A model generated the notes under the pieces. The model saw only the letters and a program-made list of their open reading frames with translations. It did no database searches and was not told where the DNA came from. 64,000 nt of DNA from Bauldia sp. (GTDB lineage: Bacteria; Pseudomonadota; Alphaproteobacteria; Rhizobiales; Kaistiaceae): the NCBI RefSeq assembly GCF_020442045.1, contig NZ_JAGRLA010000059.1, positions 1 to 64,000 of the forward strand, read 5' to 3'. Numbering within the stretch: position 1 is the stretch's first letter; the number at the start of each line of letters is the position of its first letter. A program made the translations under genes and the position numbers. Below, piece after piece: positions 1-64,000 of this stretch.

Positions 1-789
1 CCCGATACCGTCGATCGCGACGACCGCGGCGTCGGTTCCGTCGACCGCTATCTCGATGATACGGGTGCGATCGGTGTTGACGAGGCGCAGCCGGCAATCC
101 GACGCGGCGGGCAGGCCGATCTCCGCCTCCGCCGCACCATTGGCGCTGCGGATGTCGCCATAGGTGCCGGCCTTGCTGGCGCCTCGCCTGGTATAGAAGC
201 CGCGGAACGTCCCCTTCTCGAGATCGATCGGCCAATCGCGGAGCTGCACCACCACATCCGCCGCATAGGGCTCGGTGGTGTCGCCATCGACAATCAGGAT
301 GCCGACCAGACCGCGCCCGAGTTGCTCGGCCGTGTCGCAGTGGGTGTGAAACCAGAATGTCCCGGTGTCGGGGGGTGCGAAGCGGTAGCGGTAGCGCCCG
401 CCCGGCTCGATCGGCGGCTGGACGAGATAGGGAACGCCATCCTGGTCATTCGGCAAACGGATGCCGTGCCAGTGGATCGATGTTTGCTCGTCGTCGCGCG
501 GCAGGTCGTTCTCGACGACGACATCCAGCCGGTCGCCGAGCCTGATCCGGAGCACCGGCGGCCACTCGCCGTCCGAGAACGTCCACATCGGCATTGCGCG
601 GCCATCGAAGCAGGGGAGATCCACCTGGCGTTCTGCAGCCACGAAGCGAGCCGATACCGTGCTGCCGGCGCCCGGCGGGAGCGGGGGCGGCAACGTCCGC
701 GCCAATGCCGCGACGCGCGTCGCGCCGGCAACACCGGCACCCGCCACCAGGCAGGCCGTCCCGGCAATGAAGTGGCGACGCGTGAGCAT
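1..789 (-). CDS. Multicopper oxidase, Tat-exported (3' end cut by window edge)
   Basis: The frame is open from an ATG at 789 to the window edge (263 codons, no stop), so only the N-terminal part is present. It begins with a twin-arginine signal (LTRRHFIAG) and a hydrophobic Ala/Gly stretch, so it is probably exported folded. The first cupredoxin domain carries the type 2/type 3 copper ligand motifs HWHG (in SIHWHGIRLPN) and HTH (in GTFWFHTHC), which define multicopper oxidases. The C-terminal HCH and type 1 copper motifs would lie outside the window, so laccase, cuprous oxidase and bilirubin-oxidase-like types cannot be separated. It lies 84 bp downstream of an ABC-2 exporter permease on the same strand and may be the last gene of that operon. 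The Shine-Dalgarno is weak (GGAAG, rather distant). Confidence 0.85.
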   Translation of the reverse strand, partial: MLTRRHFIAGTACLVAGAGVAGATRVAALARTLPPPLPPGAGSTVSARFVAAERQVDLPCFDGRAMPMWTFSDGEWPPVLRIRLGDRLDVVVENDLPRDDEQTSIHWHGIRLPNDQDGVPYLVQPPIEPGGRYRYRFAPPDTGTFWFHTHCDTAEQLGRGLVGILIVDGDTTEPYAADVVVQLRDWPIDLEKGTFRGFYTRRGASKAGTYGDIRSANGAAEAEIGLPAASDCRLRLVNTDRTRIIEIAVDGTDAAVVAIDGIG

Positions 790-873
790 GATCGAGGCGG
801 GCTTCCGGACTCGAGAGCCCGGATACTGCTGCCCCCCTCCGCCAAAGACAATCTCCTCAAACGCGCATAGGGC

Positions 874-2061
874 TCAGTCCAGCGTCCGCCGGTAGCGGAC
901 CAGCGCAATCCCGGCGACGGCCGCCCAGAAGACCAGAAGCGGCCAAACGTTGTTGGCGACTTCCGGAACCCCGCCGCCTTTCAGCATGACGCCGCGCACG
1001 ACCCGCAGGTAATGCGTCAGTGGAATAACCTGGCCGATCACCTGCGCCCAGTCCGGCATGCCACGGAAGGGAAACATGAAACCGGACAGAAGGATCGACG
1101 GCAGGAAGAAGAAGAAGGTCATCTGCATCGCCTGCATCTGGTTCCGGGCGATGGTCGAGAAGGTGTAGCCGAGCGTGACGTTGGCCGCGATGAAGAGCAG
1201 CGTAACCGTCAGCAGCAGCCACATCGGTCCCTTCATCGGCACCGCGAAGAGCACCGCGGCGGCGACCAGGATCACCGCCACCTGAACGAAGCCGAAGCCG
1301 ATATAGGGGACGATCTTGCCGATCATGATCTCGTAGGGCCTCGCCGGCATCGCCATGAGATTCTCGATCGTGCCGCGCTCGACCTCGCGGGTGAGGGCGA
1401 GCGCCGTCATCAGGATCGTCGTCATGGTGAGGATGGTGCCGAGCAGGCCGGGGACGATGTTATAGGCGGTGATCCCTTCGGGATTGTAGAGACGGTGGAC
1501 GATGACATCGACCGGCAAGCCGCCGGGGGAAAGCGACGCGAGCGGTCCGGTCGTCTCGTGCGAAATGGCGCTGCGAACGATCTCGTTCAGCGATCCGAGG
1601 GCATTGGCGGTTGCCGCCGGGTCCGTCGCATCCGCCTCGACGAGAAGCTGCGGGCGTTCGTGACGGACGAGCTTGCGTTCGAAGCCGACGGGAATCGTCA
1701 CGATGTAGTTGAGATCGCCGCGCGCCAGCATCTGCCGGGCCGCCGCCTCGCCCATCGGTTCCGGCGCGACCGCGAAATAGTCGGAAACCTGCATGCCGGT
1801 GACGATGGCGCGGCCGACCGGCCCGTTGTCGGCGATGATGACGGCGGTGGGCAGGCGCTTCGGGTCGGTGTTGATGGCGAATCCGAACAGCACGAGCTGA
1901 AGGATCGGCACGCCGATGATCATCGCGAAGGTGAGCCGGTCGCGGCGCATCTGGATGGTCTCCTTGACCATCACCGCCATCACCCGCGACCAGGAGAAGG
2001 AACGCAGGCGAACCCTCCGCCGGCCGGCCAGGGGCGTCGCGGCGTTCGGTATCGCGTTCAT
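874..2061 (-). CDS. ABC-2 type exporter permease (YbhS/YbhR-like)
   Basis: A 395-aa membrane protein of the ABC-2 family. One N-terminal transmembrane helix (after MRRDRLTFAMIIGVPILQL) is followed by a long periplasmic domain and about five C-terminal helices, as in YbhS/YbhR/YhhJ. The motif EVERGTIENLMAMPARPYE is the typical cytoplasmic coupling loop of these permeases. The ATG at 2061 is chosen because AGGAGG sits 6 nt upstream; a longer open frame to 2277 is unsupported. It follows the ATPase gene with a gap of 184 bp. E. coli YbhGFSR has two permeases, but only one is seen here, so the exporter may be a homodimer. The substrate is unknown; YbhGFSR relatives export drugs or cations. Confidence 0.88.
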   Translation of the reverse strand: MNAIPNAATPLAGRRRVRLRSFSWSRVMAVMVKETIQMRRDRLTFAMIIGVPILQLVLFGFAINTDPKRLPTAVIIADNGPVGRAIVTGMQVSDYFAVAPEPMGEAAARQMLARGDLNYIVTIPVGFERKLVRHERPQLLVEADATDPAATANALGSLNEIVRSAISHETTGPLASLSPGGLPVDVIVHRLYNPEGITAYNIVPGLLGTILTMTTILMTALALTREVERGTIENLMAMPARPYEIMIGKIVPYIGFGFVQVAVILVAAAVLFAVPMKGPMWLLLTVTLLFIAANVTLGYTFSTIARNQMQAMQMTFFFFLPSILLSGFMFPFRGMPDWAQVIGQVIPLTHYLRVVRGVMLKGGGVPEVANNVWPLLVFWAAVAGIALVRYRRTLD

Positions 2062-2245
2062 CGCGGTGCCTCCTTCGAGGCTCGGGCTCCGCCCTCGCAC
2101 CTCGGGATGGCCGGGCCGGCAGCGGTTCGAACATCGGGACGCCCTGGATGACCAAGCACCCATCGCCGTCCCGAGGTGTTCCGCGAAGCGGAGCCTCGAA
2201 GGACGCGAGACCTCTGACCGGCCGTCCGGAAACACCGCACCCCGG

Positions 2246-3199
2246 TCATGGCCGCGCCTCCGTGCCGCCGTTGCCATCGAAGTTGTCGGCCGTCTGGCCC
2301 ATCAGCCGGATGAAGACATCCTCGAGGCTGGTCTCGTCCGGTTCGGCGCGGGCGCCGGTTCCGGCGATGACTTCCCTGACCGCCTGTTCCAGAAGCCGTT
2401 CGTCGGTGCCGACGACATGAAGGTCGTTGCCGAAGGAGGCGACCTGATCGACCCCCGGCCGTTCCCTCAGCCGGCGGGCGAGCGCCGCGCCGCTTTGTCC
2501 CTTGACGACGAAGGTATGGAGGCCCGAATCGGCGATGACCTCCGGCACGGTTCCCCGCGCAACCACCTGACCATAGGCGATGTAGACGATGCGGTGGCAG
2601 CGCTCGGCCTCGTCCATGTAGTGGGTGGAGACCAGGACGGTCAGGCCATTGCCGGCGAGCTCGTGAATCTCGTCCCAGAATTCGCGCCGCGCCTTGGGGT
2701 CGACGCCGGCGGTCGGCTCGTCGAGGAGAAGAAGCTGCGGCTTGTGCATGACGCAGGCGGCGAGTGCCAGGCGCTGCTTCCAGCCGCCGGAGAGCGTGCC
2801 GGCAAGCTGGTTGCGGCGGTTGGTGAGACCGAGCTGCCCGAGGGTGCTGTCGACATAGTCCCCGCGCGGGGTCAGGCCGTAGAGGCGGGCGACGAAATCC
2901 AGATTCTCGCGGATCGTCAGATCCTCGTAGAAAGAGAAGCGCTGGGTCATGTAGCCGACTTCCAGCTTGATGCGGTCGGCCTCGGTCCTGATGTCGTAGC
3001 CGAGGCAGGTGCCGTCGCCGGAATCCGGCTTCAGCAATCCGCAGATCATCCGGATGGTGGTGGTCTTTCCCGACCCGTTGGGACCGAGGAAGCCGACGAT
3101 CTCGCCGCGGGAGACGGTCATGTCGACGTGGTCGACCACGGTCTTGCCGCTGAAGGCCTTGGTCAGCCCGCTGATCTCGATGATCGGCTCGCCATTCAT
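2246..3199 (-). CDS. ABC exporter ATP-binding protein (YbhF-like, single domain)
   Basis: A 317-aa cytoplasmic ATPase that powers the adjacent ABC-2 permease. Walker A is GPNGSGKTT, the signature loop is LSGGWKQR (a W replaces the usual Q, common in ABC-2 exporters), and Walker B with D-loop reads LLLDEPTAGVD. The C-terminal extension with ETSLEDVFIRLMG is typical of exporter ATPases of the CcmA/YhhJ type. E. coli YbhF is a fused double ATPase of about 580 aa; this one is a single domain, so two copies would be needed. The start codon overlaps the stop of the adaptor gene by 4 nt (ATGA), which indicates translational coupling. Confidence 0.93.
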   Translation of the reverse strand: MNGEPIIEISGLTKAFSGKTVVDHVDMTVSRGEIVGFLGPNGSGKTTTIRMICGLLKPDSGDGTCLGYDIRTEADRIKLEVGYMTQRFSFYEDLTIRENLDFVARLYGLTPRGDYVDSTLGQLGLTNRRNQLAGTLSGGWKQRLALAACVMHKPQLLLLDEPTAGVDPKARREFWDEIHELAGNGLTVLVSTHYMDEAERCHRIVYIAYGQVVARGTVPEVIADSGLHTFVVKGQSGAALARRLRERPGVDQVASFGNDLHVVGTDERLLEQAVREVIAGTGARAEPDETSLEDVFIRLMGQTADNFDGNGGTEARP

Positions 3200-4149
3200 G
3201 ATCCGGCCCCGCCAAGAATCCGGACGTCGATCGGCTGGCCGACCTTGAGAGACCCGGCCGCGCCGAGGGGGCGGGCCTCGACGCGGAAGACAAGCTTCTC
3301 GCGGTTGTCCTTCGAATAGATGACCGGCGGGGTGAACTCGGATTCGGTGGCGATGAAGTCGATCTCCGCCACCATGTCCGGGTCGCAGTTGTCGCAGGAG
3401 ATAGAGACCCTGTCGCCGAGAGCGATCTCCGCGAGCATCGGTTCCGGAAGGAAGAAGCGGACCTTCTTGTTGGCGCCCGGCAGGAGCGAGACGACCGGCT
3501 CGCCGGCCGCGACCCGCTCGCCGGGCTCGAAGAAGGTCTCCTCGATGAAGCCCGCCGAGGGCGCCTTCAGCGTCCGTCGCTCGAGGGCGATCCTGGTCCG
3601 GGCGAGGGCCGAGGCCTGCGCCGCGACGTAGCGCTCGGCCGCGTCGATCTCCTCCTCGCGGGCGGGAAGCTTCGCGACCTCGAGCTGGCGCTCGATCGCC
3701 TCCACCTTGGCCTTGGCGGCGTCGCGCTTGGCCTTGGCATTGTCGACGGCGGTCGCGGCGACGACGCCTTTCTCCCTGAGCTGGAGCTGGCGGGTATAGT
3801 CCTCGTCGGCGATCTTGAAGGTAGCGCGGGCCTCGCTGAGCTCGGCAACGATGACGCCGATCTCCTCCGGGCGCTTGCCGGAGAGCAGATTGGCGAGCTG
3901 GGCCCTGGCCTGGGCCAGCAGGGCCTCCGCCCTGGTGACCGCTTCCTTCTCGTCCGCGTCATCGAGGCGAACGACGACATCCCCTTCCCCGACCATCGCG
4001 CCGGCATCCACCGGCCGCGCGACGACCCGTCCGGCGGTCTCGGCCGAGACATAGACGTAGGTGCCCTCGATATAGCCCTGCAGCGCCGTGTCCGAGGTGC
4101 CGAAGCACCCGGCGAGAAGCAGCGCCGATGCGATCACCAGCGCTTTCAT
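3196..4149 (-). CDS. HlyD/YbhG-type periplasmic adaptor lipoprotein
   Basis: A 317-aa membrane fusion protein. The start at 4149 gives MKALVIASALLLAGC, a clear lipobox (LAGC) for lipidation. A biotinyl-lipoyl half motif follows (VVARPVDAGAMVGEGDVVV), then a long alpha-helical hairpin rich in Ala/Glu/Arg (about residues 75-180), the second lipoyl half (APSAGFIEETFFEPGERV) and a beta-barrel. This is the arrangement of YbhG and HlyD proteins, which link an inner-membrane exporter to the outer membrane. It overlaps the ATPase start and the regulator stop by 4 nt each. An upstream in-frame ATG at 4239 lies inside the regulator gene and is not credible. Confidence 0.9.
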   Translation of the reverse strand: MKALVIASALLLAGCFGTSDTALQGYIEGTYVYVSAETAGRVVARPVDAGAMVGEGDVVVRLDDADEKEAVTRAEALLAQARAQLANLLSGKRPEEIGVIVAELSEARATFKIADEDYTRQLQLREKGVVAATAVDNAKAKRDAAKAKVEAIERQLEVAKLPAREEEIDAAERYVAAQASALARTRIALERRTLKAPSAGFIEETFFEPGERVAAGEPVVSLLPGANKKVRFFLPEPMLAEIALGDRVSISCDNCDPDMVAEIDFIATESEFTPPVIYSKDNREKLVFRVEARPLGAAGSLKVGQPIDVRILGGAGS

Positions 4150-4892
4150 GGCCCTGCCTCCGCCTCCAGGATCGCCTCGACATGCAGCAGGATGACGCGC
4201 CGGATCGCGGCGCGCTCGTCCTCTCCGATCGACGGCCATTCCATGCGCCTGAGGACGAGGGCATGCGCGACCCTGAAGACCATGATCTGGCCGATCATCG
4301 CGAAGACCCGGATCCTGACCTCCTCGTCTTCCTCGCTTCGCCCGAGAATCCGCGCGACCAGCTTCGCTCCGAGCGCATGGGTGCCGCCCATGAAGCGATA
4401 GATGATGTCGAAGGCGCTGGTCGGCTGGAGCTGCTCGCGAATGATGAAACGGGCCCAGCGTTCGGCCTCGTCGGTACCGAGAATGACGTCGACATAGGTC
4501 TCGATCATCCGGAACAGCGTGGCGCGCGCCGCCTCGACGGATTCCGTCGCTTGCGGCGCGCTGGCCAGTGCGACGGCCGGACCGACCAGACCCGAGGTCC
4601 GCTCGACGATATATTCGGCGACGGCGCGATACAGCTCCTCCTTGCCGCCGAAGTGATAGACGATCGCAGCGAGGTTCGCGCCGGCCTCCCTCGCGATCTC
4701 GCGGGTGGTCGCGCCTTCGAATCCCTCCCGGCCGAAGACATCCAGCGCCGCCGCGATCAGCCGCGCGCGCGTGTCGGCGCCGCGGTCCCGCCGGGCGCGA
4801 CGGTAGTGGCGGGAAACCGGCAATTCGCCATCGGCCCGTGCCGCGGCCGCATCCCCCGGGCCTGTCTTCCTCGACGTGGTGGCTCCTGCCAT
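4146..4892 (-). CDS. cecR: TetR-family regulator, CecR (YbiH)-like
   Basis: A 248-aa repressor-type protein. The TetR helix-turn-helix lies around residues 40-90 (GATTREIAREAGANLAAIVYHFGGKEELYRAV). The NLAAI-YHFGGKE-LY pattern is characteristic of CecR/YbiH with its DUF1956 C-terminal domain. In E. coli, CecR sits beside and controls the ybhGFSR exporter, and the same pairing appears here. The ATG at 4892 has GGGAG 8 nt upstream. Its stop overlaps the adaptor start by 4 nt, so regulator and exporter form one operon that is probably autoregulated through the repeats upstream. The ligand is unknown. Confidence 0.85.
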   Translation of the reverse strand: MAGATTSRKTGPGDAAAARADGELPVSRHYRRARRDRGADTRARLIAAALDVFGREGFEGATTREIAREAGANLAAIVYHFGGKEELYRAVAEYIVERTSGLVGPAVALASAPQATESVEAARATLFRMIETYVDVILGTDEAERWARFIIREQLQPTSAFDIIYRFMGGTHALGAKLVARILGRSEEDEEVRIRVFAMIGQIMVFRVAHALVLRRMEWPSIGEDERAAIRRVILLHVEAILEAEAGP

Positions 4893-4916
4893 GCGGTATC
4901 TCCCGTATCCGAAATC

Positions 4917-4945
4917 TAAATCACACGTTTGAACGACATAGTCAA
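4917..4945 (-). promoter_or_regulatory. Candidate promoter of the cecR-exporter operon
   Basis: On the minus strand TTGACT (complement of 4940-4945) is followed 17 bp later by GATTTA (complement of 4917-4922). The -35 is good and the -10 is poor. It lies about 25 bp upstream of the cecR start and is overlapped by the repeats at 4926-4953. Confidence 0.45.
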
Positions 4946-4953
4946 TCGTTTGA
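4926..4953. promoter_or_regulatory. Tandem CGTTTGA repeats, candidate CecR operator
   Basis: CGTTTGA occurs at 4926-4932 and 4947-4953, exactly 21 bp (two helical turns) apart. The first copy sits in the palindrome CGTTTGAACG; the second is in AATCGTTTGATT, whose outer four bases are also palindromic. The repeats bracket the candidate -35 of the cecR promoter, as expected for an autorepressor site. Binding by CecR is inferred from position only. Confidence 0.45.
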
Positions 4954-5066
4954 TTTATTTATGGAAGAAGCGACCGGGAGAAAGTGCGTGTGTCGCGAAT
5001 AACACTGTTATTACAATGGCTTATTGTCGGATGCGGAGCCGAGGAAACCGCTCGCTTGCCGGCCGG

Positions 5067-6344
5067 CTAGAGCCGATCGCGCAGCGCGTACCAGGACATC
5101 CCGGCGACAAGCGCCGGATAGCGCAGCCACCGGCCGCCGGGGAAAGGCGGACAGGGAAGGCCCGCAAACACGTCGAACCGGGTGGTGTCGCCGCCGATCG
5201 CGTCGGCGATCAGCTTGCCGGCAAAGGGCGCCAGCGCCACACCCTGACCGGAATAGCCGGCGGCCGTGTAGACCCCCGGCCGCAGGCGGCGAATATAGGG
5301 CAGCCGCTGCATGGTGATCGCCAGCCGGCCGCCCCAGGCATAGTCCACCTTCGTGCCCTTCAGACGGGGATAGACATTGAGCAGGTGGCGGGTGACGAAT
5401 TCGGCGACATCCGTACGCTCGGTCGGGGCGTAGGACTCGCCACCACCGAAGAGCAGCCGTCCGTCGGCGGTCGGGCGGAAATAGTAGACCACGAAGCGCG
5501 TGTCGGAGACCGCGGCTCCACTCGGGATGAGGCCACCCGGCCGGCCGGCGCCGATCGGCGCCGTCGCCAGGATGTAGTTGTCGATCGGCATGACATGGGC
5601 TTCGGTGTCGTCGTCGATGCCGTCGAGATAGCCGTTGCCGGCAAGCAGGACGATGTCGGCGGCGACGCTGCCCTTCCCGGTCGTCACGGTCCAGCGGCCG
5701 GATTTCGCCACGCGGGTCGCGCGCGAGCCTTCAAAAATCCTGGCGCCGGCACCGGCGGCGGCACGGGCAAGACCGCGGGCGAATTTCAGCGGGTCGAGAT
5801 GGCCGGCGCCATTGTCGAGGCGCCCGCCGTGATAACAGTCGGTGCCGATCGCCGCCGCGACCGCCTCGCGGTCGAGCCACTCGACCGCCCCGTAGCCGTA
5901 GTCGTCGCGCAGCGTGTCGACATAGGCCCGCTCTTCGGCAACCAGGCGCGGCTTGTGGACCGCCTCGATCAGCCCGAGCCGCCAGTCGCAATCGATGCGA
6001 TGCCGGGCGATCAGGCCGAGGGTCAGCGCCTTGGCTTCCTCGCCGAGACGCCAGAGGCGCAGCGCGTCGTCGCGACCGAAGCGGCTTTCGAGCCAGCCCT
6101 GGTCGCGGCGCTGGCCGGAATGGAGCTGCCCGCCGTTGCGGCCCGACGCCCCCCAGCCGACGCTGTTGGCCTCGACGACAACCGCGTCGACGCCCCGCTC
6201 GGCGAGATGCAAGGCCGCCGAAAGCCCCGTGAAGCCGCCGCCGATGATCGCGACATCGGCGGTGACCGGCTCGGTCAGCGTCGGATAGACGGGAACCGGG
6301 TCGGCCGATGCGGCATAGAGCGATGGAGCGTCAGCGAGCCGCAT
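5067..6344 (-). CDS. puuB: FAD-dependent oxidoreductase, gamma-glutamylputrescine oxidase-like
   Basis: A 425-aa DAO-type flavoenzyme. The N-terminal dinucleotide-binding motif is DVAIIGGGFTGLSAALHLAERG (read in two parts), followed by GASGRNGGQ, which binds FAD in PuuB/OrdL-type oxidases. The C-terminal segment YTAAGYSGQGVALAPFAGK is also typical of PuuB. PuuB oxidises gamma-glutamylputrescine to gamma-glutamylaminobutyraldehyde with release of ammonia and H2O2. It is the last gene in a minus-strand row after the puuA-like ligase and a cupin gene, and opposite potFGHI, which strongly supports a role in putrescine breakdown. PuuC and PuuD are not in the window. A different amine substrate remains possible. 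Confidence 0.82.
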   Translation of the reverse strand: MRLADAPSLYAASADPVPVYPTLTEPVTADVAIIGGGFTGLSAALHLAERGVDAVVVEANSVGWGASGRNGGQLHSGQRRDQGWLESRFGRDDALRLWRLGEEAKALTLGLIARHRIDCDWRLGLIEAVHKPRLVAEERAYVDTLRDDYGYGAVEWLDREAVAAAIGTDCYHGGRLDNGAGHLDPLKFARGLARAAAGAGARIFEGSRATRVAKSGRWTVTTGKGSVAADIVLLAGNGYLDGIDDDTEAHVMPIDNYILATAPIGAGRPGGLIPSGAAVSDTRFVVYYFRPTADGRLLFGGGESYAPTERTDVAEFVTRHLLNVYPRLKGTKVDYAWGGRLAITMQRLPYIRRLRPGVYTAAGYSGQGVALAPFAGKLIADAIGGDTTRFDVFAGLPCPPFPGGRWLRYPALVAGMSWYALRDRL

Positions 6345-6371
6345 CGGTATTGCCCCTGCCCGAACGCCCGG

Positions 6372-6845
6372 TCACGTCTTCCGGCTCTCCGTGGGATAAC
6401 GGGTGCCGTCGGTGTGCGCGTAGCCATCATCGTCGGCGACGAGATCGATACCGGGGTACCAGGCCTTGCCGCCTTCCGGCATCCGCGTCCCGACCTCGAG
6501 CAGGACGACGTCGGCGTTCGACCGGTTCTGGAAATGATGGCCATCCGGGTCGCCAGCCCTGAACCCGGCGCAGTCCCCGGCCCTGAGACTCTCCTCGCCG
6601 CTGTCGGTAACGAGCGTCGCCTCCCCTTCCAGAACATAGACGAACTCGTCCTCGTCGGTGTGCCAGTGGCGCTGGCTGGACCACGCGCCGGGCGGCAGGC
6701 GGCAGATATTGACCCCGAACTGGGTGAGGCCGGCCGCATCGCCGAGCTTCACCTTCCTGCGCTTGCGGCAGGGTCCGTCAAAAGGCGCCGGATAGACCGT
6801 GCCGTCGGAGCGCGGCGCCAGATCCCGATCAATCTTCTTCGACAT
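6372..6845 (-). CDS. Single-domain cupin protein in the putrescine locus
   Basis: A 157-aa soluble protein with one cupin barrel. The metal-binding motif 1 is RHWHTDEDEFVYVLEGE (H-x-H, E and G in the conserved spacing), and a second motif with H follows (DPDGHHFQN). The start at 6845 is supported by GGAG about 7 nt upstream. It lies 27 bp upstream of puuB and 41 bp downstream of the puuA-like gene, so the three are probably co-transcribed. It has no helix-turn-helix, so it is not PuuR, whose C-terminal domain is also a cupin. Its role is unknown; detoxification of a reactive aldehyde intermediate or a lyase step are possibilities. Confidence 0.85.
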   Translation of the reverse strand: MSKKIDRDLAPRSDGTVYPAPFDGPCRKRRKVKLGDAAGLTQFGVNICRLPPGAWSSQRHWHTDEDEFVYVLEGEATLVTDSGEESLRAGDCAGFRAGDPDGHHFQNRSNADVVLLEVGTRMPEGGKAWYPGIDLVADDDGYAHTDGTRYPTESRKT

Positions 6846-6886
6846 GCCACACTCCTCGCTCCCCGCCGGGAGCCATTCCGAAACGC

Positions 6887-8284
6887 TCAGACATTCAACA
6901 GGAGATATTCGCGCTCCCACGGACTGATCACCTGCATGAAGGTCTCGTATTCGGCCTGCTTGATCGCCCGATAGGTCGCGACGAAGGCCCGGCCGAAGAT
7001 ATCGGCCAGTTCCTCGCAATCCTCGAACAGGGCCAGCGCCTCCAGCAGGCCGCGTGGAAGATCGATCTCGTCGACATTGGCGCCACCGCTGACCGGCTCC
7101 GAACACGGCACACCGCCGACGATACCGAGATAGCCGCATGCGAGCGAGGCGGCGATGGCGAGGTAGGGGTTGGCGTCCGAGGAGGGAATCCGGTTCTCGA
7201 CGCGACGCGCCGCGGGCGACGAATTCGGCACCCGCAGACCGACGGTGCGGTTGTCGTAGCCCCATTCGGTGTTGACCGGCGCCGAGGCCGCCCGCTGCAG
7301 GCGGCGATAGGAATTGACATAGGGCGCCATGATCGAGGTCACGGAAGGCAGGAATTTCTGCGAGCCGCCAATGAAATTGAAGAAGGCCTGCGTCGGCTCG
7401 CCGGCCTCGTCGGAAAAGATGTTCTGGCCGGTTGCCGTATCCTCGATCGACTGATGGATATGCATGGCGGAACCCGGCTCGCCCGACATCGGCTTGGCCA
7501 TGAAGGTCGCATACATGTCGTGGCGGAGCGCGGCCTCGCGGATCGTCCGCTTGAACTGGAAGACCTGGTCGGCAAGGCCGAGGGGGTTGCCGTGACGGAG
7601 GTTGATCTCCATCTGGGCCGCGCCTTCCTCGTGGATCAGCGTGTCGATCTCGAGGCCCTGCTGCTCCGAGAAATCGTAGATGTCGTCGAAGAGATCGTCG
7701 AATTCGTTGATCGCGGCAATCGAATAGGACTGACGCGCGGTCTCCGGCCGGCCCGAGCGGCCGGTCGGCGGCGCCAGCGGGTAGTCGGGATCCTTGTTGG
7801 GGCGGACGAGATAGAATTCGATCTCCGGCGCGACCACCGGCCGCCATCCGCGCTTGTCGTAGAGCTCGATGACCCGGCGCAGCACCTGGCGCGGCGCGAT
7901 GTCCACGGCGCGCCCGTCCGCGTAGCGGGCATCGTGGATGAGCTGCGCGGTCGGGTCCTCCTCCCATGGGACGACGGCCAGGGTGCTGAGGTCCGGCTCA
8001 AGCAGGACGTCGCGGTCCGCCTCGTCGTTCTGGAACGTGTCGTCGTCGGCCGGCCAGTCCCCGGAAATCGTCTGGGTGAAGATCGACACCGGCATCGACA
8101 TCACCGGCCCGGCGAGAAACTTGCTGACCGGCATCATCTTGCCACGGGCGACGCCGGCCTGATCGGGGACGATGCACTCGATATCCTCGATACGTCGGGC
8201 GGCCAGCCAGTCTCGCGCTTCCTCGAGGGAGGCGACGCCACTGGCGCGCCCGTCGATCGTGTTTGGGTCCTTCGCTTTTCGCAA
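6887..8284 (-). CDS. puuA: Glutamine synthetase-family ligase, gamma-glutamylputrescine synthetase-like
   Basis: A 465-aa type III-like glutamine synthetase homologue. The catalytic metal-binding sequence EIEFYLV and the glutamate-binding stretch with HEEGAAQMEINL and SAMHIHQS are clear, and the ATP/arginine segment NRTVGLRVP follows. PuuA condenses glutamate and putrescine using ATP. The potF-like gene is divergent and a puuB-like oxidase lies downstream, which favours putrescine as substrate. The start is a TTG at 8284 with AGGTGA 4 nt upstream, a tight spacing; no better start is visible before the conserved N-terminus. Confidence 0.85.
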   Translation of the reverse strand: MRKAKDPNTIDGRASGVASLEEARDWLAARRIEDIECIVPDQAGVARGKMMPVSKFLAGPVMSMPVSIFTQTISGDWPADDDTFQNDEADRDVLLEPDLSTLAVVPWEEDPTAQLIHDARYADGRAVDIAPRQVLRRVIELYDKRGWRPVVAPEIEFYLVRPNKDPDYPLAPPTGRSGRPETARQSYSIAAINEFDDLFDDIYDFSEQQGLEIDTLIHEEGAAQMEINLRHGNPLGLADQVFQFKRTIREAALRHDMYATFMAKPMSGEPGSAMHIHQSIEDTATGQNIFSDEAGEPTQAFFNFIGGSQKFLPSVTSIMAPYVNSYRRLQRAASAPVNTEWGYDNRTVGLRVPNSSPAARRVENRIPSSDANPYLAIAASLACGYLGIVGGVPCSEPVSGGANVDEIDLPRGLLEALALFEDCEELADIFGRAFVATYRAIKQAEYETFMQVISPWEREYLLLNV

Positions 8285-8493
8285 AAATCACCTGTCTGGC
8301 CGGCGCTTCCCGCCCCGGCAGAGAAGCTTCATTGCCCGGGGCATGGGATCATGGGAACGATCGATTGATTTTGCTCGGAAAACCGGCGCCGGGCAACCGA
8401 GGCATCCCCGGCCCGAGTTGGTTGAGGCCAATCATATTTGAATCTAACGTGAGCCGGGGAGCCACGCGCCAACACTCGAGCATGGAGTTCAGG

Positions 8494-9591
8494 ATGCCAG
8501 TCGCCATCAGCCGCTACCCGCTCGCTGCATCACTTCTCGTCGCCCTGACCGCAATCGCGCCGGCCGAGGACAAGGTCGTCAACGTCTATAACTGGTCGGA
8601 CTATATCGACGAACAGGTCCTCGAGGACTTCACCAAGGAAACCGGCATCAAGGTCGTCTACGACGTCTACGACAACAACGAGATCGTCGAGACGAAGCTG
8701 CTTGCCGGCGGATCCGGCTACGATATCGTCGTTCCCTCGGCGTCGAACATGGCGCGGCTGCGGGAGGCCGGAACGCTCCAGAAACTCGACAAATCGAAAA
8801 TCCCCAACCTGGTGCATGCCTGGCCCGAAATCACCAGCCGCCTCGAGGTCTACGATCCCGGCAACGAATACGCGGTCAACTACATGTGGGGCACCACGGG
8901 CATCGGCTACAACGTCGACAAGATCGCCGCGATCATGCCCGACGCGCCGGTCGACTCCTGGGATATGATCTTCAAGCCCGAGATCGTGTCGAAATTCGCC
9001 GATTGCGGCGTATACCTGCTCGACACGCCGGAAGAGATGATCCCGGCGGCGCTCAACTACCTCGGCCTCGATCCGGACTCCAAGGATACCGGCGACATCA
9101 CCAAAGCGGCGGAGCTGCTGAAGTCGATCCGGCCCTATGTCCAGAAATTCGACTCGTCCGAATACATCAACGCCCTGGCCAATGGCGATATCTGCCTGGC
9201 CGTCGGCTATTCCGGCGACGTGCTGCAGGCGCGCGACCGCGCCGCGGAGGCGGATGCCGGCGTGACCGTCGAATACGTCATCCCCGAGGAAGGCGCGCTG
9301 ATGTGGTTCGACTCCTTCATCATTCCGGTTGACGCGCCGCATCCGGATGCGGCCCATCAATTCATCAATTTCATGATGCGCCCCGAATCCGCCGCCGCGA
9401 ACTCGAACTACGTGTACTACGCCAACGGCAACATCGACTCCCAGCCGATGCTCAACGAGGACGTCATCAGCGATGCCGCCATCTATCCCGGCCAGATGAC
9501 GATCGACCGGCTGTATACGACGACCGCCTATTCGCCGCGTGTCCAACGTGTGGTAACGCGCGAATGGACCGCGGTGAAGAGCGGCAGCTGA
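8494..9591 (+). CDS. potF: Putrescine-binding periplasmic protein
   Basis: A 365-aa solute-binding protein. It has a signal peptide (hydrophobic core PLAASLLVALTAIAPA) and then VYNWSDYI, TKETGIKVVYDV, IVVPSAS, YMWGTTGIGYNVDK and PVDSWD, which match E. coli PotF closely. The ligand-pocket residues W/S/D of the N-terminal motif, the LDTPEEM acidic segment and the FDSF aspartate are present. The ATG at 8494 is preferred over 8482 because GGAG lies 6 nt before it. It heads potFGHI and diverges from puuA, giving uptake and breakdown of putrescine in one locus. Confidence 0.93.
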   Translation: MPVAISRYPLAASLLVALTAIAPAEDKVVNVYNWSDYIDEQVLEDFTKETGIKVVYDVYDNNEIVETKLLAGGSGYDIVVPSASNMARLREAGTLQKLDKSKIPNLVHAWPEITSRLEVYDPGNEYAVNYMWGTTGIGYNVDKIAAIMPDAPVDSWDMIFKPEIVSKFADCGVYLLDTPEEMIPAALNYLGLDPDSKDTGDITKAAELLKSIRPYVQKFDSSEYINALANGDICLAVGYSGDVLQARDRAAEADAGVTVEYVIPEEGALMWFDSFIIPVDAPHPDAAHQFINFMMRPESAAANSNYVYYANGNIDSQPMLNEDVISDAAIYPGQMTIDRLYTTTAYSPRVQRVVTREWTAVKSGS

Positions 9592-9646
9592 CGAGACAGG
9601 GCGCGGCGTCGCGAGGCGCCGCCTCCCAACCGGGATCGGAGATTCG

Positions 9647-10798
9647 ATGGCGGCTAAGGCAATTGGTCCGGTCAGGCGGACATTTGCTCCCTGGGATGAT
9701 CCGGCGGCGCCGCCGTTCATAGAATTCCGCAACGTCACCAAGCGCTTCGGCGATTTCGTCGCCGTCGATAACCTGTCGCTGACCATTTACGAGCGCGAGT
9801 TCTTCGCCCTGCTCGGGCCATCCGGCTGCGGGAAGACGACGCTGATGCGGATGGTCGCCGGCTTCGAGGAGCCGACCGAGGGCGAGGTGCTGCTCGACGG
9901 ACAGGACCTTGCCGGCGTCCCGCCCTACCGGCGGCCGACGAACATGATGTTCCAGTCCTATGCGCTGTTCCCGCACATGACGATCGAGGCGAATATCGCC
10001 TTCGGGCTCAAGCAGGACCGGATGCCGAAGGCGGAGATCAACGCCCGGGTCGAGGAGATGCTGACCCTGGTCAAGCTGACGCCTTTCGCGAAGAGGAAGC
10101 CGCACCAGCTCTCCGGCGGCCAGAAGCAACGGGTGGCGCTGGCGCGTTCGCTGGCCCGCAAGCCCAAGGTGCTGCTGCTCGACGAACCGCTCGGCGCCCT
10201 CGACAAGAAGCTGCGCGAGGAGACGCAATTCGAGCTCGTCGACCTGCAGCAGGAGCTCGGGCTCACCTTCCTGATCGTCACCCACGACCAGGAAGAAGCG
10301 ATGACGGTCGCCGACCGCGTGGCGATCATGGATCACGGCCGCATCATGCAGGTGGCGACGCCGGCCGAGGTCTATGAGCAACCGAATTCACGCTACGTCG
10401 CCGACTTCATCGGCGACATAAACCTCATCGAGGGGCGGATCGTCGACCGCGCCGGCGGCCGGGTCTGGCTCGATTGCGGCGAGGCCGGAGGCATGATCGA
10501 GGTCGAGCAGGCGATGGAGGCGGCCACCGGCGACGACGCATGGTTCGCGATAAGGCCGGAGAAGATATCGCTCTCGCTCGAGGCGCCCGCCGCGCCCTCG
10601 GTCAACTGTATCACCGGCGAGGTCTGGGACATCGGCTATCTGGGCGACGTATCGATCTACCACGTACGCCTGCCGGACGGCACGACGATGAAATCGACGG
10701 TCACCAACCGCACCCGCCTGGTCGAGCGACAGATCACATGGGACGACAGGGTCTGGCTGACCTGGCCGCGCGACGCCGGCGTCGTGCTGACGCGATAG
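9647..10798 (+). CDS. potG: Putrescine ABC importer ATP-binding protein
   Basis: A 383-aa ATPase with Walker A GPSGCGKTT, Q-loop MFQSYALFPHMT, signature LSGGQKQR and Walker B LLLDEPLGALD. A C-terminal TOBE domain (about residues 290-383) is typical of the PotA/PotG group. The family-specific N-terminal extension (about 24 residues before FIEFRNVTKRFG) also occurs in PotG. GGAG lies 6 nt before the ATG. It follows potF by 55 bp and precedes potH by 7 bp, so the genes form an operon. It energises uptake through PotH and PotI. Confidence 0.93.
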   Translation: MAAKAIGPVRRTFAPWDDPAAPPFIEFRNVTKRFGDFVAVDNLSLTIYEREFFALLGPSGCGKTTLMRMVAGFEEPTEGEVLLDGQDLAGVPPYRRPTNMMFQSYALFPHMTIEANIAFGLKQDRMPKAEINARVEEMLTLVKLTPFAKRKPHQLSGGQKQRVALARSLARKPKVLLLDEPLGALDKKLREETQFELVDLQQELGLTFLIVTHDQEEAMTVADRVAIMDHGRIMQVATPAEVYEQPNSRYVADFIGDINLIEGRIVDRAGGRVWLDCGEAGGMIEVEQAMEAATGDDAWFAIRPEKISLSLEAPAAPSVNCITGEVWDIGYLGDVSIYHVRLPDGTTMKSTVTNRTRLVERQITWDDRVWLTWPRDAGVVLTR

Positions 10799-10805
10799 GC
10801 GGGAG

Positions 10806-11759
10806 ATGACGACGGTGGATTCCCCAGGCAGGCACGATACCGCAAACAGGCCGAACCCGGCGCGCTGGCTGGTCGTCGCCATTCCCTATGTCTGGCTGTT
10901 CCTGCTCTTCCTGATCCCCTTTCTCATCGTCCTCAAGATCTCCTTCTCGCTGACCGCGATCGCGCAGCCGCCCTATACGCCGGTGCTCGACCTCGGCGGC
11001 GGCATCTCCGGCGTGATCGAGGCGTTCAAGGAATTCACCGTCGAGAACTATCTCTGGCTCACCGAGGACGCCCTATACGCAAAAGCCTATCTGTCGAGCA
11101 TCGAGATCGCGGTGGTGTCGACCGCGCTGGTGCTGCTGGTCGGCTATCCGATCGCCTACGGGATGGCGCGGGCGCCGAAAGCGATCCAGCCGATGCTGCT
11201 GATGCTGATCATCCTGCCCTTCTGGACGTCGTTCCTGATCCGGGTCTATTCGTGGATCGGCATCCTCAAGAAGGAGGGCCTGCTCAACCAGTTCCTGCTG
11301 TGGCTTGGCGTGATCAGCAAACCGCTGACGATCCTCAACACCGACACCGCCGTCTATATCGGCATCGTCTATTCCTACCTGCCCTTCATGATCCTGCCGC
11401 TCTATGCGGCGCTGGAGCGGCTCGATCCGACGCTGCTCGAGGCGGCCGCCGACCTCGGCTGCCGGCCAAGCCGCGCCTTCTGGCGCGTCACCTTCCCGCT
11501 GTCGCTTCCCGGCGTGATCGCCGGCTGCTTCCTGGTCTTCATCCCGGTCACCGGCGAATTCGTCATTCCCGATCTGCTCGGCGGCTCCAACACCCTGATG
11601 ATCGGCAGGACATTGTGGAACGAGTTCTTCTCGAACCGGGACTGGCCGCTGGCCTCCGCCGTCGCGGTGGTGCTGCTGCTCATCCTGGTGGTGCCGATCG
11701 TCATCTTCCAGAACCGCGCCGAGCGCGGCGAAGGCGCGATCAACAAGGTGCCGATGTGA
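10806..11759 (+). CDS. potH: Putrescine ABC importer permease PotH
   Basis: A 317-aa inner-membrane permease with six predicted helices. The cytoplasmic coupling (EAA) loop reads LLEAAADLGCRPSRAFWRVTFPLS, seen here in two pieces around LGCRPSRAFW. The large insertion after the first helix (about residues 55-90) is typical of PotB/PotH. The gene starts 7 bp after potG, which supports coupled translation. It forms a heterodimer with PotI. Confidence 0.92.
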   Translation: MTTVDSPGRHDTANRPNPARWLVVAIPYVWLFLLFLIPFLIVLKISFSLTAIAQPPYTPVLDLGGGISGVIEAFKEFTVENYLWLTEDALYAKAYLSSIEIAVVSTALVLLVGYPIAYGMARAPKAIQPMLLMLIILPFWTSFLIRVYSWIGILKKEGLLNQFLLWLGVISKPLTILNTDTAVYIGIVYSYLPFMILPLYAALERLDPTLLEAAADLGCRPSRAFWRVTFPLSLPGVIAGCFLVFIPVTGEFVIPDLLGGSNTLMIGRTLWNEFFSNRDWPLASAVAVVLLLILVVPIVIFQNRAERGEGAINKVPM

Positions 11760-11811
11760 TGCCCGCGCGTCCGCTCCGGGTCGTCGCAGCCGCCGCCGGG
11801 AGCCTCCGCCG

Positions 11812-12645
11812 ATGAACCGCCGGGCATCCTGGTTCAACGTCACCTCGATCGCGTTCGGGCTGGCCTTCCTCTACCTGCCGATCCTGCTGCTGATCATTTA
11901 TTCCTTCAACGAGTCGCGGCTGGTCACCGTGTGGGCGGGCTTCTCGACCAAGTGGTATGTCTCGCTATTCTCGAACCAGGGCCTGCTCGACGCGGCATGG
12001 GTGACGCTGCGGGTCGCGCTGCTGTCGGCGACCGCCGCGACGATCCTCGGAACGCTCGCCGCCATCGCGCTTGTCCGTTTCGGACGGTTCTACGGACGGA
12101 CGCTGTTCTCCGGAATGATCTACGCCCCGCTGGTCATGCCGGACGTCATCATCGGGCTGTCGCTGCTGCTGCTGTTCGTCGCCGTCGACTTCGGGCGCGG
12201 CTTCTGGACGATCGTCCTCGCCCATATCACCTTCTCGCTGTGCTTCGTCGCCATCGTCGTCCAGTCGCGGCTGTCCACCTTCGACCGCAGCCTCGAGGAG
12301 GCGGCGCTCGACCTCGGCTGTCCGCCGGTCCGGACCTTCTTCCAGATCACCCTGCCGCTGATCGCCCCGGCGGTGATCGCCGGCTGGATGCTGGCCTTCA
12401 CGCTTTCCCTGGACGACCTGGTCATCGCCAGCTTCACCACCGGACCCGGCGCCACGACCCTGCCGATGAAGATCTACAGCCAGGTCCGGCTCGGGGTGAC
12501 GCCCGAAATCAACGCGGTCAGCACCATCCTGATCGGCATCGTGTCGATCGGGGTGATCGCCGCATCACTTGTCACCAAGCGCCGCGAGGTCGCCCGGATC
12601 CGGGCCGAACGACAGGCCGCGGCGGGCATCAGGAACGGAATCTAG
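11812..12645 (+). CDS. potI: Putrescine ABC importer permease PotI
   Basis: A 277-aa permease with six hydrophobic segments. The EAA loop is EEAALDLGCPPVRTFFQITL and the signature segment LSLDDLVIASFTTGPGATTLP is characteristic of PotC/PotI. It lies 52 bp after potH and ends 7 bp from the converging AsmA-like gene. It completes the potFGHI importer. Confidence 0.92.
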   Translation: MNRRASWFNVTSIAFGLAFLYLPILLLIIYSFNESRLVTVWAGFSTKWYVSLFSNQGLLDAAWVTLRVALLSATAATILGTLAAIALVRFGRFYGRTLFSGMIYAPLVMPDVIIGLSLLLLFVAVDFGRGFWTIVLAHITFSLCFVAIVVQSRLSTFDRSLEEAALDLGCPPVRTFFQITLPLIAPAVIAGWMLAFTLSLDDLVIASFTTGPGATTLPMKIYSQVRLGVTPEINAVSTILIGIVSIGVIAASLVTKRREVARIRAERQAAAGIRNGI

Positions 12646-12652
12646 CCAGACC

Positions 12653-14536
12653 TCAGCCGTCGCTGGGGCTGGCCGGCGGCGCGGGGGCAGGCTCGGGCGC
12701 GGCCTCGCCGCGATCGACGGGGGGGCCGAGATCGGGAAGCACCCGCCAATCGCTCCAGGTGCCCTCGACGAGGAAGGGGACGTTCATGTCGCCGCCGTCG
12801 TCGCCCGCGCCGGCCAACGTCAGCGTACCCCGCGCGTCGATCGTCGGATCGAACATGCCGGCGTGTCCCGTCACCTGCAAGGCGAAGGCGTCGCCGGCCG
12901 CCCGGAGATCCTCGACGGTGACGACGCCCTCGCCGAAGGCAAGGGACGCGTTGGCGGAACCGAAGGCCGTCGACCCGGCCCATGCGGCGCCCTCGGGATC
13001 CTTGATCGCCTCCGGCAGGCGCGCAAGATCAACGCCGTCGAGGGCTCCGTCGGCGATCGCGATGGCGCCCGTTCCCGCCAAGGTCTCGATCAGGTCGCCC
13101 CAGGTGGCGCCCTTCGCGGTCGCATCGATCGTCACATCGCCGATTCCCTCGAGGGCATCGATCCCGGCAAATTCACCGAGGAGCCCGGCGACCGACATAT
13201 CCTGCAGCCGGAGCTGAGCGGCGACATTCAGCGCGTCGTTGTCCATCGCCAGCGAGACCCGGGCATCGGCGGTGCCCTCTTCGAGCTCCGCTTCGCCGAC
13301 ATTGACGACCAATTCCCCGTTCTTGAGGGTGACGGTGGCGCCGGTGCGGCCGACCTCCATGGCGCCGGCAACCAGCCGCGAGGTCGACAGCCGCAGGTCG
13401 ATATCACCGTCGGCGAGCGGCAGCGACGCGGGCGCGGACTGCCACGGTCCGGTCGCGGTCAGCCCGGCATTGGCCGCCTCGAGATAAGGGGACAGATCGA
13501 GGGATTCGAAGGCGAGCGTGCCGGAGATCGCGAGCGGCCCGTCGCCGACAGTGGCGGTCAGCGCGCCTTCCGCGGCGTTGCCGTCGAGCTCGAAGGTGGC
13601 ATCGGAAACCGCGACCGTCGAGCCGAGCCAATTGACCTTGCCGTCGATCGCCCCGGCACCGAAGGTCGCCCCGGCCTCGGCCGGACGGCCCATCCATTCG
13701 GCGACCCGTCGGACAGAAGGCGTCGTCAGCTTGACATCGCCCTCGAGCTGGGTGCCATCCAGTTGCAGGGCGTTGCCGACAAACGAGAGACGCAATGGCG
13801 CCGCCGAAAAGGCGAGGCGCAGCGTCGAACTGCCGCCGGCCAGCAGATCAAGCGGTGCATCGATGCTGCCGTTGAACTCGACAGGCTCGCCGCGCCAGAC
13901 AAAAGAGCCGTCACCCGCCGCCATCTGCGACGTGGTCGTCCAATCGAAGCTCGCCGTAACGCCGGTCAGCTCCCCCTTCCGGCCGGTGCGCTCGTCGGTA
14001 TAGGAAATGGTGCCGTCGCGAATGGCCAGCCGGCCGAGCTGTACGTCGGCCAGCGGCGACGGCGGCTCGATCTCGTCGGTCGTCCCCTCCTTGTCGCCTT
14101 TCGACATCTGGGCGCCGATCACCCCGTCGGCCATGATCCAGTTGCCGACCCCATCCGCACCGGTCCTGAGATTGATATGGGGGTTGGCGAGGCGGAAGCG
14201 GGCGAATTCGAGCCTGCCGAGAAACAGGGGCAGGATCTCGAGCTTGGCCGTCATCGTCTCGATTTCCATGAACGGTTCGTCGCCCATCCCCGGCGCGTTC
14301 GCCAACCTGGCGTCGTTCAACCTGACCGTCAGATAGGGGAAGAGGCTGAGGTGCGGCTCACCCCGGAAGGTGAACTTCCGGCCGGTCCAATAGGCGATCT
14401 GGTCGACGATGCGGCTCTTGATCACATCCGGCGAAACGACCAAAGGCACGGCCGCCGCGGCAGCGACCACGACGACGACGACGATCAGCGCGCCGATTGC
14501 GAACCGTCTCGTGAGACTGGGCCCAGCCTTCGCCAT
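12653..14536 (-). CDS. AsmA-family membrane-anchored protein
   Basis: A 627-aa protein with one N-terminal membrane anchor (a long Ile/Val/Ala helix after SLTRRFAIGAL) and a large periplasmic region. The start of the soluble part (LVVSPDVIKSRIVDQIAYWTGRKFTF) and the beta-rich repeats around NAPGMGDEPFMEIETM match the AsmA N-terminal domain. A second conserved C-terminal AsmA segment (GTGAIAIADGALDGVDL) precedes an acidic, Pro/Ala-rich tail. AsmA-like proteins are thought to help move phospholipids to, or maintain, the outer membrane. The ATG at 14536 has GAGG 8 nt upstream; the longer frame to 14890 has no support and would run into acsA. It converges with potI. Confidence 0.87.
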   Translation of the reverse strand: MAKAGPSLTRRFAIGALIVVVVVVAAAAAVPLVVSPDVIKSRIVDQIAYWTGRKFTFRGEPHLSLFPYLTVRLNDARLANAPGMGDEPFMEIETMTAKLEILPLFLGRLEFARFRLANPHINLRTGADGVGNWIMADGVIGAQMSKGDKEGTTDEIEPPSPLADVQLGRLAIRDGTISYTDERTGRKGELTGVTASFDWTTTSQMAAGDGSFVWRGEPVEFNGSIDAPLDLLAGGSSTLRLAFSAAPLRLSFVGNALQLDGTQLEGDVKLTTPSVRRVAEWMGRPAEAGATFGAGAIDGKVNWLGSTVAVSDATFELDGNAAEGALTATVGDGPLAISGTLAFESLDLSPYLEAANAGLTATGPWQSAPASLPLADGDIDLRLSTSRLVAGAMEVGRTGATVTLKNGELVVNVGEAELEEGTADARVSLAMDNDALNVAAQLRLQDMSVAGLLGEFAGIDALEGIGDVTIDATAKGATWGDLIETLAGTGAIAIADGALDGVDLARLPEAIKDPEGAAWAGSTAFGSANASLAFGEGVVTVEDLRAAGDAFALQVTGHAGMFDPTIDARGTLTLAGAGDDGGDMNVPFLVEGTWSDWRVLPDLGPPVDRGEAAPEPAPAPPASPSDG

Positions 14537-14680
14537 TCCGGTTTCCTCTTGACTAGCCCCGCACCGGATAGGCAGAAACCCCCGGGTCCGCAAGGAATTT
14601 CTTGACTTTTTCCAGTGGCTTCTGGTCGCCTTGCGCAAACCCGATGGCCGCGCAATCGTTATTTGAGGGAGCCGGATATC

Positions 14681-16639
<1,959 letters not shown>

Positions 16640-16837
16640 GAACCGGCCTGGCCCGAGCCGCCGGCGGGGCGTTAAGTTTAATACAAGGTATCTTATTACA
16701 ATGAAAACCGGGGTATCGAATCAATTCATTATTCAGGAAATAACAATTGTCTTCAGTGAAATAACTACCTGTTAACTGGATAAGCTCGACCTTCTGGCAG
16801 ATTTACAGGCGGCATTCGCCAGCCGGGAGTACGAGCA
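16640..16837. other. AT-rich intergenic region upstream of the vWA protein gene
   Basis: About 198 bp with an AT-rich core from roughly 16670 to 16790, in sharp contrast to the GC-rich surroundings. It contains TTAAGTTTAA and several A/T runs and probably holds the promoter of the downstream gene. No clear -35/-10 pair stands out. A 24-codon frame from 16701 has no ribosome binding site and is not called. Confidence 0.5.
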
Positions 16838-18448
16838 ATGGCCATCTTCAACCGTTTAGCCCGTGACGAGAGCGGCAACGTCGCGGTGGTTTTTGCCCTG
16901 GCGCTGATCCCCCTCTTCGGCGCCGTCGGCGCCCTCATCGACTATACGCGCGTCAGCAACCTCCGCGCCGAGGTCGCGGCGGCGATCGACGCCGGACTCC
17001 TGGCGGTCGGCAGCCAGCCGCCGATGTCTGACCAGCAGGCCTTTGACACGGTGAACAAGTGGCTGGAGACACATATCAAGCCGACCTATCAAGGCAACTG
17101 GAAGCTCGACTCCGTCGTCCAGCAAAAGGGCGGCAAGATCACCGCCACCGTCTCCGGCGCGATCGACACCACCATCGCCAAGGTGCTCGGAGTCCAGTCG
17201 ATCCCGATCAGCGTCACCTCCGAAATCGTCAGCGCGGTGGGCAAGGTCGAGGTGGCGATGGTGCTCGACAACACCGGATCCATGGCGACCAAGAACAAGA
17301 TCGGCAAACTCAAGGACGCGGCCGAGGCATTGGTCGATACCCTGGCGAAGGCGGTCCTCGACCCCAGCGACCTGAAGATCGGGCTGGTACCCTTCTCGCA
17401 GACCGTGAATGTCGGTCCCAACTACAAGGACGCCGCCTGGCTCGACAAGGACGGCAAGTCGGATTCGGCGAAGAGCCTGTTCCTCGGCCAGGAGGTCAAC
17501 CGCCTCGACCTGTTCAAGGCGATGGGCACCACCTGGGGCGGCTGCGTGGAGACACGTTTCGGCTACGAGGCGAGCGAGACGCCGGCCGACAGCGCGAAGC
17601 CGAACACGCTCTATGTGCCGTTCTTCGCACCGGACGAACCGGGGATTGCGGGCGAGGGCGACAACGGCAAGAAGAACAACGGCACCAGCCCGCCCTACGA
17701 CTACAACAACAGCTATCTCGACGACACGCCGCTCGGCACAATCAAGGCCGATCTCGCCACCAAGGGTCTCAACGACGCGCTGACACTGCCCGATTACCGG
17801 CTCCTCGAGGGCGACATCCTCAAATATGCCGGGTCACCGACGCCCTATGAGGGCACGACGGACAGCCTCAAATACGACTATGGTCCCAACTCGGGCTGCG
17901 AGATGGCGCCGATCATGCGGTTGACCACCAACACCGCGGAAGCCAAGACGGCGATCAACAAGATGATCGCCAACGGCAATACCGACATCCCGATCGGCGC
18001 AAGCTGGGGATGGAACGTCCTGTCGGACAAGGGGCCGTTCGGGGACGGCGTCGCCTATGGCACGGAAGACTGGACCAAGATCATGGTCCTGATGACCGAC
18101 GGCAACAACGAGAACCAGACCGGCAACGAACTCAACGAATCCATCTATTCCGGACTTGGCTACGTGTGGCAGGAGAAGATGGGCGTCCCCGCCGACAACA
18201 AGAACAAATCGGCGCGGACAGCGGCGCGCGACGACAAGTTGTCCGAGATATGCACGGCGATGAAGGCGAAAGGGATCGTCATCTACACCGTCCGTGTCGA
18301 GACGAATAACGGCATGCCCAGCGATCCGGTGATGAAAGCCTGTGCCACCCAGCCCGACTATTACTACGAGGTCAACGACGTCTCGAAGATGGTCGCGGCC
18401 TTCGAGGACATCGGCAATTCGATCCAGAAACTGCGACTGGCGCGCTGA
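16838..18448 (+). CDS. TadG-like protein with von Willebrand factor A domain
   Basis: A 536-aa protein with an N-terminal TadE/TadG-type membrane segment (ESGNVAVVFALALIPLFGAVG, in part) followed by an ectodomain. The vWA domain starts near residue 140 and has the metal-ion-dependent adhesion motif DNTGS; the later MVLMTDGNNEN also fits the fold. Such proteins (Flp pilus assembly TadG, DUF2134) are surface-anchored and linked to tight adherence. GGGAG lies about 8 nt before the ATG. It stands alone here: no tad or cpa genes are adjacent. A strong terminator follows at once. Confidence 0.85.
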   Translation: MAIFNRLARDESGNVAVVFALALIPLFGAVGALIDYTRVSNLRAEVAAAIDAGLLAVGSQPPMSDQQAFDTVNKWLETHIKPTYQGNWKLDSVVQQKGGKITATVSGAIDTTIAKVLGVQSIPISVTSEIVSAVGKVEVAMVLDNTGSMATKNKIGKLKDAAEALVDTLAKAVLDPSDLKIGLVPFSQTVNVGPNYKDAAWLDKDGKSDSAKSLFLGQEVNRLDLFKAMGTTWGGCVETRFGYEASETPADSAKPNTLYVPFFAPDEPGIAGEGDNGKKNNGTSPPYDYNNSYLDDTPLGTIKADLATKGLNDALTLPDYRLLEGDILKYAGSPTPYEGTTDSLKYDYGPNSGCEMAPIMRLTTNTAEAKTAINKMIANGNTDIPIGASWGWNVLSDKGPFGDGVAYGTEDWTKIMVLMTDGNNENQTGNELNESIYSGLGYVWQEKMGVPADNKNKSARTAARDDKLSEICTAMKAKGIVIYTVRVETNNGMPSDPVMKACATQPDYYYEVNDVSKMVAAFEDIGNSIQKLRLAR

Positions 18449-18470
18449 TCGCTGATCCGGAAGGATTTCC

Positions 18471-18504
18471 GAAAGGGCCGCACGTTACGGCCCTTTCCGC
18501 CTTT
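18471..18504 (+). terminator. Rho-independent terminator after the vWA gene
   Basis: A perfect 10-bp stem (GAAAGGGCCG / CGGCCCTTTC) with a 7-nt loop, followed by a short T run (CTTTT). It starts 22 bp after the stop codon of the vWA gene. Confidence 0.85.
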
Positions 18505-18630
18505 TCGCCGATGGCGCCTGGCACCGATCCCTCCGAACTCGCCGAGTCGGTGGTCCCGCCCGGACTGCTGAAAGGGCGCTGCGGCGAAAGGGGACGGTGG
18601 GCAGCGCCGGCTAGCGCGAATGCTTCAGCC

Positions 18631-19128
18631 TCAATCCGGGCAGTCCTCGACCTGCCAGCCGGTCCCCGCCCGCAGGCTTCGCGACATGTGCGTGACCAGC
18701 GGGTCGTAGGCTTGCTTCCCGGCGGCGGGATATTCGATCGAAAGACCGTTCCAGACGGCGTCGCCGCAGGAGAGCAGCCAGCGGCGATAGAAGATGCGGT
18801 CACCCCTGGTGCCCGAGACGACCAGCCCGCGATCGTCGCGCCGACGATAGGTGATCGTCGCGCCGTCCTCCGGCGTCTCGTAGATGGCAATCGCCTCGTC
18901 GATGGTATCGAAGGTCTGGAGGCTGCCGAAGACGGCGACGGACGCGGTTCCGTCCGGCGAGGTGAATCGCAAGCCGTCGCCGTTGGCCGGCGGCTCGCCC
19001 GGCCGCCAATCGGCCGGCACGTCGGCGGTGGTGCCGAACCGTTCGTTGACGTAGGTCTGCCAGGTACCGGCAAAGGCGAAGCCGGTGGCGACCACCATCG
19101 CCATCAGCCCAAGGACGAGGCGGACCAC
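18631..19128 (-). CDS. Small secreted protein coupled to the PdhS-type kinase
   Basis: A 165-aa protein with a signal peptide (LVLGLMAMVVATGFAFA, cleavage after AFA) and a mature part of about 145 residues beginning GTWQTYVNERFGTTADVP. The mature region contains two cysteines (LLSCGD and EDCPD), which could form a periplasmic disulfide. I do not recognise a named function; the arrangement resembles uncharacterised periplasmic proteins that carry a single small beta-rich domain. It begins 2 bp after the stop of the histidine kinase gene, so it is almost certainly co-transcribed and could be a periplasmic partner of that pathway. Confidence 0.8.
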   Translation of the reverse strand: MVRLVLGLMAMVVATGFAFAGTWQTYVNERFGTTADVPADWRPGEPPANGDGLRFTSPDGTASVAVFGSLQTFDTIDEAIAIYETPEDGATITYRRRDDRGLVVSGTRGDRIFYRRWLLSCGDAVWNGLSIEYPAAGKQAYDPLVTHMSRSLRAGTGWQVEDCPD

Positions 19129-19130
19129 TT

Positions 19131-22100
19131 CTACCCCGCCAGCACGCGCGTCGTCGGGAAGGTGATGCGGACCAGCGTACCCTGGGCCGGCACGCTGTCG
19201 ATGGCGAATGAGGCGCGGTTCGCCTCGACCAGCGCCTTGGTCAGGGGCAGGCCGAGACCGGTCCCCTCGCCGGTCCGGCCCGACGTCGCAACCTGCCGGA
19301 ACGGCTTCATCGCGGTCTCGATATCCTTCTCGTCCATGCCGATCCCGGTGTCGCGAATACGGATCACCACCTCGCCACTATCCTCCATCGCGGTCGCGAC
19401 GATGACCTGGCCGCCGGCCTTGGTGAACTTGATCGCGTTGGACAGGAGGTTGAGCAGGATCTGGCGAAGCGAGCGCAGGTCGGCGACGACGTTCGGCAGG
19501 GTCGACGACAGGGACGTGCGGATAATGATCCGCTCGCGGTTGGCCTGCGGCTGCATCAGCGCGACGCATTCCTGGATGACGGCATTGACCGCGACCGACT
19601 CGAAGTTGAGATCGAGCTTGCCCGCCTCGACCTTCGACAGGTCGAGGAGGTCATTGATCAGGCTCATCAGGTGTTCGCCGGACAGATGGATATCCTTGAG
19701 ATAGCTGCGATAGCGCTCGTTGCCGACCGGGCCGAACCGTTCGGCCATCATCACTTCGGAAAAGCCGATGATGGCGTTCAGCGGCGTGCGGATCTCATGG
19801 CTGATCCTGGCAAGGAACTCGGACTTCTGGACGTTGGCGGCTTCGGCGGCATGGCGCGCGGCCACCAGCTCCTCCTCGACATTCTTCCAGTGGGTGATGT
19901 CGCGAAGGACGGCGCAATATCTGCCGGAGTCGGTCAGCCTGCCGATCGTCATGAACATCGGGATGAGGCCGCCGCGCGGCACGCGGCCGATCACCTCGCG
20001 ACCGTCGTTGAGAACGCTGGCGACGCCGTTGGAAGCGAGGCCATCGAGATAGTCCCGCGCCGGCTTGCGGCTCTCCTCGGCGAGGAGCTCGGTGAAGGGC
20101 TGGCCCGCCACCTCGCCGGCCTCGACACCGAACAACGCTTCGGCCGCGCGGTTCATGCGCTCGACCCGGCTTTCGGAATCGATCACCACGACTCCGTCCG
20201 TCGCGGTATCGAGCATCGCCTCGAGCTCGCGGATACGCGGCTCAACCTCGACCTGCGCCGGCGGCTCGGCGGGAGGCTTCGCCGCTACCTCGACGGGGGC
20301 CGGCTCCGGGGCCGCCTCGACCAGCGAGAGCATCAGCGCCGTCGATCCCGCCCATGTCACGGCGTGGAGCTTGGCGTCGACGGCGACGTCCGACCCGTCA
20401 CCGCGAGCGGCCCGCAGCATCCCGCCGCTCAGCGTGCCGACGGACCAGTCCCGGCTGTCGGGGAAGATCGCCTCGGCGCCACCGGCGGCAAGAAATGCGT
20501 CGAGCGACGCGTAGCCGAGAAGGTCGAGCAAGGTGCGATTGGCAAAGAGGGTGCGAGCGTCACGGTAGATGGCGATGCCGACCGGCAGCTTGTTGAGGAG
20601 CGGCGTCTCGACGTCGGCCGCAGCGGGACGCGGCACCTTCCGGCGGTCATCGGCATCCGGCGCAGGCTCCGGCGCGGGCGCCTCCTCCTCGACGCCAAGC
20701 GCCTCGGCAATGCGTCGGAACGCATCCTGCTCCGATCCGGACAATCGCTTCGGCAGGATGCGGGTCGGGGTCTTGCCGAGATGAACGACGTTGGATTCCC
20801 GCGGCTCCTCGCGGCCCGCCTGCGGCGAAGCTTCCGCGGCCCTACCGGGCTCCGACGGCCTGGCCGCTTCGGCGGGAAGGTCAGGGGCCGGCTCGACGGG
20901 TTCGGGCCGATCCGTCTCCCCGCCCCCTTCGATCGATTGGCGCGCGAATTCGTCGAGGTCGCAATTCGGCGGCTGGCGGGTCGCGGCGGCGGGCGCCGGC
21001 GCTTCCTCGACCACATCGGCCGGCTGTCCAGGGACCGCGACCGGCTCACCGGCCGCTTCGTCCGAAGGCGCAGGCACCTCGGGGATCGACGGAGCTTCGA
21101 CAGGACGACGATCATCGAGGCGGATCACGCCGAAGCCGCGATAGCCCTGGAAGACGCCATCGCGCGAGAAATCGGGAATGCCGGTCAGGTCGACGGCGAC
21201 CGCCTCCGGCTCACCGGCAAGCGGCCAGCGAATGGTGACGCCAAACCGGGCGAGGCCGGCAAGCGCATCGGCGAGCGCGCCGTCGCCATCGAGGGGTAGC
21301 CGCGCGGCAAGGTCCCGCCATGTCTCGCCGATCGCCGGAGCATTCGACCCGCCGACATCCGCGGCAAGCGCGCCTGAAACGAAGAGGAAGGCACCATCGG
21401 CATCGCTTCGCCAGAGGAAGCGCCGAGTCGGAGACATCCGCGGCGGCGGCGCGGCCACCGGGGCCGCCTCGACCGGGGCCTCCGCGACGGGCGACACCGC
21501 CTCGGCGACCGGCCGGACCGTCGTGCCGTCGGCCGGCGCAAGCACCGCCTCCGGAACACCCTCCTGCTGCCCGTCGACGAAGGGCGGCGGCGCCGCGACG
21601 GGAGCCGGCGGCCTCGGGGACGAAGGATGCGCAGCCGCTTGGGCCGGCGCCGACACCGGAGGACGCACCTCTTCCGGCCCGACGATCAACAGGAAGATGT
21701 CGTCGCTGCCGACCGTGACGCGCGCGACGCCGGCCGGACGCGAACCACCGTCGACGACAAGCCGGGTCCGGACCACCGGATGCCGGCCCCGGCCGGCTTC
21801 GTCGACCAGCCGGTCGATCGCCTGTGACTCCGGGGCGAGCACATCGAATCCGCCGGACGCGCCAAGGACCCGCGCGCCGGCGTCGAGGACGGCCACCAGG
21901 CAATCATCCGCGGCAATCGCGTCGGCAAGACGCTCGGAGCGGGTCGAAAGCGACTCGCGGCTGGCGCCGATCGAGCCGACGGCGAGCACGCCGCGCGCGC
22001 CGTTGCCGAGGTCGAGCCGCTGGCAGGCCGATGGCAGCGCCACCTGGCGAACGCCGAAATTGAAGCGCAGGATCTCTATCCGCTGGTGATCGAGGGGAAG

Positions 22101-22331
22101 CGCCTTCGCCAGCCGGGCAAGGCTGCGGGCGGTCGGGCTGGAGGGCGCGAAGCGGCGCTCCAGCAAGCCGCCCATGCGGTCTTCGCCGAAAAAGGCGGCA
22201 CCCGCGGCGTTTGCCCAAAGGATGCCGCTGCCATCGCCGCGAAAGACGAAGGCGGGCCGGGGATCGAGCAGGACCGCGCCAACCGCCGGAACGGCGGAAA
22301 GGTCCAGAAAAGCATGCGTCTTGCCGTTCAT
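19131..22331 (-). CDS. pdhS: PAS-domain sensor histidine kinase, PdhS/DivJ-PleC-like
   Basis: A 1066-aa hybrid of sensor and kinase domains. The C-terminal part has the H-box SHEIRTPLNAIIGFSE (His about residue 845), the N-box LLSNAIKF, G1 RDTGIGM and G2 GTGLGLPL. PAS domains lie at about 590-700 and 705-820, with a degenerate one near 300-410. Long Pro/Ala/Glu-rich linkers fill 230-300 and 410-540. The stretches ERFGPVGNERY, MQPQANRERIIIRTS and LTKALVEANRA are close to PdhS of Brucella and rhizobia, a kinase that controls DivK and so CtrA and cell polarity. No transmembrane segment is obvious, as in cytoplasmic PdhS. It has no receiver domain. Confidence 0.85.
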   Translation of the reverse strand: MNGKTHAFLDLSAVPAVGAVLLDPRPAFVFRGDGSGILWANAAGAAFFGEDRMGGLLERRFAPSSPTARSLARLAKALPLDHQRIEILRFNFGVRQVALPSACQRLDLGNGARGVLAVGSIGASRESLSTRSERLADAIAADDCLVAVLDAGARVLGASGGFDVLAPESQAIDRLVDEAGRGRHPVVRTRLVVDGGSRPAGVARVTVGSDDIFLLIVGPEEVRPPVSAPAQAAAHPSSPRPPAPVAAPPPFVDGQQEGVPEAVLAPADGTTVRPVAEAVSPVAEAPVEAAPVAAPPPRMSPTRRFLWRSDADGAFLFVSGALAADVGGSNAPAIGETWRDLAARLPLDGDGALADALAGLARFGVTIRWPLAGEPEAVAVDLTGIPDFSRDGVFQGYRGFGVIRLDDRRPVEAPSIPEVPAPSDEAAGEPVAVPGQPADVVEEAPAPAAATRQPPNCDLDEFARQSIEGGGETDRPEPVEPAPDLPAEAARPSEPGRAAEASPQAGREEPRESNVVHLGKTPTRILPKRLSGSEQDAFRRIAEALGVEEEAPAPEPAPDADDRRKVPRPAAADVETPLLNKLPVGIAIYRDARTLFANRTLLDLLGYASLDAFLAAGGAEAIFPDSRDWSVGTLSGGMLRAARGDGSDVAVDAKLHAVTWAGSTALMLSLVEAAPEPAPVEVAAKPPAEPPAQVEVEPRIRELEAMLDTATDGVVVIDSESRVERMNRAAEALFGVEAGEVAGQPFTELLAEESRKPARDYLDGLASNGVASVLNDGREVIGRVPRGGLIPMFMTIGRLTDSGRYCAVLRDITHWKNVEEELVAARHAAEAANVQKSEFLARISHEIRTPLNAIIGFSEVMMAERFGPVGNERYRSYLKDIHLSGEHLMSLINDLLDLSKVEAGKLDLNFESVAVNAVIQECVALMQPQANRERIIIRTSLSSTLPNVVADLRSLRQILLNLLSNAIKFTKAGGQVIVATAMEDSGEVVIRIRDTGIGMDEKDIETAMKPFRQVATSGRTGEGTGLGLPLTKALVEANRASFAIDSVPAQGTLVRITFPTTRVLAG

Positions 22332-22391
22332 CCGGCGTTCCGCCCCATCGATAAGTCAGATGTCGCCCGCCGCGCCAACTGTCCTTCGTGC

Positions 22392-22406
22392 TTAATCAAC
22401 CGTTAA
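22392..22406. promoter_or_regulatory. CtrA-type binding site upstream of pdhS
   Basis: TTAA-N7-TTAA, the full consensus of the alphaproteobacterial cell-cycle regulator CtrA, lies 61-75 bp upstream of the pdhS start. The spacing between half-sites is exactly 7 bp. It sits in a short AT-rich window between pdhS and the divergent phasin gene, whose start is about 150 bp away. Confidence 0.65.
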
Positions 22407-22552
22407 TACAGTGGGGATCGGGAGCGGTCCACGCAATCCGGCGCCTGATCACCGCTTTCCTCGGGTCCTGGTTAATGCCACCGTTTGGCGTCCGATAACG
22501 GAAGGCCTATCCTTCGGGGGCAGGCAGGAAACCGCAACAAGGAACAACGATC

Positions 22553-22930
22553 ATGCAGCGCACACCCTTCGATATCCCCGACCAGATCCGGGAAATCACG
22601 GACAAGAGTGTCGCCGAGGCCAAGAAGGCCCTCGAACAATATCTCGACGCGACGCAGCAGGCGATCGCGAAGGCGGAGAGCTCGACCCGTACCGTGCAGG
22701 AAGGAGCCGCCGAAGTGAACCGCCAGGCATTCGCCTTCGTCGAGGAGAATGTCTCGGCTTCCTTCGAGCTCGCTCAGCGACTCGTCCAGGCCCGCACCGC
22801 CGAGGAGATCGCGGCCCTGCAGAAGGAGTATTTCACCAAACAAATGAAAGCCTTCGCGGATCAGGGCAAGAGTATCGGCGCGATGGTCGAACGCGCTGGC
22901 GCCGAAGCGGCGAAGAAGGCCCAACGCTAG
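22553..22930 (+). CDS. Phasin-family protein (first copy)
   Basis: A 125-aa, almost wholly helical protein with the phasin_2 pattern: a short N-terminal segment, then SVAEAKKALEQYLDATQQA and AFAFVEENVSASFELAQRLV, and the conserved ARTAEEIAALQKEYFTKQMKAF. Phasins coat polyhydroxybutyrate granules and control their size. AAGGA lies 9 nt before the ATG. It diverges from pdhS and is followed by a second phasin gene 155 bp downstream. Confidence 0.88.
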   Translation: MQRTPFDIPDQIREITDKSVAEAKKALEQYLDATQQAIAKAESSTRTVQEGAAEVNRQAFAFVEENVSASFELAQRLVQARTAEEIAALQKEYFTKQMKAFADQGKSIGAMVERAGAEAAKKAQR

Positions 22931-22955
22931 CCGACCGGCGGTGGCGGCCAAAATA

Positions 22956-22993
22956 TTTTGTGCGTTGCAATAATTTTGTTGCAACGCACAAAA
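22956..22993. promoter_or_regulatory. Perfect 15-bp inverted repeat, candidate PhaR operator
   Basis: The arms TTTTGTGCGTTGCAA (22956-22970) and TTGCAACGCACAAAA (22979-22993) are perfectly complementary, with an 8-nt AT spacer. Each arm contains TGC-N3-GCA, the core of the CTGC-N3-GCAG-like sites reported for the PHB regulator PhaR. The right arm overlaps the -35 of the second phasin gene. A T run does not follow, so it is not a typical terminator. Confidence 0.7.
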
Positions 22994-23007
22994 GACTTCC
23001 CTATGTT
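22979..23007 (+). promoter_or_regulatory. Candidate promoter of the second phasin gene
   Basis: TTGCAA (22979-22984) and TATGTT (23002-23007) are separated by 17 bp. The -35 is the start of the right arm of the dyad, so a repressor bound there would block transcription. The start codon lies about 70 bp downstream. Confidence 0.6.
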
Positions 23008-23085
23008 GTGGCCATTCAAGGAGCGCGCCTGCGAACAGGTCGCATGCTGCCTCCCCGAACCGTTTCAGCCACTGGAGCAACACTC

Positions 23086-23574
23086 ATGGCCACCGCCAGC
23101 AAGACCACGAAAACGAGCAAAGCAGCCCCGACCATGCCGAACCCCTTCGAAGCCTTCACCGTCAACGCGCCGTCTTTCGACGTGCCGGCGGCCGCCCGCG
23201 ATTTCGCCGAGAAAGGCATCGCCCAGGCACGTGACGCCTACGCCAAGATGAAGAGCACGGCCGAGGAGACCACCGACCTCGTCGAGGATACCTACGAGAC
23301 CGCCCGCGAAGGCGCCTTCACCCTCGGCACCAAGGCCCTTGACCTTGCCAAGGCGAACAGCGACGCGACCTTCGCCTTCGCCAAGGATCTGTTCGGCGCG
23401 AAGACCTTTGCCGAGGTCATCGAATTGCAGACCGCCTTCGCCCGCCAGCAGTTCGACGCGACGGCCGCCCAGTTCAAGGATTTCCAGGAAACCGCCCAGA
23501 AGCTCTTCACCGACACCACCAAGCCGGTGACCGAGCACGTCGAGAAGACTTTCAAGGAACTGAAGGTCGCCTGA
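23086..23574 (+). CDS. Phasin-family protein (second copy)
   Basis: A 162-aa helical protein with a Lys/Thr/Ala-rich N-terminus, then a phasin domain: AKMKSTAEETTDLVEDTYETA, in parts, ALDLAKANSDATFAFAKDLFGAK and AEVIELQTAFARQQFDAT. These segments are typical of rhizobial granule-associated phasins. GGAG lies 8 nt before the ATG at 23086. The long open frame from 22411 passes through intergenic DNA and is an artefact. It is probably regulated by PhaR through the upstream dyad. Confidence 0.9.
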   Translation: MATASKTTKTSKAAPTMPNPFEAFTVNAPSFDVPAAARDFAEKGIAQARDAYAKMKSTAEETTDLVEDTYETAREGAFTLGTKALDLAKANSDATFAFAKDLFGAKTFAEVIELQTAFARQQFDATAAQFKDFQETAQKLFTDTTKPVTEHVEKTFKELKVA

Positions 23575-23596
23575 CCGACTCTTCCACGGAATACAA

Positions 23597-23637
23597 GAAA
23601 CGGCCCGGATCCCATCGATCTGGGCCGTTTCTCTTTG
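23597..23637 (+). terminator. Terminator after the second phasin gene
   Basis: A 10-bp perfect stem (GAAACGGCCC / GGGCCGTTTC), with possible further pairing inside the loop, followed by a T-rich stretch (TCTTT). It begins 23 bp after the stop codon. Confidence 0.8.
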
Positions 23638-23776
23638 AGGCCGCCTCAGAGCGTCTCGTCCATCATCGCCGTCGAATCGAGCCGGTCGCCAGCGAGCGGG
23701 CGGATATCGGAGGTTCCTCTTTTCCGCCGTAGCTGCTCTAGTGTCACGAGGCAGAGCGGAAGGAGGCGCGAGCGCG

Positions 23777-25273
23777 ATGAAGCGGCTGATCGTGGCGGTG
23801 GCATGCGCGGGGGCCTGGCTGGGACCGGCCCATGCGGAGGATGGCCCCCTTCCCGAGGCTTTCGACGCGATCGAGACGATCGTCGTCATCTACTCCGAGA
23901 ATCGCAGCTTCGTTCACCTGCTCCCCGACTATCCGGGCGCTTCGGGCATCGCGGAGGCGCCCGAGGCATCCGTGGTCCAGCGCGACCGCGACGGGTCGGT
24001 GCTGGCCGAGCTGCCGGCGGTGTGGAAGCCGGATTCCGGACGGCCGGACCGCGGCAAGCTCAACCCGCCGGTCGCCGACCCCGCCTATCCGCTGACGATG
24101 CCGAACGCGCCCTTCCGGATCGACGCGCCGCCCTACAACAAGCCGGCGGACATCCTGACCGAGGTGCCGGTCCACCGCTATTACCAGAACCGGATGCAGA
24201 TCAACGGCGGCAAGAACGACATGTTCGTCGCCTGGACCGATGTCGGATCGCTGGCGATGGGGAATTACGGTGGACCAGGCACGCATCTCTACCAGCTCGC
24301 GCGGGACTATACCCTCGCCGACCAGTTCTTCATGGGCGCCTTCGGCGGCTCGAACTTCAACCACTTCTACCTCGCCTGCGCCTGCTCGCCGCTGTTTCCC
24401 GACGCGCCGGAGAGCATGCGGGCGGTGGTCGACGCCGAGGGCAACCTGAAGCTCGCGCCGGACTCGCCGAAATCCGCGCTGGACGGGCCGCCTATCTGGG
24501 TGCAGGACGGCTCGGTGACGCCGGACGGCCACGTCATCAACACCGTCCAGCCGTCCTACCAGCCAAGCGGCATCCCGCCGGCCAAGGGCGGCGACCCGGC
24601 GCTCGCCGACCCGGCCGGGCATCCTCTCCCCCCGCAGACCGAGCCGACGATCGGCGACCAGCTGTCGGACAAGGGCATCGACTGGGCGTGGTACGCGCAG
24701 GGCTGGGACATCGCACTGGCCTATCGCGGCGTCATCTACAACACCGCCGGCGCGGTCGACTTCCAGCCCCACCACCAGCCCTACAACTATTTCGCCAAAT
24801 ACGCGCCGGGCACCGAGGCCCGCGACAAGCACCTGAAGGACATGGAGGAATTCTGGGACGAGGCAGCGGCGGGGACGCTGCCGGCGGTGGTCTTCCTCAA
24901 GCCGGACGGCAAGCATAACAAGCATCCGGGCGAGAGCACCATGTCGGCGGGCGACCTGATCGCCGGGACAATCATCAACACCCTGCAACGCAGCCCGCAA
25001 TGGGACCACATGGCGATCATCCTGACCCATGACGAGAATGGCGGATTCTGGGACCCGGCACCGCCGCCGGCGGGCGATCGCTGGGGACCGGGCTCGCGCA
25101 TCCCGACGGTGATCGTCTCGCCCTTCGCCAAGAAGGGCTTCGTCGACCACACGACCTACGACACCACCTCGATCCTCGCCTTCATCTCCAAGCGGTTCGG
25201 GCTGGAGCTGCTGCCCGGAATCCGGACCCAGTTCGGCGACCTGAGGAACGCTTTCGCCTTCGGATCGGAGTGA
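23777..25273 (+). CDS. Periplasmic phosphoesterase, acid phosphatase AcpA-like
   Basis: A 498-aa secreted enzyme. The signal peptide is MKRLIVAVACAGAWLGPAHA. The mature part begins with IETIVVIYSENRSFVHLLPDYPG, in parts; the metal-binding E-N-R-S motif is characteristic of the phosphoesterase family (phospholipase C/AcpA). Later conserved pieces are GGSNFNHFYLAC, KHNKHPGESTMSAGD, LTHDENGGFWD and PTVIVSPFAKKG with further metal ligands. AGGAGG lies 10 nt before the ATG at 23777. The family includes acid phosphatases and non-haemolytic phospholipases C; sequence alone does not decide. It is monocistronic. Confidence 0.87.
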   Translation: MKRLIVAVACAGAWLGPAHAEDGPLPEAFDAIETIVVIYSENRSFVHLLPDYPGASGIAEAPEASVVQRDRDGSVLAELPAVWKPDSGRPDRGKLNPPVADPAYPLTMPNAPFRIDAPPYNKPADILTEVPVHRYYQNRMQINGGKNDMFVAWTDVGSLAMGNYGGPGTHLYQLARDYTLADQFFMGAFGGSNFNHFYLACACSPLFPDAPESMRAVVDAEGNLKLAPDSPKSALDGPPIWVQDGSVTPDGHVINTVQPSYQPSGIPPAKGGDPALADPAGHPLPPQTEPTIGDQLSDKGIDWAWYAQGWDIALAYRGVIYNTAGAVDFQPHHQPYNYFAKYAPGTEARDKHLKDMEEFWDEAAAGTLPAVVFLKPDGKHNKHPGESTMSAGDLIAGTIINTLQRSPQWDHMAIILTHDENGGFWDPAPPPAGDRWGPGSRIPTVIVSPFAKKGFVDHTTYDTTSILAFISKRFGLELLPGIRTQFGDLRNAFAFGSE

Positions 25274-25318
25274 GCCGGGCCGGCCAGGGGACCGCGCCCG
25301 CCGGCCGCGCGATTGCCC

Positions 25319-25347
25319 TTGAACCGGCGCGGCTTTGCTTCTAGGTT
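25319..25347 (+). promoter_or_regulatory. Candidate promoter of tRNA-His
   Basis: TTGAAC (25319-25324) and TAGGTT (25342-25347) are 17 bp apart and end 14 bp before the mature 5' end of the tRNA, a normal layout for a tRNA gene. Confidence 0.55.
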
Positions 25348-25361
25348 CCGGCCACAAACGT

Positions 25362-25437
25362 GCAGCCGTAGCTCAGTTGGTAGAGCGCCGGATTGTGGAT
25401 CCGTAGGTCGCTGGTTCGAGCCCAGCCGGCTGTACCA
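25362..25437 (+). tRNA. tRNA-His (anticodon GTG)
   Basis: A 76-nt cloverleaf with encoded CCA. The acceptor stem is GCAGCCG / CGGCTGT (G1:U72), the D-arm is GCTC / GAGC, the anticodon loop is TTGTGGA with GTG, and the T-arm is GCTGG-TTCGAGC-CCAGC. The discriminator is A73 and the base before position 1 is T, so there is no encoded G-1:C73. This lacks the usual histidine identity pair but is the known alphaproteobacterial variant. One mismatch (C27:U43) closes the anticodon stem. Confidence 0.95.
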
Positions 25438-25622
25438 TTCACATCGATCGCCAGGATCGATCCCGGGCGCCTGCCTCAAGGCGGCGCCCACTGATTTCCC
25501 ACCCTCACAGGCACGCGACGCTCGCTGCGGAATCGGCGGGGCCGGATTTTGTCGCCGAGTCTGCACATGCAATCGTTAGTATCGAGCCTGATACAGGCAC
25601 CCATTCGCCAGGGAGGATCGCC

Positions 25623-27398
25623 ATGTGCATGGCCTGTGAAATGGGAAGTGCGATATTCGGAAGCATTGGTATGAGCCGGCGCACGCTCCTGAAAGGCGCC
25701 GGCGCGGCTGCCTTGTCGGCGGGCGTCGCATCGAGCGACTTCTTCTGCTCGGAGGCCCGGGCACAAGGCACCGGCGACAAGATCTTCACCGGTGGTCCGA
25801 TCATCACCGTCGATGACGCCCTTCCAAGCGCCGAGGCCGTTCTGGTACGCGACGGGCGCATTCTTGCGGTCGGCACACGCGACGAGATCGAATCGAAAAA
25901 GCAGGGGGCGGCCGAACTGATCGATCTCGACGGCCGCACCATGCTTCCCGGCTTCTTCGATCCCCACAGCCACGTGATGCTGGTCGGCCTGCAGGCGAAC
26001 TCCGCCAATCTGCTGCCGCCACCCGACGGGGACGGCACCGACATCGCCGCCCTGCAGCGAATCCTCCGCGACTGGTGGGCCAGGAACAAACAGACGGTCG
26101 ATCGCTATCAACTGATCATGGGTTTCGGCTACGACGATTCCCAGTTGACGGAGCAGCGCCATCCGACCCGTGACGATCTCGACGCGGTCTCCACCGAGCT
26201 GCCGATCTATCTCATCCACCAGTCCTCGCATCTCGGCTGCTGCAATTCGAAAGCGCTCGAATTCGCGGGGATAACCGCGGATACCGCAGACCCGATCGGC
26301 GGCGTATTCCGGCGGAGGCCGGGCAGCAACGAGCCCAATGGCGTGCTGGAGGAGAGCGCCCATGTCGCGGTGCTCCTCAAGTTGCTCGCCAAGCTCGACA
26401 GGGACGCCGTCATGACGATGATCAAGGACGGTGCCGCCTTCGAGGCCAGGTTCGGCTACACCACCGCCCAGGAAGCCGCGGTGTTCAGCCCGCTCCTGCT
26501 GGAAGTCGCGGAGCAAGGCGGATTTGCCATCGACGTCCTGAACTATCCCGAGTTCTTCCAGTTCAAGGACGTCATCCAATCTCCATGGCTCTCGCGCGAC
26601 TACCGGAACCATTACCGGATGGGCGGCACCAAGCTGGTCGCCGACGGGTCGCCGCAGGGAAAGACGGCGTGGCTCTCCCGCCCCTATTTCGTTCCGCCGC
26701 AAGGCAAGGGACCCGACTATGTCGGCTATCCGGCGATGCCGAATGAAGCGCTCATGGATGCGGTCGACACTGCCGTGGCGAACGGCTGGCAGGTGCTTTG
26801 CCACTGCAACGGCGACGCGGCGGCGGATGTCTATATCGCGGCCCTGCGGGAGGCCGCGAGGAAACATGGGGCGCTGAACGGGCGCAGGAATGTCCTCATC
26901 CACGGCCAGACGCTCCGCACCGATCAGCTCGACGCCATGAAGGCGCTCGGCATCATTCCGGCGCTGTTCCCGATGCACACCTTCTACTGGGGCGACTGGC
27001 ATCGCGACTCGGTGCTCGGCCCCGAACGCGCGGAGAATATCTCGCCGACCGGCTGGTGCATGCAGCGCGACATGATCTTCACGACGCATCACGACGCGCC
27101 GGTCGCCAATCCCGATGCGATGCGCGTCCTGTCGGCGACGGTGACGCGACGCACGCGTTCGGGCGACATCCTCGGTTCGCACCATTGCGTACCGGTGCCG
27201 ATCGCGTTGAAGGCGATGACCTTGTGGCCCGCCTACCAGCATTTCGAGGAAGACACCAAAGGCTCGATCGAAGTCGGCAAACTCGCCGATTTCGTCCTGC
27301 TCGACGATAATCCGCTGACCGCCGATCGCGACAAGCTCGCCGAGATCACGCTCGAGGAGACGATCAAGGAAGGCGAGACGGTCTACCGGCGGAACTGA
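25623..27398 (+). CDS. Tat-exported amidohydrolase, YtcJ-like
   Basis: A 591-aa metal-dependent hydrolase of the amidohydrolase_3 (YtcJ) group. A twin-arginine signal SRRTLLKGAGAAAL lies at residues 17-30. The first metal site is DPHSHV; later sites are LCHCNGD, NVLIHGQTLR and TTHHDAPVANP. The start has a strong GGGAGG 6 nt upstream and gives MCMACEMGS before the Tat motif, so about 16 residues with two cysteines precede it. Substrates of this family range from N-substituted formamides to aryl compounds and cannot be predicted here. It converges with the RND pump gene, 5 bp apart. Confidence 0.87.
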   Translation: MCMACEMGSAIFGSIGMSRRTLLKGAGAAALSAGVASSDFFCSEARAQGTGDKIFTGGPIITVDDALPSAEAVLVRDGRILAVGTRDEIESKKQGAAELIDLDGRTMLPGFFDPHSHVMLVGLQANSANLLPPPDGDGTDIAALQRILRDWWARNKQTVDRYQLIMGFGYDDSQLTEQRHPTRDDLDAVSTELPIYLIHQSSHLGCCNSKALEFAGITADTADPIGGVFRRRPGSNEPNGVLEESAHVAVLLKLLAKLDRDAVMTMIKDGAAFEARFGYTTAQEAAVFSPLLLEVAEQGGFAIDVLNYPEFFQFKDVIQSPWLSRDYRNHYRMGGTKLVADGSPQGKTAWLSRPYFVPPQGKGPDYVGYPAMPNEALMDAVDTAVANGWQVLCHCNGDAAADVYIAALREAARKHGALNGRRNVLIHGQTLRTDQLDAMKALGIIPALFPMHTFYWGDWHRDSVLGPERAENISPTGWCMQRDMIFTTHHDAPVANPDAMRVLSATVTRRTRSGDILGSHHCVPVPIALKAMTLWPAYQHFEEDTKGSIEVGKLADFVLLDDNPLTADRDKLAEITLEETIKEGETVYRRN

Positions 27399-27403
27399 AT
27401 TCC

Positions 27404-30400
27404 CTATTCCGCCGCGGCGGGCAGGATTTCGGGGACCACGGGTTCGCTCATCAATGCCGGCTTGTCGCGCTCTTTGCGAACCCGGAACCACAGGGCATAG
27501 AGCGCCGGGACGACCAGCAGGGTGAGGACGGTCGCGACGAAGAGCCCGCCCATGATGGCAACCGCCATCGGCCCCCAGAAGATGCTGGAGGAGAGCGGCA
27601 CCATGCCGAGGATCGCCGCCGCGGCGGTGAGCAGAACCGGGCGGGCCCGGCGGACCGTCGCGTCTAGGATCGCATCATAGCGGCTGCTGCCGGCCTCGAT
27701 GTCCCGGTCGATCTGGTCGACAAGGATAACGGTGTTGCGCATGATCATGCCGGCAAGCGCGATCAGGCCGAGCAGCGCGACGAAGCCGAAGGGCCGATTG
27801 GAGATGAGAAGCGCTGCGGTCGCGCCGATGACGCCAAGCGGCGCGGTGACGAAGACCAGCGCCAGCCGCGAGAAGCTCTGGAGCTGGATCATCAGCAGCG
27901 ACAGCATGGCGATCGCCATGATCGGGAAGACGGCGACCAGCGCCTTGTTGGCCTTGGCGCTCTCCTCGATCGAACCGCCCGCCTCGATGCGATAGCCGGC
28001 GGGAAGCGATGCCATGATCGGCTGCAGCCTGGGCAGGATTTCCGCGCTGACATCGGGTGCCTGGACGCCATCGATGATGTCGGCGCGCGCGGTCAGCACG
28101 AGGTCGCGGTCGCGGCGCCAGAGGATCGGCTCCTCGTAGCCATAGGCGAGATGCGCGATCTGGGAGAGCGGCACGGCGACGCCATTCCGGCTGGTGATCG
28201 TCAGGGCGGGCAGACCGTCGAGACTGAGGCGCTCCTCGGGAACCGCGCGGGCGACCACGTCGATCTGCTCCGTGCCCTCGCGGAGCCGGGTGACGGTGTA
28301 GCCGGAGAGCAGCGTCTGCAGCGACCGGGCGACATCCTGCGGCGTGAGCCCCAGGGCGCGGGCGCGATCCTGATCCACTTCCAGGCGAATCGACTTGACC
28401 TGCTCGCTCCAGTCGAGATGCGGATCGATCAGCTTCGGGTTCTCGGCCATCACCATCCGCACCTTCTCGGCAATGCCACGGATGGTGTGGGGATCGGGGC
28501 CGACGACCCGGAACTGGACGGGAAAGCCGACCGGCGGACCGAAGACGAAGCGGTCGACACGGGACCTTGACGCCGGTACGGCGCCTTCGGCAAGCGCCGC
28601 CTCGAGGCGCGCCTTCACCCGTTCGCGGGCTTCGAGGTCCCTGGTGACGATGACGATCTCGGCGAAATTGGCGTTGGGCAGGACCGGGTTGAGGCCGAGC
28701 CAGAAACGCGGCGAACCCTGGCCGACATAGGTCGTGTAGGTGTCGATGTCGGGATCGCCGGCCAGAAGCGCCTCCGCCTCCTTCGCCGCCGCATCGGTGG
28801 CGCCGATCGCCGAGCCCTCCGGCAGGCGAAGCTGGAAGAAGAGCTCGGTGCGGGTCGAGGTCGGGAAGAACTGCTGCTGGACGAGACCGAAGGCGCCGAG
28901 CGACGTGACGAACATCAGGACGGCCAGCGCCACCACCGTCTTCCGCCACGAAACGCAGAAGGCGATGACCCGGCGGAGCGCGCGATAGATGCGCGTGTCG
29001 TAGATCGCCTCCGGATCCGCGTGGCTGCCCCTCGCCTTGAAGTCCGGCAGGAGCTTCAGGCCGAGATAGGGCGTGAAGACGACGGCGACGATCCACGAGG
29101 CGATCAGCGACAGGCCGACCACCCAGAAGATGCCGCCGGCATATTCGCCCGAGCTCGAGCGGGCGAAGCCGACCGGAACGAAACCCGCCGCGGTGACCAG
29201 CGTGCCGGTCAGCATCGGAAAGGCGGTCGAGGTCCAGGCGAAGGTCGCGGCGCGGCCGCGGTCCCAGCCCTGCTCCATCTTCACCACCATCATCTCGATG
29301 GCGATGATCGCGTCGTCGACGAGGAGGCCGAGTGCGATGATCAGCGAGCCGAGCGTGATCCGGTGCAGGTCGAGCCCGGCGATGTACATGACGATGAAGA
29401 CGATGGCGAGGACCAGTGGCACCGACAGGGCGACGACCAGTCCGGTGCGCCAGCCGAGCGACAGGAAGCTGACCACCAGGACGATGACCAGCGCCTCGAC
29501 GAAGACCTGGAAGAACTCGGAAACGGATTCGTCGACGATATGCGGCTGGTCGGCGATCTGGACAACGTCGATGCCGATCGGCAGGTCGGCCATGATCGCC
29601 GACATCGCCGCGTCGAGATGCTCGCCGAGGGTGATGATGTTGGCGCCCTCCTGCATCGACACGCCGATGCCGATCGCCGGCCGGCCGCCTTCGCGGATGA
29701 TGAAGTCCGACGGGTCCTGGTAGCCGCGCCTGACGGTCGCGATATCGCCGAGGCGGAAGGTCCGGCCATTGGCGGCGACCGGCACGGCGGCGATCGCCTC
29801 GGTCCCGGTGAAGGCGCCGGTGACCCGGAGCGCGATGCGGTCGGCGGCGGTATCCACCGATCCCCCCGGCACCACCGCGTTCTGGCCGGCGACGCTGGCG
29901 AATATCTGATCCGGGGTGATGCCGAGCGTGGCAAGCCGGGCGTGGCTGAATTCGACATAGATGCGCTCCGGCTGGGCGCCGATGACGTCGACCTTGTTGA
30001 CGTCGGCCACCCTGAGCAGACGCTGGCGCATGTCCTCGGCGACATCCTTGAGATCGGCCGGCGACATGCCGTCGGCGGACAGCATGTAGAGCGCGGAATA
30101 GACGTCGCCGAATTCGTCGTTGAAGCCCGGTCCGACGATGCCGGCGGGAAGGCTGCCGCGGATGTCGCCGACCTTCTTGCGGACCTCGTACCAGAGGTCC
30201 TTGACCTCGCCCGGCGGCGTCGCGTCGCCGAGGTTGACGCGAATGAAGGTGATGCCGGGCCGGGAATAGCTTTCGATCCGGTCGAGATAGGGAAGCTCCT
30301 GGAGCTTCTTCTCGATCGGGTCCGCGACCTGGCTCTCCATCTCCCCGGCGGTGGCGCCCGGCCAGGCGACGTTGACCACCATCGTCTTGATGGTGAAGGA

Positions 30401-30523
30401 CGGGTCCTCGGCGCGGCCGAGATTGAGGTAGGAATAAAGCCCGGCGCCGGCCAGCACGATGATCATGAACAGCACGAGGGTCTGGTGGCCGATCGCCCAG
30501 GCCGACAGGTTGAAACGCTGCAT
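27404..30523 (-). CDS. RND efflux transporter (AcrB/MdtC-like inner-membrane pump)
   Basis: A 1039-aa proton-driven efflux pump. It begins with a helix (ALVL-type: TLVLFMIIVLAGAGLYSYL) and the porter-domain start YLNLGRAEDPSFTIKTMVV, in two parts. In TM4, LGLLVDDAIIAIEMMVVKM carries the two essential aspartates (DD). The second half repeats the pattern with LIALAGMIMRNTVILVDQID. The start at 30523 is preferred because GGAG lies 8 nt before it; an ATG at 30544 is possible. It follows the adaptor gene closely. No outer-membrane channel gene is near, so a TolC-type protein must come from elsewhere. The substrates are unknown. Confidence 0.92.
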   Translation of the reverse strand: MQRFNLSAWAIGHQTLVLFMIIVLAGAGLYSYLNLGRAEDPSFTIKTMVVNVAWPGATAGEMESQVADPIEKKLQELPYLDRIESYSRPGITFIRVNLGDATPPGEVKDLWYEVRKKVGDIRGSLPAGIVGPGFNDEFGDVYSALYMLSADGMSPADLKDVAEDMRQRLLRVADVNKVDVIGAQPERIYVEFSHARLATLGITPDQIFASVAGQNAVVPGGSVDTAADRIALRVTGAFTGTEAIAAVPVAANGRTFRLGDIATVRRGYQDPSDFIIREGGRPAIGIGVSMQEGANIITLGEHLDAAMSAIMADLPIGIDVVQIADQPHIVDESVSEFFQVFVEALVIVLVVSFLSLGWRTGLVVALSVPLVLAIVFIVMYIAGLDLHRITLGSLIIALGLLVDDAIIAIEMMVVKMEQGWDRGRAATFAWTSTAFPMLTGTLVTAAGFVPVGFARSSSGEYAGGIFWVVGLSLIASWIVAVVFTPYLGLKLLPDFKARGSHADPEAIYDTRIYRALRRVIAFCVSWRKTVVALAVLMFVTSLGAFGLVQQQFFPTSTRTELFFQLRLPEGSAIGATDAAAKEAEALLAGDPDIDTYTTYVGQGSPRFWLGLNPVLPNANFAEIVIVTRDLEARERVKARLEAALAEGAVPASRSRVDRFVFGPPVGFPVQFRVVGPDPHTIRGIAEKVRMVMAENPKLIDPHLDWSEQVKSIRLEVDQDRARALGLTPQDVARSLQTLLSGYTVTRLREGTEQIDVVARAVPEERLSLDGLPALTITSRNGVAVPLSQIAHLAYGYEEPILWRRDRDLVLTARADIIDGVQAPDVSAEILPRLQPIMASLPAGYRIEAGGSIEESAKANKALVAVFPIMAIAMLSLLMIQLQSFSRLALVFVTAPLGVIGATAALLISNRPFGFVALLGLIALAGMIMRNTVILVDQIDRDIEAGSSRYDAILDATVRRARPVLLTAAAAILGMVPLSSSIFWGPMAVAIMGGLFVATVLTLLVVPALYALWFRVRKERDKPALMSEPVVPEILPAAAE

Positions 30524-30547
30524 CCCCGTCACTCCATCATCCAATGG

Positions 30548-31621
30548 TCAGCGCAACGCGGTGGTCCGCACGACCTCGCCGGGCTCGAGCTTCTGGACAC
30601 CGAGGGTGACGACCCGGTCGCCCTCCCTCACACCCGCCGTCACCAGCGCCGAGTCTTCCGTGAAGGCCGCGACACGCACCGGCTTGAGGGCCAGCGTATC
30701 GGTATCGTTGACGACGAAGACCGAAGGGCCGTCGCCCCGGTTGAGGATCGCGGCGAGCGGCAGGGGCGCGACCGGCGCGCCGCCCTCGCGGGTCAGGGTG
30801 ACCGTCGCGGTCATGCCGAAGGCGACACTCTCGTCCGCGCCTTCGATCGTGAAGCGGGCGGCATAGGTTCGTGTCGCGGCATCGGCCTGGGGCGACAGCT
30901 CGCGAAGCGTCGCCGGAAGCTGCCTGTCGCGATCCGACCACAGGGAAACCATCGCCTTCGCGTCGCGGACTTCGGCGAGCCAGTCCTCCGGCACGGCGAT
31001 GACCACCTCGCTGGCGCCGAGGCGGGCGAGGGTCGCGACCGGCTGGCCGACGGCCACCACCTGCCCCGGCTCGGCGGCCGTCGCGGTTATCACGCCGGCG
31101 GCATCGGTCCTGAGCTCGGCATAGCCGGCCTGGCGCCGGGCAAGATCGAGCGCCCGCCCGGCGCGCTCGAGCCGGGCATCCGCTTCATCGCGGACCAGCG
31201 ACTGGCGATCGAACTCGGCCGCCGTCGCGTGTCCCCTCGCCTTCAGCTTCCCGACGCGATCGAGATCGACCGTCGCCTGGGCGAGGTTCGATTTCGCGGC
31301 GGTGAATTCCGCTTCGGCGCTGCGCAGCTGAAGATCGAGGTCTTGCGCGTCGAGCCGGGCGATCACCGCGCCGGCCTCCACCCGATCGCCGACATCGACC
31401 AGACGGGTCGTCATCTTGCCGGCGACCCGGAAGGCGAGATCCGACTCGGTCCGCGGCGCCACGACCCCGACAAAGTCGCGATGGGTCGAGGCATCCTCGA
31501 AGGCGACGGCCTGGGTCCGGACCGGCCGCGGCGGCACCTCGACCGGGCTGGTGGCCGCTTCACAGCCGGCGAGGAAGAGCAGTCCGACAAGCAGCGGCAA
31601 GGACCTGGAGATCGCGGTCAT
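30548..31621 (-). CDS. RND efflux periplasmic adaptor lipoprotein
   Basis: A 357-aa membrane fusion protein. The lipobox is LLFLAGC near residue 20. A lipoyl half motif (VDVGDRVEAGAVIARLDAQDL, in part) leads into a helical hairpin (about residues 95-165), the second half motif (AAEPGQVVAVGQPVATLA), a beta-barrel and a membrane-proximal domain (VAAFTEDSALVTAGVREGDR). The ATG at 31621 has AGGA 9 nt upstream. It is the first gene of the adaptor-pump pair, and an operator-like dyad sits 36 bp upstream, matched by one in front of the tetR gene. Confidence 0.91.
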   Translation of the reverse strand: MTAISRSLPLLVGLLFLAGCEAATSPVEVPPRPVRTQAVAFEDASTHRDFVGVVAPRTESDLAFRVAGKMTTRLVDVGDRVEAGAVIARLDAQDLDLQLRSAEAEFTAAKSNLAQATVDLDRVGKLKARGHATAAEFDRQSLVRDEADARLERAGRALDLARRQAGYAELRTDAAGVITATAAEPGQVVAVGQPVATLARLGASEVVIAVPEDWLAEVRDAKAMVSLWSDRDRQLPATLRELSPQADAATRTYAARFTIEGADESVAFGMTATVTLTREGGAPVAPLPLAAILNRGDGPSVFVVNDTDTLALKPVRVAAFTEDSALVTAGVREGDRVVTLGVQKLEPGEVVRTTALR

Positions 31622-31656
31622 GACCTGTCTTCCTCATCCGGGCTGAAACATGATTC

Positions 31657-31680
31657 GTGACGATTTTTGATAATCATCAC
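31657..31680. promoter_or_regulatory. Operator-like dyad upstream of the RND adaptor gene
   Basis: A 24-bp imperfect palindrome with outer arms GTGACGATT and AATCATCAC. It shares 19 of 24 positions with the site at 32356-32379 in front of the tetR gene, including both outer arms. It is almost certainly bound by the TetR-family protein encoded between the two. Confidence 0.75.
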
Positions 31681-31720
31681 ATTCTGGACGCGCGACTGCA
31701 CGGGACGACCGGTCATCGGA

Positions 31721-32329
31721 TCAGGTCCTCTTGATGATGCCCTGCAGAATGAGCTGCAACGTCGCCGAGGATTCGGCCATGAGGTCGATATCTTCGGCCA
31801 TCCCCTTCGCCACCAGGACCGGATGGCAGAAACCGACCATCGCCCGCATGAGAAGGCGGGAGGTTTCCTTGGGATCGACCGCTTCGAACTCGCCGTTGTC
31901 GATCCCGTCCCGCAGGATCAGCTCGACGGTCGTCCTCACCGTCTCCTTGTGGGCCATGATCGCATCCCAGTCCTCGTCGATGGCGATCAGGACGATGTCA
32001 TGGACCCGCTTTTCCTCGACGAAGTTGTCCCGATGGTAGCGCAGCACCCCATGGAAGAGCCGGTCCAGCCTGTTGGCGGCCGAGCCGCGCGAGCGGGCAA
32101 CCGCCCAGACCGTCTCGTCGAGCTCGCCCAGGCAGCGGACGCAGATCGCCTCGACAATCGCGTGCTTGGACGGGAAGAAGCGATAGACATTCGCAGGCGA
32201 CATGCCGAGCTCGCCGGCAATATCGGCAACCGCCGTCTTGGCGAATCCGAGCCGCCGGAAGAGCGCCTCGGCCGTTTCGATGATCCTGGCGCGGGTTTCT
32301 TCCGCGGTTGTCCTGGCAGGCGCGTTCAT
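31721..32329 (-). CDS. TetR-family repressor of the RND pump
   Basis: A 202-aa regulator. The helix-turn-helix is within ARIIETAEALFRRLGFAKTAV and IAGELGMSPANVYRFFPSKHAI (VYRFFPSK is the recognition-helix region). The C-terminal ligand domain ends LQLILQGIIKRT. It lies 99 bp upstream of the adaptor-pump genes on the same strand. Near-identical operator dyads stand before it and before the adaptor gene, so it probably represses both itself and the pump. The ligand is unknown. Confidence 0.9.
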   Translation of the reverse strand: MNAPARTTAEETRARIIETAEALFRRLGFAKTAVADIAGELGMSPANVYRFFPSKHAIVEAICVRCLGELDETVWAVARSRGSAANRLDRLFHGVLRYHRDNFVEEKRVHDIVLIAIDEDWDAIMAHKETVRTTVELILRDGIDNGEFEAVDPKETSRLLMRAMVGFCHPVLVAKGMAEDIDLMAESSATLQLILQGIIKRT

Positions 32330-32355
32330 GAGTCCAGCAAGCGATCATGTGACTT

Positions 32356-32379
32356 GTGACGATTTCTATAATTCATCAC
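32356..32379. promoter_or_regulatory. Operator-like dyad upstream of the tetR gene
   Basis: A 24-bp imperfect palindrome with outer arms GTGACGATTT and ATTCATCAC, lying 27 bp upstream of the tetR start. It overlaps the -10 and spacer of the tetR promoter and also contains TATAAT on the plus strand (32367-32372), so it might influence the divergent gene at 32501. Confidence 0.75.
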
Positions 32380-32393
32380 ATCCAGCCCGTCAA
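32365..32393 (-). promoter_or_regulatory. Promoter of the tetR gene
   Basis: On the minus strand TTGACG (complement of 32388-32393) and TATAGA (complement of 32365-32370) are 17 bp apart, about 36 bp upstream of the start codon. The operator dyad covers the -10. Confidence 0.7.
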
Positions 32394-32500
32394 GAAGCGG
32401 TGACGCTGGCACCGATCCGGCGAATGGGCGACACTGCGGGACTCGATCCAGAATCGCGGCTGGACACGCGAAGTCGCAAGAACAGGAAACAGGTGAGAAG

Positions 32501-33601
32501 ATGCCCTCCGATCCCGTCGTCGTCACACTCCGGCCCAACCAGTTCACCGAGAAGGAGCGCGTCCTCGCCCGGTTCGGAGGGCTGACCGCCTCGACATTCC
32601 TCTATGACAGCGGTGTGGCCGGCCTCCGCATCGCCAACGCGGTCGGGCATATCGACCTCCTCCCCTTCCATGGCCAGCAGATCTGGGACGCGGTGTTTCG
32701 CGGACGGACGCTGACCATGCGCTCGATGTTCAGCGAACCGATCCCGACGCGCGACTACCTGATGAACTACGGCGGCTTCTTCCTCCATTGCGGCGCGACC
32801 GCGATGGGCAATCCGGGGCCGGAAGACACCCATCCGCTCCACGGCGAATTGCCCAACGCGCCTTACCGTGACGCGGCGCTGGTGGTCGGCGAGGACGAGG
32901 ATGGCCCGTTCATGGAGTTGACCGGCCGCTATCAGCATACGGTCGCCTTCGCGCATAACTATGTCGCCCAGCCGACGATGCGCCTCGGGGCGGAGAGCAG
33001 CCGGATCACCCTCGACCTCTCGATCCGCAACCTCAAGCACACGCCGATGGAGCTGATGTATCTCGCCCACATCAATTTTCGACCGGTCGATGGCGCGGTG
33101 CTGATCGACGCGGTGCCGGACGACACCGACCACATCGGTTTCCGCACGACCCTGCCGTCCAACTTCGCCCCGTCCGACGCGTTTCTCGGCCTGATCGATG
33201 ACGTCCAGCGCGACCCGGCAACGCACCGGACGATGGCCGCCGGCCGCGCGATCGACCCGGAGCTGGTGATGACGCTGGCATTTCCCTCCGACGCAGCCGG
33301 CTGGGCACACAGCATGCAGCTCCATCCGGACGGATCGGCGGATTTCGTCAGCCACCGGCCGGGCGAGCTCGGCAAGGGCGTCCGCTGGATGACCCGGACG
33401 GGGGACCAGGATGCGGTCGGCATCTTCCTGCCGGCGACGGCCGGCGCCAACGGCTACGTCGCCGAAAAGGCCAAGGGCAACGTGCTGATGCTGGACCCGC
33501 AGGGCGAGTTCCGCTGCCGCCTCGCCTTCGGCGCGCTCGAAGCGCCGGAAGCGGAGGCCCTGCGCAAGGATATCGAGACCGTTCGAGCCGCCCCGGCCTG
33601 A
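32501..33601 (+). CDS. DUF4432 family protein (aldose 1-epimerase-like fold)
   Basis: A 366-aa protein matching the DUF4432 pattern: FGGLTASTFLYDSGVAGLRI (in part), LPFHGQQIWDAVFRGR, NYGGFFLHCGATAMGNPG and HPLHGELPNAPY. The His residues of HCG and HGELPNAPY lie where galactose-mutarotase-like enzymes have their catalytic residues. The family is found in sugar-catabolic loci and is thought to act on sugars or sugar acids; no reaction is established for this member. It begins the sugar island, converging with a sugar ABC importer (31 bp from its ATPase gene). The start is supported by a moderate purine-rich site (GTGAGAAG). Confidence 0.85.
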   Translation: MPSDPVVVTLRPNQFTEKERVLARFGGLTASTFLYDSGVAGLRIANAVGHIDLLPFHGQQIWDAVFRGRTLTMRSMFSEPIPTRDYLMNYGGFFLHCGATAMGNPGPEDTHPLHGELPNAPYRDAALVVGEDEDGPFMELTGRYQHTVAFAHNYVAQPTMRLGAESSRITLDLSIRNLKHTPMELMYLAHINFRPVDGAVLIDAVPDDTDHIGFRTTLPSNFAPSDAFLGLIDDVQRDPATHRTMAAGRAIDPELVMTLAFPSDAAGWAHSMQLHPDGSADFVSHRPGELGKGVRWMTRTGDQDAVGIFLPATAGANGYVAEKAKGNVLMLDPQGEFRCRLAFGALEAPEAEALRKDIETVRAAPA

Positions 33602-33632
33602 TCGCCGCCGTCGCGAAGGACGGGGCCGCCGC

Positions 33633-34733
33633 TCAGATCGCCCTTTCGGTCGCGGCGTCGAACAGCGCGGCGCGATTGAGGTTGAGATCGACCTCGATCG
33701 CCTCGCCCGGACGGCTGACGTCATGGGCTTCCAGCTCCGCCACGATCGGCGTGCCGGCGATGCGGAAGGTGGCGTAGCTGCGCGACCCGGTCGGCTGCAG
33801 GAGATCGATGGTCGCCTGCATGCGGACATGTCCGGGCATCGCGGCGTCCTCACGCGCCCGCATGACGTGCTCCGGGCGGACGCCGAGAACCACCGGCGCG
33901 CCGTCGCCGATACCGTCGAGGGCGCGATCGGCCGGCAGCGGCACGGTGGTGCTACCCTCGCCGAGAACGATCGCGGCACCATCTCCGCCACGCGCCAGCC
34001 TGCCCGGCAGGAAGGTCATCTTGGGCGATCCGAGGAAGCCGGCGACGAACATCGTCGCCGGCCGTTCGAACAGGTCGAGCGGCGCGCCCTCCTGCTCGAT
34101 CACGCCGTCGCGCATCAGGACGATGCGGTCGGCGAGCGTCATCGCCTCGATCTGATCGTGGGTTACGTAGATCATCGTCGTCGAGATTTCCTGATGCAGG
34201 CGCTTGATCTCGCCGCGCATCTCGTCGCGAAGCTGGGCGTCGAGATTCGAGAGCGGCTCGTCGAACAGGAAAAGCCGCGGATTGCGGACGATGGCGCGGC
34301 CGATGGCGACACGCTGGCGCTGGCCACCCGAGATCTGGCGCGGATAGCGGTCCATCAGGCTGGTGATACCGAGCATCTGGGCGGCGCCGGAGACGCGCGA
34401 CGCGATCTCCGCCGGCGGCATCTTCCGCGCCTTCAGCCCGAAGCCGATATTCTTGCCGACCGTCATATGCGGATAGAGAGCGTAGTCCTGGAAGACCATC
34501 GCCACATCACGGTCACGCGGGCGCATGTCGTTGACGACGTCGCCGCCGATCTGAATCTCGCCGCCGCTGATCTGCTCGAGGCCGGCGATGGTCCGCAGCA
34601 GCGTACTCTTGCCGCAGCCCGACGGGCCGACCAGGACGGTGAATTCGCCGTCGGGTATGTCGAGATCGATTCCGCGAACGGCCTCGAAATTACCGTAGCG
34701 CTTGTGGAGCCGCTTGATTTTGACTTCCGCCAT
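33633..34733 (-). CDS. Sugar ABC importer ATP-binding protein (UgpC/MalK-like)
   Basis: A 366-aa ATPase with Walker A GPSGCGKST, Q-loop VFQDYALYPHMT, signature ISGGQRQR and Walker B LFLFDEPLSNLD. A C-terminal TOBE/MalK-type regulatory domain (about residues 240-366) is typical of the sugar and glycerol-3-phosphate group. It is the last gene of a four-gene importer (binding protein, two permeases, ATPase) and starts 12 bp after the preceding permease gene. It lies downstream of the aldolase/RLP operon on the same strand. Confidence 0.92.
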   Translation of the reverse strand: MAEVKIKRLHKRYGNFEAVRGIDLDIPDGEFTVLVGPSGCGKSTLLRTIAGLEQISGGEIQIGGDVVNDMRPRDRDVAMVFQDYALYPHMTVGKNIGFGLKARKMPPAEIASRVSGAAQMLGITSLMDRYPRQISGGQRQRVAIGRAIVRNPRLFLFDEPLSNLDAQLRDEMRGEIKRLHQEISTTMIYVTHDQIEAMTLADRIVLMRDGVIEQEGAPLDLFERPATMFVAGFLGSPKMTFLPGRLARGGDGAAIVLGEGSTTVPLPADRALDGIGDGAPVVLGVRPEHVMRAREDAAMPGHVRMQATIDLLQPTGSRSYATFRIAGTPIVAELEAHDVSRPGEAIEVDLNLNRAALFDAATERAI

Positions 34734-34745
34734 TATCCAATTCCC

Positions 34746-35579
34746 CTAGCCGCGGATGGCGCCGAGCGTCAGTCCGCGAACGAGATGTTTCTGGACCAGG
34801 ACACCGAGAATGATCGACGGGACCAGCGAGACGATGGCGAGCGCGCTGGCCTCCCCGTACTGCGCCCCCTGGAAGCTCAGGAACGAGCGAAAGACGGTGG
34901 GCAAGGTGAAGGCATTGCGGCTGGTCAGCACCAGAGCAAAGAAGAACTCCGTCCAGCACGCGATGAAGATGAAGACCGCGGCCGCGACGATGCCGGGCGC
35001 GGCGAGCGGAATGCCGACGCTCCACATCGCCCCCCAGCGCGTACAGCCGTCGACCAGCGCGGCCTCCTCCAGCGAGCGCGGCATCTGCCGGAAATAGGCG
35101 TACATCATCCAGACGCCGACCGGCAGCGTGAACACCGTATAGGCGAGGATCATGCCGATATGGGTGTCCTGCAATCCGATCAGCCGGTAGTTCAGGAAGA
35201 GCGGCAGGATGATGGCGATCGGCGGCAGGAAGCGCTGCGACAGGACCCAGAAGGACAGGTGCTGGCCGCCGGTGTTGAAGCGGGCGAGGCTGTAGGCCAT
35301 CAGCGTGCCGACGAGACACGACAGGGCCGTCGCCGAGATCGAAATGATGAGGCTGTTCACCAGCCCCTGCAGCCCGCGATAGTCGAAGAGCGCCGCGGTG
35401 AAATGCACCATCGTCGGATGGTCCGGGAACCACACCGGCGGCACGGCGAGGTAATCGTCGCTCGGCTTGATCGAGGTGACGAACACCCAGTAAAGCGGCG
35501 CCAGCACGAAGATCAGGAAAAGGGTCAGGACGACGATGCGGCTGACCGGGATCCTTCGGCGTCTGGTCCAGGCAGCCAT
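34746..35579 (-). CDS. Sugar ABC importer permease (UgpE/MalG-like)
   Basis: A 277-aa permease with six hydrophobic segments. The first helix is IVVLTLFLIFVLAPLYWVFV and the EAA loop is EEAALVDGCTRWGAMWSVGI. The pattern TSIKPSDDYLAVPPVWFP after helix 1 is normal for MalG-type permeases. The start at 35579 lies 2 bp after the stop of the partner permease, so they are translationally coupled. A longer open frame to 35960 overlaps the partner and is rejected. Confidence 0.92.
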   Translation of the reverse strand: MAAWTRRRRIPVSRIVVLTLFLIFVLAPLYWVFVTSIKPSDDYLAVPPVWFPDHPTMVHFTAALFDYRGLQGLVNSLIISISATALSCLVGTLMAYSLARFNTGGQHLSFWVLSQRFLPPIAIILPLFLNYRLIGLQDTHIGMILAYTVFTLPVGVWMMYAYFRQMPRSLEEAALVDGCTRWGAMWSVGIPLAAPGIVAAAVFIFIACWTEFFFALVLTSRNAFTLPTVFRSFLSFQGAQYGEASALAIVSLVPSIILGVLVQKHLVRGLTLGAIRG

Positions 35580-35581
35580 CG

Positions 35582-36517
35582 TCAATTCGCCTCCGGTTTC
35601 AGCAGACGCCGGACAAGGAAGATGATCACCAGCAGCGTCAGGATCAGGAAGATCCAGGAACCGGCCGTCGCCCGCGACAGATGGAACTGCGCAAAGCCGA
35701 TCGTGTAGAGATAGAAGGACGCGGTATAGGTCTGCGTGCCGGGCCCGCCGCCGGTCATGATGAAGATCGTGTCGAAGAGACGGATCGCGTCGAGCAGCCG
35801 GAAGGTGACCGCCAGCAGGATCATCGGCGAGATGTAGGGGATGGTGATGTGCCAGAAGGTCTGCCACGCCCCGACACCGTCGAGCTCCGCCGCCTCGTAG
35901 ACATGGGGCGGGATCGCCGTCAGGCCGGCCAGCAGGATGACGAACATGAAGGGCGTCCACTGCCAGACATCAGCGAGCACGAGCGCGATGAAGTTGTAGG
36001 GGAACTGGGTCAGCCAGCCGATCGTCACCTCCTGCCCGAGCAACTGGCCAAGCAGGTAATTGGTCGGTCCGAAGGGCCGCTGGAGGAGCAGCGCCCAGGC
36101 CTGTCCGACGACAACCGGGCTGATGAAGAGCGGCACGATGAGGATCGAGATGATCAATCCCCGGCCTCTGAAGGAGCGGGCCATCACCATGGCCACCGCC
36201 AGGCCGAGCAGCAGCTCGATCAATACGTTGGAGACCGTCAGGACGACGGTGACGAGCAGCGAATAGCGGGCGACCGGATCCGAGACCACCTGCTCGAAAT
36301 TCTTCAGGCCGACAAAGGCGTGTCCCGGAATCTGGAAGTCGTAATTAACGAAGAGAACCCAGATCGAGAAGATCAGCGGGTAGATCGAGATCGCCAGGAT
36401 GAGCAGCGCCGCCGGCGCGACGAGCAGCCATTTGAAGCGCCTGTCGCTGCGGCTCGCGGAGGGAAGGTTCCTGCGCGGAATGCTCGGGGGAGTCTCGCCA
36501 AGGGCGACGTCAGCCAT
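35582..36517 (-). CDS. Sugar ABC importer permease (UgpA/MalF-like)
   Basis: A 311-aa permease with six predicted helices and the EAA loop YEAAELDGVGAWQTFWHITI. A polar N-terminal tail of about 28 residues precedes helix 1 (WLLVAPAALLILAISIYPLI). It pairs with the following MalG-type permease. A strong stem-loop separates it from the binding-protein gene upstream. Confidence 0.92.
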   Translation of the reverse strand: MADVALGETPPSIPRRNLPSASRSDRRFKWLLVAPAALLILAISIYPLIFSIWVLFVNYDFQIPGHAFVGLKNFEQVVSDPVARYSLLVTVVLTVSNVLIELLLGLAVAMVMARSFRGRGLIISILIVPLFISPVVVGQAWALLLQRPFGPTNYLLGQLLGQEVTIGWLTQFPYNFIALVLADVWQWTPFMFVILLAGLTAIPPHVYEAAELDGVGAWQTFWHITIPYISPMILLAVTFRLLDAIRLFDTIFIMTGGGPGTQTYTASFYLYTIGFAQFHLSRATAGSWIFLILTLLVIIFLVRRLLKPEAN

Positions 36518-36595
36518 GTCGCGGGTGGCCTTTCGTGACTTGCCTATCCGGGGTCGCCGCCGGGGCCGACGCTCCGGCGGCGGAGAAATGCGGAA

Positions 36596-36620
36596 GGGCC
36601 GCCGCTCTCGGCGGCGGCCC
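36596..36620 (-). other. Intercistronic stem-loop between binding protein and permease genes
   Basis: A perfect 10-bp GC-rich stem (GGGCCGCCGC / GCGGCGGCCC) with a 5-nt loop, 13 bp after the binding-protein stop. No clean U run follows on the minus strand, so it more likely stabilises the upstream mRNA or attenuates than terminates fully. Such loops are common between importer binding-protein and permease genes. Confidence 0.6.
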
Positions 36621-36632
36621 GGCCGGCGCCAA

Positions 36633-38291
36633 CTAGAGCTTCACCGCCATGCCCAGGGCCTCGACCGTGTTTCCGACGGTCGAACCCGGCAGCTTGAGGA
36701 ACTCCTCGTAGAACGCCTTCTGCTTGTCCGCACCGAGGTTCTCGGTGGTGGCATCCCACTCCGCCGCGGCGGTCTTCAGCGCCTCCATCGGGTCGGTGCC
36801 GGCCCATACGGACGTGCACATGCGGTCGAGCGTCAGCTGATAGTCCTGCGCTCCAGGCATGATCGGATCGAGCAGACCGACATTGGCCGAGGCATTGAGG
36901 TTGGCCAGGTATTCCGGCGCGCTCGGGAAGAGTTCGCCGTAGAGCTCCGACTTGAAGTGCGAGATCCGATAGGGATCACGCAGCGCGTAGGGGAGCATGC
37001 ACCGGGCCAGCGATACCGGCGGCGAGCAGGCCCACTGGATGAACAGATAGGCCGCCTCCAGGTTGGCCGAATCCGCGGCGATCGCCTTGTTGAACCCGAA
37101 GGCGTGCTCCGGATGCCCGCCGGGAACGATCGCATAACCCACCTTCCCCGCGATCGAGGACTGCGGGATGAAGCTGATCGCCTTGTCGCTCTGCGAGTAA
37201 CCGGCGCTCATGCGACCGGTCGGCGGCCACGAATAGATCATCGCGACCTTGCCCTGCAGCCAGGCGACCCACAACGACACCGCGTCAAGCTCGTCGTTGC
37301 CCGGAATCGACGCCGCATTCGCAGCCTTCATGTTCTCCAGCGTCTTGACGCCGGCATCCGAGGCCAGCGCCGCCTTCATATTCTCGTCGAAGAAGACGCC
37401 GCCATTCGACCGGTATTGCTGCATGAAGTCGAACTGGTTGCCGGGCGATGCCGCCTTGCGGAAGTGTCCCGCACCATAGACATTCGGCGCCATCTGGTCG
37501 GTGATGAACTGGGCGACCTGGACGTAATCCTCCCAGCTCTTCGGCACTTCGAGCGGCTTGTCGAACTTGGCCTGGTAAGCCTCCCTCAGCTTCGGATCAT
37601 CGAAGATGTCCTTGCGGTAGTAGAGGGCGAACATGTCGCCGTCATCGAAGAAGCCCCAGATCTTGCCCTTGTAGGTGGGCAGGGCCTTGTAGAGCGGATG
37701 ATAGTCGTCGAGATCCGCCATGTTCATGTACTTGGCGATGAAGTCGTCGAGCGGGGCAATCACGCCACCGTCGGCGAGCGCCGGAGTCCACTGCGGCTGC
37801 AGGTCGAGGACGTCATAGGCGCCGGAGCCGGCGATATGCTCGGCGATCGGCTTCGAGTACATGTCCGGCGGCGGCAGCTCGACCACCGTCGACTTGATGC
37901 CGGTCAGCTCGTCCCAGAGCGGACCGGAGAAGTTGCGCGGATCGAGCGCCTGCAGGCCCGCCTCGTAGGTCATGTTGAGGTTCGCGCCGGCGAATTGCTT
38001 GGCGGCTTCGACAGCCCGATAGGCCGAGCCATCCATCGGCCCTTCGGTGGAGGCCTTGTAGGCGGCCAACTGGGCCTTGCCGAGCGGCGTGTCCGGGTTC
38101 TCGAGCTCCATCTTGGCTTGCGCGAGAGCGGAGTTCACGAACGGCGAAAGCGCCGATCCGGATATGGCGAGCATGCCGGTCGCCTGACCGAAACGCTTGA
38201 TGAAGTCGCGGCGGGTCGGTTCTCCCCGCAGCCAGGCATCGACCTCTTCGCTAAGGCCCGCCTCGAAATCACGTCTTTCCCTGTCATCCAT
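36633..38291 (-). CDS. Tat-exported extracellular sugar-binding protein
   Basis: A 552-aa family 1 solute-binding protein. The twin-arginine signal is TRRDFIKRFGQATGMLAISG, starting at residue 26 after a charged tail, with probable cleavage after SALAQA. The fold is that of MalE/UgpB-like proteins; YDVLDLQPQWTPALADGGVI and WGFFDDGDMFALYYRKDIF (in parts) belong to the N-lobe. At 552 aa it is longer than the usual 400-450. The ligand is not predictable, but the five-gene enzymatic operon just upstream suggests a sugar or sugar acid. It has its own promoter. Confidence 0.88.
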   Translation of the reverse strand: MDDRERRDFEAGLSEEVDAWLRGEPTRRDFIKRFGQATGMLAISGSALSPFVNSALAQAKMELENPDTPLGKAQLAAYKASTEGPMDGSAYRAVEAAKQFAGANLNMTYEAGLQALDPRNFSGPLWDELTGIKSTVVELPPPDMYSKPIAEHIAGSGAYDVLDLQPQWTPALADGGVIAPLDDFIAKYMNMADLDDYHPLYKALPTYKGKIWGFFDDGDMFALYYRKDIFDDPKLREAYQAKFDKPLEVPKSWEDYVQVAQFITDQMAPNVYGAGHFRKAASPGNQFDFMQQYRSNGGVFFDENMKAALASDAGVKTLENMKAANAASIPGNDELDAVSLWVAWLQGKVAMIYSWPPTGRMSAGYSQSDKAISFIPQSSIAGKVGYAIVPGGHPEHAFGFNKAIAADSANLEAAYLFIQWACSPPVSLARCMLPYALRDPYRISHFKSELYGELFPSAPEYLANLNASANVGLLDPIMPGAQDYQLTLDRMCTSVWAGTDPMEALKTAAAEWDATTENLGADKQKAFYEEFLKLPGSTVGNTVEALGMAVKL

Positions 38292-38317
38292 CGTCGCTGT
38301 TCCTCCCTTTAGCGACC

Positions 38318-38367
38318 GGTCCTTGCGCGGACCATGGTCGTTCCTCGAAATAGGACCTGTGTGGTCC
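38318..38367. repeat. Cluster of GGTCC/GGACC repeats in the binding-protein leader
   Basis: GGTCC (38318), GGACC (38329), GACCATGGTC (38330-38339, a perfect palindrome), GGACC (38353) and GGTCC (38363) lie within 50 bp. They form two inverted pairs (GGTCC-N6-GGACC and GGACC-N5-GGTCC). The cluster lies in the probable 5' leader of the binding-protein gene and may be an operator or structured leader. Confidence 0.5.
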
Positions 38368-38388
38368 CTCCCTGCGTCGCTTGGCCCG

Positions 38389-38418
38389 ATCTAACGGGCC
38401 GAGCCTCCCATCTGTCAA
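38389..38418 (-). promoter_or_regulatory. Candidate promoter of the sugar importer operon
   Basis: On the minus strand a perfect -35, TTGACA (complement of 38413-38418), is followed after 18 bp by TTAGAT (complement of 38389-38394). The -10 sits in the loop of a GGCCCG/CGGGCC dyad. The start codon is about 95 bp downstream. Confidence 0.6.
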
Positions 38419-38521
38419 ATGCAACCCAAACCCAAGCCATACGCATCCCGCGTCTGCGAGCCTCCGCCGGTTGCCGAACCATCCTTCCGATCTTCCGCCG
38501 GCCGGAAGTCACCGATTCTCC

Positions 38522-39571
38522 TCAACTTCCGAAACGGCTGCCATAGTCGGCGAGCCGCCTCTTCCAACCCTCGGTCGCGAGGATGTCGCGATTGACGACG
38601 CCCCGCGGTTCGCGACCATGCATCACGTCGAGCACTGCCCTGACATCGGCGGCGCCGTTGCCGGCAAAGCACTGGTCCGTCCAGCAAAGCGCGTGCGGCG
38701 CGAGCAGGACGTTGTCGAGCTTCAGGATCGGATCGTCGGCATCCGGCGGCTCGGTTTCGAGCACGTCGAGGCCGGCGCCCGCGATCCGTCCTTCCTGGAG
38801 GACCCTGGTCAGCGCCTTCTGGTCGACGATCGGACCGCGCGCGGTGTTGATCAGATAGGCGGTGGGCTTCATCAGCGCGAGATGCTTGGCATTGACGATG
38901 TGCCGCGTCGCCTCGCTCAGCGGACAGCTCACCGAAAGGACGTCCGCGCGACGGAAGAGCTCCTCCAGGCCGACGAGCTCGATGCCGAGCTCGGCGGCGA
39001 CCGCCTTGTCGGCATAGGGATCATGGGCGATGTATTTCATGTCGAAGGGCATCGCCAGGCGATAGAGCTCGGCGCCGATATTGCCGATGCCGAGCGACCC
39101 GAGCGTGCGGCCGACGAGGCCGACGCCCATGTGATCCGAGCGCTTCGCAAATCCTGCCGCCGCCTGGCGGGTCAGCTGATCCTTGACCTTGAGCTTGCCG
39201 GTCAGGGCGAGCATGAAGGTCATGATCGACACGGCGACCGGCCGGCGCACGCCGTCCGGCGTGATGACCAGCGCGATGCCGGCATCGGTGCAGGCATCGA
39301 CATCGACCGTATCGTAGCCGACGCCGAACCGGGCAACGACCGTCAGCCGCCCGCTCTCCGGCACGCTTTGCCGGGCGAAGCGATGGGCGAGGAGGATGAG
39401 CGCGTCGAAATCCTCGAGCTGCCGGCCACTCAGCGTGTCCTCCGATTCCAGGAACCGCAGCTCGACATTCGGTTCGTCCCGCAACGGATCGAGGTCGAAG
39501 TCGGGAAAGGTCGGCGCCCCGTCGGCCTTGTTGAAATCGCCCGAGAGCGCGACGCGGAAGACGTCCGTCAT
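38522..39571 (-). CDS. D-isomer-specific 2-hydroxyacid dehydrogenase
   Basis: A 349-aa NAD-dependent dehydrogenase. The Rossmann motif GIGNIGAEL and the three catalytic residues are visible: Arg in NTARGPIVD, Glu in LETEPPD and His in APHALCW. It is related to phosphoglycerate, glyoxylate and hydroxypyruvate reductases. The start at 39571 overlaps the aldolase stop by 4 nt. It is the last gene in the coupled RLP-kinase-dehydrogenase-aldolase row, so its substrate is probably a 2-oxo or 2-hydroxy acid produced there, for example glycolate/glyoxylate or tartronate semialdehyde. Confidence 0.88.
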   Translation of the reverse strand: MTDVFRVALSGDFNKADGAPTFPDFDLDPLRDEPNVELRFLESEDTLSGRQLEDFDALILLAHRFARQSVPESGRLTVVARFGVGYDTVDVDACTDAGIALVITPDGVRRPVAVSIMTFMLALTGKLKVKDQLTRQAAAGFAKRSDHMGVGLVGRTLGSLGIGNIGAELYRLAMPFDMKYIAHDPYADKAVAAELGIELVGLEELFRRADVLSVSCPLSEATRHIVNAKHLALMKPTAYLINTARGPIVDQKALTRVLQEGRIAGAGLDVLETEPPDADDPILKLDNVLLAPHALCWTDQCFAGNGAADVRAVLDVMHGREPRGVVNRDILATEGWKRRLADYGSRFGS

Positions 39572-40350
39572 GTCCCGCCTCCAACGCCGGACCGGATGCC
39601 GTCCAGCCCCTGGCGCAGCGCGACCTGCAGCAGCCAGACGTCGCCGTGATAGACGATCAGGTCCCATCCCTCCCCGGCGAGCGCGACGCCGGAGGCGATG
39701 TCGGTGACCATCCGCCCCAGCCCCTTCCCGTGCCGCTTGCCGGCTTCGAGGACCTTGTTGAGGGCGGCCTTGTAGTCGGGATGATCGAATTGTCCCGGAA
39801 TCCCCATGCTGGCGGTGAGGTCCATGTGCCCGACCCAGAGGGCGTCGACCCCCTCGAGCGCGGCAATGCCGTCGACATTCTCGACGCCCTCGGCGGTCTC
39901 GATCAGGGCGATCAGCCGGTTGCGCTCGTTGGCGGCGGCAAGGCCCTCCACCACCGGCCCCATGTGGTAGCGATCGTTGCCGAGCGCCGGAGCCAGGCCC
40001 CGCTTGCCGATCGGGGTATATTTCATCTTTTCGATGACCGACCTCGCCTGCTCCACCGAACCGAGCATCGGGATGATGATGGCCTGGGCGCCGATGTCGA
40101 GGGCGCGGGCGATGTGATCGTAGGAGTCGGAGGGAACCCGCACGAGAACCGGGACGTCGGCTGCCTCGAAGTAGCGGAGCGCGCGGTTCAGGCTCTCGAA
40201 GGAATTGCCGCTGTGCTCCATGTCGAAGAAGACATATTCGGCGCCGGCTTCCTTCAGGATGTATCCGATGCCGGGGGTGACGAACTCGCCGACATAGTGC
40301 CCGAGCCGGAGCCCCGGGCGATCCAGGACGGCACCAACTCGGGCCCTCAT
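39568..40350 (-). CDS. HpcH/HpaI family aldolase
   Basis: A 260-aa class II pyruvate-dependent aldolase (2-keto-3-deoxy acid or 4-hydroxy-2-oxoacid type). The metal site is formed by Glu in ALIETAEGVENVDGIA and Asp in VGHMDLTASMG. The catalytic arginine lies in VLVRVPSD, and FFDMEHSGNSFE gives the N-terminal conserved acidic segment. It overlaps both neighbours by 4 nt. A pyruvate aldolase is not part of the described D-apionate/RLP route, so its presence in this coupled operon is notable. Confidence 0.88.
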   Translation of the reverse strand: MRARVGAVLDRPGLRLGHYVGEFVTPGIGYILKEAGAEYVFFDMEHSGNSFESLNRALRYFEAADVPVLVRVPSDSYDHIARALDIGAQAIIIPMLGSVEQARSVIEKMKYTPIGKRGLAPALGNDRYHMGPVVEGLAAANERNRLIALIETAEGVENVDGIAALEGVDALWVGHMDLTASMGIPGQFDHPDYKAALNKVLEAGKRHGKGLGRMVTDIASGVALAGEGWDLIVYHGDVWLLQVALRQGLDGIRSGVGGGT

Positions 40351-41198
40351 GACGCCTTTCCTCCCGGATTGCAGATTTCCCTGACGCTGGCCATCACCTC
40401 GTCCGGCTCAAGCACCTTGAGCCAGTCATCCCTGAGAAGCTTCGGCTTCGCCTTCTCGATGGCGTAGAGCGCGCCATCGGAGAACCGGCCCGGGAAATCC
40501 TCGAAGATGATCCCCATCTCGATGCCGATATGTCCGAGCATGAAATCCCTGGCCGCCTCGGCCGGCACGCCCCTGGCGACGACCGCGTCCGTCGCCTCGC
40601 GAAGCGCGGTGATCAAGGTGGCGGCGATCGTCTCCGACATCGCCGGTTCGAGAATGGCCATGTCTTCCACCGTCACCCGATGGGACCGGCTGACCGGCTT
40701 GTAGATCGCCTTCGCGATCGCTTCGCACCGAGCATAGTCGGCATCGGGGCCCTGCATCAGGGCGCAAACAATCGCCTGCATGGCAAGGACGCCGCCGAAA
40801 TAATCCTTCTGCGCCTCGCGCGTCGGCTCGTAGCGGAAGATCGAGGGATGGCAGGGATGCGTCACGAAATAGGTGACGTCGTCGCGCTTCGGCAACTCGC
40901 CGGCATGGGGCGCGGCGGCATCCAGCATGATGATGCCGGTACCGGGCCGGACCTGATCGATGAAGCCGTGGGCGATCTTGCCGATCAGGGCGTCCGGCAC
41001 GGCCATCAGGACGACGTCCGCGCTGCCCAATGCCTGTCCCATCTCGACGCATTCGACGCCGGTGGCTTCCTTGAGGCGCTGCCGGCCGGCCTCGCTGACC
41101 TCGACATGAAGGACGTCATAGGGTTCGCCTTCAAGGTTGGTGGCGAGCCGGACGCCCATCTTTCCGCCCGCGCCGAGCAGGGCGATCGTTTGCGTCAC
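40347..41198 (-). CDS. NAD(P)-dependent dehydrogenase, D-apionate oxidoisomerase (ApnO)-like
   Basis: A 283-aa Rossmann protein starting with TIALLGAGGKMGVRLATNL. The C-terminal part (HPCHPSIFRYEP, YKPVSRSHRVTVEDMAILEPA, FMLGHIGIEMGIIF) resembles the phosphogluconate-dehydrogenase-like C-terminal domain found in ApnO. ApnO oxidises D-apionate to 3-oxo-isoapionate with carbon rearrangement. The start is a GTG at 41198 with GGGAGG 6 nt upstream; it overlaps the kinase stop by 4 nt (GTGA). The RLP and DUF1537 kinase neighbours match the ApnO context. Assignment to ApnO is from memory of the family and needs a profile search; another acid-sugar dehydrogenase is possible. Confidence 0.7.
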   Translation of the reverse strand: MTQTIALLGAGGKMGVRLATNLEGEPYDVLHVEVSEAGRQRLKEATGVECVEMGQALGSADVVLMAVPDALIGKIAHGFIDQVRPGTGIIMLDAAAPHAGELPKRDDVTYFVTHPCHPSIFRYEPTREAQKDYFGGVLAMQAIVCALMQGPDADYARCEAIAKAIYKPVSRSHRVTVEDMAILEPAMSETIAATLITALREATDAVVARGVPAEAARDFMLGHIGIEMGIIFEDFPGRFSDGALYAIEKAKPKLLRDDWLKVLEPDEVMASVREICNPGGKAS

Positions 41199-42571
41199 TG
41201 ACGTCCTCCCATATGCAGTGGCCGACCGTTTTCGACCATTCCGAAGAAGTCGACGGGCCCCATCTGCCCGCCCTTCAATGCGATCTCTATTCCGTCGAGC
41301 GCCGGTTCGCCGGAGCGCCCCCGGCTTATGGCGCAGGCCGGCGCAAGCTCGACCTCCGCTTCCAGCGCGTCGACGCCCATTCCCGCCAATGCGTGGCCCG
41401 ATGTGTCGCCGCCGGCAATCGCGATGCGCCGGACATCTCCGCTGGTGACGACGGCCTTCAATATGGTGCCAAGGCCGTGTCCGATGCGGGCGTTGATGTC
41501 CTCCTCGGTCTCGCCCGAGCGGAGAACTGCCTGCTTGAGCGCGGGGATGGCCGCGTCGTCGGCGCCCCTTGCGGTGAAGACGAGCGGTGCCGCTCCCTTG
41601 TGGAGCACGGTCAGCGCCTGCTCGACCGCCCGGTCGATGGCGGCGCGCCAGCGGGTTTCGTCGACCGCCGCCTCGGCCTCGAGACGTATTCCGGCGAAGC
41701 CGTTGATCTCCGCCCATTCGATCTGGCGACCGGTGACCGGCGAACACGAACCCGAGACGGCGGCGATGCGCTCCGCGCCGGCGCTCCGCGGCGGCGGTGC
41801 CTCACCGATCAGGCCGGCCTTTCGCCAATGGGCGATCAATGCATATTCGACCCCCTGGCTGCCGATCGCCAACAGCCTTTCGCCGCGGTTCTCCCAGATC
41901 AACCGACCGGCCTCGGCGAGGCTGTCCTCGTCGAGGACGTCGATGGCGACGATCTCCGCTCCGCCCGAGACCTCCCGCCTGAGGGCATCATCGCTGTCGC
42001 CGCTCGCAAGCGACAGGAAATCGACGAGCCCGATGCTGCGGTCGGTCTGCCTGGCGAGGTGCAGGCGGACGTCGGCTTCGTCCATCGGCGTCGTCGGATG
42101 CCGGGATACCGCCGGATGACGGTCGAGCCGGTAGCCGACACCCTCGACCGTGGCGAAGAGATTGCCGAAGGCCTGGTAGCGATGGATGGGCGGCGCAGCG
42201 ACCAGCAGCGGGTGCCAGGCACCGCCGAGGATCGGCGCCGCAAGATCGATCGCCTTGCCGATCGAGCCGACATGCGGCGCGGAATCGAAGGTCGAGCACA
42301 CCTTGTAGTGGGTGATCGGGGCACCGATCGGCTCAAGCGTCCCGAAGATCGCCGGGAGGTGTTCCTCCATCCACGAGGGACTGCGCGAACGCGCCAGGCC
42401 CGCGACGCCGATGCCGCGATATCCCGCGAACCGGCCGATGTCCTCGCCGGTCGGAGGGCCGAGGAACAGGACGGTGGGCAGCCCGGCGAAGGTCAAGACC
42501 TCCATGACGGCCGCGGAGCCGGTGAAGTCGTCGCCGTAGAAGGCGACGAGGTGATCGGCCGGCAGGCTCAT
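41195..42571 (-). CDS. DUF1537 four-carbon/branched acid-sugar kinase, OiaK-like
   Basis: A 458-aa acid-sugar kinase. The N-terminal substrate motif is YGDDFTGS and the C-terminal ATP-binding motif is IAGGDTSGHAL. The central stretch CSTFDSAPHVGSIG is also typical. DUF1537 enzymes phosphorylate erythronate, threonate, 3-oxo-tetronates or 3-oxo-isoapionate; the members next to an RLP are the OiaK type. Its start overlaps the RLP stop by 4 nt and its stop overlaps the ApnO-like start by 4 nt. A longer open frame to 43093 lies inside the RLP gene and is rejected. Confidence 0.85.
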   Translation of the reverse strand: MSLPADHLVAFYGDDFTGSAAVMEVLTFAGLPTVLFLGPPTGEDIGRFAGYRGIGVAGLARSRSPSWMEEHLPAIFGTLEPIGAPITHYKVCSTFDSAPHVGSIGKAIDLAAPILGGAWHPLLVAAPPIHRYQAFGNLFATVEGVGYRLDRHPAVSRHPTTPMDEADVRLHLARQTDRSIGLVDFLSLASGDSDDALRREVSGGAEIVAIDVLDEDSLAEAGRLIWENRGERLLAIGSQGVEYALIAHWRKAGLIGEAPPPRSAGAERIAAVSGSCSPVTGRQIEWAEINGFAGIRLEAEAAVDETRWRAAIDRAVEQALTVLHKGAAPLVFTARGADDAAIPALKQAVLRSGETEEDINARIGHGLGTILKAVVTSGDVRRIAIAGGDTSGHALAGMGVDALEAEVELAPACAISRGRSGEPALDGIEIALKGGQMGPVDFFGMVENGRPLHMGGRQ

Positions 42572-43815
42572 CGGGCGAGTGCCTCCAGCGCGACGCGGAA
42601 TTCCGGATGGGTCTTCGCATAGGCCTCGGCATCGATTCCCGAAGCGGCCGCTTCCCAGGCCTGCCGAAGCCCCCGCACGCCGGCCGCAATTCCGTCCGGA
42701 TGGGCCATGATGCCGCCACCGGCGGCATAGATCAGGTCGGTGCCGCCGAGCGCCCGCCAAGTGTCGGCGGCCTGCGCGGCGGTCTGCCCCGAACTGAAGA
42801 CCGGCATGGCGACACAGGGCTTGTCGGGGAACATCGGCGCCAGCAGGCTCTTCGCCGAACGAACGACGCTGGCGTCTTCCTCGCAGAACTTGTTGCGGAT
42901 GCCGTTGACATGCATGTGGTCGGCGCCTGCAAGCCGCCACAGCTTGGACCAGGCGGGGTAATCCCAGCCGAGCATCGGGGCGCGCGACAGGTAGCCCCAG
43001 CCGTTGCGATGGGCGTGGATCGGCAGCGCGGCGTGACGGCGAAGCTCGATCATTCCCACCAGTCCCACCGAGTTGAGGCTGGCCATGACGCATGTGCCGC
43101 CGAGCGACAGGACCAGGTCGTGACGGCGGCGCATCTCGTCGAGGTCACCGGTCACATTGAAGGCGAACATCACCTTCTTGCCGGTCCGGTCGGCATGGCG
43201 GTCGATCACCGCCATCACCATCCGGGCGCGCGCCTCGAAAGGACAGGCCGGCCCGTCGGACTGGAGCTCGTCATCCTTGATGAAGTCGATTCCGGCACCG
43301 GCGAGCGTATCGACCAGATCGGCCGTCGCCTCCGGCGTCAGCCCCACGCTCGGCTTGACGATGGTGCCGATCAGAGGACCGTCGGCGACGCCGGACAGGC
43401 GCCGCGTGCCTTCGATGCCGAATTGCGGTCCTTCGTAGCGCGTGGCGAAGGCCCGCGGCAGGTCGATGTCGACAATCCGCAGACCCGAGAACTGCTTGAG
43501 CTCGAAGAGATTGCCGGCCACGGTCGCCACCAGATTGGGCAGCGACGGGCCGAGATTTTCGAGCGGCCAGGACAGTTCGACCGCGCAGCGATGGTAGATC
43601 CTGCCGGCTCGCGCGCCGGGCAGGCTGGGCGCGTCGACATCCTCGACCACGGTCAGGCTTTCGATCCGCGCTCCGGACCGCTCGCGGATGTCGGCGGTCT
43701 CGCCCGGCACGGCGACGAACGTCCCGGACGACTGCTCTCCGGCCATCACCTCGACGGCACGGCGCGGCTCGTCGGCCGTCTCGACAATGTAACGCGCGTG
43801 GATACGCTCGCTCAT
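42568..43815 (-). CDS. RuBisCO-like protein, OiaX-type
   Basis: A 415-aa RuBisCO large-subunit homologue. By eye most catalytic positions are kept: Lys of GTIVKPSVG (K175), the carbamylated Lys and metal ligands of IKDDE (K201, D203, E204), His-Arg of IHAHRNG (H294, R295), His of DHMHVNG (H327), loop-6 Lys of RNKFCEE (K334), Ser of FSSGQ (S379) and GGG of AAGGGIMAHP. K177 is replaced by Ser and W66 by Phe, so it is not a CO2-fixing RuBisCO. RLPs paired with a DUF1537 kinase (OiaX) cleave 3-oxo-isoapionate 4-phosphate to 3-phosphoglycerate and glycolate. No small subunit, phosphoribulokinase or activase is present. Confidence 0.85.
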   Translation of the reverse strand: MSERIHARYIVETADEPRRAVEVMAGEQSSGTFVAVPGETADIRERSGARIESLTVVEDVDAPSLPGARAGRIYHRCAVELSWPLENLGPSLPNLVATVAGNLFELKQFSGLRIVDIDLPRAFATRYEGPQFGIEGTRRLSGVADGPLIGTIVKPSVGLTPEATADLVDTLAGAGIDFIKDDELQSDGPACPFEARARMVMAVIDRHADRTGKKVMFAFNVTGDLDEMRRRHDLVLSLGGTCVMASLNSVGLVGMIELRRHAALPIHAHRNGWGYLSRAPMLGWDYPAWSKLWRLAGADHMHVNGIRNKFCEEDASVVRSAKSLLAPMFPDKPCVAMPVFSSGQTAAQAADTWRALGGTDLIYAAGGGIMAHPDGIAAGVRGLRQAWEAAASGIDAEAYAKTHPEFRVALEALAR

Positions 43816-43967
43816 CGGATCACGCCCGCAGCCGTGATGGAAGCGACGGCACGATCAGACGACTCCCGACACCATCACACCGGCTGTCGCCTCGCGGCTC
43901 CGGCTTGCCATCAATCCATCTCCCCCCTTCTTCCCCGCCCCGGCTCTCCGGCCGCAGGCGATCGAAC

Positions 43968-44270
43968 CTATGCGGCCTCCACCACGAGGCTGCACTCGAC
44001 AAAGGACTTCTTCAGAACCAGATCCGCGCTTGCCCGATCGAAGTGACGGAAGTGCCCGGTCTCGATATGCGCCTCGAAAGCGGCGCGATCGGTGTAGATT
44101 TCGTAGAGCAGGATCCGGTCGGCCTCGCCCGAGGGCTCCAGCACGTCGAACCGCCGGCAGCCCTCTTCATTGGTGAAGGAGGCACGCGCGTTGCTGTCGA
44201 TCATCGTCCGGAATTCAGCGCGCTTGCCCGGCTTCAGCACGAAATCGACGATGACCACATAACCGGACAT
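43968..44270 (-). CDS. Small ABM-domain protein (antibiotic biosynthesis monooxygenase family)
   Basis: A 100-aa dimeric-barrel protein beginning with GYVVIVDFVLKPGKRAEFR and including EGCRRFDVL, YEIYTDRAAFEAHIETGHF (in part) and the typical ending. This family includes quinol monooxygenases (YgiN) and related small enzymes. The start at 44270 overlaps the regulator stop by one base (TGATG). It stands between the GntR regulator and the RLP operon, 152 bp from the RLP start. Its role in sugar breakdown is unclear. The ORF could be read further upstream, but that part lies inside the regulator gene. Confidence 0.83.
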   Translation of the reverse strand: MSGYVVIVDFVLKPGKRAEFRTMIDSNARASFTNEEGCRRFDVLEPSGEADRILLYEIYTDRAAFEAHIETGHFRHFDRASADLVLKKSFVECSLVVEAA

Positions 44271-44977
44271 CAGCGTGCCTCGCTGACGTCGGCGTAGCGC
44301 AGCGCGACGAATTCGAGATGCTCGCGCATCGCCTGATCGGCGCGATCGGCATCGCGGGCCGCCACCGCCTCGAAGATCGCGCGATGAGCCTTGTAGGAAA
44401 TGACGTCGACGCCGGGCGCCAGCGTCGTCTGGCGCTGCTCGAGCAGCCATTCGGCAAAGGCGGCGTGGATCGCCGTGAAGATCGGGTTCCGCGGGATCTC
44501 CGCGAGGACGTAGTGGAACGCCACGTCGGTGCGCTCGAAACGGCCGAAATCGCCGATCGACTCGCGATTGTCCTCAAGCGCAGCCTCGAAATCCGCAAGA
44601 TCCTGCTCGGTGGCATGGAGAGCCGCATGTCGCGCCAGCCCCGTCTCGAAGAAGACCCGGACGCCCTGGAAATTCCGGATGCCGTCCGGCGCGGCGAGCA
44701 TGTGCCGCGCGGTGATCGAAAGCCCGTCGACGACGGACCTGGGCGTCGGCCGCGTGACCCGGGCGCGGGTTCCGGACCGCAATTCGACGAGGCCGAGATT
44801 TTGCAGATGGAAGAGCGCCTCGCGGATCGCCGGGCGGCCGACGCCATAGGCTTCCATCAGTTCGCGCTCGGAGGGAAGCGGGTCGCTTGGTGCGAAATCG
44901 CCGTCGGCAATGCGCTGCTCCAGTCGCTTCGCGACTTCTTCGTAGAGCTTGCGCTGGCGAACCACCGTTCCGGACAT
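44270..44977 (-). CDS. GntR-family regulator (FCD/NanR-like)
   Basis: A 235-aa regulator. The winged helix is ERELMEAYGVGRPAIREALFHL with LGLVELRSGTRARVT; the all-helical FCD domain follows, with conserved Asp/His metal ligands in RTDVAFHYVLAEIPRNP. ATG at 44977 is preceded by GGTATACC, which also serves as a likely operator. NanR-type regulators bind GGTATA repeats. It is the first gene of the minus-strand operon and lies back-to-back with the molybdenum hydroxylase genes on plus, so it probably controls both in response to the sugar acid. Confidence 0.88.
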   Translation of the reverse strand: MSGTVVRQRKLYEEVAKRLEQRIADGDFAPSDPLPSERELMEAYGVGRPAIREALFHLQNLGLVELRSGTRARVTRPTPRSVVDGLSITARHMLAAPDGIRNFQGVRVFFETGLARHAALHATEQDLADFEAALEDNRESIGDFGRFERTDVAFHYVLAEIPRNPIFTAIHAAFAEWLLEQRQTTLAPGVDVISYKAHRAIFEAVAARDADRADQAMREHLEFVALRYADVSEAR

Positions 44978-44978
44978 T

Positions 44979-45008
44979 GGTATACCTGTAATGCCAGATT
45001 ATGGTATC
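44979..45008. promoter_or_regulatory. Candidate GntR operator (GGTATACC ... GGTATC)
   Basis: A perfect 8-bp palindrome GGTATACC lies at 44979-44986, touching the regulator's start codon, and a second GGTAT is at 45003-45007. NanR-type FCD regulators bind such GGTATA repeats. The position between two divergent transcription units suits control of both. Confidence 0.55.
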
Positions 45009-45085
45009 TTGACTGATGTCGACGGTCAATCGACCTTTGGCCAAACTCGGGATAGCCTGAGAAGAATCGACAACGGGAGGTTTCA

Positions 45086-45550
45086 ATGACAACGGTGGGA
45101 ATGACGGTGAACGGGGATCCCGTCTCGGTCGAGACGGAGGACCGCACACTGCTCGTGGAGGTGCTTCGCGACCAGCTCGCTCTGACCGGCACCCATGTCG
45201 CCTGCGACACGTCGCAGTGCGGTGCCTGTCTCGTCCTGATCGACGGGGTCGCGACGAAGTCGTGCACGACCCTCGCGGTGCAGGCGGATGGCTCGGAGAT
45301 CCAGACGATAGAAGGGCTGGCGAAGGACGGCGACCTTCATCCGATGCAGGCCGCGTTCAACGAAAACCACGGTCTCCAGTGCGGCTTTTGCACGCCCGGC
45401 ATGATCATGGCCGGTGTCGACATGGTTCGCCGGCTTGGCAAGGACCTCGACGACGAGACGATCCGAAGCGAGCTGGAGGGCAACATCTGCCGTTGCACAG
45501 GCTACGTAAACATCGTGAAGGCCATCAAGGCCGGCGCGGCGCGGATGTAA
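45086..45550 (+). CDS. Molybdenum hydroxylase small subunit, [2Fe-2S] (CoxS-like)
   Basis: A 154-aa iron-sulfur subunit. The plant-type cluster is [10 protein letters not shown]...KSC (Cys 39-60 region) and the second cluster is LQCGFCTPG with [12 protein letters not shown]. It passes electrons from the Mo site to the FAD subunit. The strong site GGGAGG is 6 nt before the ATG. It is the first gene of coxS-coxL-coxM order, diverging from the GntR regulator. Within a sugar island the likely role is oxidation of an aldose rather than CO. Confidence 0.92.
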
Positions 45551-45596
45551 TCAGGATTACGGGCTCCGGCCGACGGACGCCCAGGGGAGGAATATC

Positions 45597-47993
45597 ATGG
45601 CAAACGACGGAATCGGCGCGAGCGTTCCGCGCAAGGAAGATCGACGCTTCACGACAGGACAGGGCACCTATACCGGGGACGTCAACCTCGCCGGTCAGCT
45701 TCATGCGGTCTTCGTGCGCTCGCCGCACGCCCACGCGCATATCAAATCGGTCGATCTGTCAGAGGCGAGCAAGATGCCCGGCGTCGTCGCCATCCATACG
45801 GGAGAGGAGCTCGAGGCCGGTGGCATCAACCATCTGATCTGCGGCTGGGCGATCACCTCCAAGAACGGCTCGGGCATGCGGATGGGCCCCTACCCGCCGC
45901 TGGCGATCGGCAAGGTGCGCTTTGTCGGCCAGCCGATCGTCGCCGTCGTGGCGCGCAGCCGCGACCAGGCCGAGGATGCCGCCGAAGCCGTCCAGATCGA
46001 TTACGAAACCCTCCCCGCGGTTACGAATCCCGTCGACGCGCTGAAGCCCGACGCACCGGCTATCCACGAATTCGAGGCGGATTCCTCGGTCTGGGAGCAC
46101 GGCCGGGCACCCAGCAACCTCATCTTCGACTGGGAGCTCGGCGACGCGGCCGCCACCGACAACGCGATCAAGTCCGCCAAGCACGTCGTCAAGATCGACC
46201 TGGTCAACAACCGTGTCGTGCCGAGCGCCATGGAGGCACGGGCGGTGGTCGCCGACTACCGGTCGTCGGACGGGCATTTCACATTGTGGAACACGACCCA
46301 GAACCCGCATCTCCTGCGGGTGGTGCTCTCCGCCTTCATCAACGTCGCCCCCGAACACAAGCTCAGGATCATCGCGCCCGACGTCGGTGGCGGCTTCGGC
46401 TCGAAGATCTTCACCTATTCGGAGGAGGTGGTCTGCCTGTGGGCGGCCAAGCAAGCCGGCAAGCCGGTGAAATGGGTATCGGGCCGGAACGAGGCATTCC
46501 TGACCGATGCCCATGGCCGCGACCATGTGACGACGGCCGAGATCGCATTTGACGACGACTACAGGATGCTCGGACTGAAGGTCGACACGATCGCCAATCT
46601 CGGGGGCTACATGTCGCTCTTCGCGTCGCTGATCCCGACCTACCTCTATGCGCCGCTGCTGTCGGGCCAATACGTCATCCCGAACATCCATGTGAACGTC
46701 CGCGCCGTCTACACCAATACCGTCCCTGTCGACGCGGTTCGCGGGGCGGGGCGGCCGGAGGCGACCTATGTGCTGGAGCGGCTGATCGAGAAGGCGGCGC
46801 GCGAGCTGGGGGTCGACCGGGCGGAGCTGCGGCGAAAGAACTTCGTTCGCGAGTTCCCCTACCAGACGCCGGTGCTGTGGAAATACGATTCCGGCAATTA
46901 TGACGGCCTGCTCACCAAGGCTCTGGCCGCGTCCAAGTGGGATGATTTCGAGGCCCGCAAGGCGGAAGCGGCCAAGCGCGGCAAGCTGCGCGGCATCGGC
47001 CTTTCCTGCTATATCGAGGCCTGTGGCGTGGCGCCGTCCTCGGCCGAGGGCGGAGCGCTTGGCGCCGGCGTCGGCGTCTGGGAGATGGCGGAGATCAAGG
47101 TCAATCCCGTCGGCACGGTGGAAGTGCTGGTCGGAACGCTGGGTCACGGCCAGGGCCACGAGACCACCTATGCCCAGATCGCGGCCGACCGCTTCGGTAT
47201 CCCGATCGACTCCGTCTCGGTGATCGAGGGCGATACCGACAAGGTCCAGCAGGGGATGGGCACTTACGGCTCGCGAACCGCTGGCAATGGCACGTCGGCG
47301 GTCTACCGCGCGCTCGACAAGATCGAGGCCAAGGCCAAGAAGATCGCCGCCCACCTGCTAGAAGCGTCCGAGGAGGATATCACGATCGCCAACGGCGAGT
47401 TTTCCGTCTCGGGGACCGATCGCAAGGTGACGCTGACCGACGTCTCGCTGGCGGCCTACACCTTCCACAAGCTGCCGAAGGACATCGAGCCCGGCCTCGA
47501 CGAAAAGGCCTATTTCGACCCGACCGACCTCACCTACCCCGCCGGCGCCTTTGTCTGCGAGGTGGAGATCGATCCGGCGACCGGCACGACGGAAGTGGTG
47601 CAGTTCACCGCCGTCGACGACTTCGGCAACGTGATCAATCCGATGATCGTCGAGGGGCAGGTGCATGGCGGTGTCATGCACGGGCTCGGGCAGGCGCTGC
47701 TGGAAGAGGCGAAATACGATCCCGGCAGCGGCCAGCTGATCGCCGGCTCCTACATGGATTACTGCATGCCGCGGGCCCACGACCTGCCGAAGTCATTCGA
47801 CCATGCGTTCCAGAAGACGCCGACCCCCAACAACCCGCTCGGCCTCAAGGGCTGCGGCGAGGCCGGGGCGATCGGTTCGCCGCCGGCGATCATCAACGCG
47901 ATCACCGATGCCCTCGGAACCGAGGACATCTCGATGCCGGCGACGCCGGAGAAGATTTGGCGGGCGCTGCAATCCGCCGGACAGAACGCCTAA
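45597..47993 (+). CDS. Molybdenum hydroxylase large subunit (CoxL-like, form II)
   Basis: A 798-aa xanthine-oxidase-family subunit. The moco-binding motif GGGFGSK, the form II motif RGAGRPEA and the catalytic Glu in [11 protein letters not shown] are visible; [10 protein letters not shown] fits the moco pocket. The CODH form I motif (CSFR) is absent, so this is not an aerobic CO dehydrogenase. The family oxidises aldehydes, purines, nicotinate or sugars. GGGGAGG lies about 6 nt before the ATG. Context points to an aldose or related hydroxylated aldehyde, inferred only. Confidence 0.9.
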
Positions 47994-48009
47994 GGGAGGG
48001 AGGACGATC

Positions 48010-48810
48010 ATGTACCAGACCCGCTATCACCGTCCCGGCAGCGTCGCCGAGGCCGCCGAACTTCTCTCCAAGGCGGAGGACGGTCGCTACGTCGCCGGCG
48101 GCCACACGCTGATCCCGACCATGAAGCACCGGCTTGCCGGGCCTTCCGACCTCGTCGACCTGTCCAGGTTGTCGGAGCTGAAAGGCATCTCCGAGAAGGG
48201 CGGCACCGTGACGATCGGCGCTGCCACCACCCACTATGAGGTGGCGTCGTCGGACGCCGTGAGGAAGGCGATCCCGGCCCTGGCGGCGCTCGCCGGGATG
48301 ATCGGCGATCCCGCGGTCCGCAATCGCGGCACCATCGGCGGTTCGCTGGCCAACAACGACCCCGGCGCCGACTATCCGGCGGCGGTGCTCGGGCTCGGCG
48401 CGACCATCCATACCGACAAGCGGAAGATCGAAGCCGACGACTTCTTCACCGGCTTGTTCACGACGGCGCTGGAAGAGGGCGAAATCATCGTCAAGGTGTC
48501 GTTCCCGGTTCCGAAAAAGGCGGCCTACGAGAAGTTCCACAGCGCCGCCTCGCGCTACGCCCTGACCGGCGTCTTCGTCGCGTCGGCGAAGGACGGCGCC
48601 GTTCGCGTGGCTGTCACCGGCGCCGGTGCCAACGGCGTCTTCCGGGCGGCCGACATCGAGAAGGCGTTGTCGGGAAAGGCGTCGTCCGATGCGATCGATG
48701 CGGTCAGCATTGATCCCTCCGGCCTCCTCTCGGATATCCACGGGTCGGCGGAATATCGCGCCAACCTGGTCAAGGTGATGGCCAAACGGGCCGTTGACGC
48801 GATCGGCTGA
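48010..48810 (+). CDS. Molybdenum hydroxylase FAD subunit (CoxM-like)
   Basis: A 266-aa FAD-binding subunit. FAD-binding motifs are VAGGHTLIPTMKHRL and GTIGGSLANNDPGADYPA, which define the CoxM group. The ATG at 48010 has GGAGG 6 nt upstream. It follows coxL by 16 bp and completes a CoxS-CoxL-CoxM trimer that passes electrons probably to the quinone pool or a cytochrome. Confidence 0.92.
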   Translation: MYQTRYHRPGSVAEAAELLSKAEDGRYVAGGHTLIPTMKHRLAGPSDLVDLSRLSELKGISEKGGTVTIGAATTHYEVASSDAVRKAIPALAALAGMIGDPAVRNRGTIGGSLANNDPGADYPAAVLGLGATIHTDKRKIEADDFFTGLFTTALEEGEIIVKVSFPVPKKAAYEKFHSAASRYALTGVFVASAKDGAVRVAVTGAGANGVFRAADIEKALSGKASSDAIDAVSIDPSGLLSDIHGSAEYRANLVKVMAKRAVDAIG

Positions 48811-48835
48811 CGAAACGGCATACGAGGCGGCGGGC

Positions 48836-50794
48836 ATGAACGAACGGGCGATCAAGCTTTTCGGCACCGAGGAACCGGCGCCGGAGCAACGAGTACTGAC
48901 CGCCGGTCCCCTGTCCGCCACTCTCGAGGACGGCCAGCTTCGCTGGATAAGGATCGGCGAGGCGGAGGCGATCCGTGCGATCGCCTTCCTCATCCGGGAC
49001 CGGAACTGGAGCACCGCCAATCCCGAGATCAGCGACCTCGACATCCGGGAAGGCAAGAACGGCTTCAAGGTCACCTTCACCGCCCGCTGCCCGACCGTCG
49101 ATGGCGATTTCACCTGGCGGGGCGAGTTCACCGGGAGCCCCGACGGGACGCTCCGCTGCGTCAGCGTCGGCGCACCCGACCGGGACTTCCTGACCTCGCG
49201 GACCGGCTTCGTCATCCTGCATCCGCTGAAGGGGCTGGTCGGCAAGACCATCACCGTGGAGCACGCCGACGGAAGGAAGAAGAGGCGCCGGGTGCCGGCG
49301 GAAATCGTTCCGGACCAGCCCTTCCTCCTCGTCCGCGGGATGACGCACGAACCCTCGCGCGGCGTCACCGCGGAGATCCGGATGGAAGGCGATACCTGGG
49401 AGACCGAGGACCATCGCAACTGGACGGATGCTTCACTGAAGACCTATAGCCGCCCGCTTTCGCTGCCTTATCCATACGAAGTCGCGAAGGGCGAGGAAAT
49501 CCGCCACACGGTGACGCTGAAATTCTCCGGCAAGCTGCCCAGGGAACCGGGAGCGCCGTCGGGCCCGGTCGTCGTCAAGCTGGGCGATCCGGCCGGCAAG
49601 ATGCCGAAGGTCGGCCTCAGCGTGCTGCCGGAGGATGCGCGGGCGGCGCTGCGTGTCGCGCCACTGGTCAAGGCGGCGGGCGTCCGGCATCTCAACTGCC
49701 GCATCGACCTGCGGGTCCGGGGCTGGCGGAAGCCGCTTGCCGACTACGCCAGGCTCGCGAAGGAGACCGGCGCCGGCATCGTCCTCGAGATCATCATTCC
49801 GGGCATCGACACGCCGGCCAGGGAACTCGGCGAGGCCGCCAAGGCGGTGCGGGCCGCGAAGCTCAAGCCGCAGGCCGTCGTCGTGACGCCGGCCGCCGAC
49901 CTCAAGTCCTATCCCCCCGGCACGCCCTTCCCGGAAGGCGTCCCGAGCTTCGAGGCGGTCGCCGCGGCGGCGCGAAAGGCATTCCGGAACGTCCGGATCG
50001 GCGGCGGCATGTTGTCGAACTTCACCGAGCTCAATCGCAAGCGGCCGCCAGCCAAGACCTTCGACTTCATCACCCATGCCACCTCGGCAATGATCCACGC
50101 GGCCGACGACCAGTCGGTGATGGAGACGCTGGAATCGGTCGAGCACATCATCCATTCGGCCAAGGCGATCATCGGCAAGACGCCGTACCGGATCGGCCCC
50201 TCCCATATCGGCAACAGCTTCAATCCCTACGGGGCGACGGTGACCGCCAATCCCGATGGCGGGCGGGTGACCATGGCGCGCGTCGAGCCGCGCCATCGCG
50301 GCCTGTTCGGCGCGGCCTGGCATCTCGGCTATCTCAGCCAGGTCGCGGGCGGCGGGATCGAGGCCGTGACGATGGCTTCGCCGGTCGGCGAATTCGGCAT
50401 CGTCTACCGGAAGCAGAAATACCCGCAGCCCTTCTACGACACCACGCGCGGCGCGAAGGTCTATCCGGTCTATCACGTGATCCGCGGCATCGCCGAAGCC
50501 GCCGGGGCGAAGCAAATCGATGCCCGGTCGAGCGACACCGGCCGGGTACGCACGCTTGCCTGGAAGAAGGGACGAACCACCCATGTCTGGCTCGCCAACC
50601 TGCGCGACGAGACGATCGAGGTGCAGCTTCGCGGTCTCGCCAGGAAGGGCAAGGCGACCCTGATGATGCTTGACGAGGACGGCTTCGGGCAGGCGGTGCG
50701 CGATCCCGACTTCGCCGACAGGGCGGAGCCCTTTGCCGGCACGACGGTCACGCTTCCGCCCTTCGCGGTGGCACGCCTCGACGTTGCCGGTTAG
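48836..50794 (+). CDS. Putative D-apionate lactonase (ApnL)-like protein
   Basis: A 652-aa cytoplasmic protein with no signal or membrane segment. It has a beta-rich N-terminal part (residues 1-240), a TIM-barrel-like middle (PKVGLSVLPEDARAALRV, LNCRIDLRVRGWRKPLADYAR in parts, EIIIPGIDTPARELGEA) and a C-terminal beta-rich part (TTHVWLANLRDETIEVQLRGL). ApnL of the D-apionate pathway is an orphan family of about this size, and the neighbours (RLP, kinase, ApnO-like) match, so I suggest a lactonase. A glycoside-hydrolase-like enzyme is the alternative. The ATG at 48836 has GAGG 8 nt upstream; a TTG at 48794 overlapping coxM is less likely. Confidence 0.5.
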   Translation: MNERAIKLFGTEEPAPEQRVLTAGPLSATLEDGQLRWIRIGEAEAIRAIAFLIRDRNWSTANPEISDLDIREGKNGFKVTFTARCPTVDGDFTWRGEFTGSPDGTLRCVSVGAPDRDFLTSRTGFVILHPLKGLVGKTITVEHADGRKKRRRVPAEIVPDQPFLLVRGMTHEPSRGVTAEIRMEGDTWETEDHRNWTDASLKTYSRPLSLPYPYEVAKGEEIRHTVTLKFSGKLPREPGAPSGPVVVKLGDPAGKMPKVGLSVLPEDARAALRVAPLVKAAGVRHLNCRIDLRVRGWRKPLADYARLAKETGAGIVLEIIIPGIDTPARELGEAAKAVRAAKLKPQAVVVTPAADLKSYPPGTPFPEGVPSFEAVAAAARKAFRNVRIGGGMLSNFTELNRKRPPAKTFDFITHATSAMIHAADDQSVMETLESVEHIIHSAKAIIGKTPYRIGPSHIGNSFNPYGATVTANPDGGRVTMARVEPRHRGLFGAAWHLGYLSQVAGGGIEAVTMASPVGEFGIVYRKQKYPQPFYDTTRGAKVYPVYHVIRGIAEAAGAKQIDARSSDTGRVRTLAWKKGRTTHVWLANLRDETIEVQLRGLARKGKATLMMLDEDGFGQAVRDPDFADRAEPFAGTTVTLPPFAVARLDVAG

Positions 50795-50847
50795 ACGAGC
50801 GGCCGCCTGGCGCCTGCGCCTGGCCGGGGACTGTCGCACCCCGCCCG

Positions 50848-51639
50848 TCAGCTCTGGTCCGGCAGCTTGACGAAACGGATCGCCACCAGCGAGAGGACGG
50901 TCGTAGCGACCAGGATGACGGTGACGAGGGCGTTGATGTCCGGGGTGAAGCCCAGCCGCATCATCGCCCAGAGCCGCATCGGCAAGGTGCTTTCGGTTCC
51001 GGTAACCAGCAGCGTGATCAGCGTCTCGTCGAAGGACAGCGCGAAAGCGAGGATCGCGGCGGAGCCGATCGCCGACATGAGGCTCGGCGCCAGCACGTAG
51101 CGGAAGGTCTGCCAGCGGCTCGCGCCGAGGTCGAGCGACGCCTCGACGAGGCTGGTGCGAAGCGTCTGCAGCCGGGCGAGGATGATCCGGTAGGCCAGCG
51201 CCAGGACGAAGACGGTGTGACCGATGATCACCGTGACCAGCGACCGCGGGAAATCCACCTCCCGGAAGAAGACCAGAAGCGACAGGCCGGTGATGATCGG
51301 CGGCATCAGGAACGGCAGGAAGATGACCAGCTGGAGGACTTCGCGGAAACGCGAGCGGCTGCCGTTATAGTAGAAGGCGAGCGTCGTCCCGAGGACCAGC
51401 GCGAGGACGATCGCGACGCCGCCGACCAGCAGTGAATTCAGCACCGAATCGATGATGCTCTCGTCGTGGATCAGCGACCAGTAGGCGTCGAGGGAGAAGC
51501 TGTCCCATTGCACGGCGTTGTTCTCGAAGCTGAAGAAGGAGAAGAAGACGGCGACGAAGAGCGGCCCGTAGAGGACCAGCAGCACGAAGCCGGCGACGAG
51601 AAAGAGAACAGCGGTCGCGGCGGCCGGGAGGCGGATCAT
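50848..51639 (-). CDS. PotC-like ABC importer permease
   Basis: A 263-aa permease with six helices. The EAA loop is VEASLDLGASRWQTFRYVLA and the segment LSFDETLITLLVTGTESTLP matches PotC. Its start overlaps the stop of the PotB-like gene by 4 nt. It is the last gene of a binding protein-ATPase-permease-permease set on minus, inside the sugar-acid island. It converges with the lactonase-like gene. Confidence 0.9.
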   Translation of the reverse strand: MIRLPAAATAVLFLVAGFVLLVLYGPLFVAVFFSFFSFENNAVQWDSFSLDAYWSLIHDESIIDSVLNSLLVGGVAIVLALVLGTTLAFYYNGSRSRFREVLQLVIFLPFLMPPIITGLSLLVFFREVDFPRSLVTVIIGHTVFVLALAYRIILARLQTLRTSLVEASLDLGASRWQTFRYVLAPSLMSAIGSAAILAFALSFDETLITLLVTGTESTLPMRLWAMMRLGFTPDINALVTVILVATTVLSLVAIRFVKLPDQS

Positions 51640-52520
51640 AGCTGGTGCCTCGCCCGCGTGATCAGGCCGGTGCCGACAATGGCGACGAGCACGACGACCA
51701 GGAGGATCACCGACAGGGCCGCGCCGAAGGGCCAGTTGAACGCGAATCCGAACTGGCTGTAGATGATGCGGCCAAAGGTGAAGCCGCTCATCCCGCCGAC
51801 CATCTGGGGCGTGATGAAGTCCCCGAGTGCCAGCACGAAGACGAAGGTCGCGCCGACGATGGTGCCCTGGACGCTGAGCGGCCAGACGATGTCGCGGAAG
51901 CTCTGGAAAGCGGAGGCGCCGAGATCGGCCGAGGCATCGACCACCGAACGCGGTATGCGCTCGAGCGCGATGAAGATCGGCAGGACCGCGAAAGGCAGGA
52001 GAATGATCGACAGGGTGACGAGCACCGCCTTGAGGTTGAAGATCAGGAAGGTCAGCGGCTCGTCGACCACGCCGAGATAGAGCAGGATGCGGTTGAGAAA
52101 GCCGTTGCCGCCGAGGATGGCGCGGATCGCGTAGATCTTGATGATGTAGCTCATCATCAGCGGCACCACGAAGACCACCATCATCACGTATTTGCGGCGG
52201 CCGCGGAGGCTCGCGAGCAGGTAGGCGATCGGATAACCGAACAGGACGGTGATCGCCGCGACGCCGAGGCAGAGCAGGATGGTGTTGAAGAAGACCGGCA
52301 CGAAGCCGCGACCGGCGAAGAAGCGTTCGTAATTCCGCAGCGTCAATTGGTGGACGATGTTGCCGTCCTCGACGTAGTAGAAGCTCTGGATCAGGAAGAG
52401 GATAAGCGGCAGCAGGATGAAGACGAACGGGACGGCATAGGCGAGCACCGTCAGGATGAAGCGGTAGGCCGCGAGTCCTTCCTCGCCCGCCGCCCGCTCC
52501 GTTTCGGTGGCAGCGCTCAT
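51636..52520 (-). CDS. PotB-like ABC importer permease
   Basis: A 294-aa permease with six hydrophobic segments and a loop with VDASADLGASAFQSFRDIVW as EAA motif. The start at 52520 overlaps the ATPase stop (ATGA), so the genes are coupled; a start at 52538 is possible but unsupported. It pairs with the PotC-like permease. Confidence 0.9.
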   Translation of the reverse strand: MSAATETERAAGEEGLAAYRFILTVLAYAVPFVFILLPLILFLIQSFYYVEDGNIVHQLTLRNYERFFAGRGFVPVFFNTILLCLGVAAITVLFGYPIAYLLASLRGRRKYVMMVVFVVPLMMSYIIKIYAIRAILGGNGFLNRILLYLGVVDEPLTFLIFNLKAVLVTLSIILLPFAVLPIFIALERIPRSVVDASADLGASAFQSFRDIVWPLSVQGTIVGATFVFVLALGDFITPQMVGGMSGFTFGRIIYSQFGFAFNWPFGAALSVILLVVVLVAIVGTGLITRARHQL

Positions 52521-53623
52521 GCGGTCACCACGTGGCATTCTCGGTCGCTCCAGCCGATCTCGGTTTCGTCGCCGACGGCGAGCGGAATGCCTCCGGCCCG
52601 GCTCGGCAGCTTGACCATGATCCTGAGTTCGGGCTTCGCCGCCGCGCTGACGGTGACCTGCGAAACCGGCCCGACGAAGCCGGTCTCCTCGACCCGCACC
52701 TTCATCCGGTTGCGCATGCCGTTCGCCGCTTCACCGATGACGACCGCCTCGGGCCTGACGAGCAGCTTGCCGGGCGAGTCCCTTGTCGCAGCGCCAACCG
52801 CGGAACGGCCCTCAAGCCTGCAGCGGAAGCTTCCCACGTCCGAAACCAGCTCCCGGTCCTCCTCCCCGGCTTCGCCGAGGGCGACGTCGATGAGATTATT
52901 GTCGCCAAAGAAGCGCGCGACATACTCGTTGACCGGCCGGTAATAGACCTCTTCCGGTGAGCCGATCTGCTCGATCCGGCCGTGGTTCATCACGCAGATC
53001 CTGTCGGCCATGGTGACCGCTTCCTCCTGATCATGGGTGACGAAGAGAAAGGTCGTCCTGATCTCGCGCTGAAGGTTCTTCAGGAAGCGCTGCATCTGCC
53101 GTCGCAACTCGGCATCCAGCGCGCCGAGCGGCTCGTCGAGGAGAATGAGGCGCGGCTCGCAGATGATCGCGCGGGCGAGCGCAACCCGTTGCTGCTGGCC
53201 GCCGCTGAGCTGCGACGGGTAGCGCCCGGCGAATTCCTCCAGGGCCACCAGCCGCAGCGTCTCGATCACCCGGTCGCGAATTCTCGCCCGGGACTCGCCG
53301 CGCACCTTCAGGCCATAGCCGACATTGGCCTCGACGGTCATGTGCGGAAACAGGGCATAATCCTGGAAGACGGTGTTGAACGGCCGGCGGTTGATCGGCA
53401 TCGCCGAAATGTCTCTGCCGTCGAGCAGGACCTTGCCTCGGGTCGGCTGAACGAGGCCACCGATCAGCCTGAGGACGGTCGTCTTGCCCGAGCCGCTCGG
53501 CCCGAGGACCGTCATGAACTCGCCATCGCGGAGGGCGAGATCGATGGCGTGCAGAACCTCGACGCCGCCATAGACCTTAGCGACTCCGCTGAGTTCGACC
53601 AACGTTTTCGGTTGCTCGGTCAT
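52517..53623 (-). CDS. PotA-like ABC importer ATP-binding protein
   Basis: A 368-aa ATPase with Walker A GPSGSGKTT, Q-loop VFQDYALFPHMT, signature LSGGQQQR and Walker B ILLDEPLGALD, plus a TOBE domain (about residues 240-368). The typical polyamine/spermidine pattern INRRPFNTVFQDYALFPH is present. It starts 91 bp after the binding-protein stop. Its position next to sugar genes means the cargo may not be a polyamine. Confidence 0.91.
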   Translation of the reverse strand: MTEQPKTLVELSGVAKVYGGVEVLHAIDLALRDGEFMTVLGPSGSGKTTVLRLIGGLVQPTRGKVLLDGRDISAMPINRRPFNTVFQDYALFPHMTVEANVGYGLKVRGESRARIRDRVIETLRLVALEEFAGRYPSQLSGGQQQRVALARAIICEPRLILLDEPLGALDAELRRQMQRFLKNLQREIRTTFLFVTHDQEEAVTMADRICVMNHGRIEQIGSPEEVYYRPVNEYVARFFGDNNLIDVALGEAGEEDRELVSDVGSFRCRLEGRSAVGAATRDSPGKLLVRPEAVVIGEAANGMRNRMKVRVEETGFVGPVSQVTVSAAAKPELRIMVKLPSRAGGIPLAVGDETEIGWSDRECHVVTA

Positions 53624-53714
53624 TCCGGGCCGGATGCATTCGAGGAAGGGATGTTATCGCAAAACGACCGCCGGACGATCCTGTGCCCGGCGGTCGCGCA
53701 TGTCGGAACCAGGA

Positions 53715-54743
53715 TCACGGAGAAGCCTTGACCTCGTTCCACAGGTCGGCCCGCTTGGTCGGGTCCTCGACATCCTCGAGCCAGACGATCTTGTCATCCG
53801 GATTGGCGCTCGAGAAGGGAGCCGAGGTGTTGCCGAAGCCGGTCCGCTCCGACAACTGCTCGCCGATCTTCTTCTGCAGGACGAAGTTGACCCACGCCTC
53901 GGCGAGGTCCTTGTCCTGGACGCCGGTGGTCATCGCCCAGGTGTCGAGCCAGGCGGGAGCGCCCTCCTTGGGGTTCACATAGGCGATCGGCGCGCCGGCA
54001 TCCTGCATCGCCTTGACCTGCTGCTGGCCGTAGTTGGCGAAGATGATCGCCACGTCATTGTGCTGATAGAGCTGCAGCGCCTCGTCGGCCGTGGTGTAGA
54101 AGCTGAGCAGGTTATGCTTCAGGTCGATCAGCTTGTCCTCGGCCTTGGAGAGCTGCTCGTCGGTCAAGTGGTAGGGATTCGCGATCCCCATATCCAGCGC
54201 GGCGATGGTGAAGTTATGCTCGCCATTGTCGTAGCCGAGCACCTTGCCGGCATATTCCGGATCCCACATCACGTCCCAGGAATCCGGCGGCGTCTTCACC
54301 TTCTCGGTGTCATAGATGAGACCGATCGAATCGAAGGCGAAGGGGATCGCATAGACCTTGCCGTCGCGCATCACGCCGGTGACCTTGGTGAGGTCCTGGA
54401 AGCGCGGCAGGGTTTGCTTCTGGTTCGGCACCTTGTCGAGGTCATAGGGCTCGACGAGGCCGAGATCGAGATAGCGCTGGAGCTGGGCGGTGTTGACGGC
54501 GAAGAGGTCGAAATCCTTGCCCTCGCTGCCCTTGATCTTCGCCCAGATCTCGTCATCGGTACCGATGAACACCACGTTCACGTCGGCACCTGTCTCCTTC
54601 TCGAACTCGGCGACCCAGTCGGGATCCGCATACCCTTCCCAAGCCAGGATCCGGAGTTCCTTGGCGTGGCTGAGTGTCGGCACCGCAGCCAGGGCGGAAA
54701 GCCCGATGGCCGCGGAAAACAGGCTCTTAGCAATCAGCTTCAT
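53715..54743 (-). CDS. PotD/PotF-like periplasmic binding protein
   Basis: A 342-aa solute-binding protein with signal peptide (ending PTLSHA). N-terminal ILAWEGYADPDWVAEFEKET is PotD-like. Positions that hold polyamine amines in PotD appear kept: an acidic pair in GYDNGEHN and W-x-D in PAWLDTW; the Trp of PotD's MIWNG is replaced (IIFANYG). It may therefore bind polyamines or a related cationic or polyhydroxy compound. GGGAG is 7 nt before the ATG. It heads the four-gene importer and lies 111 bp from the SDR gene. Confidence 0.88.
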   Translation of the reverse strand: MKLIAKSLFSAAIGLSALAAVPTLSHAKELRILAWEGYADPDWVAEFEKETGADVNVVFIGTDDEIWAKIKGSEGKDFDLFAVNTAQLQRYLDLGLVEPYDLDKVPNQKQTLPRFQDLTKVTGVMRDGKVYAIPFAFDSIGLIYDTEKVKTPPDSWDVMWDPEYAGKVLGYDNGEHNFTIAALDMGIANPYHLTDEQLSKAEDKLIDLKHNLLSFYTTADEALQLYQHNDVAIIFANYGQQQVKAMQDAGAPIAYVNPKEGAPAWLDTWAMTTGVQDKDLAEAWVNFVLQKKIGEQLSERTGFGNTSAPFSSANPDDKIVWLEDVEDPTKRADLWNEVKASP

Positions 54744-54854
54744 GGTCCTACTCCCTGTTCTTCAGGTTGATACCCATAGTCCCTCCCCGTCGTTCGGGGG
54801 CGCGCCCCACCCGACCGGCTGTTCTCGTTGCGGGAATTTCCGGTTCCCATCGGC

Positions 54855-55625
54855 CTATACCCAGCCGCCGTCGACGATGTAGTTCTGCGAGGTGCACATC
54901 CGGCTATCGTCGGAAGCCAGGAAGAGCACCATGCGGGCGATGTCCGGCGGGAACAGACGCCCCGGCAGACACTGTCGGTCATCGATCTGGCGCTCGCCCT
55001 CGGGCGTGACCCAGAGCTCGACCTGACGCCTGGTCATGATCCAGCCGGGCATCACGCAGTTGACGCGGATGAGCTCGGGTCCGAGTTCGCGCGCCAGACC
55101 GCGGGTCATCCCGTTGATGGCGGATTTGGCGGTCACATAGGCGATGCAGTCGCCGTCACCGACCATCCAGGTGATCGACCCGAGATTGACGATCGAGCCG
55201 CCACCGGAATCGCGCATCTGGGGCCGCACGGCCTGCACCGCGAAGACCTGATGACGGAGATTCACCGCCATCCGCTCGTCCCAGTAGTCGGCCGTCAGGT
55301 CGCCGAGCGCGTGGCGATCGTCGTTGCCGGCGTTGTTGACCAGCACCTTGATCGGACCGTCCTCCCGGCCGGTCATGGCGATCGCCTCCTGCAGGGCGGT
55401 GACGTCCCGCAGGTCGACATCGAGGAAGCGCGGCCTGGAATGGCCGCGCCCGGATATCCTTTCCACCAGCGCCTCGGATTCCTTCTTCGCGATGTCGATG
55501 AAGGTGACCTTGGCGCCCTGCGCGCAGAAATGCTCGACAACGCTTTCGCCTATGCCCGAACCGCCGCCGGTGACGAAGACGACGCGATCTTCGAGGGAAG
55601 GATATCTGGCGTCGGTTTCCTGCAT
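54855..55625 (-). CDS. Short-chain dehydrogenase/reductase (SDR)
   Basis: A 256-aa NAD(P)-dependent oxidoreductase. The cofactor motif is TGGGSGIG, the structural motif NNAGNDD and the active site is S-x12-Y-x3-K (SITWMVG... YVTAKSA). The C-terminal IVDGGWV is typical. It sits 14 bp downstream of a sugar-acid dehydratase gene on minus, in a set with a FadR regulator. Sugar lactone/aldose or 2-keto-3-deoxy sugar-acid dehydrogenase are likely roles. Confidence 0.9.
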   Translation of the reverse strand: MQETDARYPSLEDRVVFVTGGGSGIGESVVEHFCAQGAKVTFIDIAKKESEALVERISGRGHSRPRFLDVDLRDVTALQEAIAMTGREDGPIKVLVNNAGNDDRHALGDLTADYWDERMAVNLRHQVFAVQAVRPQMRDSGGGSIVNLGSITWMVGDGDCIAYVTAKSAINGMTRGLARELGPELIRVNCVMPGWIMTRRQVELWVTPEGERQIDDRQCLPGRLFPPDIARMVLFLASDDSRMCTSQNYIVDGGWV

Positions 55626-55639
55626 GGCTCTTTGCGTAT

Positions 55640-57364
55640 CTAGTGCGAGTGGCGCGGCACCGCGGCTCCGCGGGTACCGGGGAGGAAATCGAGGTCGCAA
55701 CCGCGATCCGCCTGGAGAACGTGGTCGAAATAGAGCTTCTGATAACCACCGGTCATCGGCGGCGGCGGCGGCTCCCACCCCTTCAGGCGTTCCGCGAGCT
55801 GCTCGTCGGTCAACTCGATCGAGAGGCTCCGGTTGGCGGCGTCGAGCGAGATCATGTCGCCGTCCCGGACGACCGCCAGCGGGCCGCCGAGCGCCGCCTC
55901 CGGCACGGCATGGAGCACCACCGTCCCATAGGCCGTCCCGCTCATCCGCGCATCGGAGATGCGCACCATGTCGGTAATGCCCTTCTTCAGGACCTTCGGC
56001 GGCAGCCCCATGTTGCCGACCTCGGCCATTCCCGGATAACCGCGCGGACCGCAATTCTTCAGCACCATGACGCAGGTCTCGTCGATGTCGAGAGCCGGGT
56101 CGTTGATCCGTTCGTGGTAATGCTCGATGGTCTCGAAGACGACCGCCCGGCCACGATGCCGCATCAGGGCCGGGGTCGCGGCGGACGGCTTGATCACCGC
56201 TCCGCCCGGCACCAGGTTGCCCCTCAGGATCATGACGCCGCCGTCCCTGGTCAGCGCCTTGTCGAACGGGCGGATGACCTCCTCGTTGAAGTTCTCGGCG
56301 TCGGCGTTGTTCTCGCCGATGGTGCGGCCGTTGACGGTCAGCGCATCCTTGTTGAGGAGCCCGGCTTCCGAGAGCATCCGAAGCACCACCGGCAGACCGC
56401 CGGCGTAATAGAACTCCTCCATCAGGAAGCGGCCGGACGGCATCAGGTCGACGATGGTCGGAACGTCGCGGCCGAACTTGTCCCAGTCGTCCAGGGTCAG
56501 GTCGACGCCGACCCGCCCGGCGATGGCCAACAAGTGGATGACGGCATTGGTCGAGCCGCCGATCGCGGCATTTGCGCGAATGGCGTTTTCAAAAGCCTGA
56601 CGCGTCAGGACCTTCGACATGACGAGGTTCTCGTGAACCATCTCGACGATGCGCCGGCCGGCGAGCTGGGCGAGCACCGCACGCCGCGAATCCACCGCGG
56701 GGATCGCCGCATTGCCGGGCATACCCATGCCGAGGCTCTCGACCATCGATGCCATCGTCGAGGCGGTGCCCATGGTCATGCAATGACCCGGCGACCGCGC
56801 CATGCCGGCTTCGGCCTCCATGAAGTCCGCGACCGACATCTTGCCGACCTTCACGTCCTCGCTGAAACGCCAGACGTGGGTGCCCGATCCGAGCTGCTCG
56901 CCGCGGAAGCGGCCGTTCAGCATCGGGCCGCCGGAAACCGCGATGGTCGGCAGGTCGCAGCTCGCCGCGCCCATCATCAGGGCAGGCGTTGTCTTGTCGC
57001 AGCCGACCAGCAGGACGACGCCGTCGATCGGATTGCCGCGAATCGATTCCTCGACATCCATGCTGGCCAGATTGCGGAACAGCATCGCGGTCGGGCGGAG
57101 ATTGGATTCACCGAGCGACATGACGGGGAATTCGAGCGGCAGCCCGCCGGCTTCCAGCACACCACGCCGCACCTTTTCCGCGATCTGGCGGAAATGGGCA
57201 TTGCAGGGGGTGAGCTCCGAAAATGTGTTGCAGATACCGATTACCGGACGCCCGTCGAAGGAATCCGGCGGCAGCCCCTCGTTCTTCATCCAGCTGCGAT
57301 GCATCGTGGCATGCGTGCCGGTACCGCCAAACCAGCCCTGCGAGCGTAGCTTCGGTTTTGTCAT
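55640..57364 (-). CDS. IlvD/Edd-family sugar-acid dehydratase
   Basis: A 574-aa Fe-S dehydratase. Conserved cysteines lie in SELTPCNAHF, VGCDKTTPALMMGA and LKNCGPRGYPGM. GSTNAVIHLLAIAGR and RISDARMSGTAYGTVV are family signatures. Length and the pattern fit the L-arabonate/D-xylonate/altronate branch rather than IlvD itself. It removes water from an aldonate to give a 2-keto-3-deoxy acid, which could feed the HpaI-type aldolase in the same island. It overlaps the FadR regulator by 4 nt, suggesting shared transcription. Confidence 0.88.
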   Translation of the reverse strand: MTKPKLRSQGWFGGTGTHATMHRSWMKNEGLPPDSFDGRPVIGICNTFSELTPCNAHFRQIAEKVRRGVLEAGGLPLEFPVMSLGESNLRPTAMLFRNLASMDVEESIRGNPIDGVVLLVGCDKTTPALMMGAASCDLPTIAVSGGPMLNGRFRGEQLGSGTHVWRFSEDVKVGKMSVADFMEAEAGMARSPGHCMTMGTASTMASMVESLGMGMPGNAAIPAVDSRRAVLAQLAGRRIVEMVHENLVMSKVLTRQAFENAIRANAAIGGSTNAVIHLLAIAGRVGVDLTLDDWDKFGRDVPTIVDLMPSGRFLMEEFYYAGGLPVVLRMLSEAGLLNKDALTVNGRTIGENNADAENFNEEVIRPFDKALTRDGGVMILRGNLVPGGAVIKPSAATPALMRHRGRAVVFETIEHYHERINDPALDIDETCVMVLKNCGPRGYPGMAEVGNMGLPPKVLKKGITDMVRISDARMSGTAYGTVVLHAVPEAALGGPLAVVRDGDMISLDAANRSLSIELTDEQLAERLKGWEPPPPPMTGGYQKLYFDHVLQADRGCDLDFLPGTRGAAVPRHSH

Positions 57365-58137
57365 TGTCCTGATTTCCTCGTTGCGGCCCGCTTCCCCTGC
57401 TTCCGCACATCGAGGGCCTTGCGAGCGTCGCTCTCGGCATCATCGATAAGGCGGATCATCGCGGCCCGTGCGGCCTCCGGGTCGCGATCGCGGAGAGCAT
57501 CATACACCGCCCGATGCAATGGCACCGAGTGGCGCTGTCCGCGCGGGTTGCCGAGCGAGAGGAACATGGTGGTGGTCAGCGCGGTTTCGATGACCGCGCT
57601 CAGCGAGCGCATCATGGCGTTGTCGACGGCGTTGAGGATAGCGATGTGAAACCGCGTGTCGGGGTCGATGAAAAGCCGGCCGTCGTCGCCGGCCGCTTCC
57701 ATCCCCTTCAGCGCCGCCGCCATCTCGTCGAGTTGCGCCTCGCCTGCCCGGGTCGCGGCCAGCGCGACGATGGACGGCTCGATCGCCCGGCGCAGTTCGA
57801 ATATCTCGCGTACGAAACGATCACGGGGGAATTCGGCCAGTTGCCAGCCGAGGACATCGGGATCGAGGAGATTCCAGCTTTCCGAGGGCCGGACCCGGGT
57901 TCCGGTCTTCGGCCGGGATTCAACCAGTCCCTTGCTGGTCAGGATCTTTGTCGCCTCGCGCAACACCGTCCGGCTGACGCCGAGTTGCGCGCACCATTCG
58001 GCCTCGTTGGGCATGACGGTACCGGGAGGCAGCTCGCCGCCGATGATCCTCAGCCCGACGGCGTGGACGATCTTGCCCACCAATCCCCTGGTCGAGCTGA
58101 CGGGGCTGTTGCGGCCATGCGTCTCGGAGCGCGCCAT
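57361..58137 (-). CDS. FadR-family GntR regulator (DgoR-like)
   Basis: A 258-aa regulator with winged helix MPNEAEWCAQLGVSRTVLREA and LVESRPKTGTRV, then an FCD domain (FELRRAIEPSIVALAA, FIDPDTRFHIAILNAVDN). SWNLLDPDVLGWQLA is a hallmark of the DgoR/sugar-acid branch. ATG at 58137 is preferred: GGAG is 7 nt upstream; a GTG at 58179 is possible. It overlaps the dehydratase start by 4 nt and probably controls its own operon via the repeats upstream. Confidence 0.87.
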   Translation of the reverse strand: MARSETHGRNSPVSSTRGLVGKIVHAVGLRIIGGELPPGTVMPNEAEWCAQLGVSRTVLREATKILTSKGLVESRPKTGTRVRPSESWNLLDPDVLGWQLAEFPRDRFVREIFELRRAIEPSIVALAATRAGEAQLDEMAAALKGMEAAGDDGRLFIDPDTRFHIAILNAVDNAMMRSLSAVIETALTTTMFLSLGNPRGQRHSVPLHRAVYDALRDRDPEAARAAMIRLIDDAESDARKALDVRKQGKRAATRKSGQ

Positions 58138-58206
58138 GGCGATGCTCCAGACATCCCGTTCGAGTGCCAGATCCGTCACGCAGACGCCCCCGTATCTTTC
58201 GCTCTT

Positions 58207-58220
58207 ATCATAATATCATA
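58207..58220. promoter_or_regulatory. Candidate FadR-type operator (ATCATA direct repeats)
   Basis: ATCATA occurs at 58207-58212 and 58215-58220 in a short AT-rich island about 70 bp upstream of the FadR start. The rest of the gap to 58401 is GC-rich with no gene. A regulator-binding role is inferred from position and AT content. Confidence 0.4.
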
Positions 58221-58322
58221 TGCTCGACGCACGGGAGTCAAGCGCCGCCGGCGATAGATCCCGGGTCACAAGCAACCAAGCAACAAGGTCATTGTCGATG
58301 CCATTGCCGGGCCGGCCGGACA

Positions 58323-58368
58323 GGCGGCCATGCAGCGGGCCGGCGCGCGCGGCGAACGAATGGCCGCC
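58323..58368 (-). other. Long GC-rich inverted repeat downstream of the P-type ATPase
   Basis: GGCGGCCAT (58323-58331) and ATGGCCGCC (58360-58368) flank a GC-rich 28-nt segment, 34 bp after the ATPase stop on minus. No T run follows, so a factor-independent terminator is not clear. Confidence 0.4.
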
Positions 58369-58401
58369 GGGACAGCGGGTCGACGTCGCCGGCCGGCGGC
58401 C

Positions 58402-60825
58402 TCAGTCGTCGCGTCCGCGCCGCATCAGGCGATAGGCGTAGATCTTCACCACGCTGTTGATCAGGAACCAGATCAGCGCATAGGCCCAGACGCCGAGGGC
58501 ATATTTCCAGCCGATCGGCTCGACGAGCCAGCCATAGACCGCGGCAAGCGTTCCGAGCACCTGGGTGGTCTCGGTCACGACGATCAGCTTCCAGCTCGGC
58601 CAGGGCCGATCCCAGATCGCGCCGGTGTTGCGGGTCAGGTAGATCGTCAGGTGGCCGGCGACCAGCAGCTTGAGGAAGACCAGGGTCTGGATCGTCTCGC
58701 GGGGAAGATGCAGATATTCCTCGGCGATCCAGAACAGGCCGAAGCTCGCGAAGACGCCCATCACGCCGAGGATGATGCTGAGCGTCAGGACGCGATGCAT
58801 GTCCCACTTGACCGGCTTCCGCGCGACGGGCGCGTTGTCATAGGCGATCATCATGATCGGAAAGTCGTTCAGCACGGCGAGCAGAACGATCATCACCGCG
58901 GTCACGGGATAGAAATTGAAGACGAGGATCGAGAGCGTCATGAACAGGAGGACGCGGACGGTCTCGGCGATGCGGAAGACGGCATAGCTGTTCATCCGCT
59001 CGAAGATCTTGCGCGCCTCCTCGATGGCGCGGGTGATCACCGAGAGCCCGACCCCGGTCAGGATCAGGTCCGCCGCGGCGCGCGCCGCATCGGTCGCGCC
59101 GCTCACCGCGATCCCGACATCGGCCTGCTTGAGCGCCGGCGCATCGTTGACGCCGTCGCCGGTCATCCCGACGATATGCCCGCTTCCCTGCAGCTCCTTG
59201 ACGATCCTGTATTTGTGCTCGGGGAAGACCTGGGCATAGCCGTCGGCATCCTCGATCCCCGCCCCGCTGCGCCGGTTCCCGTCCTTGTCGAAGGCCTCGT
59301 CGGCGGCAATGATCCTGGTTCCGAGGTCCAGCTTTCCGGCGATCTCCTTGGCGATGGCGACATGGTCGCCCGTCACCATGCGCACGTCGAGGCCCATGGA
59401 CCGCGCCTCGTGAATGGTGGCGAGCGCATCGTCCCTCGGCGGATCGAACAGCGGCAGAAGGCCGACATATTGCCATTTGCCTGACGGATCGGTGCGCGCG
59501 ACGCCGAGCGTGCGATAGCCCTTCGCCGCCATCTTGTCGGTCTCCTCCGACACCCGGGCGCCGAGCGTGCCATCCGCGCCGACGAGCTCGAGGATCGCCT
59601 GCGGCGCGCCCTTGGCGACCTGGAACCTGCCGCCCTCCCCTTCGACATCCGCCTCGGCCCGCTTGCTGACCGGATCGAAAGGCACGAATTTCGAGATCGT
59701 GAAGGGCTTCAGGGCGGCCGGATCGCCAAGCGACTTGAGGATAGCGCCGTCGATCGCGTCCGGGCTGTCGGATTGCGACGCAAGCGCCGCCGCCAGCACG
59801 ACGTCGGACGCGGCCTTTCCGGCAAGGACGATGGGGTCACCAAGGGTGAGCTCGTTCTTGGTCAGCGTGCCGGTCTTGTCGGAGCAGAGGATGTCCATCC
59901 CCGCCATTTCCTCGATCGACACCAGCCGTGAGACGATCGCCTTCATCTTCGCCAGCTTCACCGCGCCGACGGCCATGGTGACCGAGAGGACCGCAGGCAG
60001 CGCGACGGGGATCGCCGCAACCGTCAGGATCAGCGCGAAGAGGACGGTCTCGACCAGCGGATCGTGCCGGAACAGGGCGACCACCAGAATGAGCGCCACC
60101 AGCGCCAGGGTGATCAGGATCAGGAAATTGCCGATCCGCAGCACGGCTTTCTGGAAATGGGAGGTCGCGCCGGCGGTCTCCACGAGCTTTGCGGTGCGGC
60201 CGAAATAGGTCGCGCCGCCGGTCGCGGTGACGATTGCCTTCATCTCCCCCATCTTGGCGACGGAGCTGGAATAGGCGATATCGCCCGCCGCCTTGTCGAC
60301 CGGCAGCGACTCGCCGGTCAGCGCCGACTGGTCGACGCTGAGATAATCGCCCTCGACCAGCGTGACATCGGCCGGAATGACGTTGCCGATCCGGATGAGG
60401 ATCACATCGCCCGGCACCAGATCCCGCGCCGCGATATCCCGCCATGTCCCGTCGCGCAGGACATGCGCCTTGAGCGCGAGGTTCTTCTTCAGCGCCGCGA
60501 TCGCGTTGTCGGCCTGGTGCTCCTGCCAGAAACCGACGACGGCGTTGATCACGAGCATGATGGTGATGATCGCGAAATCCTCCCAATGCCGGACCGCCGC
60601 CGAAAGGATCGCGGCCGCCTCGATCATCCAGGGGATCGGCCCCCAGAAGAAGGAGAGGAATTTGAGGAGCGGGCTGGTGTGCTTCTCCTCGATCGCGTTG
60701 GGACCATATTGGGCGAGGAGGCGCGCAGCCTCGTCCGAACCGAGCCCGCGTTTCGGGTCGGTCCCCGGGGTCCCGCCCGCCGCGGCGCCGGCGCCCGGCT
60801 GATCTGGTGTCGATTGGTCCATCAT
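58402..60825 (-). CDS. Plasma-membrane-type P-type ATPase (H+-ATPase-like, P3A)
   Basis: An 807-aa ion pump. The dephosphorylation motif TGES, the phosphorylation site CSDKTGTLT and the hinge MTGDGVNDAPALKQADVGIA (in part) are intact. PLLKFLSFFWGPIPWMIEAA near the N-terminus is typical of the plant/fungal plasma-membrane H+-ATPase group that also occurs in bacteria. No metal-binding N-terminal domain is present, so it is not a heavy-metal pump. It would extrude protons, or import or export another cation, at ATP cost. GGAG stands 5 nt before the first of two adjacent ATGs. Confidence 0.92.
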   Translation of the reverse strand: MMDQSTPDQPGAGAAAGGTPGTDPKRGLGSDEAARLLAQYGPNAIEEKHTSPLLKFLSFFWGPIPWMIEAAAILSAAVRHWEDFAIITIMLVINAVVGFWQEHQADNAIAALKKNLALKAHVLRDGTWRDIAARDLVPGDVILIRIGNVIPADVTLVEGDYLSVDQSALTGESLPVDKAAGDIAYSSSVAKMGEMKAIVTATGGATYFGRTAKLVETAGATSHFQKAVLRIGNFLILITLALVALILVVALFRHDPLVETVLFALILTVAAIPVALPAVLSVTMAVGAVKLAKMKAIVSRLVSIEEMAGMDILCSDKTGTLTKNELTLGDPIVLAGKAASDVVLAAALASQSDSPDAIDGAILKSLGDPAALKPFTISKFVPFDPVSKRAEADVEGEGGRFQVAKGAPQAILELVGADGTLGARVSEETDKMAAKGYRTLGVARTDPSGKWQYVGLLPLFDPPRDDALATIHEARSMGLDVRMVTGDHVAIAKEIAGKLDLGTRIIAADEAFDKDGNRRSGAGIEDADGYAQVFPEHKYRIVKELQGSGHIVGMTGDGVNDAPALKQADVGIAVSGATDAARAAADLILTGVGLSVITRAIEEARKIFERMNSYAVFRIAETVRVLLFMTLSILVFNFYPVTAVMIVLLAVLNDFPIMMIAYDNAPVARKPVKWDMHRVLTLSIILGVMGVFASFGLFWIAEEYLHLPRETIQTLVFLKLLVAGHLTIYLTRNTGAIWDRPWPSWKLIVVTETTQVLGTLAAVYGWLVEPIGWKYALGVWAYALIWFLINSVVKIYAYRLMRRGRDD

Positions 60826-60945
60826 GCCGTCTCCAATACATGGACTTCATGACGCCGGGTCGTCATCCGGTCGCGGCTTTTGACTAAAATTCGCGACTCG
60901 CGGCTGCATGGGAAGTGTAGCATGCATGGTCGCCGCGATGCCGCA

Positions 60946-61575
60946 TCAGGCGCGGCGGCCCGTCGCGCCACGGGACTTTCTGGCGTGCCGGATGCCGAAG
61001 ACCACCAATATGGAGATCGCAACCGCCGCAAGCACCATCGCGGCAATGCCAACGCCATGAAGCCTGTCGAGGTGGCGCAGCAGCGCCGTGAAGCGTGATG
61101 AGACAAACAGCCAGACACCGACCCAGAGCGCGGCGCCGACCGCATTGGCCAGTGCAAAATGCCACCAGGTCATGTGCATGCTGCCGGCGATCAGGCCATT
61201 CAGCTGCCGCAACGGGACGACGAATCTTGCGACAACGACGATGAAGGGGCCGTAGCGGTTGAAGGTCTGCTCGAAACCGTCAAGACGCTCATCCGTGAGC
61301 CCGAAGCGCGCGCCGAGCCTGGCGATCGCCAGCCGCCCGAACCGCCTTCCGAGCAGATAGCCGACATTGTCGCCGAGAAAGGCTCCCGCAGAGGCGACGA
61401 AGAACCAGAAGACGATGTCGGCGCCGCGGACGCCGACCGCCGCGCCGACCGCGATCAGCATGGTCTCGCCGGGAAGCGGCGCGCCGAGCGATTCGAGAGC
61501 GATCGCCAGAAAGACGAGGGGCGCCCCGTGGCTGATGATGAAATTCACCAGATCACTGACATAGGTCGATGCCAA
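60946..61575 (-). CDS. DedA-family membrane protein
   Basis: A 209-aa inner-membrane protein of the DedA/SNARE-associated family. It starts LVNFIISHGAPLVFLAIALESLGAPLPGE (in parts); the E-x3-P-x-PGE core and GDNVGYLLGRRFGR are family hallmarks, with RFVVPLRQLNGLIAGSMHM holding the conserved R/G region. DedA proteins are undecaprenyl-phosphate or phospholipid flippases needed for envelope homeostasis. The start is probably a TTG at 61575 preceded by AAGGAAAGG; an ATG at 61638 would add 21 unusual residues. Confidence 0.87.
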   Translation of the reverse strand: MASTYVSDLVNFIISHGAPLVFLAIALESLGAPLPGETMLIAVGAAVGVRGADIVFWFFVASAGAFLGDNVGYLLGRRFGRLAIARLGARFGLTDERLDGFEQTFNRYGPFIVVVARFVVPLRQLNGLIAGSMHMTWWHFALANAVGAALWVGVWLFVSSRFTALLRHLDRLHGVGIAAMVLAAVAISILVVFGIRHARKSRGATGRRA

Positions 61576-61752
61576 GACGCCTTTCCTTCCCTTCCGCGGC
61601 CCGAAACCGGAGCGGTACGATCCTAACCGCGCGACCACCGCGAATGTGTAGCTTATCGAGCGGCCAACCTCGCCTCGGATTTGGCGCGACGGCGCAAGGT
61701 CCTTGTGCTACGCGAGACGGATCGATCATTGTCTTCTGCGTGAGGTGCGGTG

Positions 61753-64000
<2,248 letters not shown>

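Follow-up and report, generated by a model that had tools for sequence, protein, structure and literature searches.

Rhamnogalacturonan II in the cell walls of plants contains apiose, and an oxidative pathway for D-apiose and D-apionate, with a RuBisCO-like protein (RLP) transcarboxylase/hydrolase of the OiaT type, was reportedly described by Carter et al. in 2018. The product pair of this transcarboxylase/hydrolase, of which the characterised enzyme is that of Xanthobacter autotrophicus, is 3-phosphoglycerate and glycolate. OiaX is a decarboxylase (3-oxo-isoapionate-4-phosphate decarboxylase), and OtnK and OtnC are 3-oxo-tetronate kinase and decarboxylase, respectively. The OiaT-type RLP pathway is documented for D-apiose and D-apionate (PMC6302742), and HpcH/HpaI aldolases are able to use formaldehyde and hydroxypyruvate (PMC7610986).

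Here, a window of 64,000 nucleotides from Bauldia sp. (the whole stretch of DNA that was analysed) is compared with these systems. Five genes on its minus strand encode an RLP (42568..43815, 415 amino acids, PF00016/PF02788), a DUF1537 family kinase (41195..42571, 458 amino acids, PF07005/PF17042), an ApnO-like oxidoreductase of the PGDH_C family (40347..41198, 283 amino acids, GTG start, PF16896 with 207 bits), an HpcH/HpaI class II aldolase (39568..40350, 260 amino acids) and its partner, a D-2-hydroxyacid dehydrogenase (38522..39571, 349 amino acids). An earlier note on this DNA had described them as linked by four successive 4-nt overlaps, which the coordinates confirm (ATGA at three junctions and GTGA at one), and the families are as it stated. 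Calculated over related loci, 4-nt overlaps occur in 262 of 1330 co-directional neighbour pairs, or 262 of the 791 with a gap below 60 nt, and the chance of four in series is about 0.002-0.01 if they are independent; since such overlaps are common in related loci, the run of four is unusual but not extraordinary. Among the single junctions, that of RLP and kinase keeps its overlap in 50 of 71 loci, that of kinase and ApnO in 9 of 30 and that of aldolase and dehydrogenase in 9 of 31; the ApnO and aldolase genes overlap in the window only and are spaced by 29-30 nt elsewhere. When the RLP block was checked for recent transfer by base composition, its G+C and third-position G+C were unremarkable. 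Beyond 38522-43815, linked genes encode a GntR regulator and an ABM protein upstream and an ABC transporter downstream, and genes for a molybdenum dehydrogenase and an ApnL-like lactonase, which are divergent to the operon, are also linked.

The reading we favour, with confidence evenly balanced, is that of a composite catabolic locus acting on a sugar acid of the apiose type: two alternative downstream modules, which most other genomes keep apart, would here be stacked in one polycistron, branch A with the RLP and branch B with the aldolase. The acid degraded by both modules is probably apionate. The sequences themselves show gene content, modularity, co-occurrence and a shared transporter family; every reaction assigned to the window is a prediction.

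OiaX membership of the window RLP was rejected, because cut-off, clade and diagnostic residues are all against it. The protein reaches 456.9 bits with the OiaX model NF042437 (curated cut-off 700), a model with which genuine OiaX sequences of the order score 758-791 bits and window-type RLPs 360-488. In the family tree, the OiaX sequences form one clade (SH-aLRT 100) and the window RLP falls outside, and its diagnostic residues are of the non-OiaX type in 36 of 36 cases and of the OiaX type in 0 of 36. K154, K180-D-D-E183, H267 and K309 are among the charged residues invariant in both clades, and the best named relatives include RLPs from Xanthobacteraceae/Ancylobacter (70-71%). There was no OiaT model among the NCBIfam matches of the window RLP. 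Its position outside the OiaX clade, in a non-OiaX (OiaT-like) clade, makes OiaT-type chemistry with 3-phosphoglycerate and glycolate as products likely. The earlier note had used OiaX as its yardstick: the comparison in a family tree placed the RLP outside the OiaX clade, and the product pair it named is that of OiaT, not of OiaX. A grouping with methionine-salvage enolase (MtnW, DK-MTP-1-P enolase), which it had named as grounds for refutation, is absent, with 121 bits for TIGR03332 (cut-off 513.6) and 159 bits for NF007095 (cut-off 409) versus 457 for OiaX.

The kinase is OiaK-like (3-oxo-isoapionate kinase type): the OiaK model NF042436 is by far its best match with 547.5 bits, below the cut-off of 700, and OtnK follows with 135 bits. 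The ApnO-like protein belongs to the PGDH_C family and its gene is linked to those of the RLP and the kinase, as in most RLP loci; its nearest solved structure is 5t57, and it matched no curated ApnO model. Judged from these sequences, RLP, kinase and ApnO-like enzyme are an apionate-type cassette, in which the ApnO-like enzyme is only a candidate D-apionate oxidoisomerase. The apionate-type route claimed earlier is thus supported by all three proteins and, in addition, by the ApnL-like lactonase, which had been missed. Branch A would be of a known type, in which the ApnO-like enzyme, the OiaK-like kinase and the non-OiaX RLP would most likely yield 3-phosphoglycerate and glycolate, like OiaT.

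The families and the conserved linkage of the flanking genes suggest a front end, in which a CoxS/CoxL/CoxM-type molybdenum dehydrogenase would oxidise the aldose, the ApnL-like lactonase would open the lactone and an SBP-MalFGK transporter would take up the substrate. The candidate aldose dehydrogenase is encoded on the plus strand (45086..48810, with subunits at 45086-45550, 45597-47993 and 48010-48810); glyceraldehyde dehydrogenase gamma, alpha and beta models are among the best matches of each subunit, none over the cut-off, and its genes are conserved in the congener G015. The lactonase gene (48836..50794, plus strand) could also be opened from a TTG at 48794, and the protein scores 590 bits across nearly the full ApnL model NF049900, below the cut-off of 750. 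In the tree it clusters with lactonases of aldolase loci, outside the curated ApnL clade of sequences with at least 750 bits, and sister ApnL homologues are located in D-erythronate/L-threonate loci; therefore, the acid could be a tetronate or another relative. The minus-strand transporter genes encode a solute-binding protein (SBP_bac_1, 36633..38291, PF01547), MalF/MalG-type permeases (35582-36517 and 34746-35585, within 33633..36517) and a UgpC-type ATPase (33633-34733), with the permeases and the ATPase in the same order in relatives. Next to them, a DUF4432 protein (32501..33601, plus strand, PF14486) may be a sugar mutarotase, a role that is predicted only. Upstream of the RLP gene, the minus strand encodes an LsrG-like ABM-domain protein, a candidate keto-isomerase (43968..44270, PF03992, 37.6 bits with the LsrG model and under its cut-off), whose gene lies between the GntR and aldolase genes in relatives, and a NanR-like GntR/FadR regulator (44270..44977), which passes the cut-off of NF003011 (271 bits versus 260) and is 80% identical to that of the congener operon.

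The aldolase matches PF03328 with 106 bits (gathering cut-off 25) and resembles HpaI, GarL and YfaU, far under the equivalog cut-offs; it possesses H46, R71, E151 and D177, which we take to be catalytic from knowledge of HpaI. It is a divergent member of the aldolase-dehydrogenase module, with a long branch in the tree, 49% identity to the congener's aldolase and deviations at 6 of 60 near-invariant columns, including A124G and H125N. Thus, its specificity may differ from that of its relatives. The dehydrogenase is over the gathering scores of PF02826 (185 bits) and PF00389 (45 bits), shares 81% identity with its congener counterpart and deviates at one of 104 near-invariant columns.

The pair is present in 29 of the 397 genomes of the order, usually in the arrangement GntR-(ABM)-aldolase-dehydrogenase-SBP-MalFGK with an ApnL-like lactonase. 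An ApnL homologue occurs in 24 of these 29 genomes and in 39 of the 368 others (Fisher p 6e-17, uncorrected for phylogeny); seven of the ApnL-positive genomes lack a related RLP, and six of these seven any ApnO-like gene. The congener carries the window operon without RLP, kinase and ApnO (GntR 80%, dehydrogenase 81%, molybdenum dehydrogenase 77-83% and ApnL 75% identity), and such a cassette is located on another of its contigs. According to the earlier note, all five enzymes probably act in one pathway; a linear version is not upheld as the main reading, given that the aldolase and the dehydrogenase are conserved in genomes without a related RLP, and they directly follow ApnO in only three of 81 RLP loci, one of which is that of the window. 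Its suggestion that the two form a branch is supported. RLP-only and aldolase-only loci have one family of solute-binding proteins in common, and those from RLP-only loci branch within the group from aldolase-only loci. Since the transporters interleave in one tree, the two modules seem to be exchangeable branches that serve a single class of substrate and are stacked here. Three changes in the RLP tree and differing gene orders suggest that the cassette and the aldolase operon were joined several times independently; this stays unproven, because the AU test did not reject (p-AU 0.355) a single clade of those RLPs that have the aldolase in their locus.

Tentatively, and with less confidence than for the composite locus as a whole, we propose that aldolase and dehydrogenase form a route for a branched aldonate that is independent of RLP and ApnO and shares one operon with the RLP route here. 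The dehydrogenase would oxidise the (2R)-hydroxyl of D-apionate to 2-oxoapionate, and the aldolase would cleave C3-C4, so that the branch hydroxymethyl is lost as formaldehyde and 2-oxotetronate remains. An isomerase (OtnI, or possibly the ABM protein) together with OtnK and OtnC would then convert 2-oxotetronate to DHAP and CO2. To our knowledge, branch B has not been described before. Genes for its last steps would be encoded elsewhere in the window genome, where OtnK (NF043035, 568 bits, cut-off 350; G000:C173:3304-4536) and OtnC (NF043034, 290 bits, cut-off 250; G000:C173:2675-3280) pass their models and an OtnI-like gene is under its own (287 bits, cut-off 325). In three genomes, the gene right after the ApnL gene of this operon encodes OtnK, accompanied by OtnC in two; two further genomes have OtnK close by, which makes 5 of 24 (binomial p 2e-7). 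G095 has the aldolase, OtnK and OtnC genes in direct succession, and there a nearby gene for an LldD-like dehydrogenase replaces the D-2-hydroxyacid dehydrogenase. A strict need of the module for OtnK/OtnC was rejected, since five aldolase genomes lack OtnK. Two aldolase-ApnL genomes (G308 and G384) are without related RLP, ApnO-like gene, OtnK and OtnC, and branch B would therefore need another exit there.

The same OtnK/OtnC genes next to the aldolase operon would also fit an unlikely alternative, in which aldolase and dehydrogenase are a C4-acid module beside the apionate cassette: the lactonase would open a tetronolactone, the dehydrogenase would make 2-oxotetronate from a (2R)-tetronate, and either the aldolase would release hydroxypyruvate and formaldehyde or OtnI, OtnK and OtnC would lead to DHAP. 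ApnL homologues indeed share loci with DenD, LtnD, OtnI, OtnK and OtnC over curated cut-offs, and some aldolase-locus lactonases are sister to those of tetronate loci (support 92). However, the aldolase and OtnK would then draw on the same intermediate in competition, and this alternative would explain neither the transporter, regulator and lactonase families which the module has in common with RLP-kinase-ApnO loci nor its joining to this cassette in several lineages. By analogy with GarL/GarR, the aldolase might instead cleave a 2-oxo-aldonate to hydroxypyruvate, which is used by members of its family (PMC7610986), and an aldehyde, and the dehydrogenase might reduce hydroxypyruvate to D-glycerate; the resemblance of the two proteins to HpaI/GarL/YfaU and to glyoxylate/hydroxypyruvate reductases is in line with this, but GntR, aldolase, dehydrogenase, transporter and ApnL recur alone, a minimal operon with no conserved gene for making the 2-oxo acid, and we consider it quite improbable. 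Very doubtful is the second option of the earlier note, a downstream step in which both enzymes would process the RLP products, the aldolase with glyoxylate as its substrate and the dehydrogenase acting either between glycolate and glyoxylate or on 3-phosphoglycerate. The nearest models and structures of the dehydrogenase are phosphoglycerate dehydrogenase and glyoxylate reductase (all distant and under cut-off), and in the aldolase-free RLP loci L021, L026 and L034 the ApnO gene is followed by one for a different D-2-hydroxyacid dehydrogenase homologue (27-30% identity), but most RLP loci lack the pair, which is conserved in genomes without a related RLP and thus without RLP products from that source.

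If the formaldehyde-releasing branch B proves true, it would be a further way of degrading the acid of apiose, with catabolic release of formaldehyde from a branched acid by an HpcH/HpaI enzyme, and would give a function to a generically annotated operon, of which plasmids of Mesorhizobium and Bradyrhizobium carry examples. The stacked operon also raises the question why one cell keeps an RLP route beside an aldolase route, and it warns against taking all ApnL homologues under the curated cut-off for apionate lactonases. The window shares with the OiaT-type apionate pathway the clustering of RLP, OiaK-like kinase, ApnO-like enzyme and ApnL-like lactonase with a GntR regulator and a sugar transporter; it differs in a molybdenum hydroxylase in place of the Gfo/Idh/MocA dehydrogenase, in a lactonase outside the curated clade and in the additional aldolase and D-2-hydroxyacid dehydrogenase of the polycistron. 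With the OiaX decarboxylase pathway it has the RLP family, fold and charged residues in common, but not the score (457 bits versus 700) or the fully supported clade. The D-erythronate/L-threonate pathway (DenD/LtnD, OtnI, OtnK, OtnC) also uses a DUF1537 kinase, some genomes have its OtnK/OtnC after the aldolase operon, and ApnL homologues lie in such loci; the window kinase, however, is OiaK-like (547 bits versus 135 for OtnK), and none of these pathway genes was found in the window operon or the flanks covered. PF03328, the conserved catalytic residues and a dehydrogenase partner are shared with the GarL/GarR and YfaU/HpaI pathways, whereas the conserved operon lacks a dehydratase, its dehydrogenase is of the D-2-hydroxyacid type rather than GarR, and the window aldolase is far under the equivalog cut-offs. 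The operons of pWSM1497 (Mesorhizobium sp. WSM1497) and pCB82_1 (Bradyrhizobium sp. CB82), annotated generically as aldolase/citrate lyase, NAD(P)-dependent oxidoreductase and hypothetical protein, contain no RLP, kinase or ApnO within the stretch covered; their order GntR-ABM-aldolase-dehydrogenase-SBP-MalFGK-ApnL, however, matches the window around aldolase and dehydrogenase, and the window dehydrogenase is 78% and 67% identical to the respective homologues.

The minus-strand operon at 43815-38522 encodes a RuBisCO-like protein (RLP), a DUF1537 kinase, an ApnO-like dehydrogenase, an HpcH/HpaI aldolase and a D-2-hydroxyacid dehydrogenase (Pfam families RuBisCO_large, SBD_N/NBD_C (DUF1537), PGDH_C, HpcH_HpaI and 2-Hacid_dh, respectively). 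The five genes and their four 4-nt overlaps, described in an earlier note, are genuine features of the window sequence. The run of four overlaps is tight, yet inside operon norms, because 4-nt overlaps account for 262 of the 1330 pairs of co-directional neighbours counted in related loci (genes in relatives were called with a codon-usage caller, which was checked on the window). Among the related loci compared, the ApnO-aldolase overlap occurs only in the window. A second ApnO-like (PGDH_C) gene of the same genome (G000:C150:25228-26058) shares 45% identity with the one in the operon.

Two genes lie upstream of the operon, one encoding an ABM protein (43968-44270) and the other a GntR regulator of the NanR-like kind (44270-44977); those downstream encode a solute-binding protein (SBP) and a MalF/MalG/UgpC transporter. 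Divergently oriented are a CoxSLM-type molybdenum dehydrogenase (45086-48810), for each subunit of which glyceraldehyde dehydrogenase models are among the best matches, all below cut-off, and a homologue of the D-apionate lactonase ApnL (48836-50794; 590 bits, cut-off 750). This putative lactonase, which had escaped the earlier note, gives the strongest hint of an apionate-type substrate. The adjoining sugar-acid locus (50848-57966) encodes an ABC transporter, an SDR, an FCD-domain regulator and an IlvD/EDD-family dehydratase near L-arabinonate dehydratase (859 bits, cut-off 882).

The RLP scores 457 bits against the model of the decarboxylase OiaX (cut-off 700); across 397 genomes from the order, the scores are 758-791 bits for genuine OiaX proteins (25 genomes) and 360-488 bits for window-type RLPs. 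The tree placement against OiaX that had been proposed earlier puts the window RLP outside the single OiaX clade (109 RLPs, SH-aLRT 100), among ApnO-linked RLPs, and it carries the non-OiaX residue at all 36 positions separating these two groups. Score, tree position and residues thus exclude OiaX, which makes chemistry of the transcarboxylase/hydrolase type (OiaT) the likely one. In PMC6302742, citing Carter et al. 2018, decarboxylation is reported for Agrobacterium radiobacter K84 and transcarboxylation/hydrolysis for Xanthobacter autotrophicus.

The 80 RLP loci nearest to that of the window have the kinase and usually ApnO; apart from the window, only L028 and L033 have the aldolase and dehydrogenase after ApnO. 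Three other RLP loci (L021, L026, L034) carry a different D-2-hydroxyacid dehydrogenase homologue there (27-30% identity), without aldolase. The aldolase was detected in 35 of the 397 genomes and adjoins the dehydrogenase in 29, typically in the order GntR-(ABM)-aldolase-dehydrogenase-SBP-MalF-MalG-UgpC-ApnL (coordinates of loci L112-L146 refer to the locus turned to put the aldolase on the plus strand). An ApnL homologue is present in 24 of these 29 genomes vs 39 of the 368 others, an association that ignores phylogeny. Seven of the 29 (G024, G181, G224, G228, G283, G308, G384) have ApnL but no RLP of the window group, and only G228 among them has an ApnO-like gene (44%). Mesorhizobium sp. 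WSM1497 and Bradyrhizobium sp. CB82 carry the same operon, generically annotated, on plasmids. In a class-wide sample, 13 of 220 genomes had a homologue of the dehydrogenase, with aldolase and ApnL in several of the loci read. The aldolase-dehydrogenase module most likely acts in parallel to the RLP route rather than downstream. An actinobacterial dehydrogenase homologue (L306, Rhodococcus ruber pmega_1, locus 8001-9035; 45%) lacks the aldolase and adjoins two dihydroxy-acid dehydratase genes.

The congener G015 has the same locus (molybdenum dehydrogenase, ApnL, GntR, ABM, aldolase, dehydrogenase, transporter) without RLP-kinase-ApnO, and has a cassette of this kind on a different contig. Most genes are 73-83% identical between the two, ABM 64% and the aldolase only 49%. 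The aldolase of the window sits on a long branch and, within the core clade, shows the most departures from near-invariant positions (six, among them A124G and H125N), and retains H46, R71, E151 and D177; it may have been replaced, or shifted in specificity, when the operons joined.

In the SBP tree, RLP-only loci (L003, L004, L044) nest within aldolase-only loci with good support. The shared SBP, lactonase and regulator families suggest that imported substrates of a single class can leave by either of two alternative routes, RLP-kinase-ApnO or aldolase-dehydrogenase. Further combined loci have other gene orders (G064/G159/G245, G037, G071/G231), and a tree test does not reject one shared origin for the RLPs whose loci are combined with the aldolase module. 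In a second RLP-kinase locus type (L030, L032, L053, L066, L067, L069, L076, L079; RLP at about 10001), each locus has most of LysR, SDR and TRAP genes, and no ApnO or ApnL homologue was found within the stretch read; the substrate is possibly another acid sugar.

The acid itself could be a tetronate or another relative instead of apionate, since the lactonase of the window and its relatives from aldolase loci fall outside the curated ApnL clade and some of these relatives are sister to lactonases in tetronate (DenD/LtnD/OtnI/OtnK/OtnC) loci. ApnL homologues occur within tetronate loci L280-L284 (G130, G225, G045, G278, G321) and L285 (G336), ordered GntR-RbsBAC-ApnL-DenD-...-OtnC-OtnK; most of these loci have LtnD and/or OtnI too. 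This setting suggests that such homologues, which score below the ApnL cut-off, are tetronolactonases.

If 2-oxoapionate underwent a retro-aldol cleavage between C3 and C4, it would yield formaldehyde and 2-oxotetronate, the latter being the exact entry to OtnI/OtnK/OtnC. Scoring over the curated cut-offs, OtnK and OtnC come after ApnL in G228 and G068, as does OtnK in G135; in G224 the pair is preceded by ApnL and ABM, in G004 it is near the aldolase, and aldolase, OtnK and OtnC are consecutive in G095, with an LldD-like gene nearby. The window's genome encodes OtnK, OtnC, an OtnI-like gene and FrmA. Genome searches found no RLP, ApnO-like gene, OtnK or OtnC in G308 and G384; G308 has the aldolase operon, lacks the related RLP and, as a single case, carries a gene for S-(hydroxymethyl)glutathione dehydrogenase near its ApnL homologue (L271; G308:C40:208259-209377). 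The use of formaldehyde and hydroxypyruvate by HpcH/HpaI enzymes is known (PMC7610986). The composite operon is genuine and well formed, and it joins a known kind of RLP route to an apparently undescribed, conserved aldolase-dehydrogenase module.
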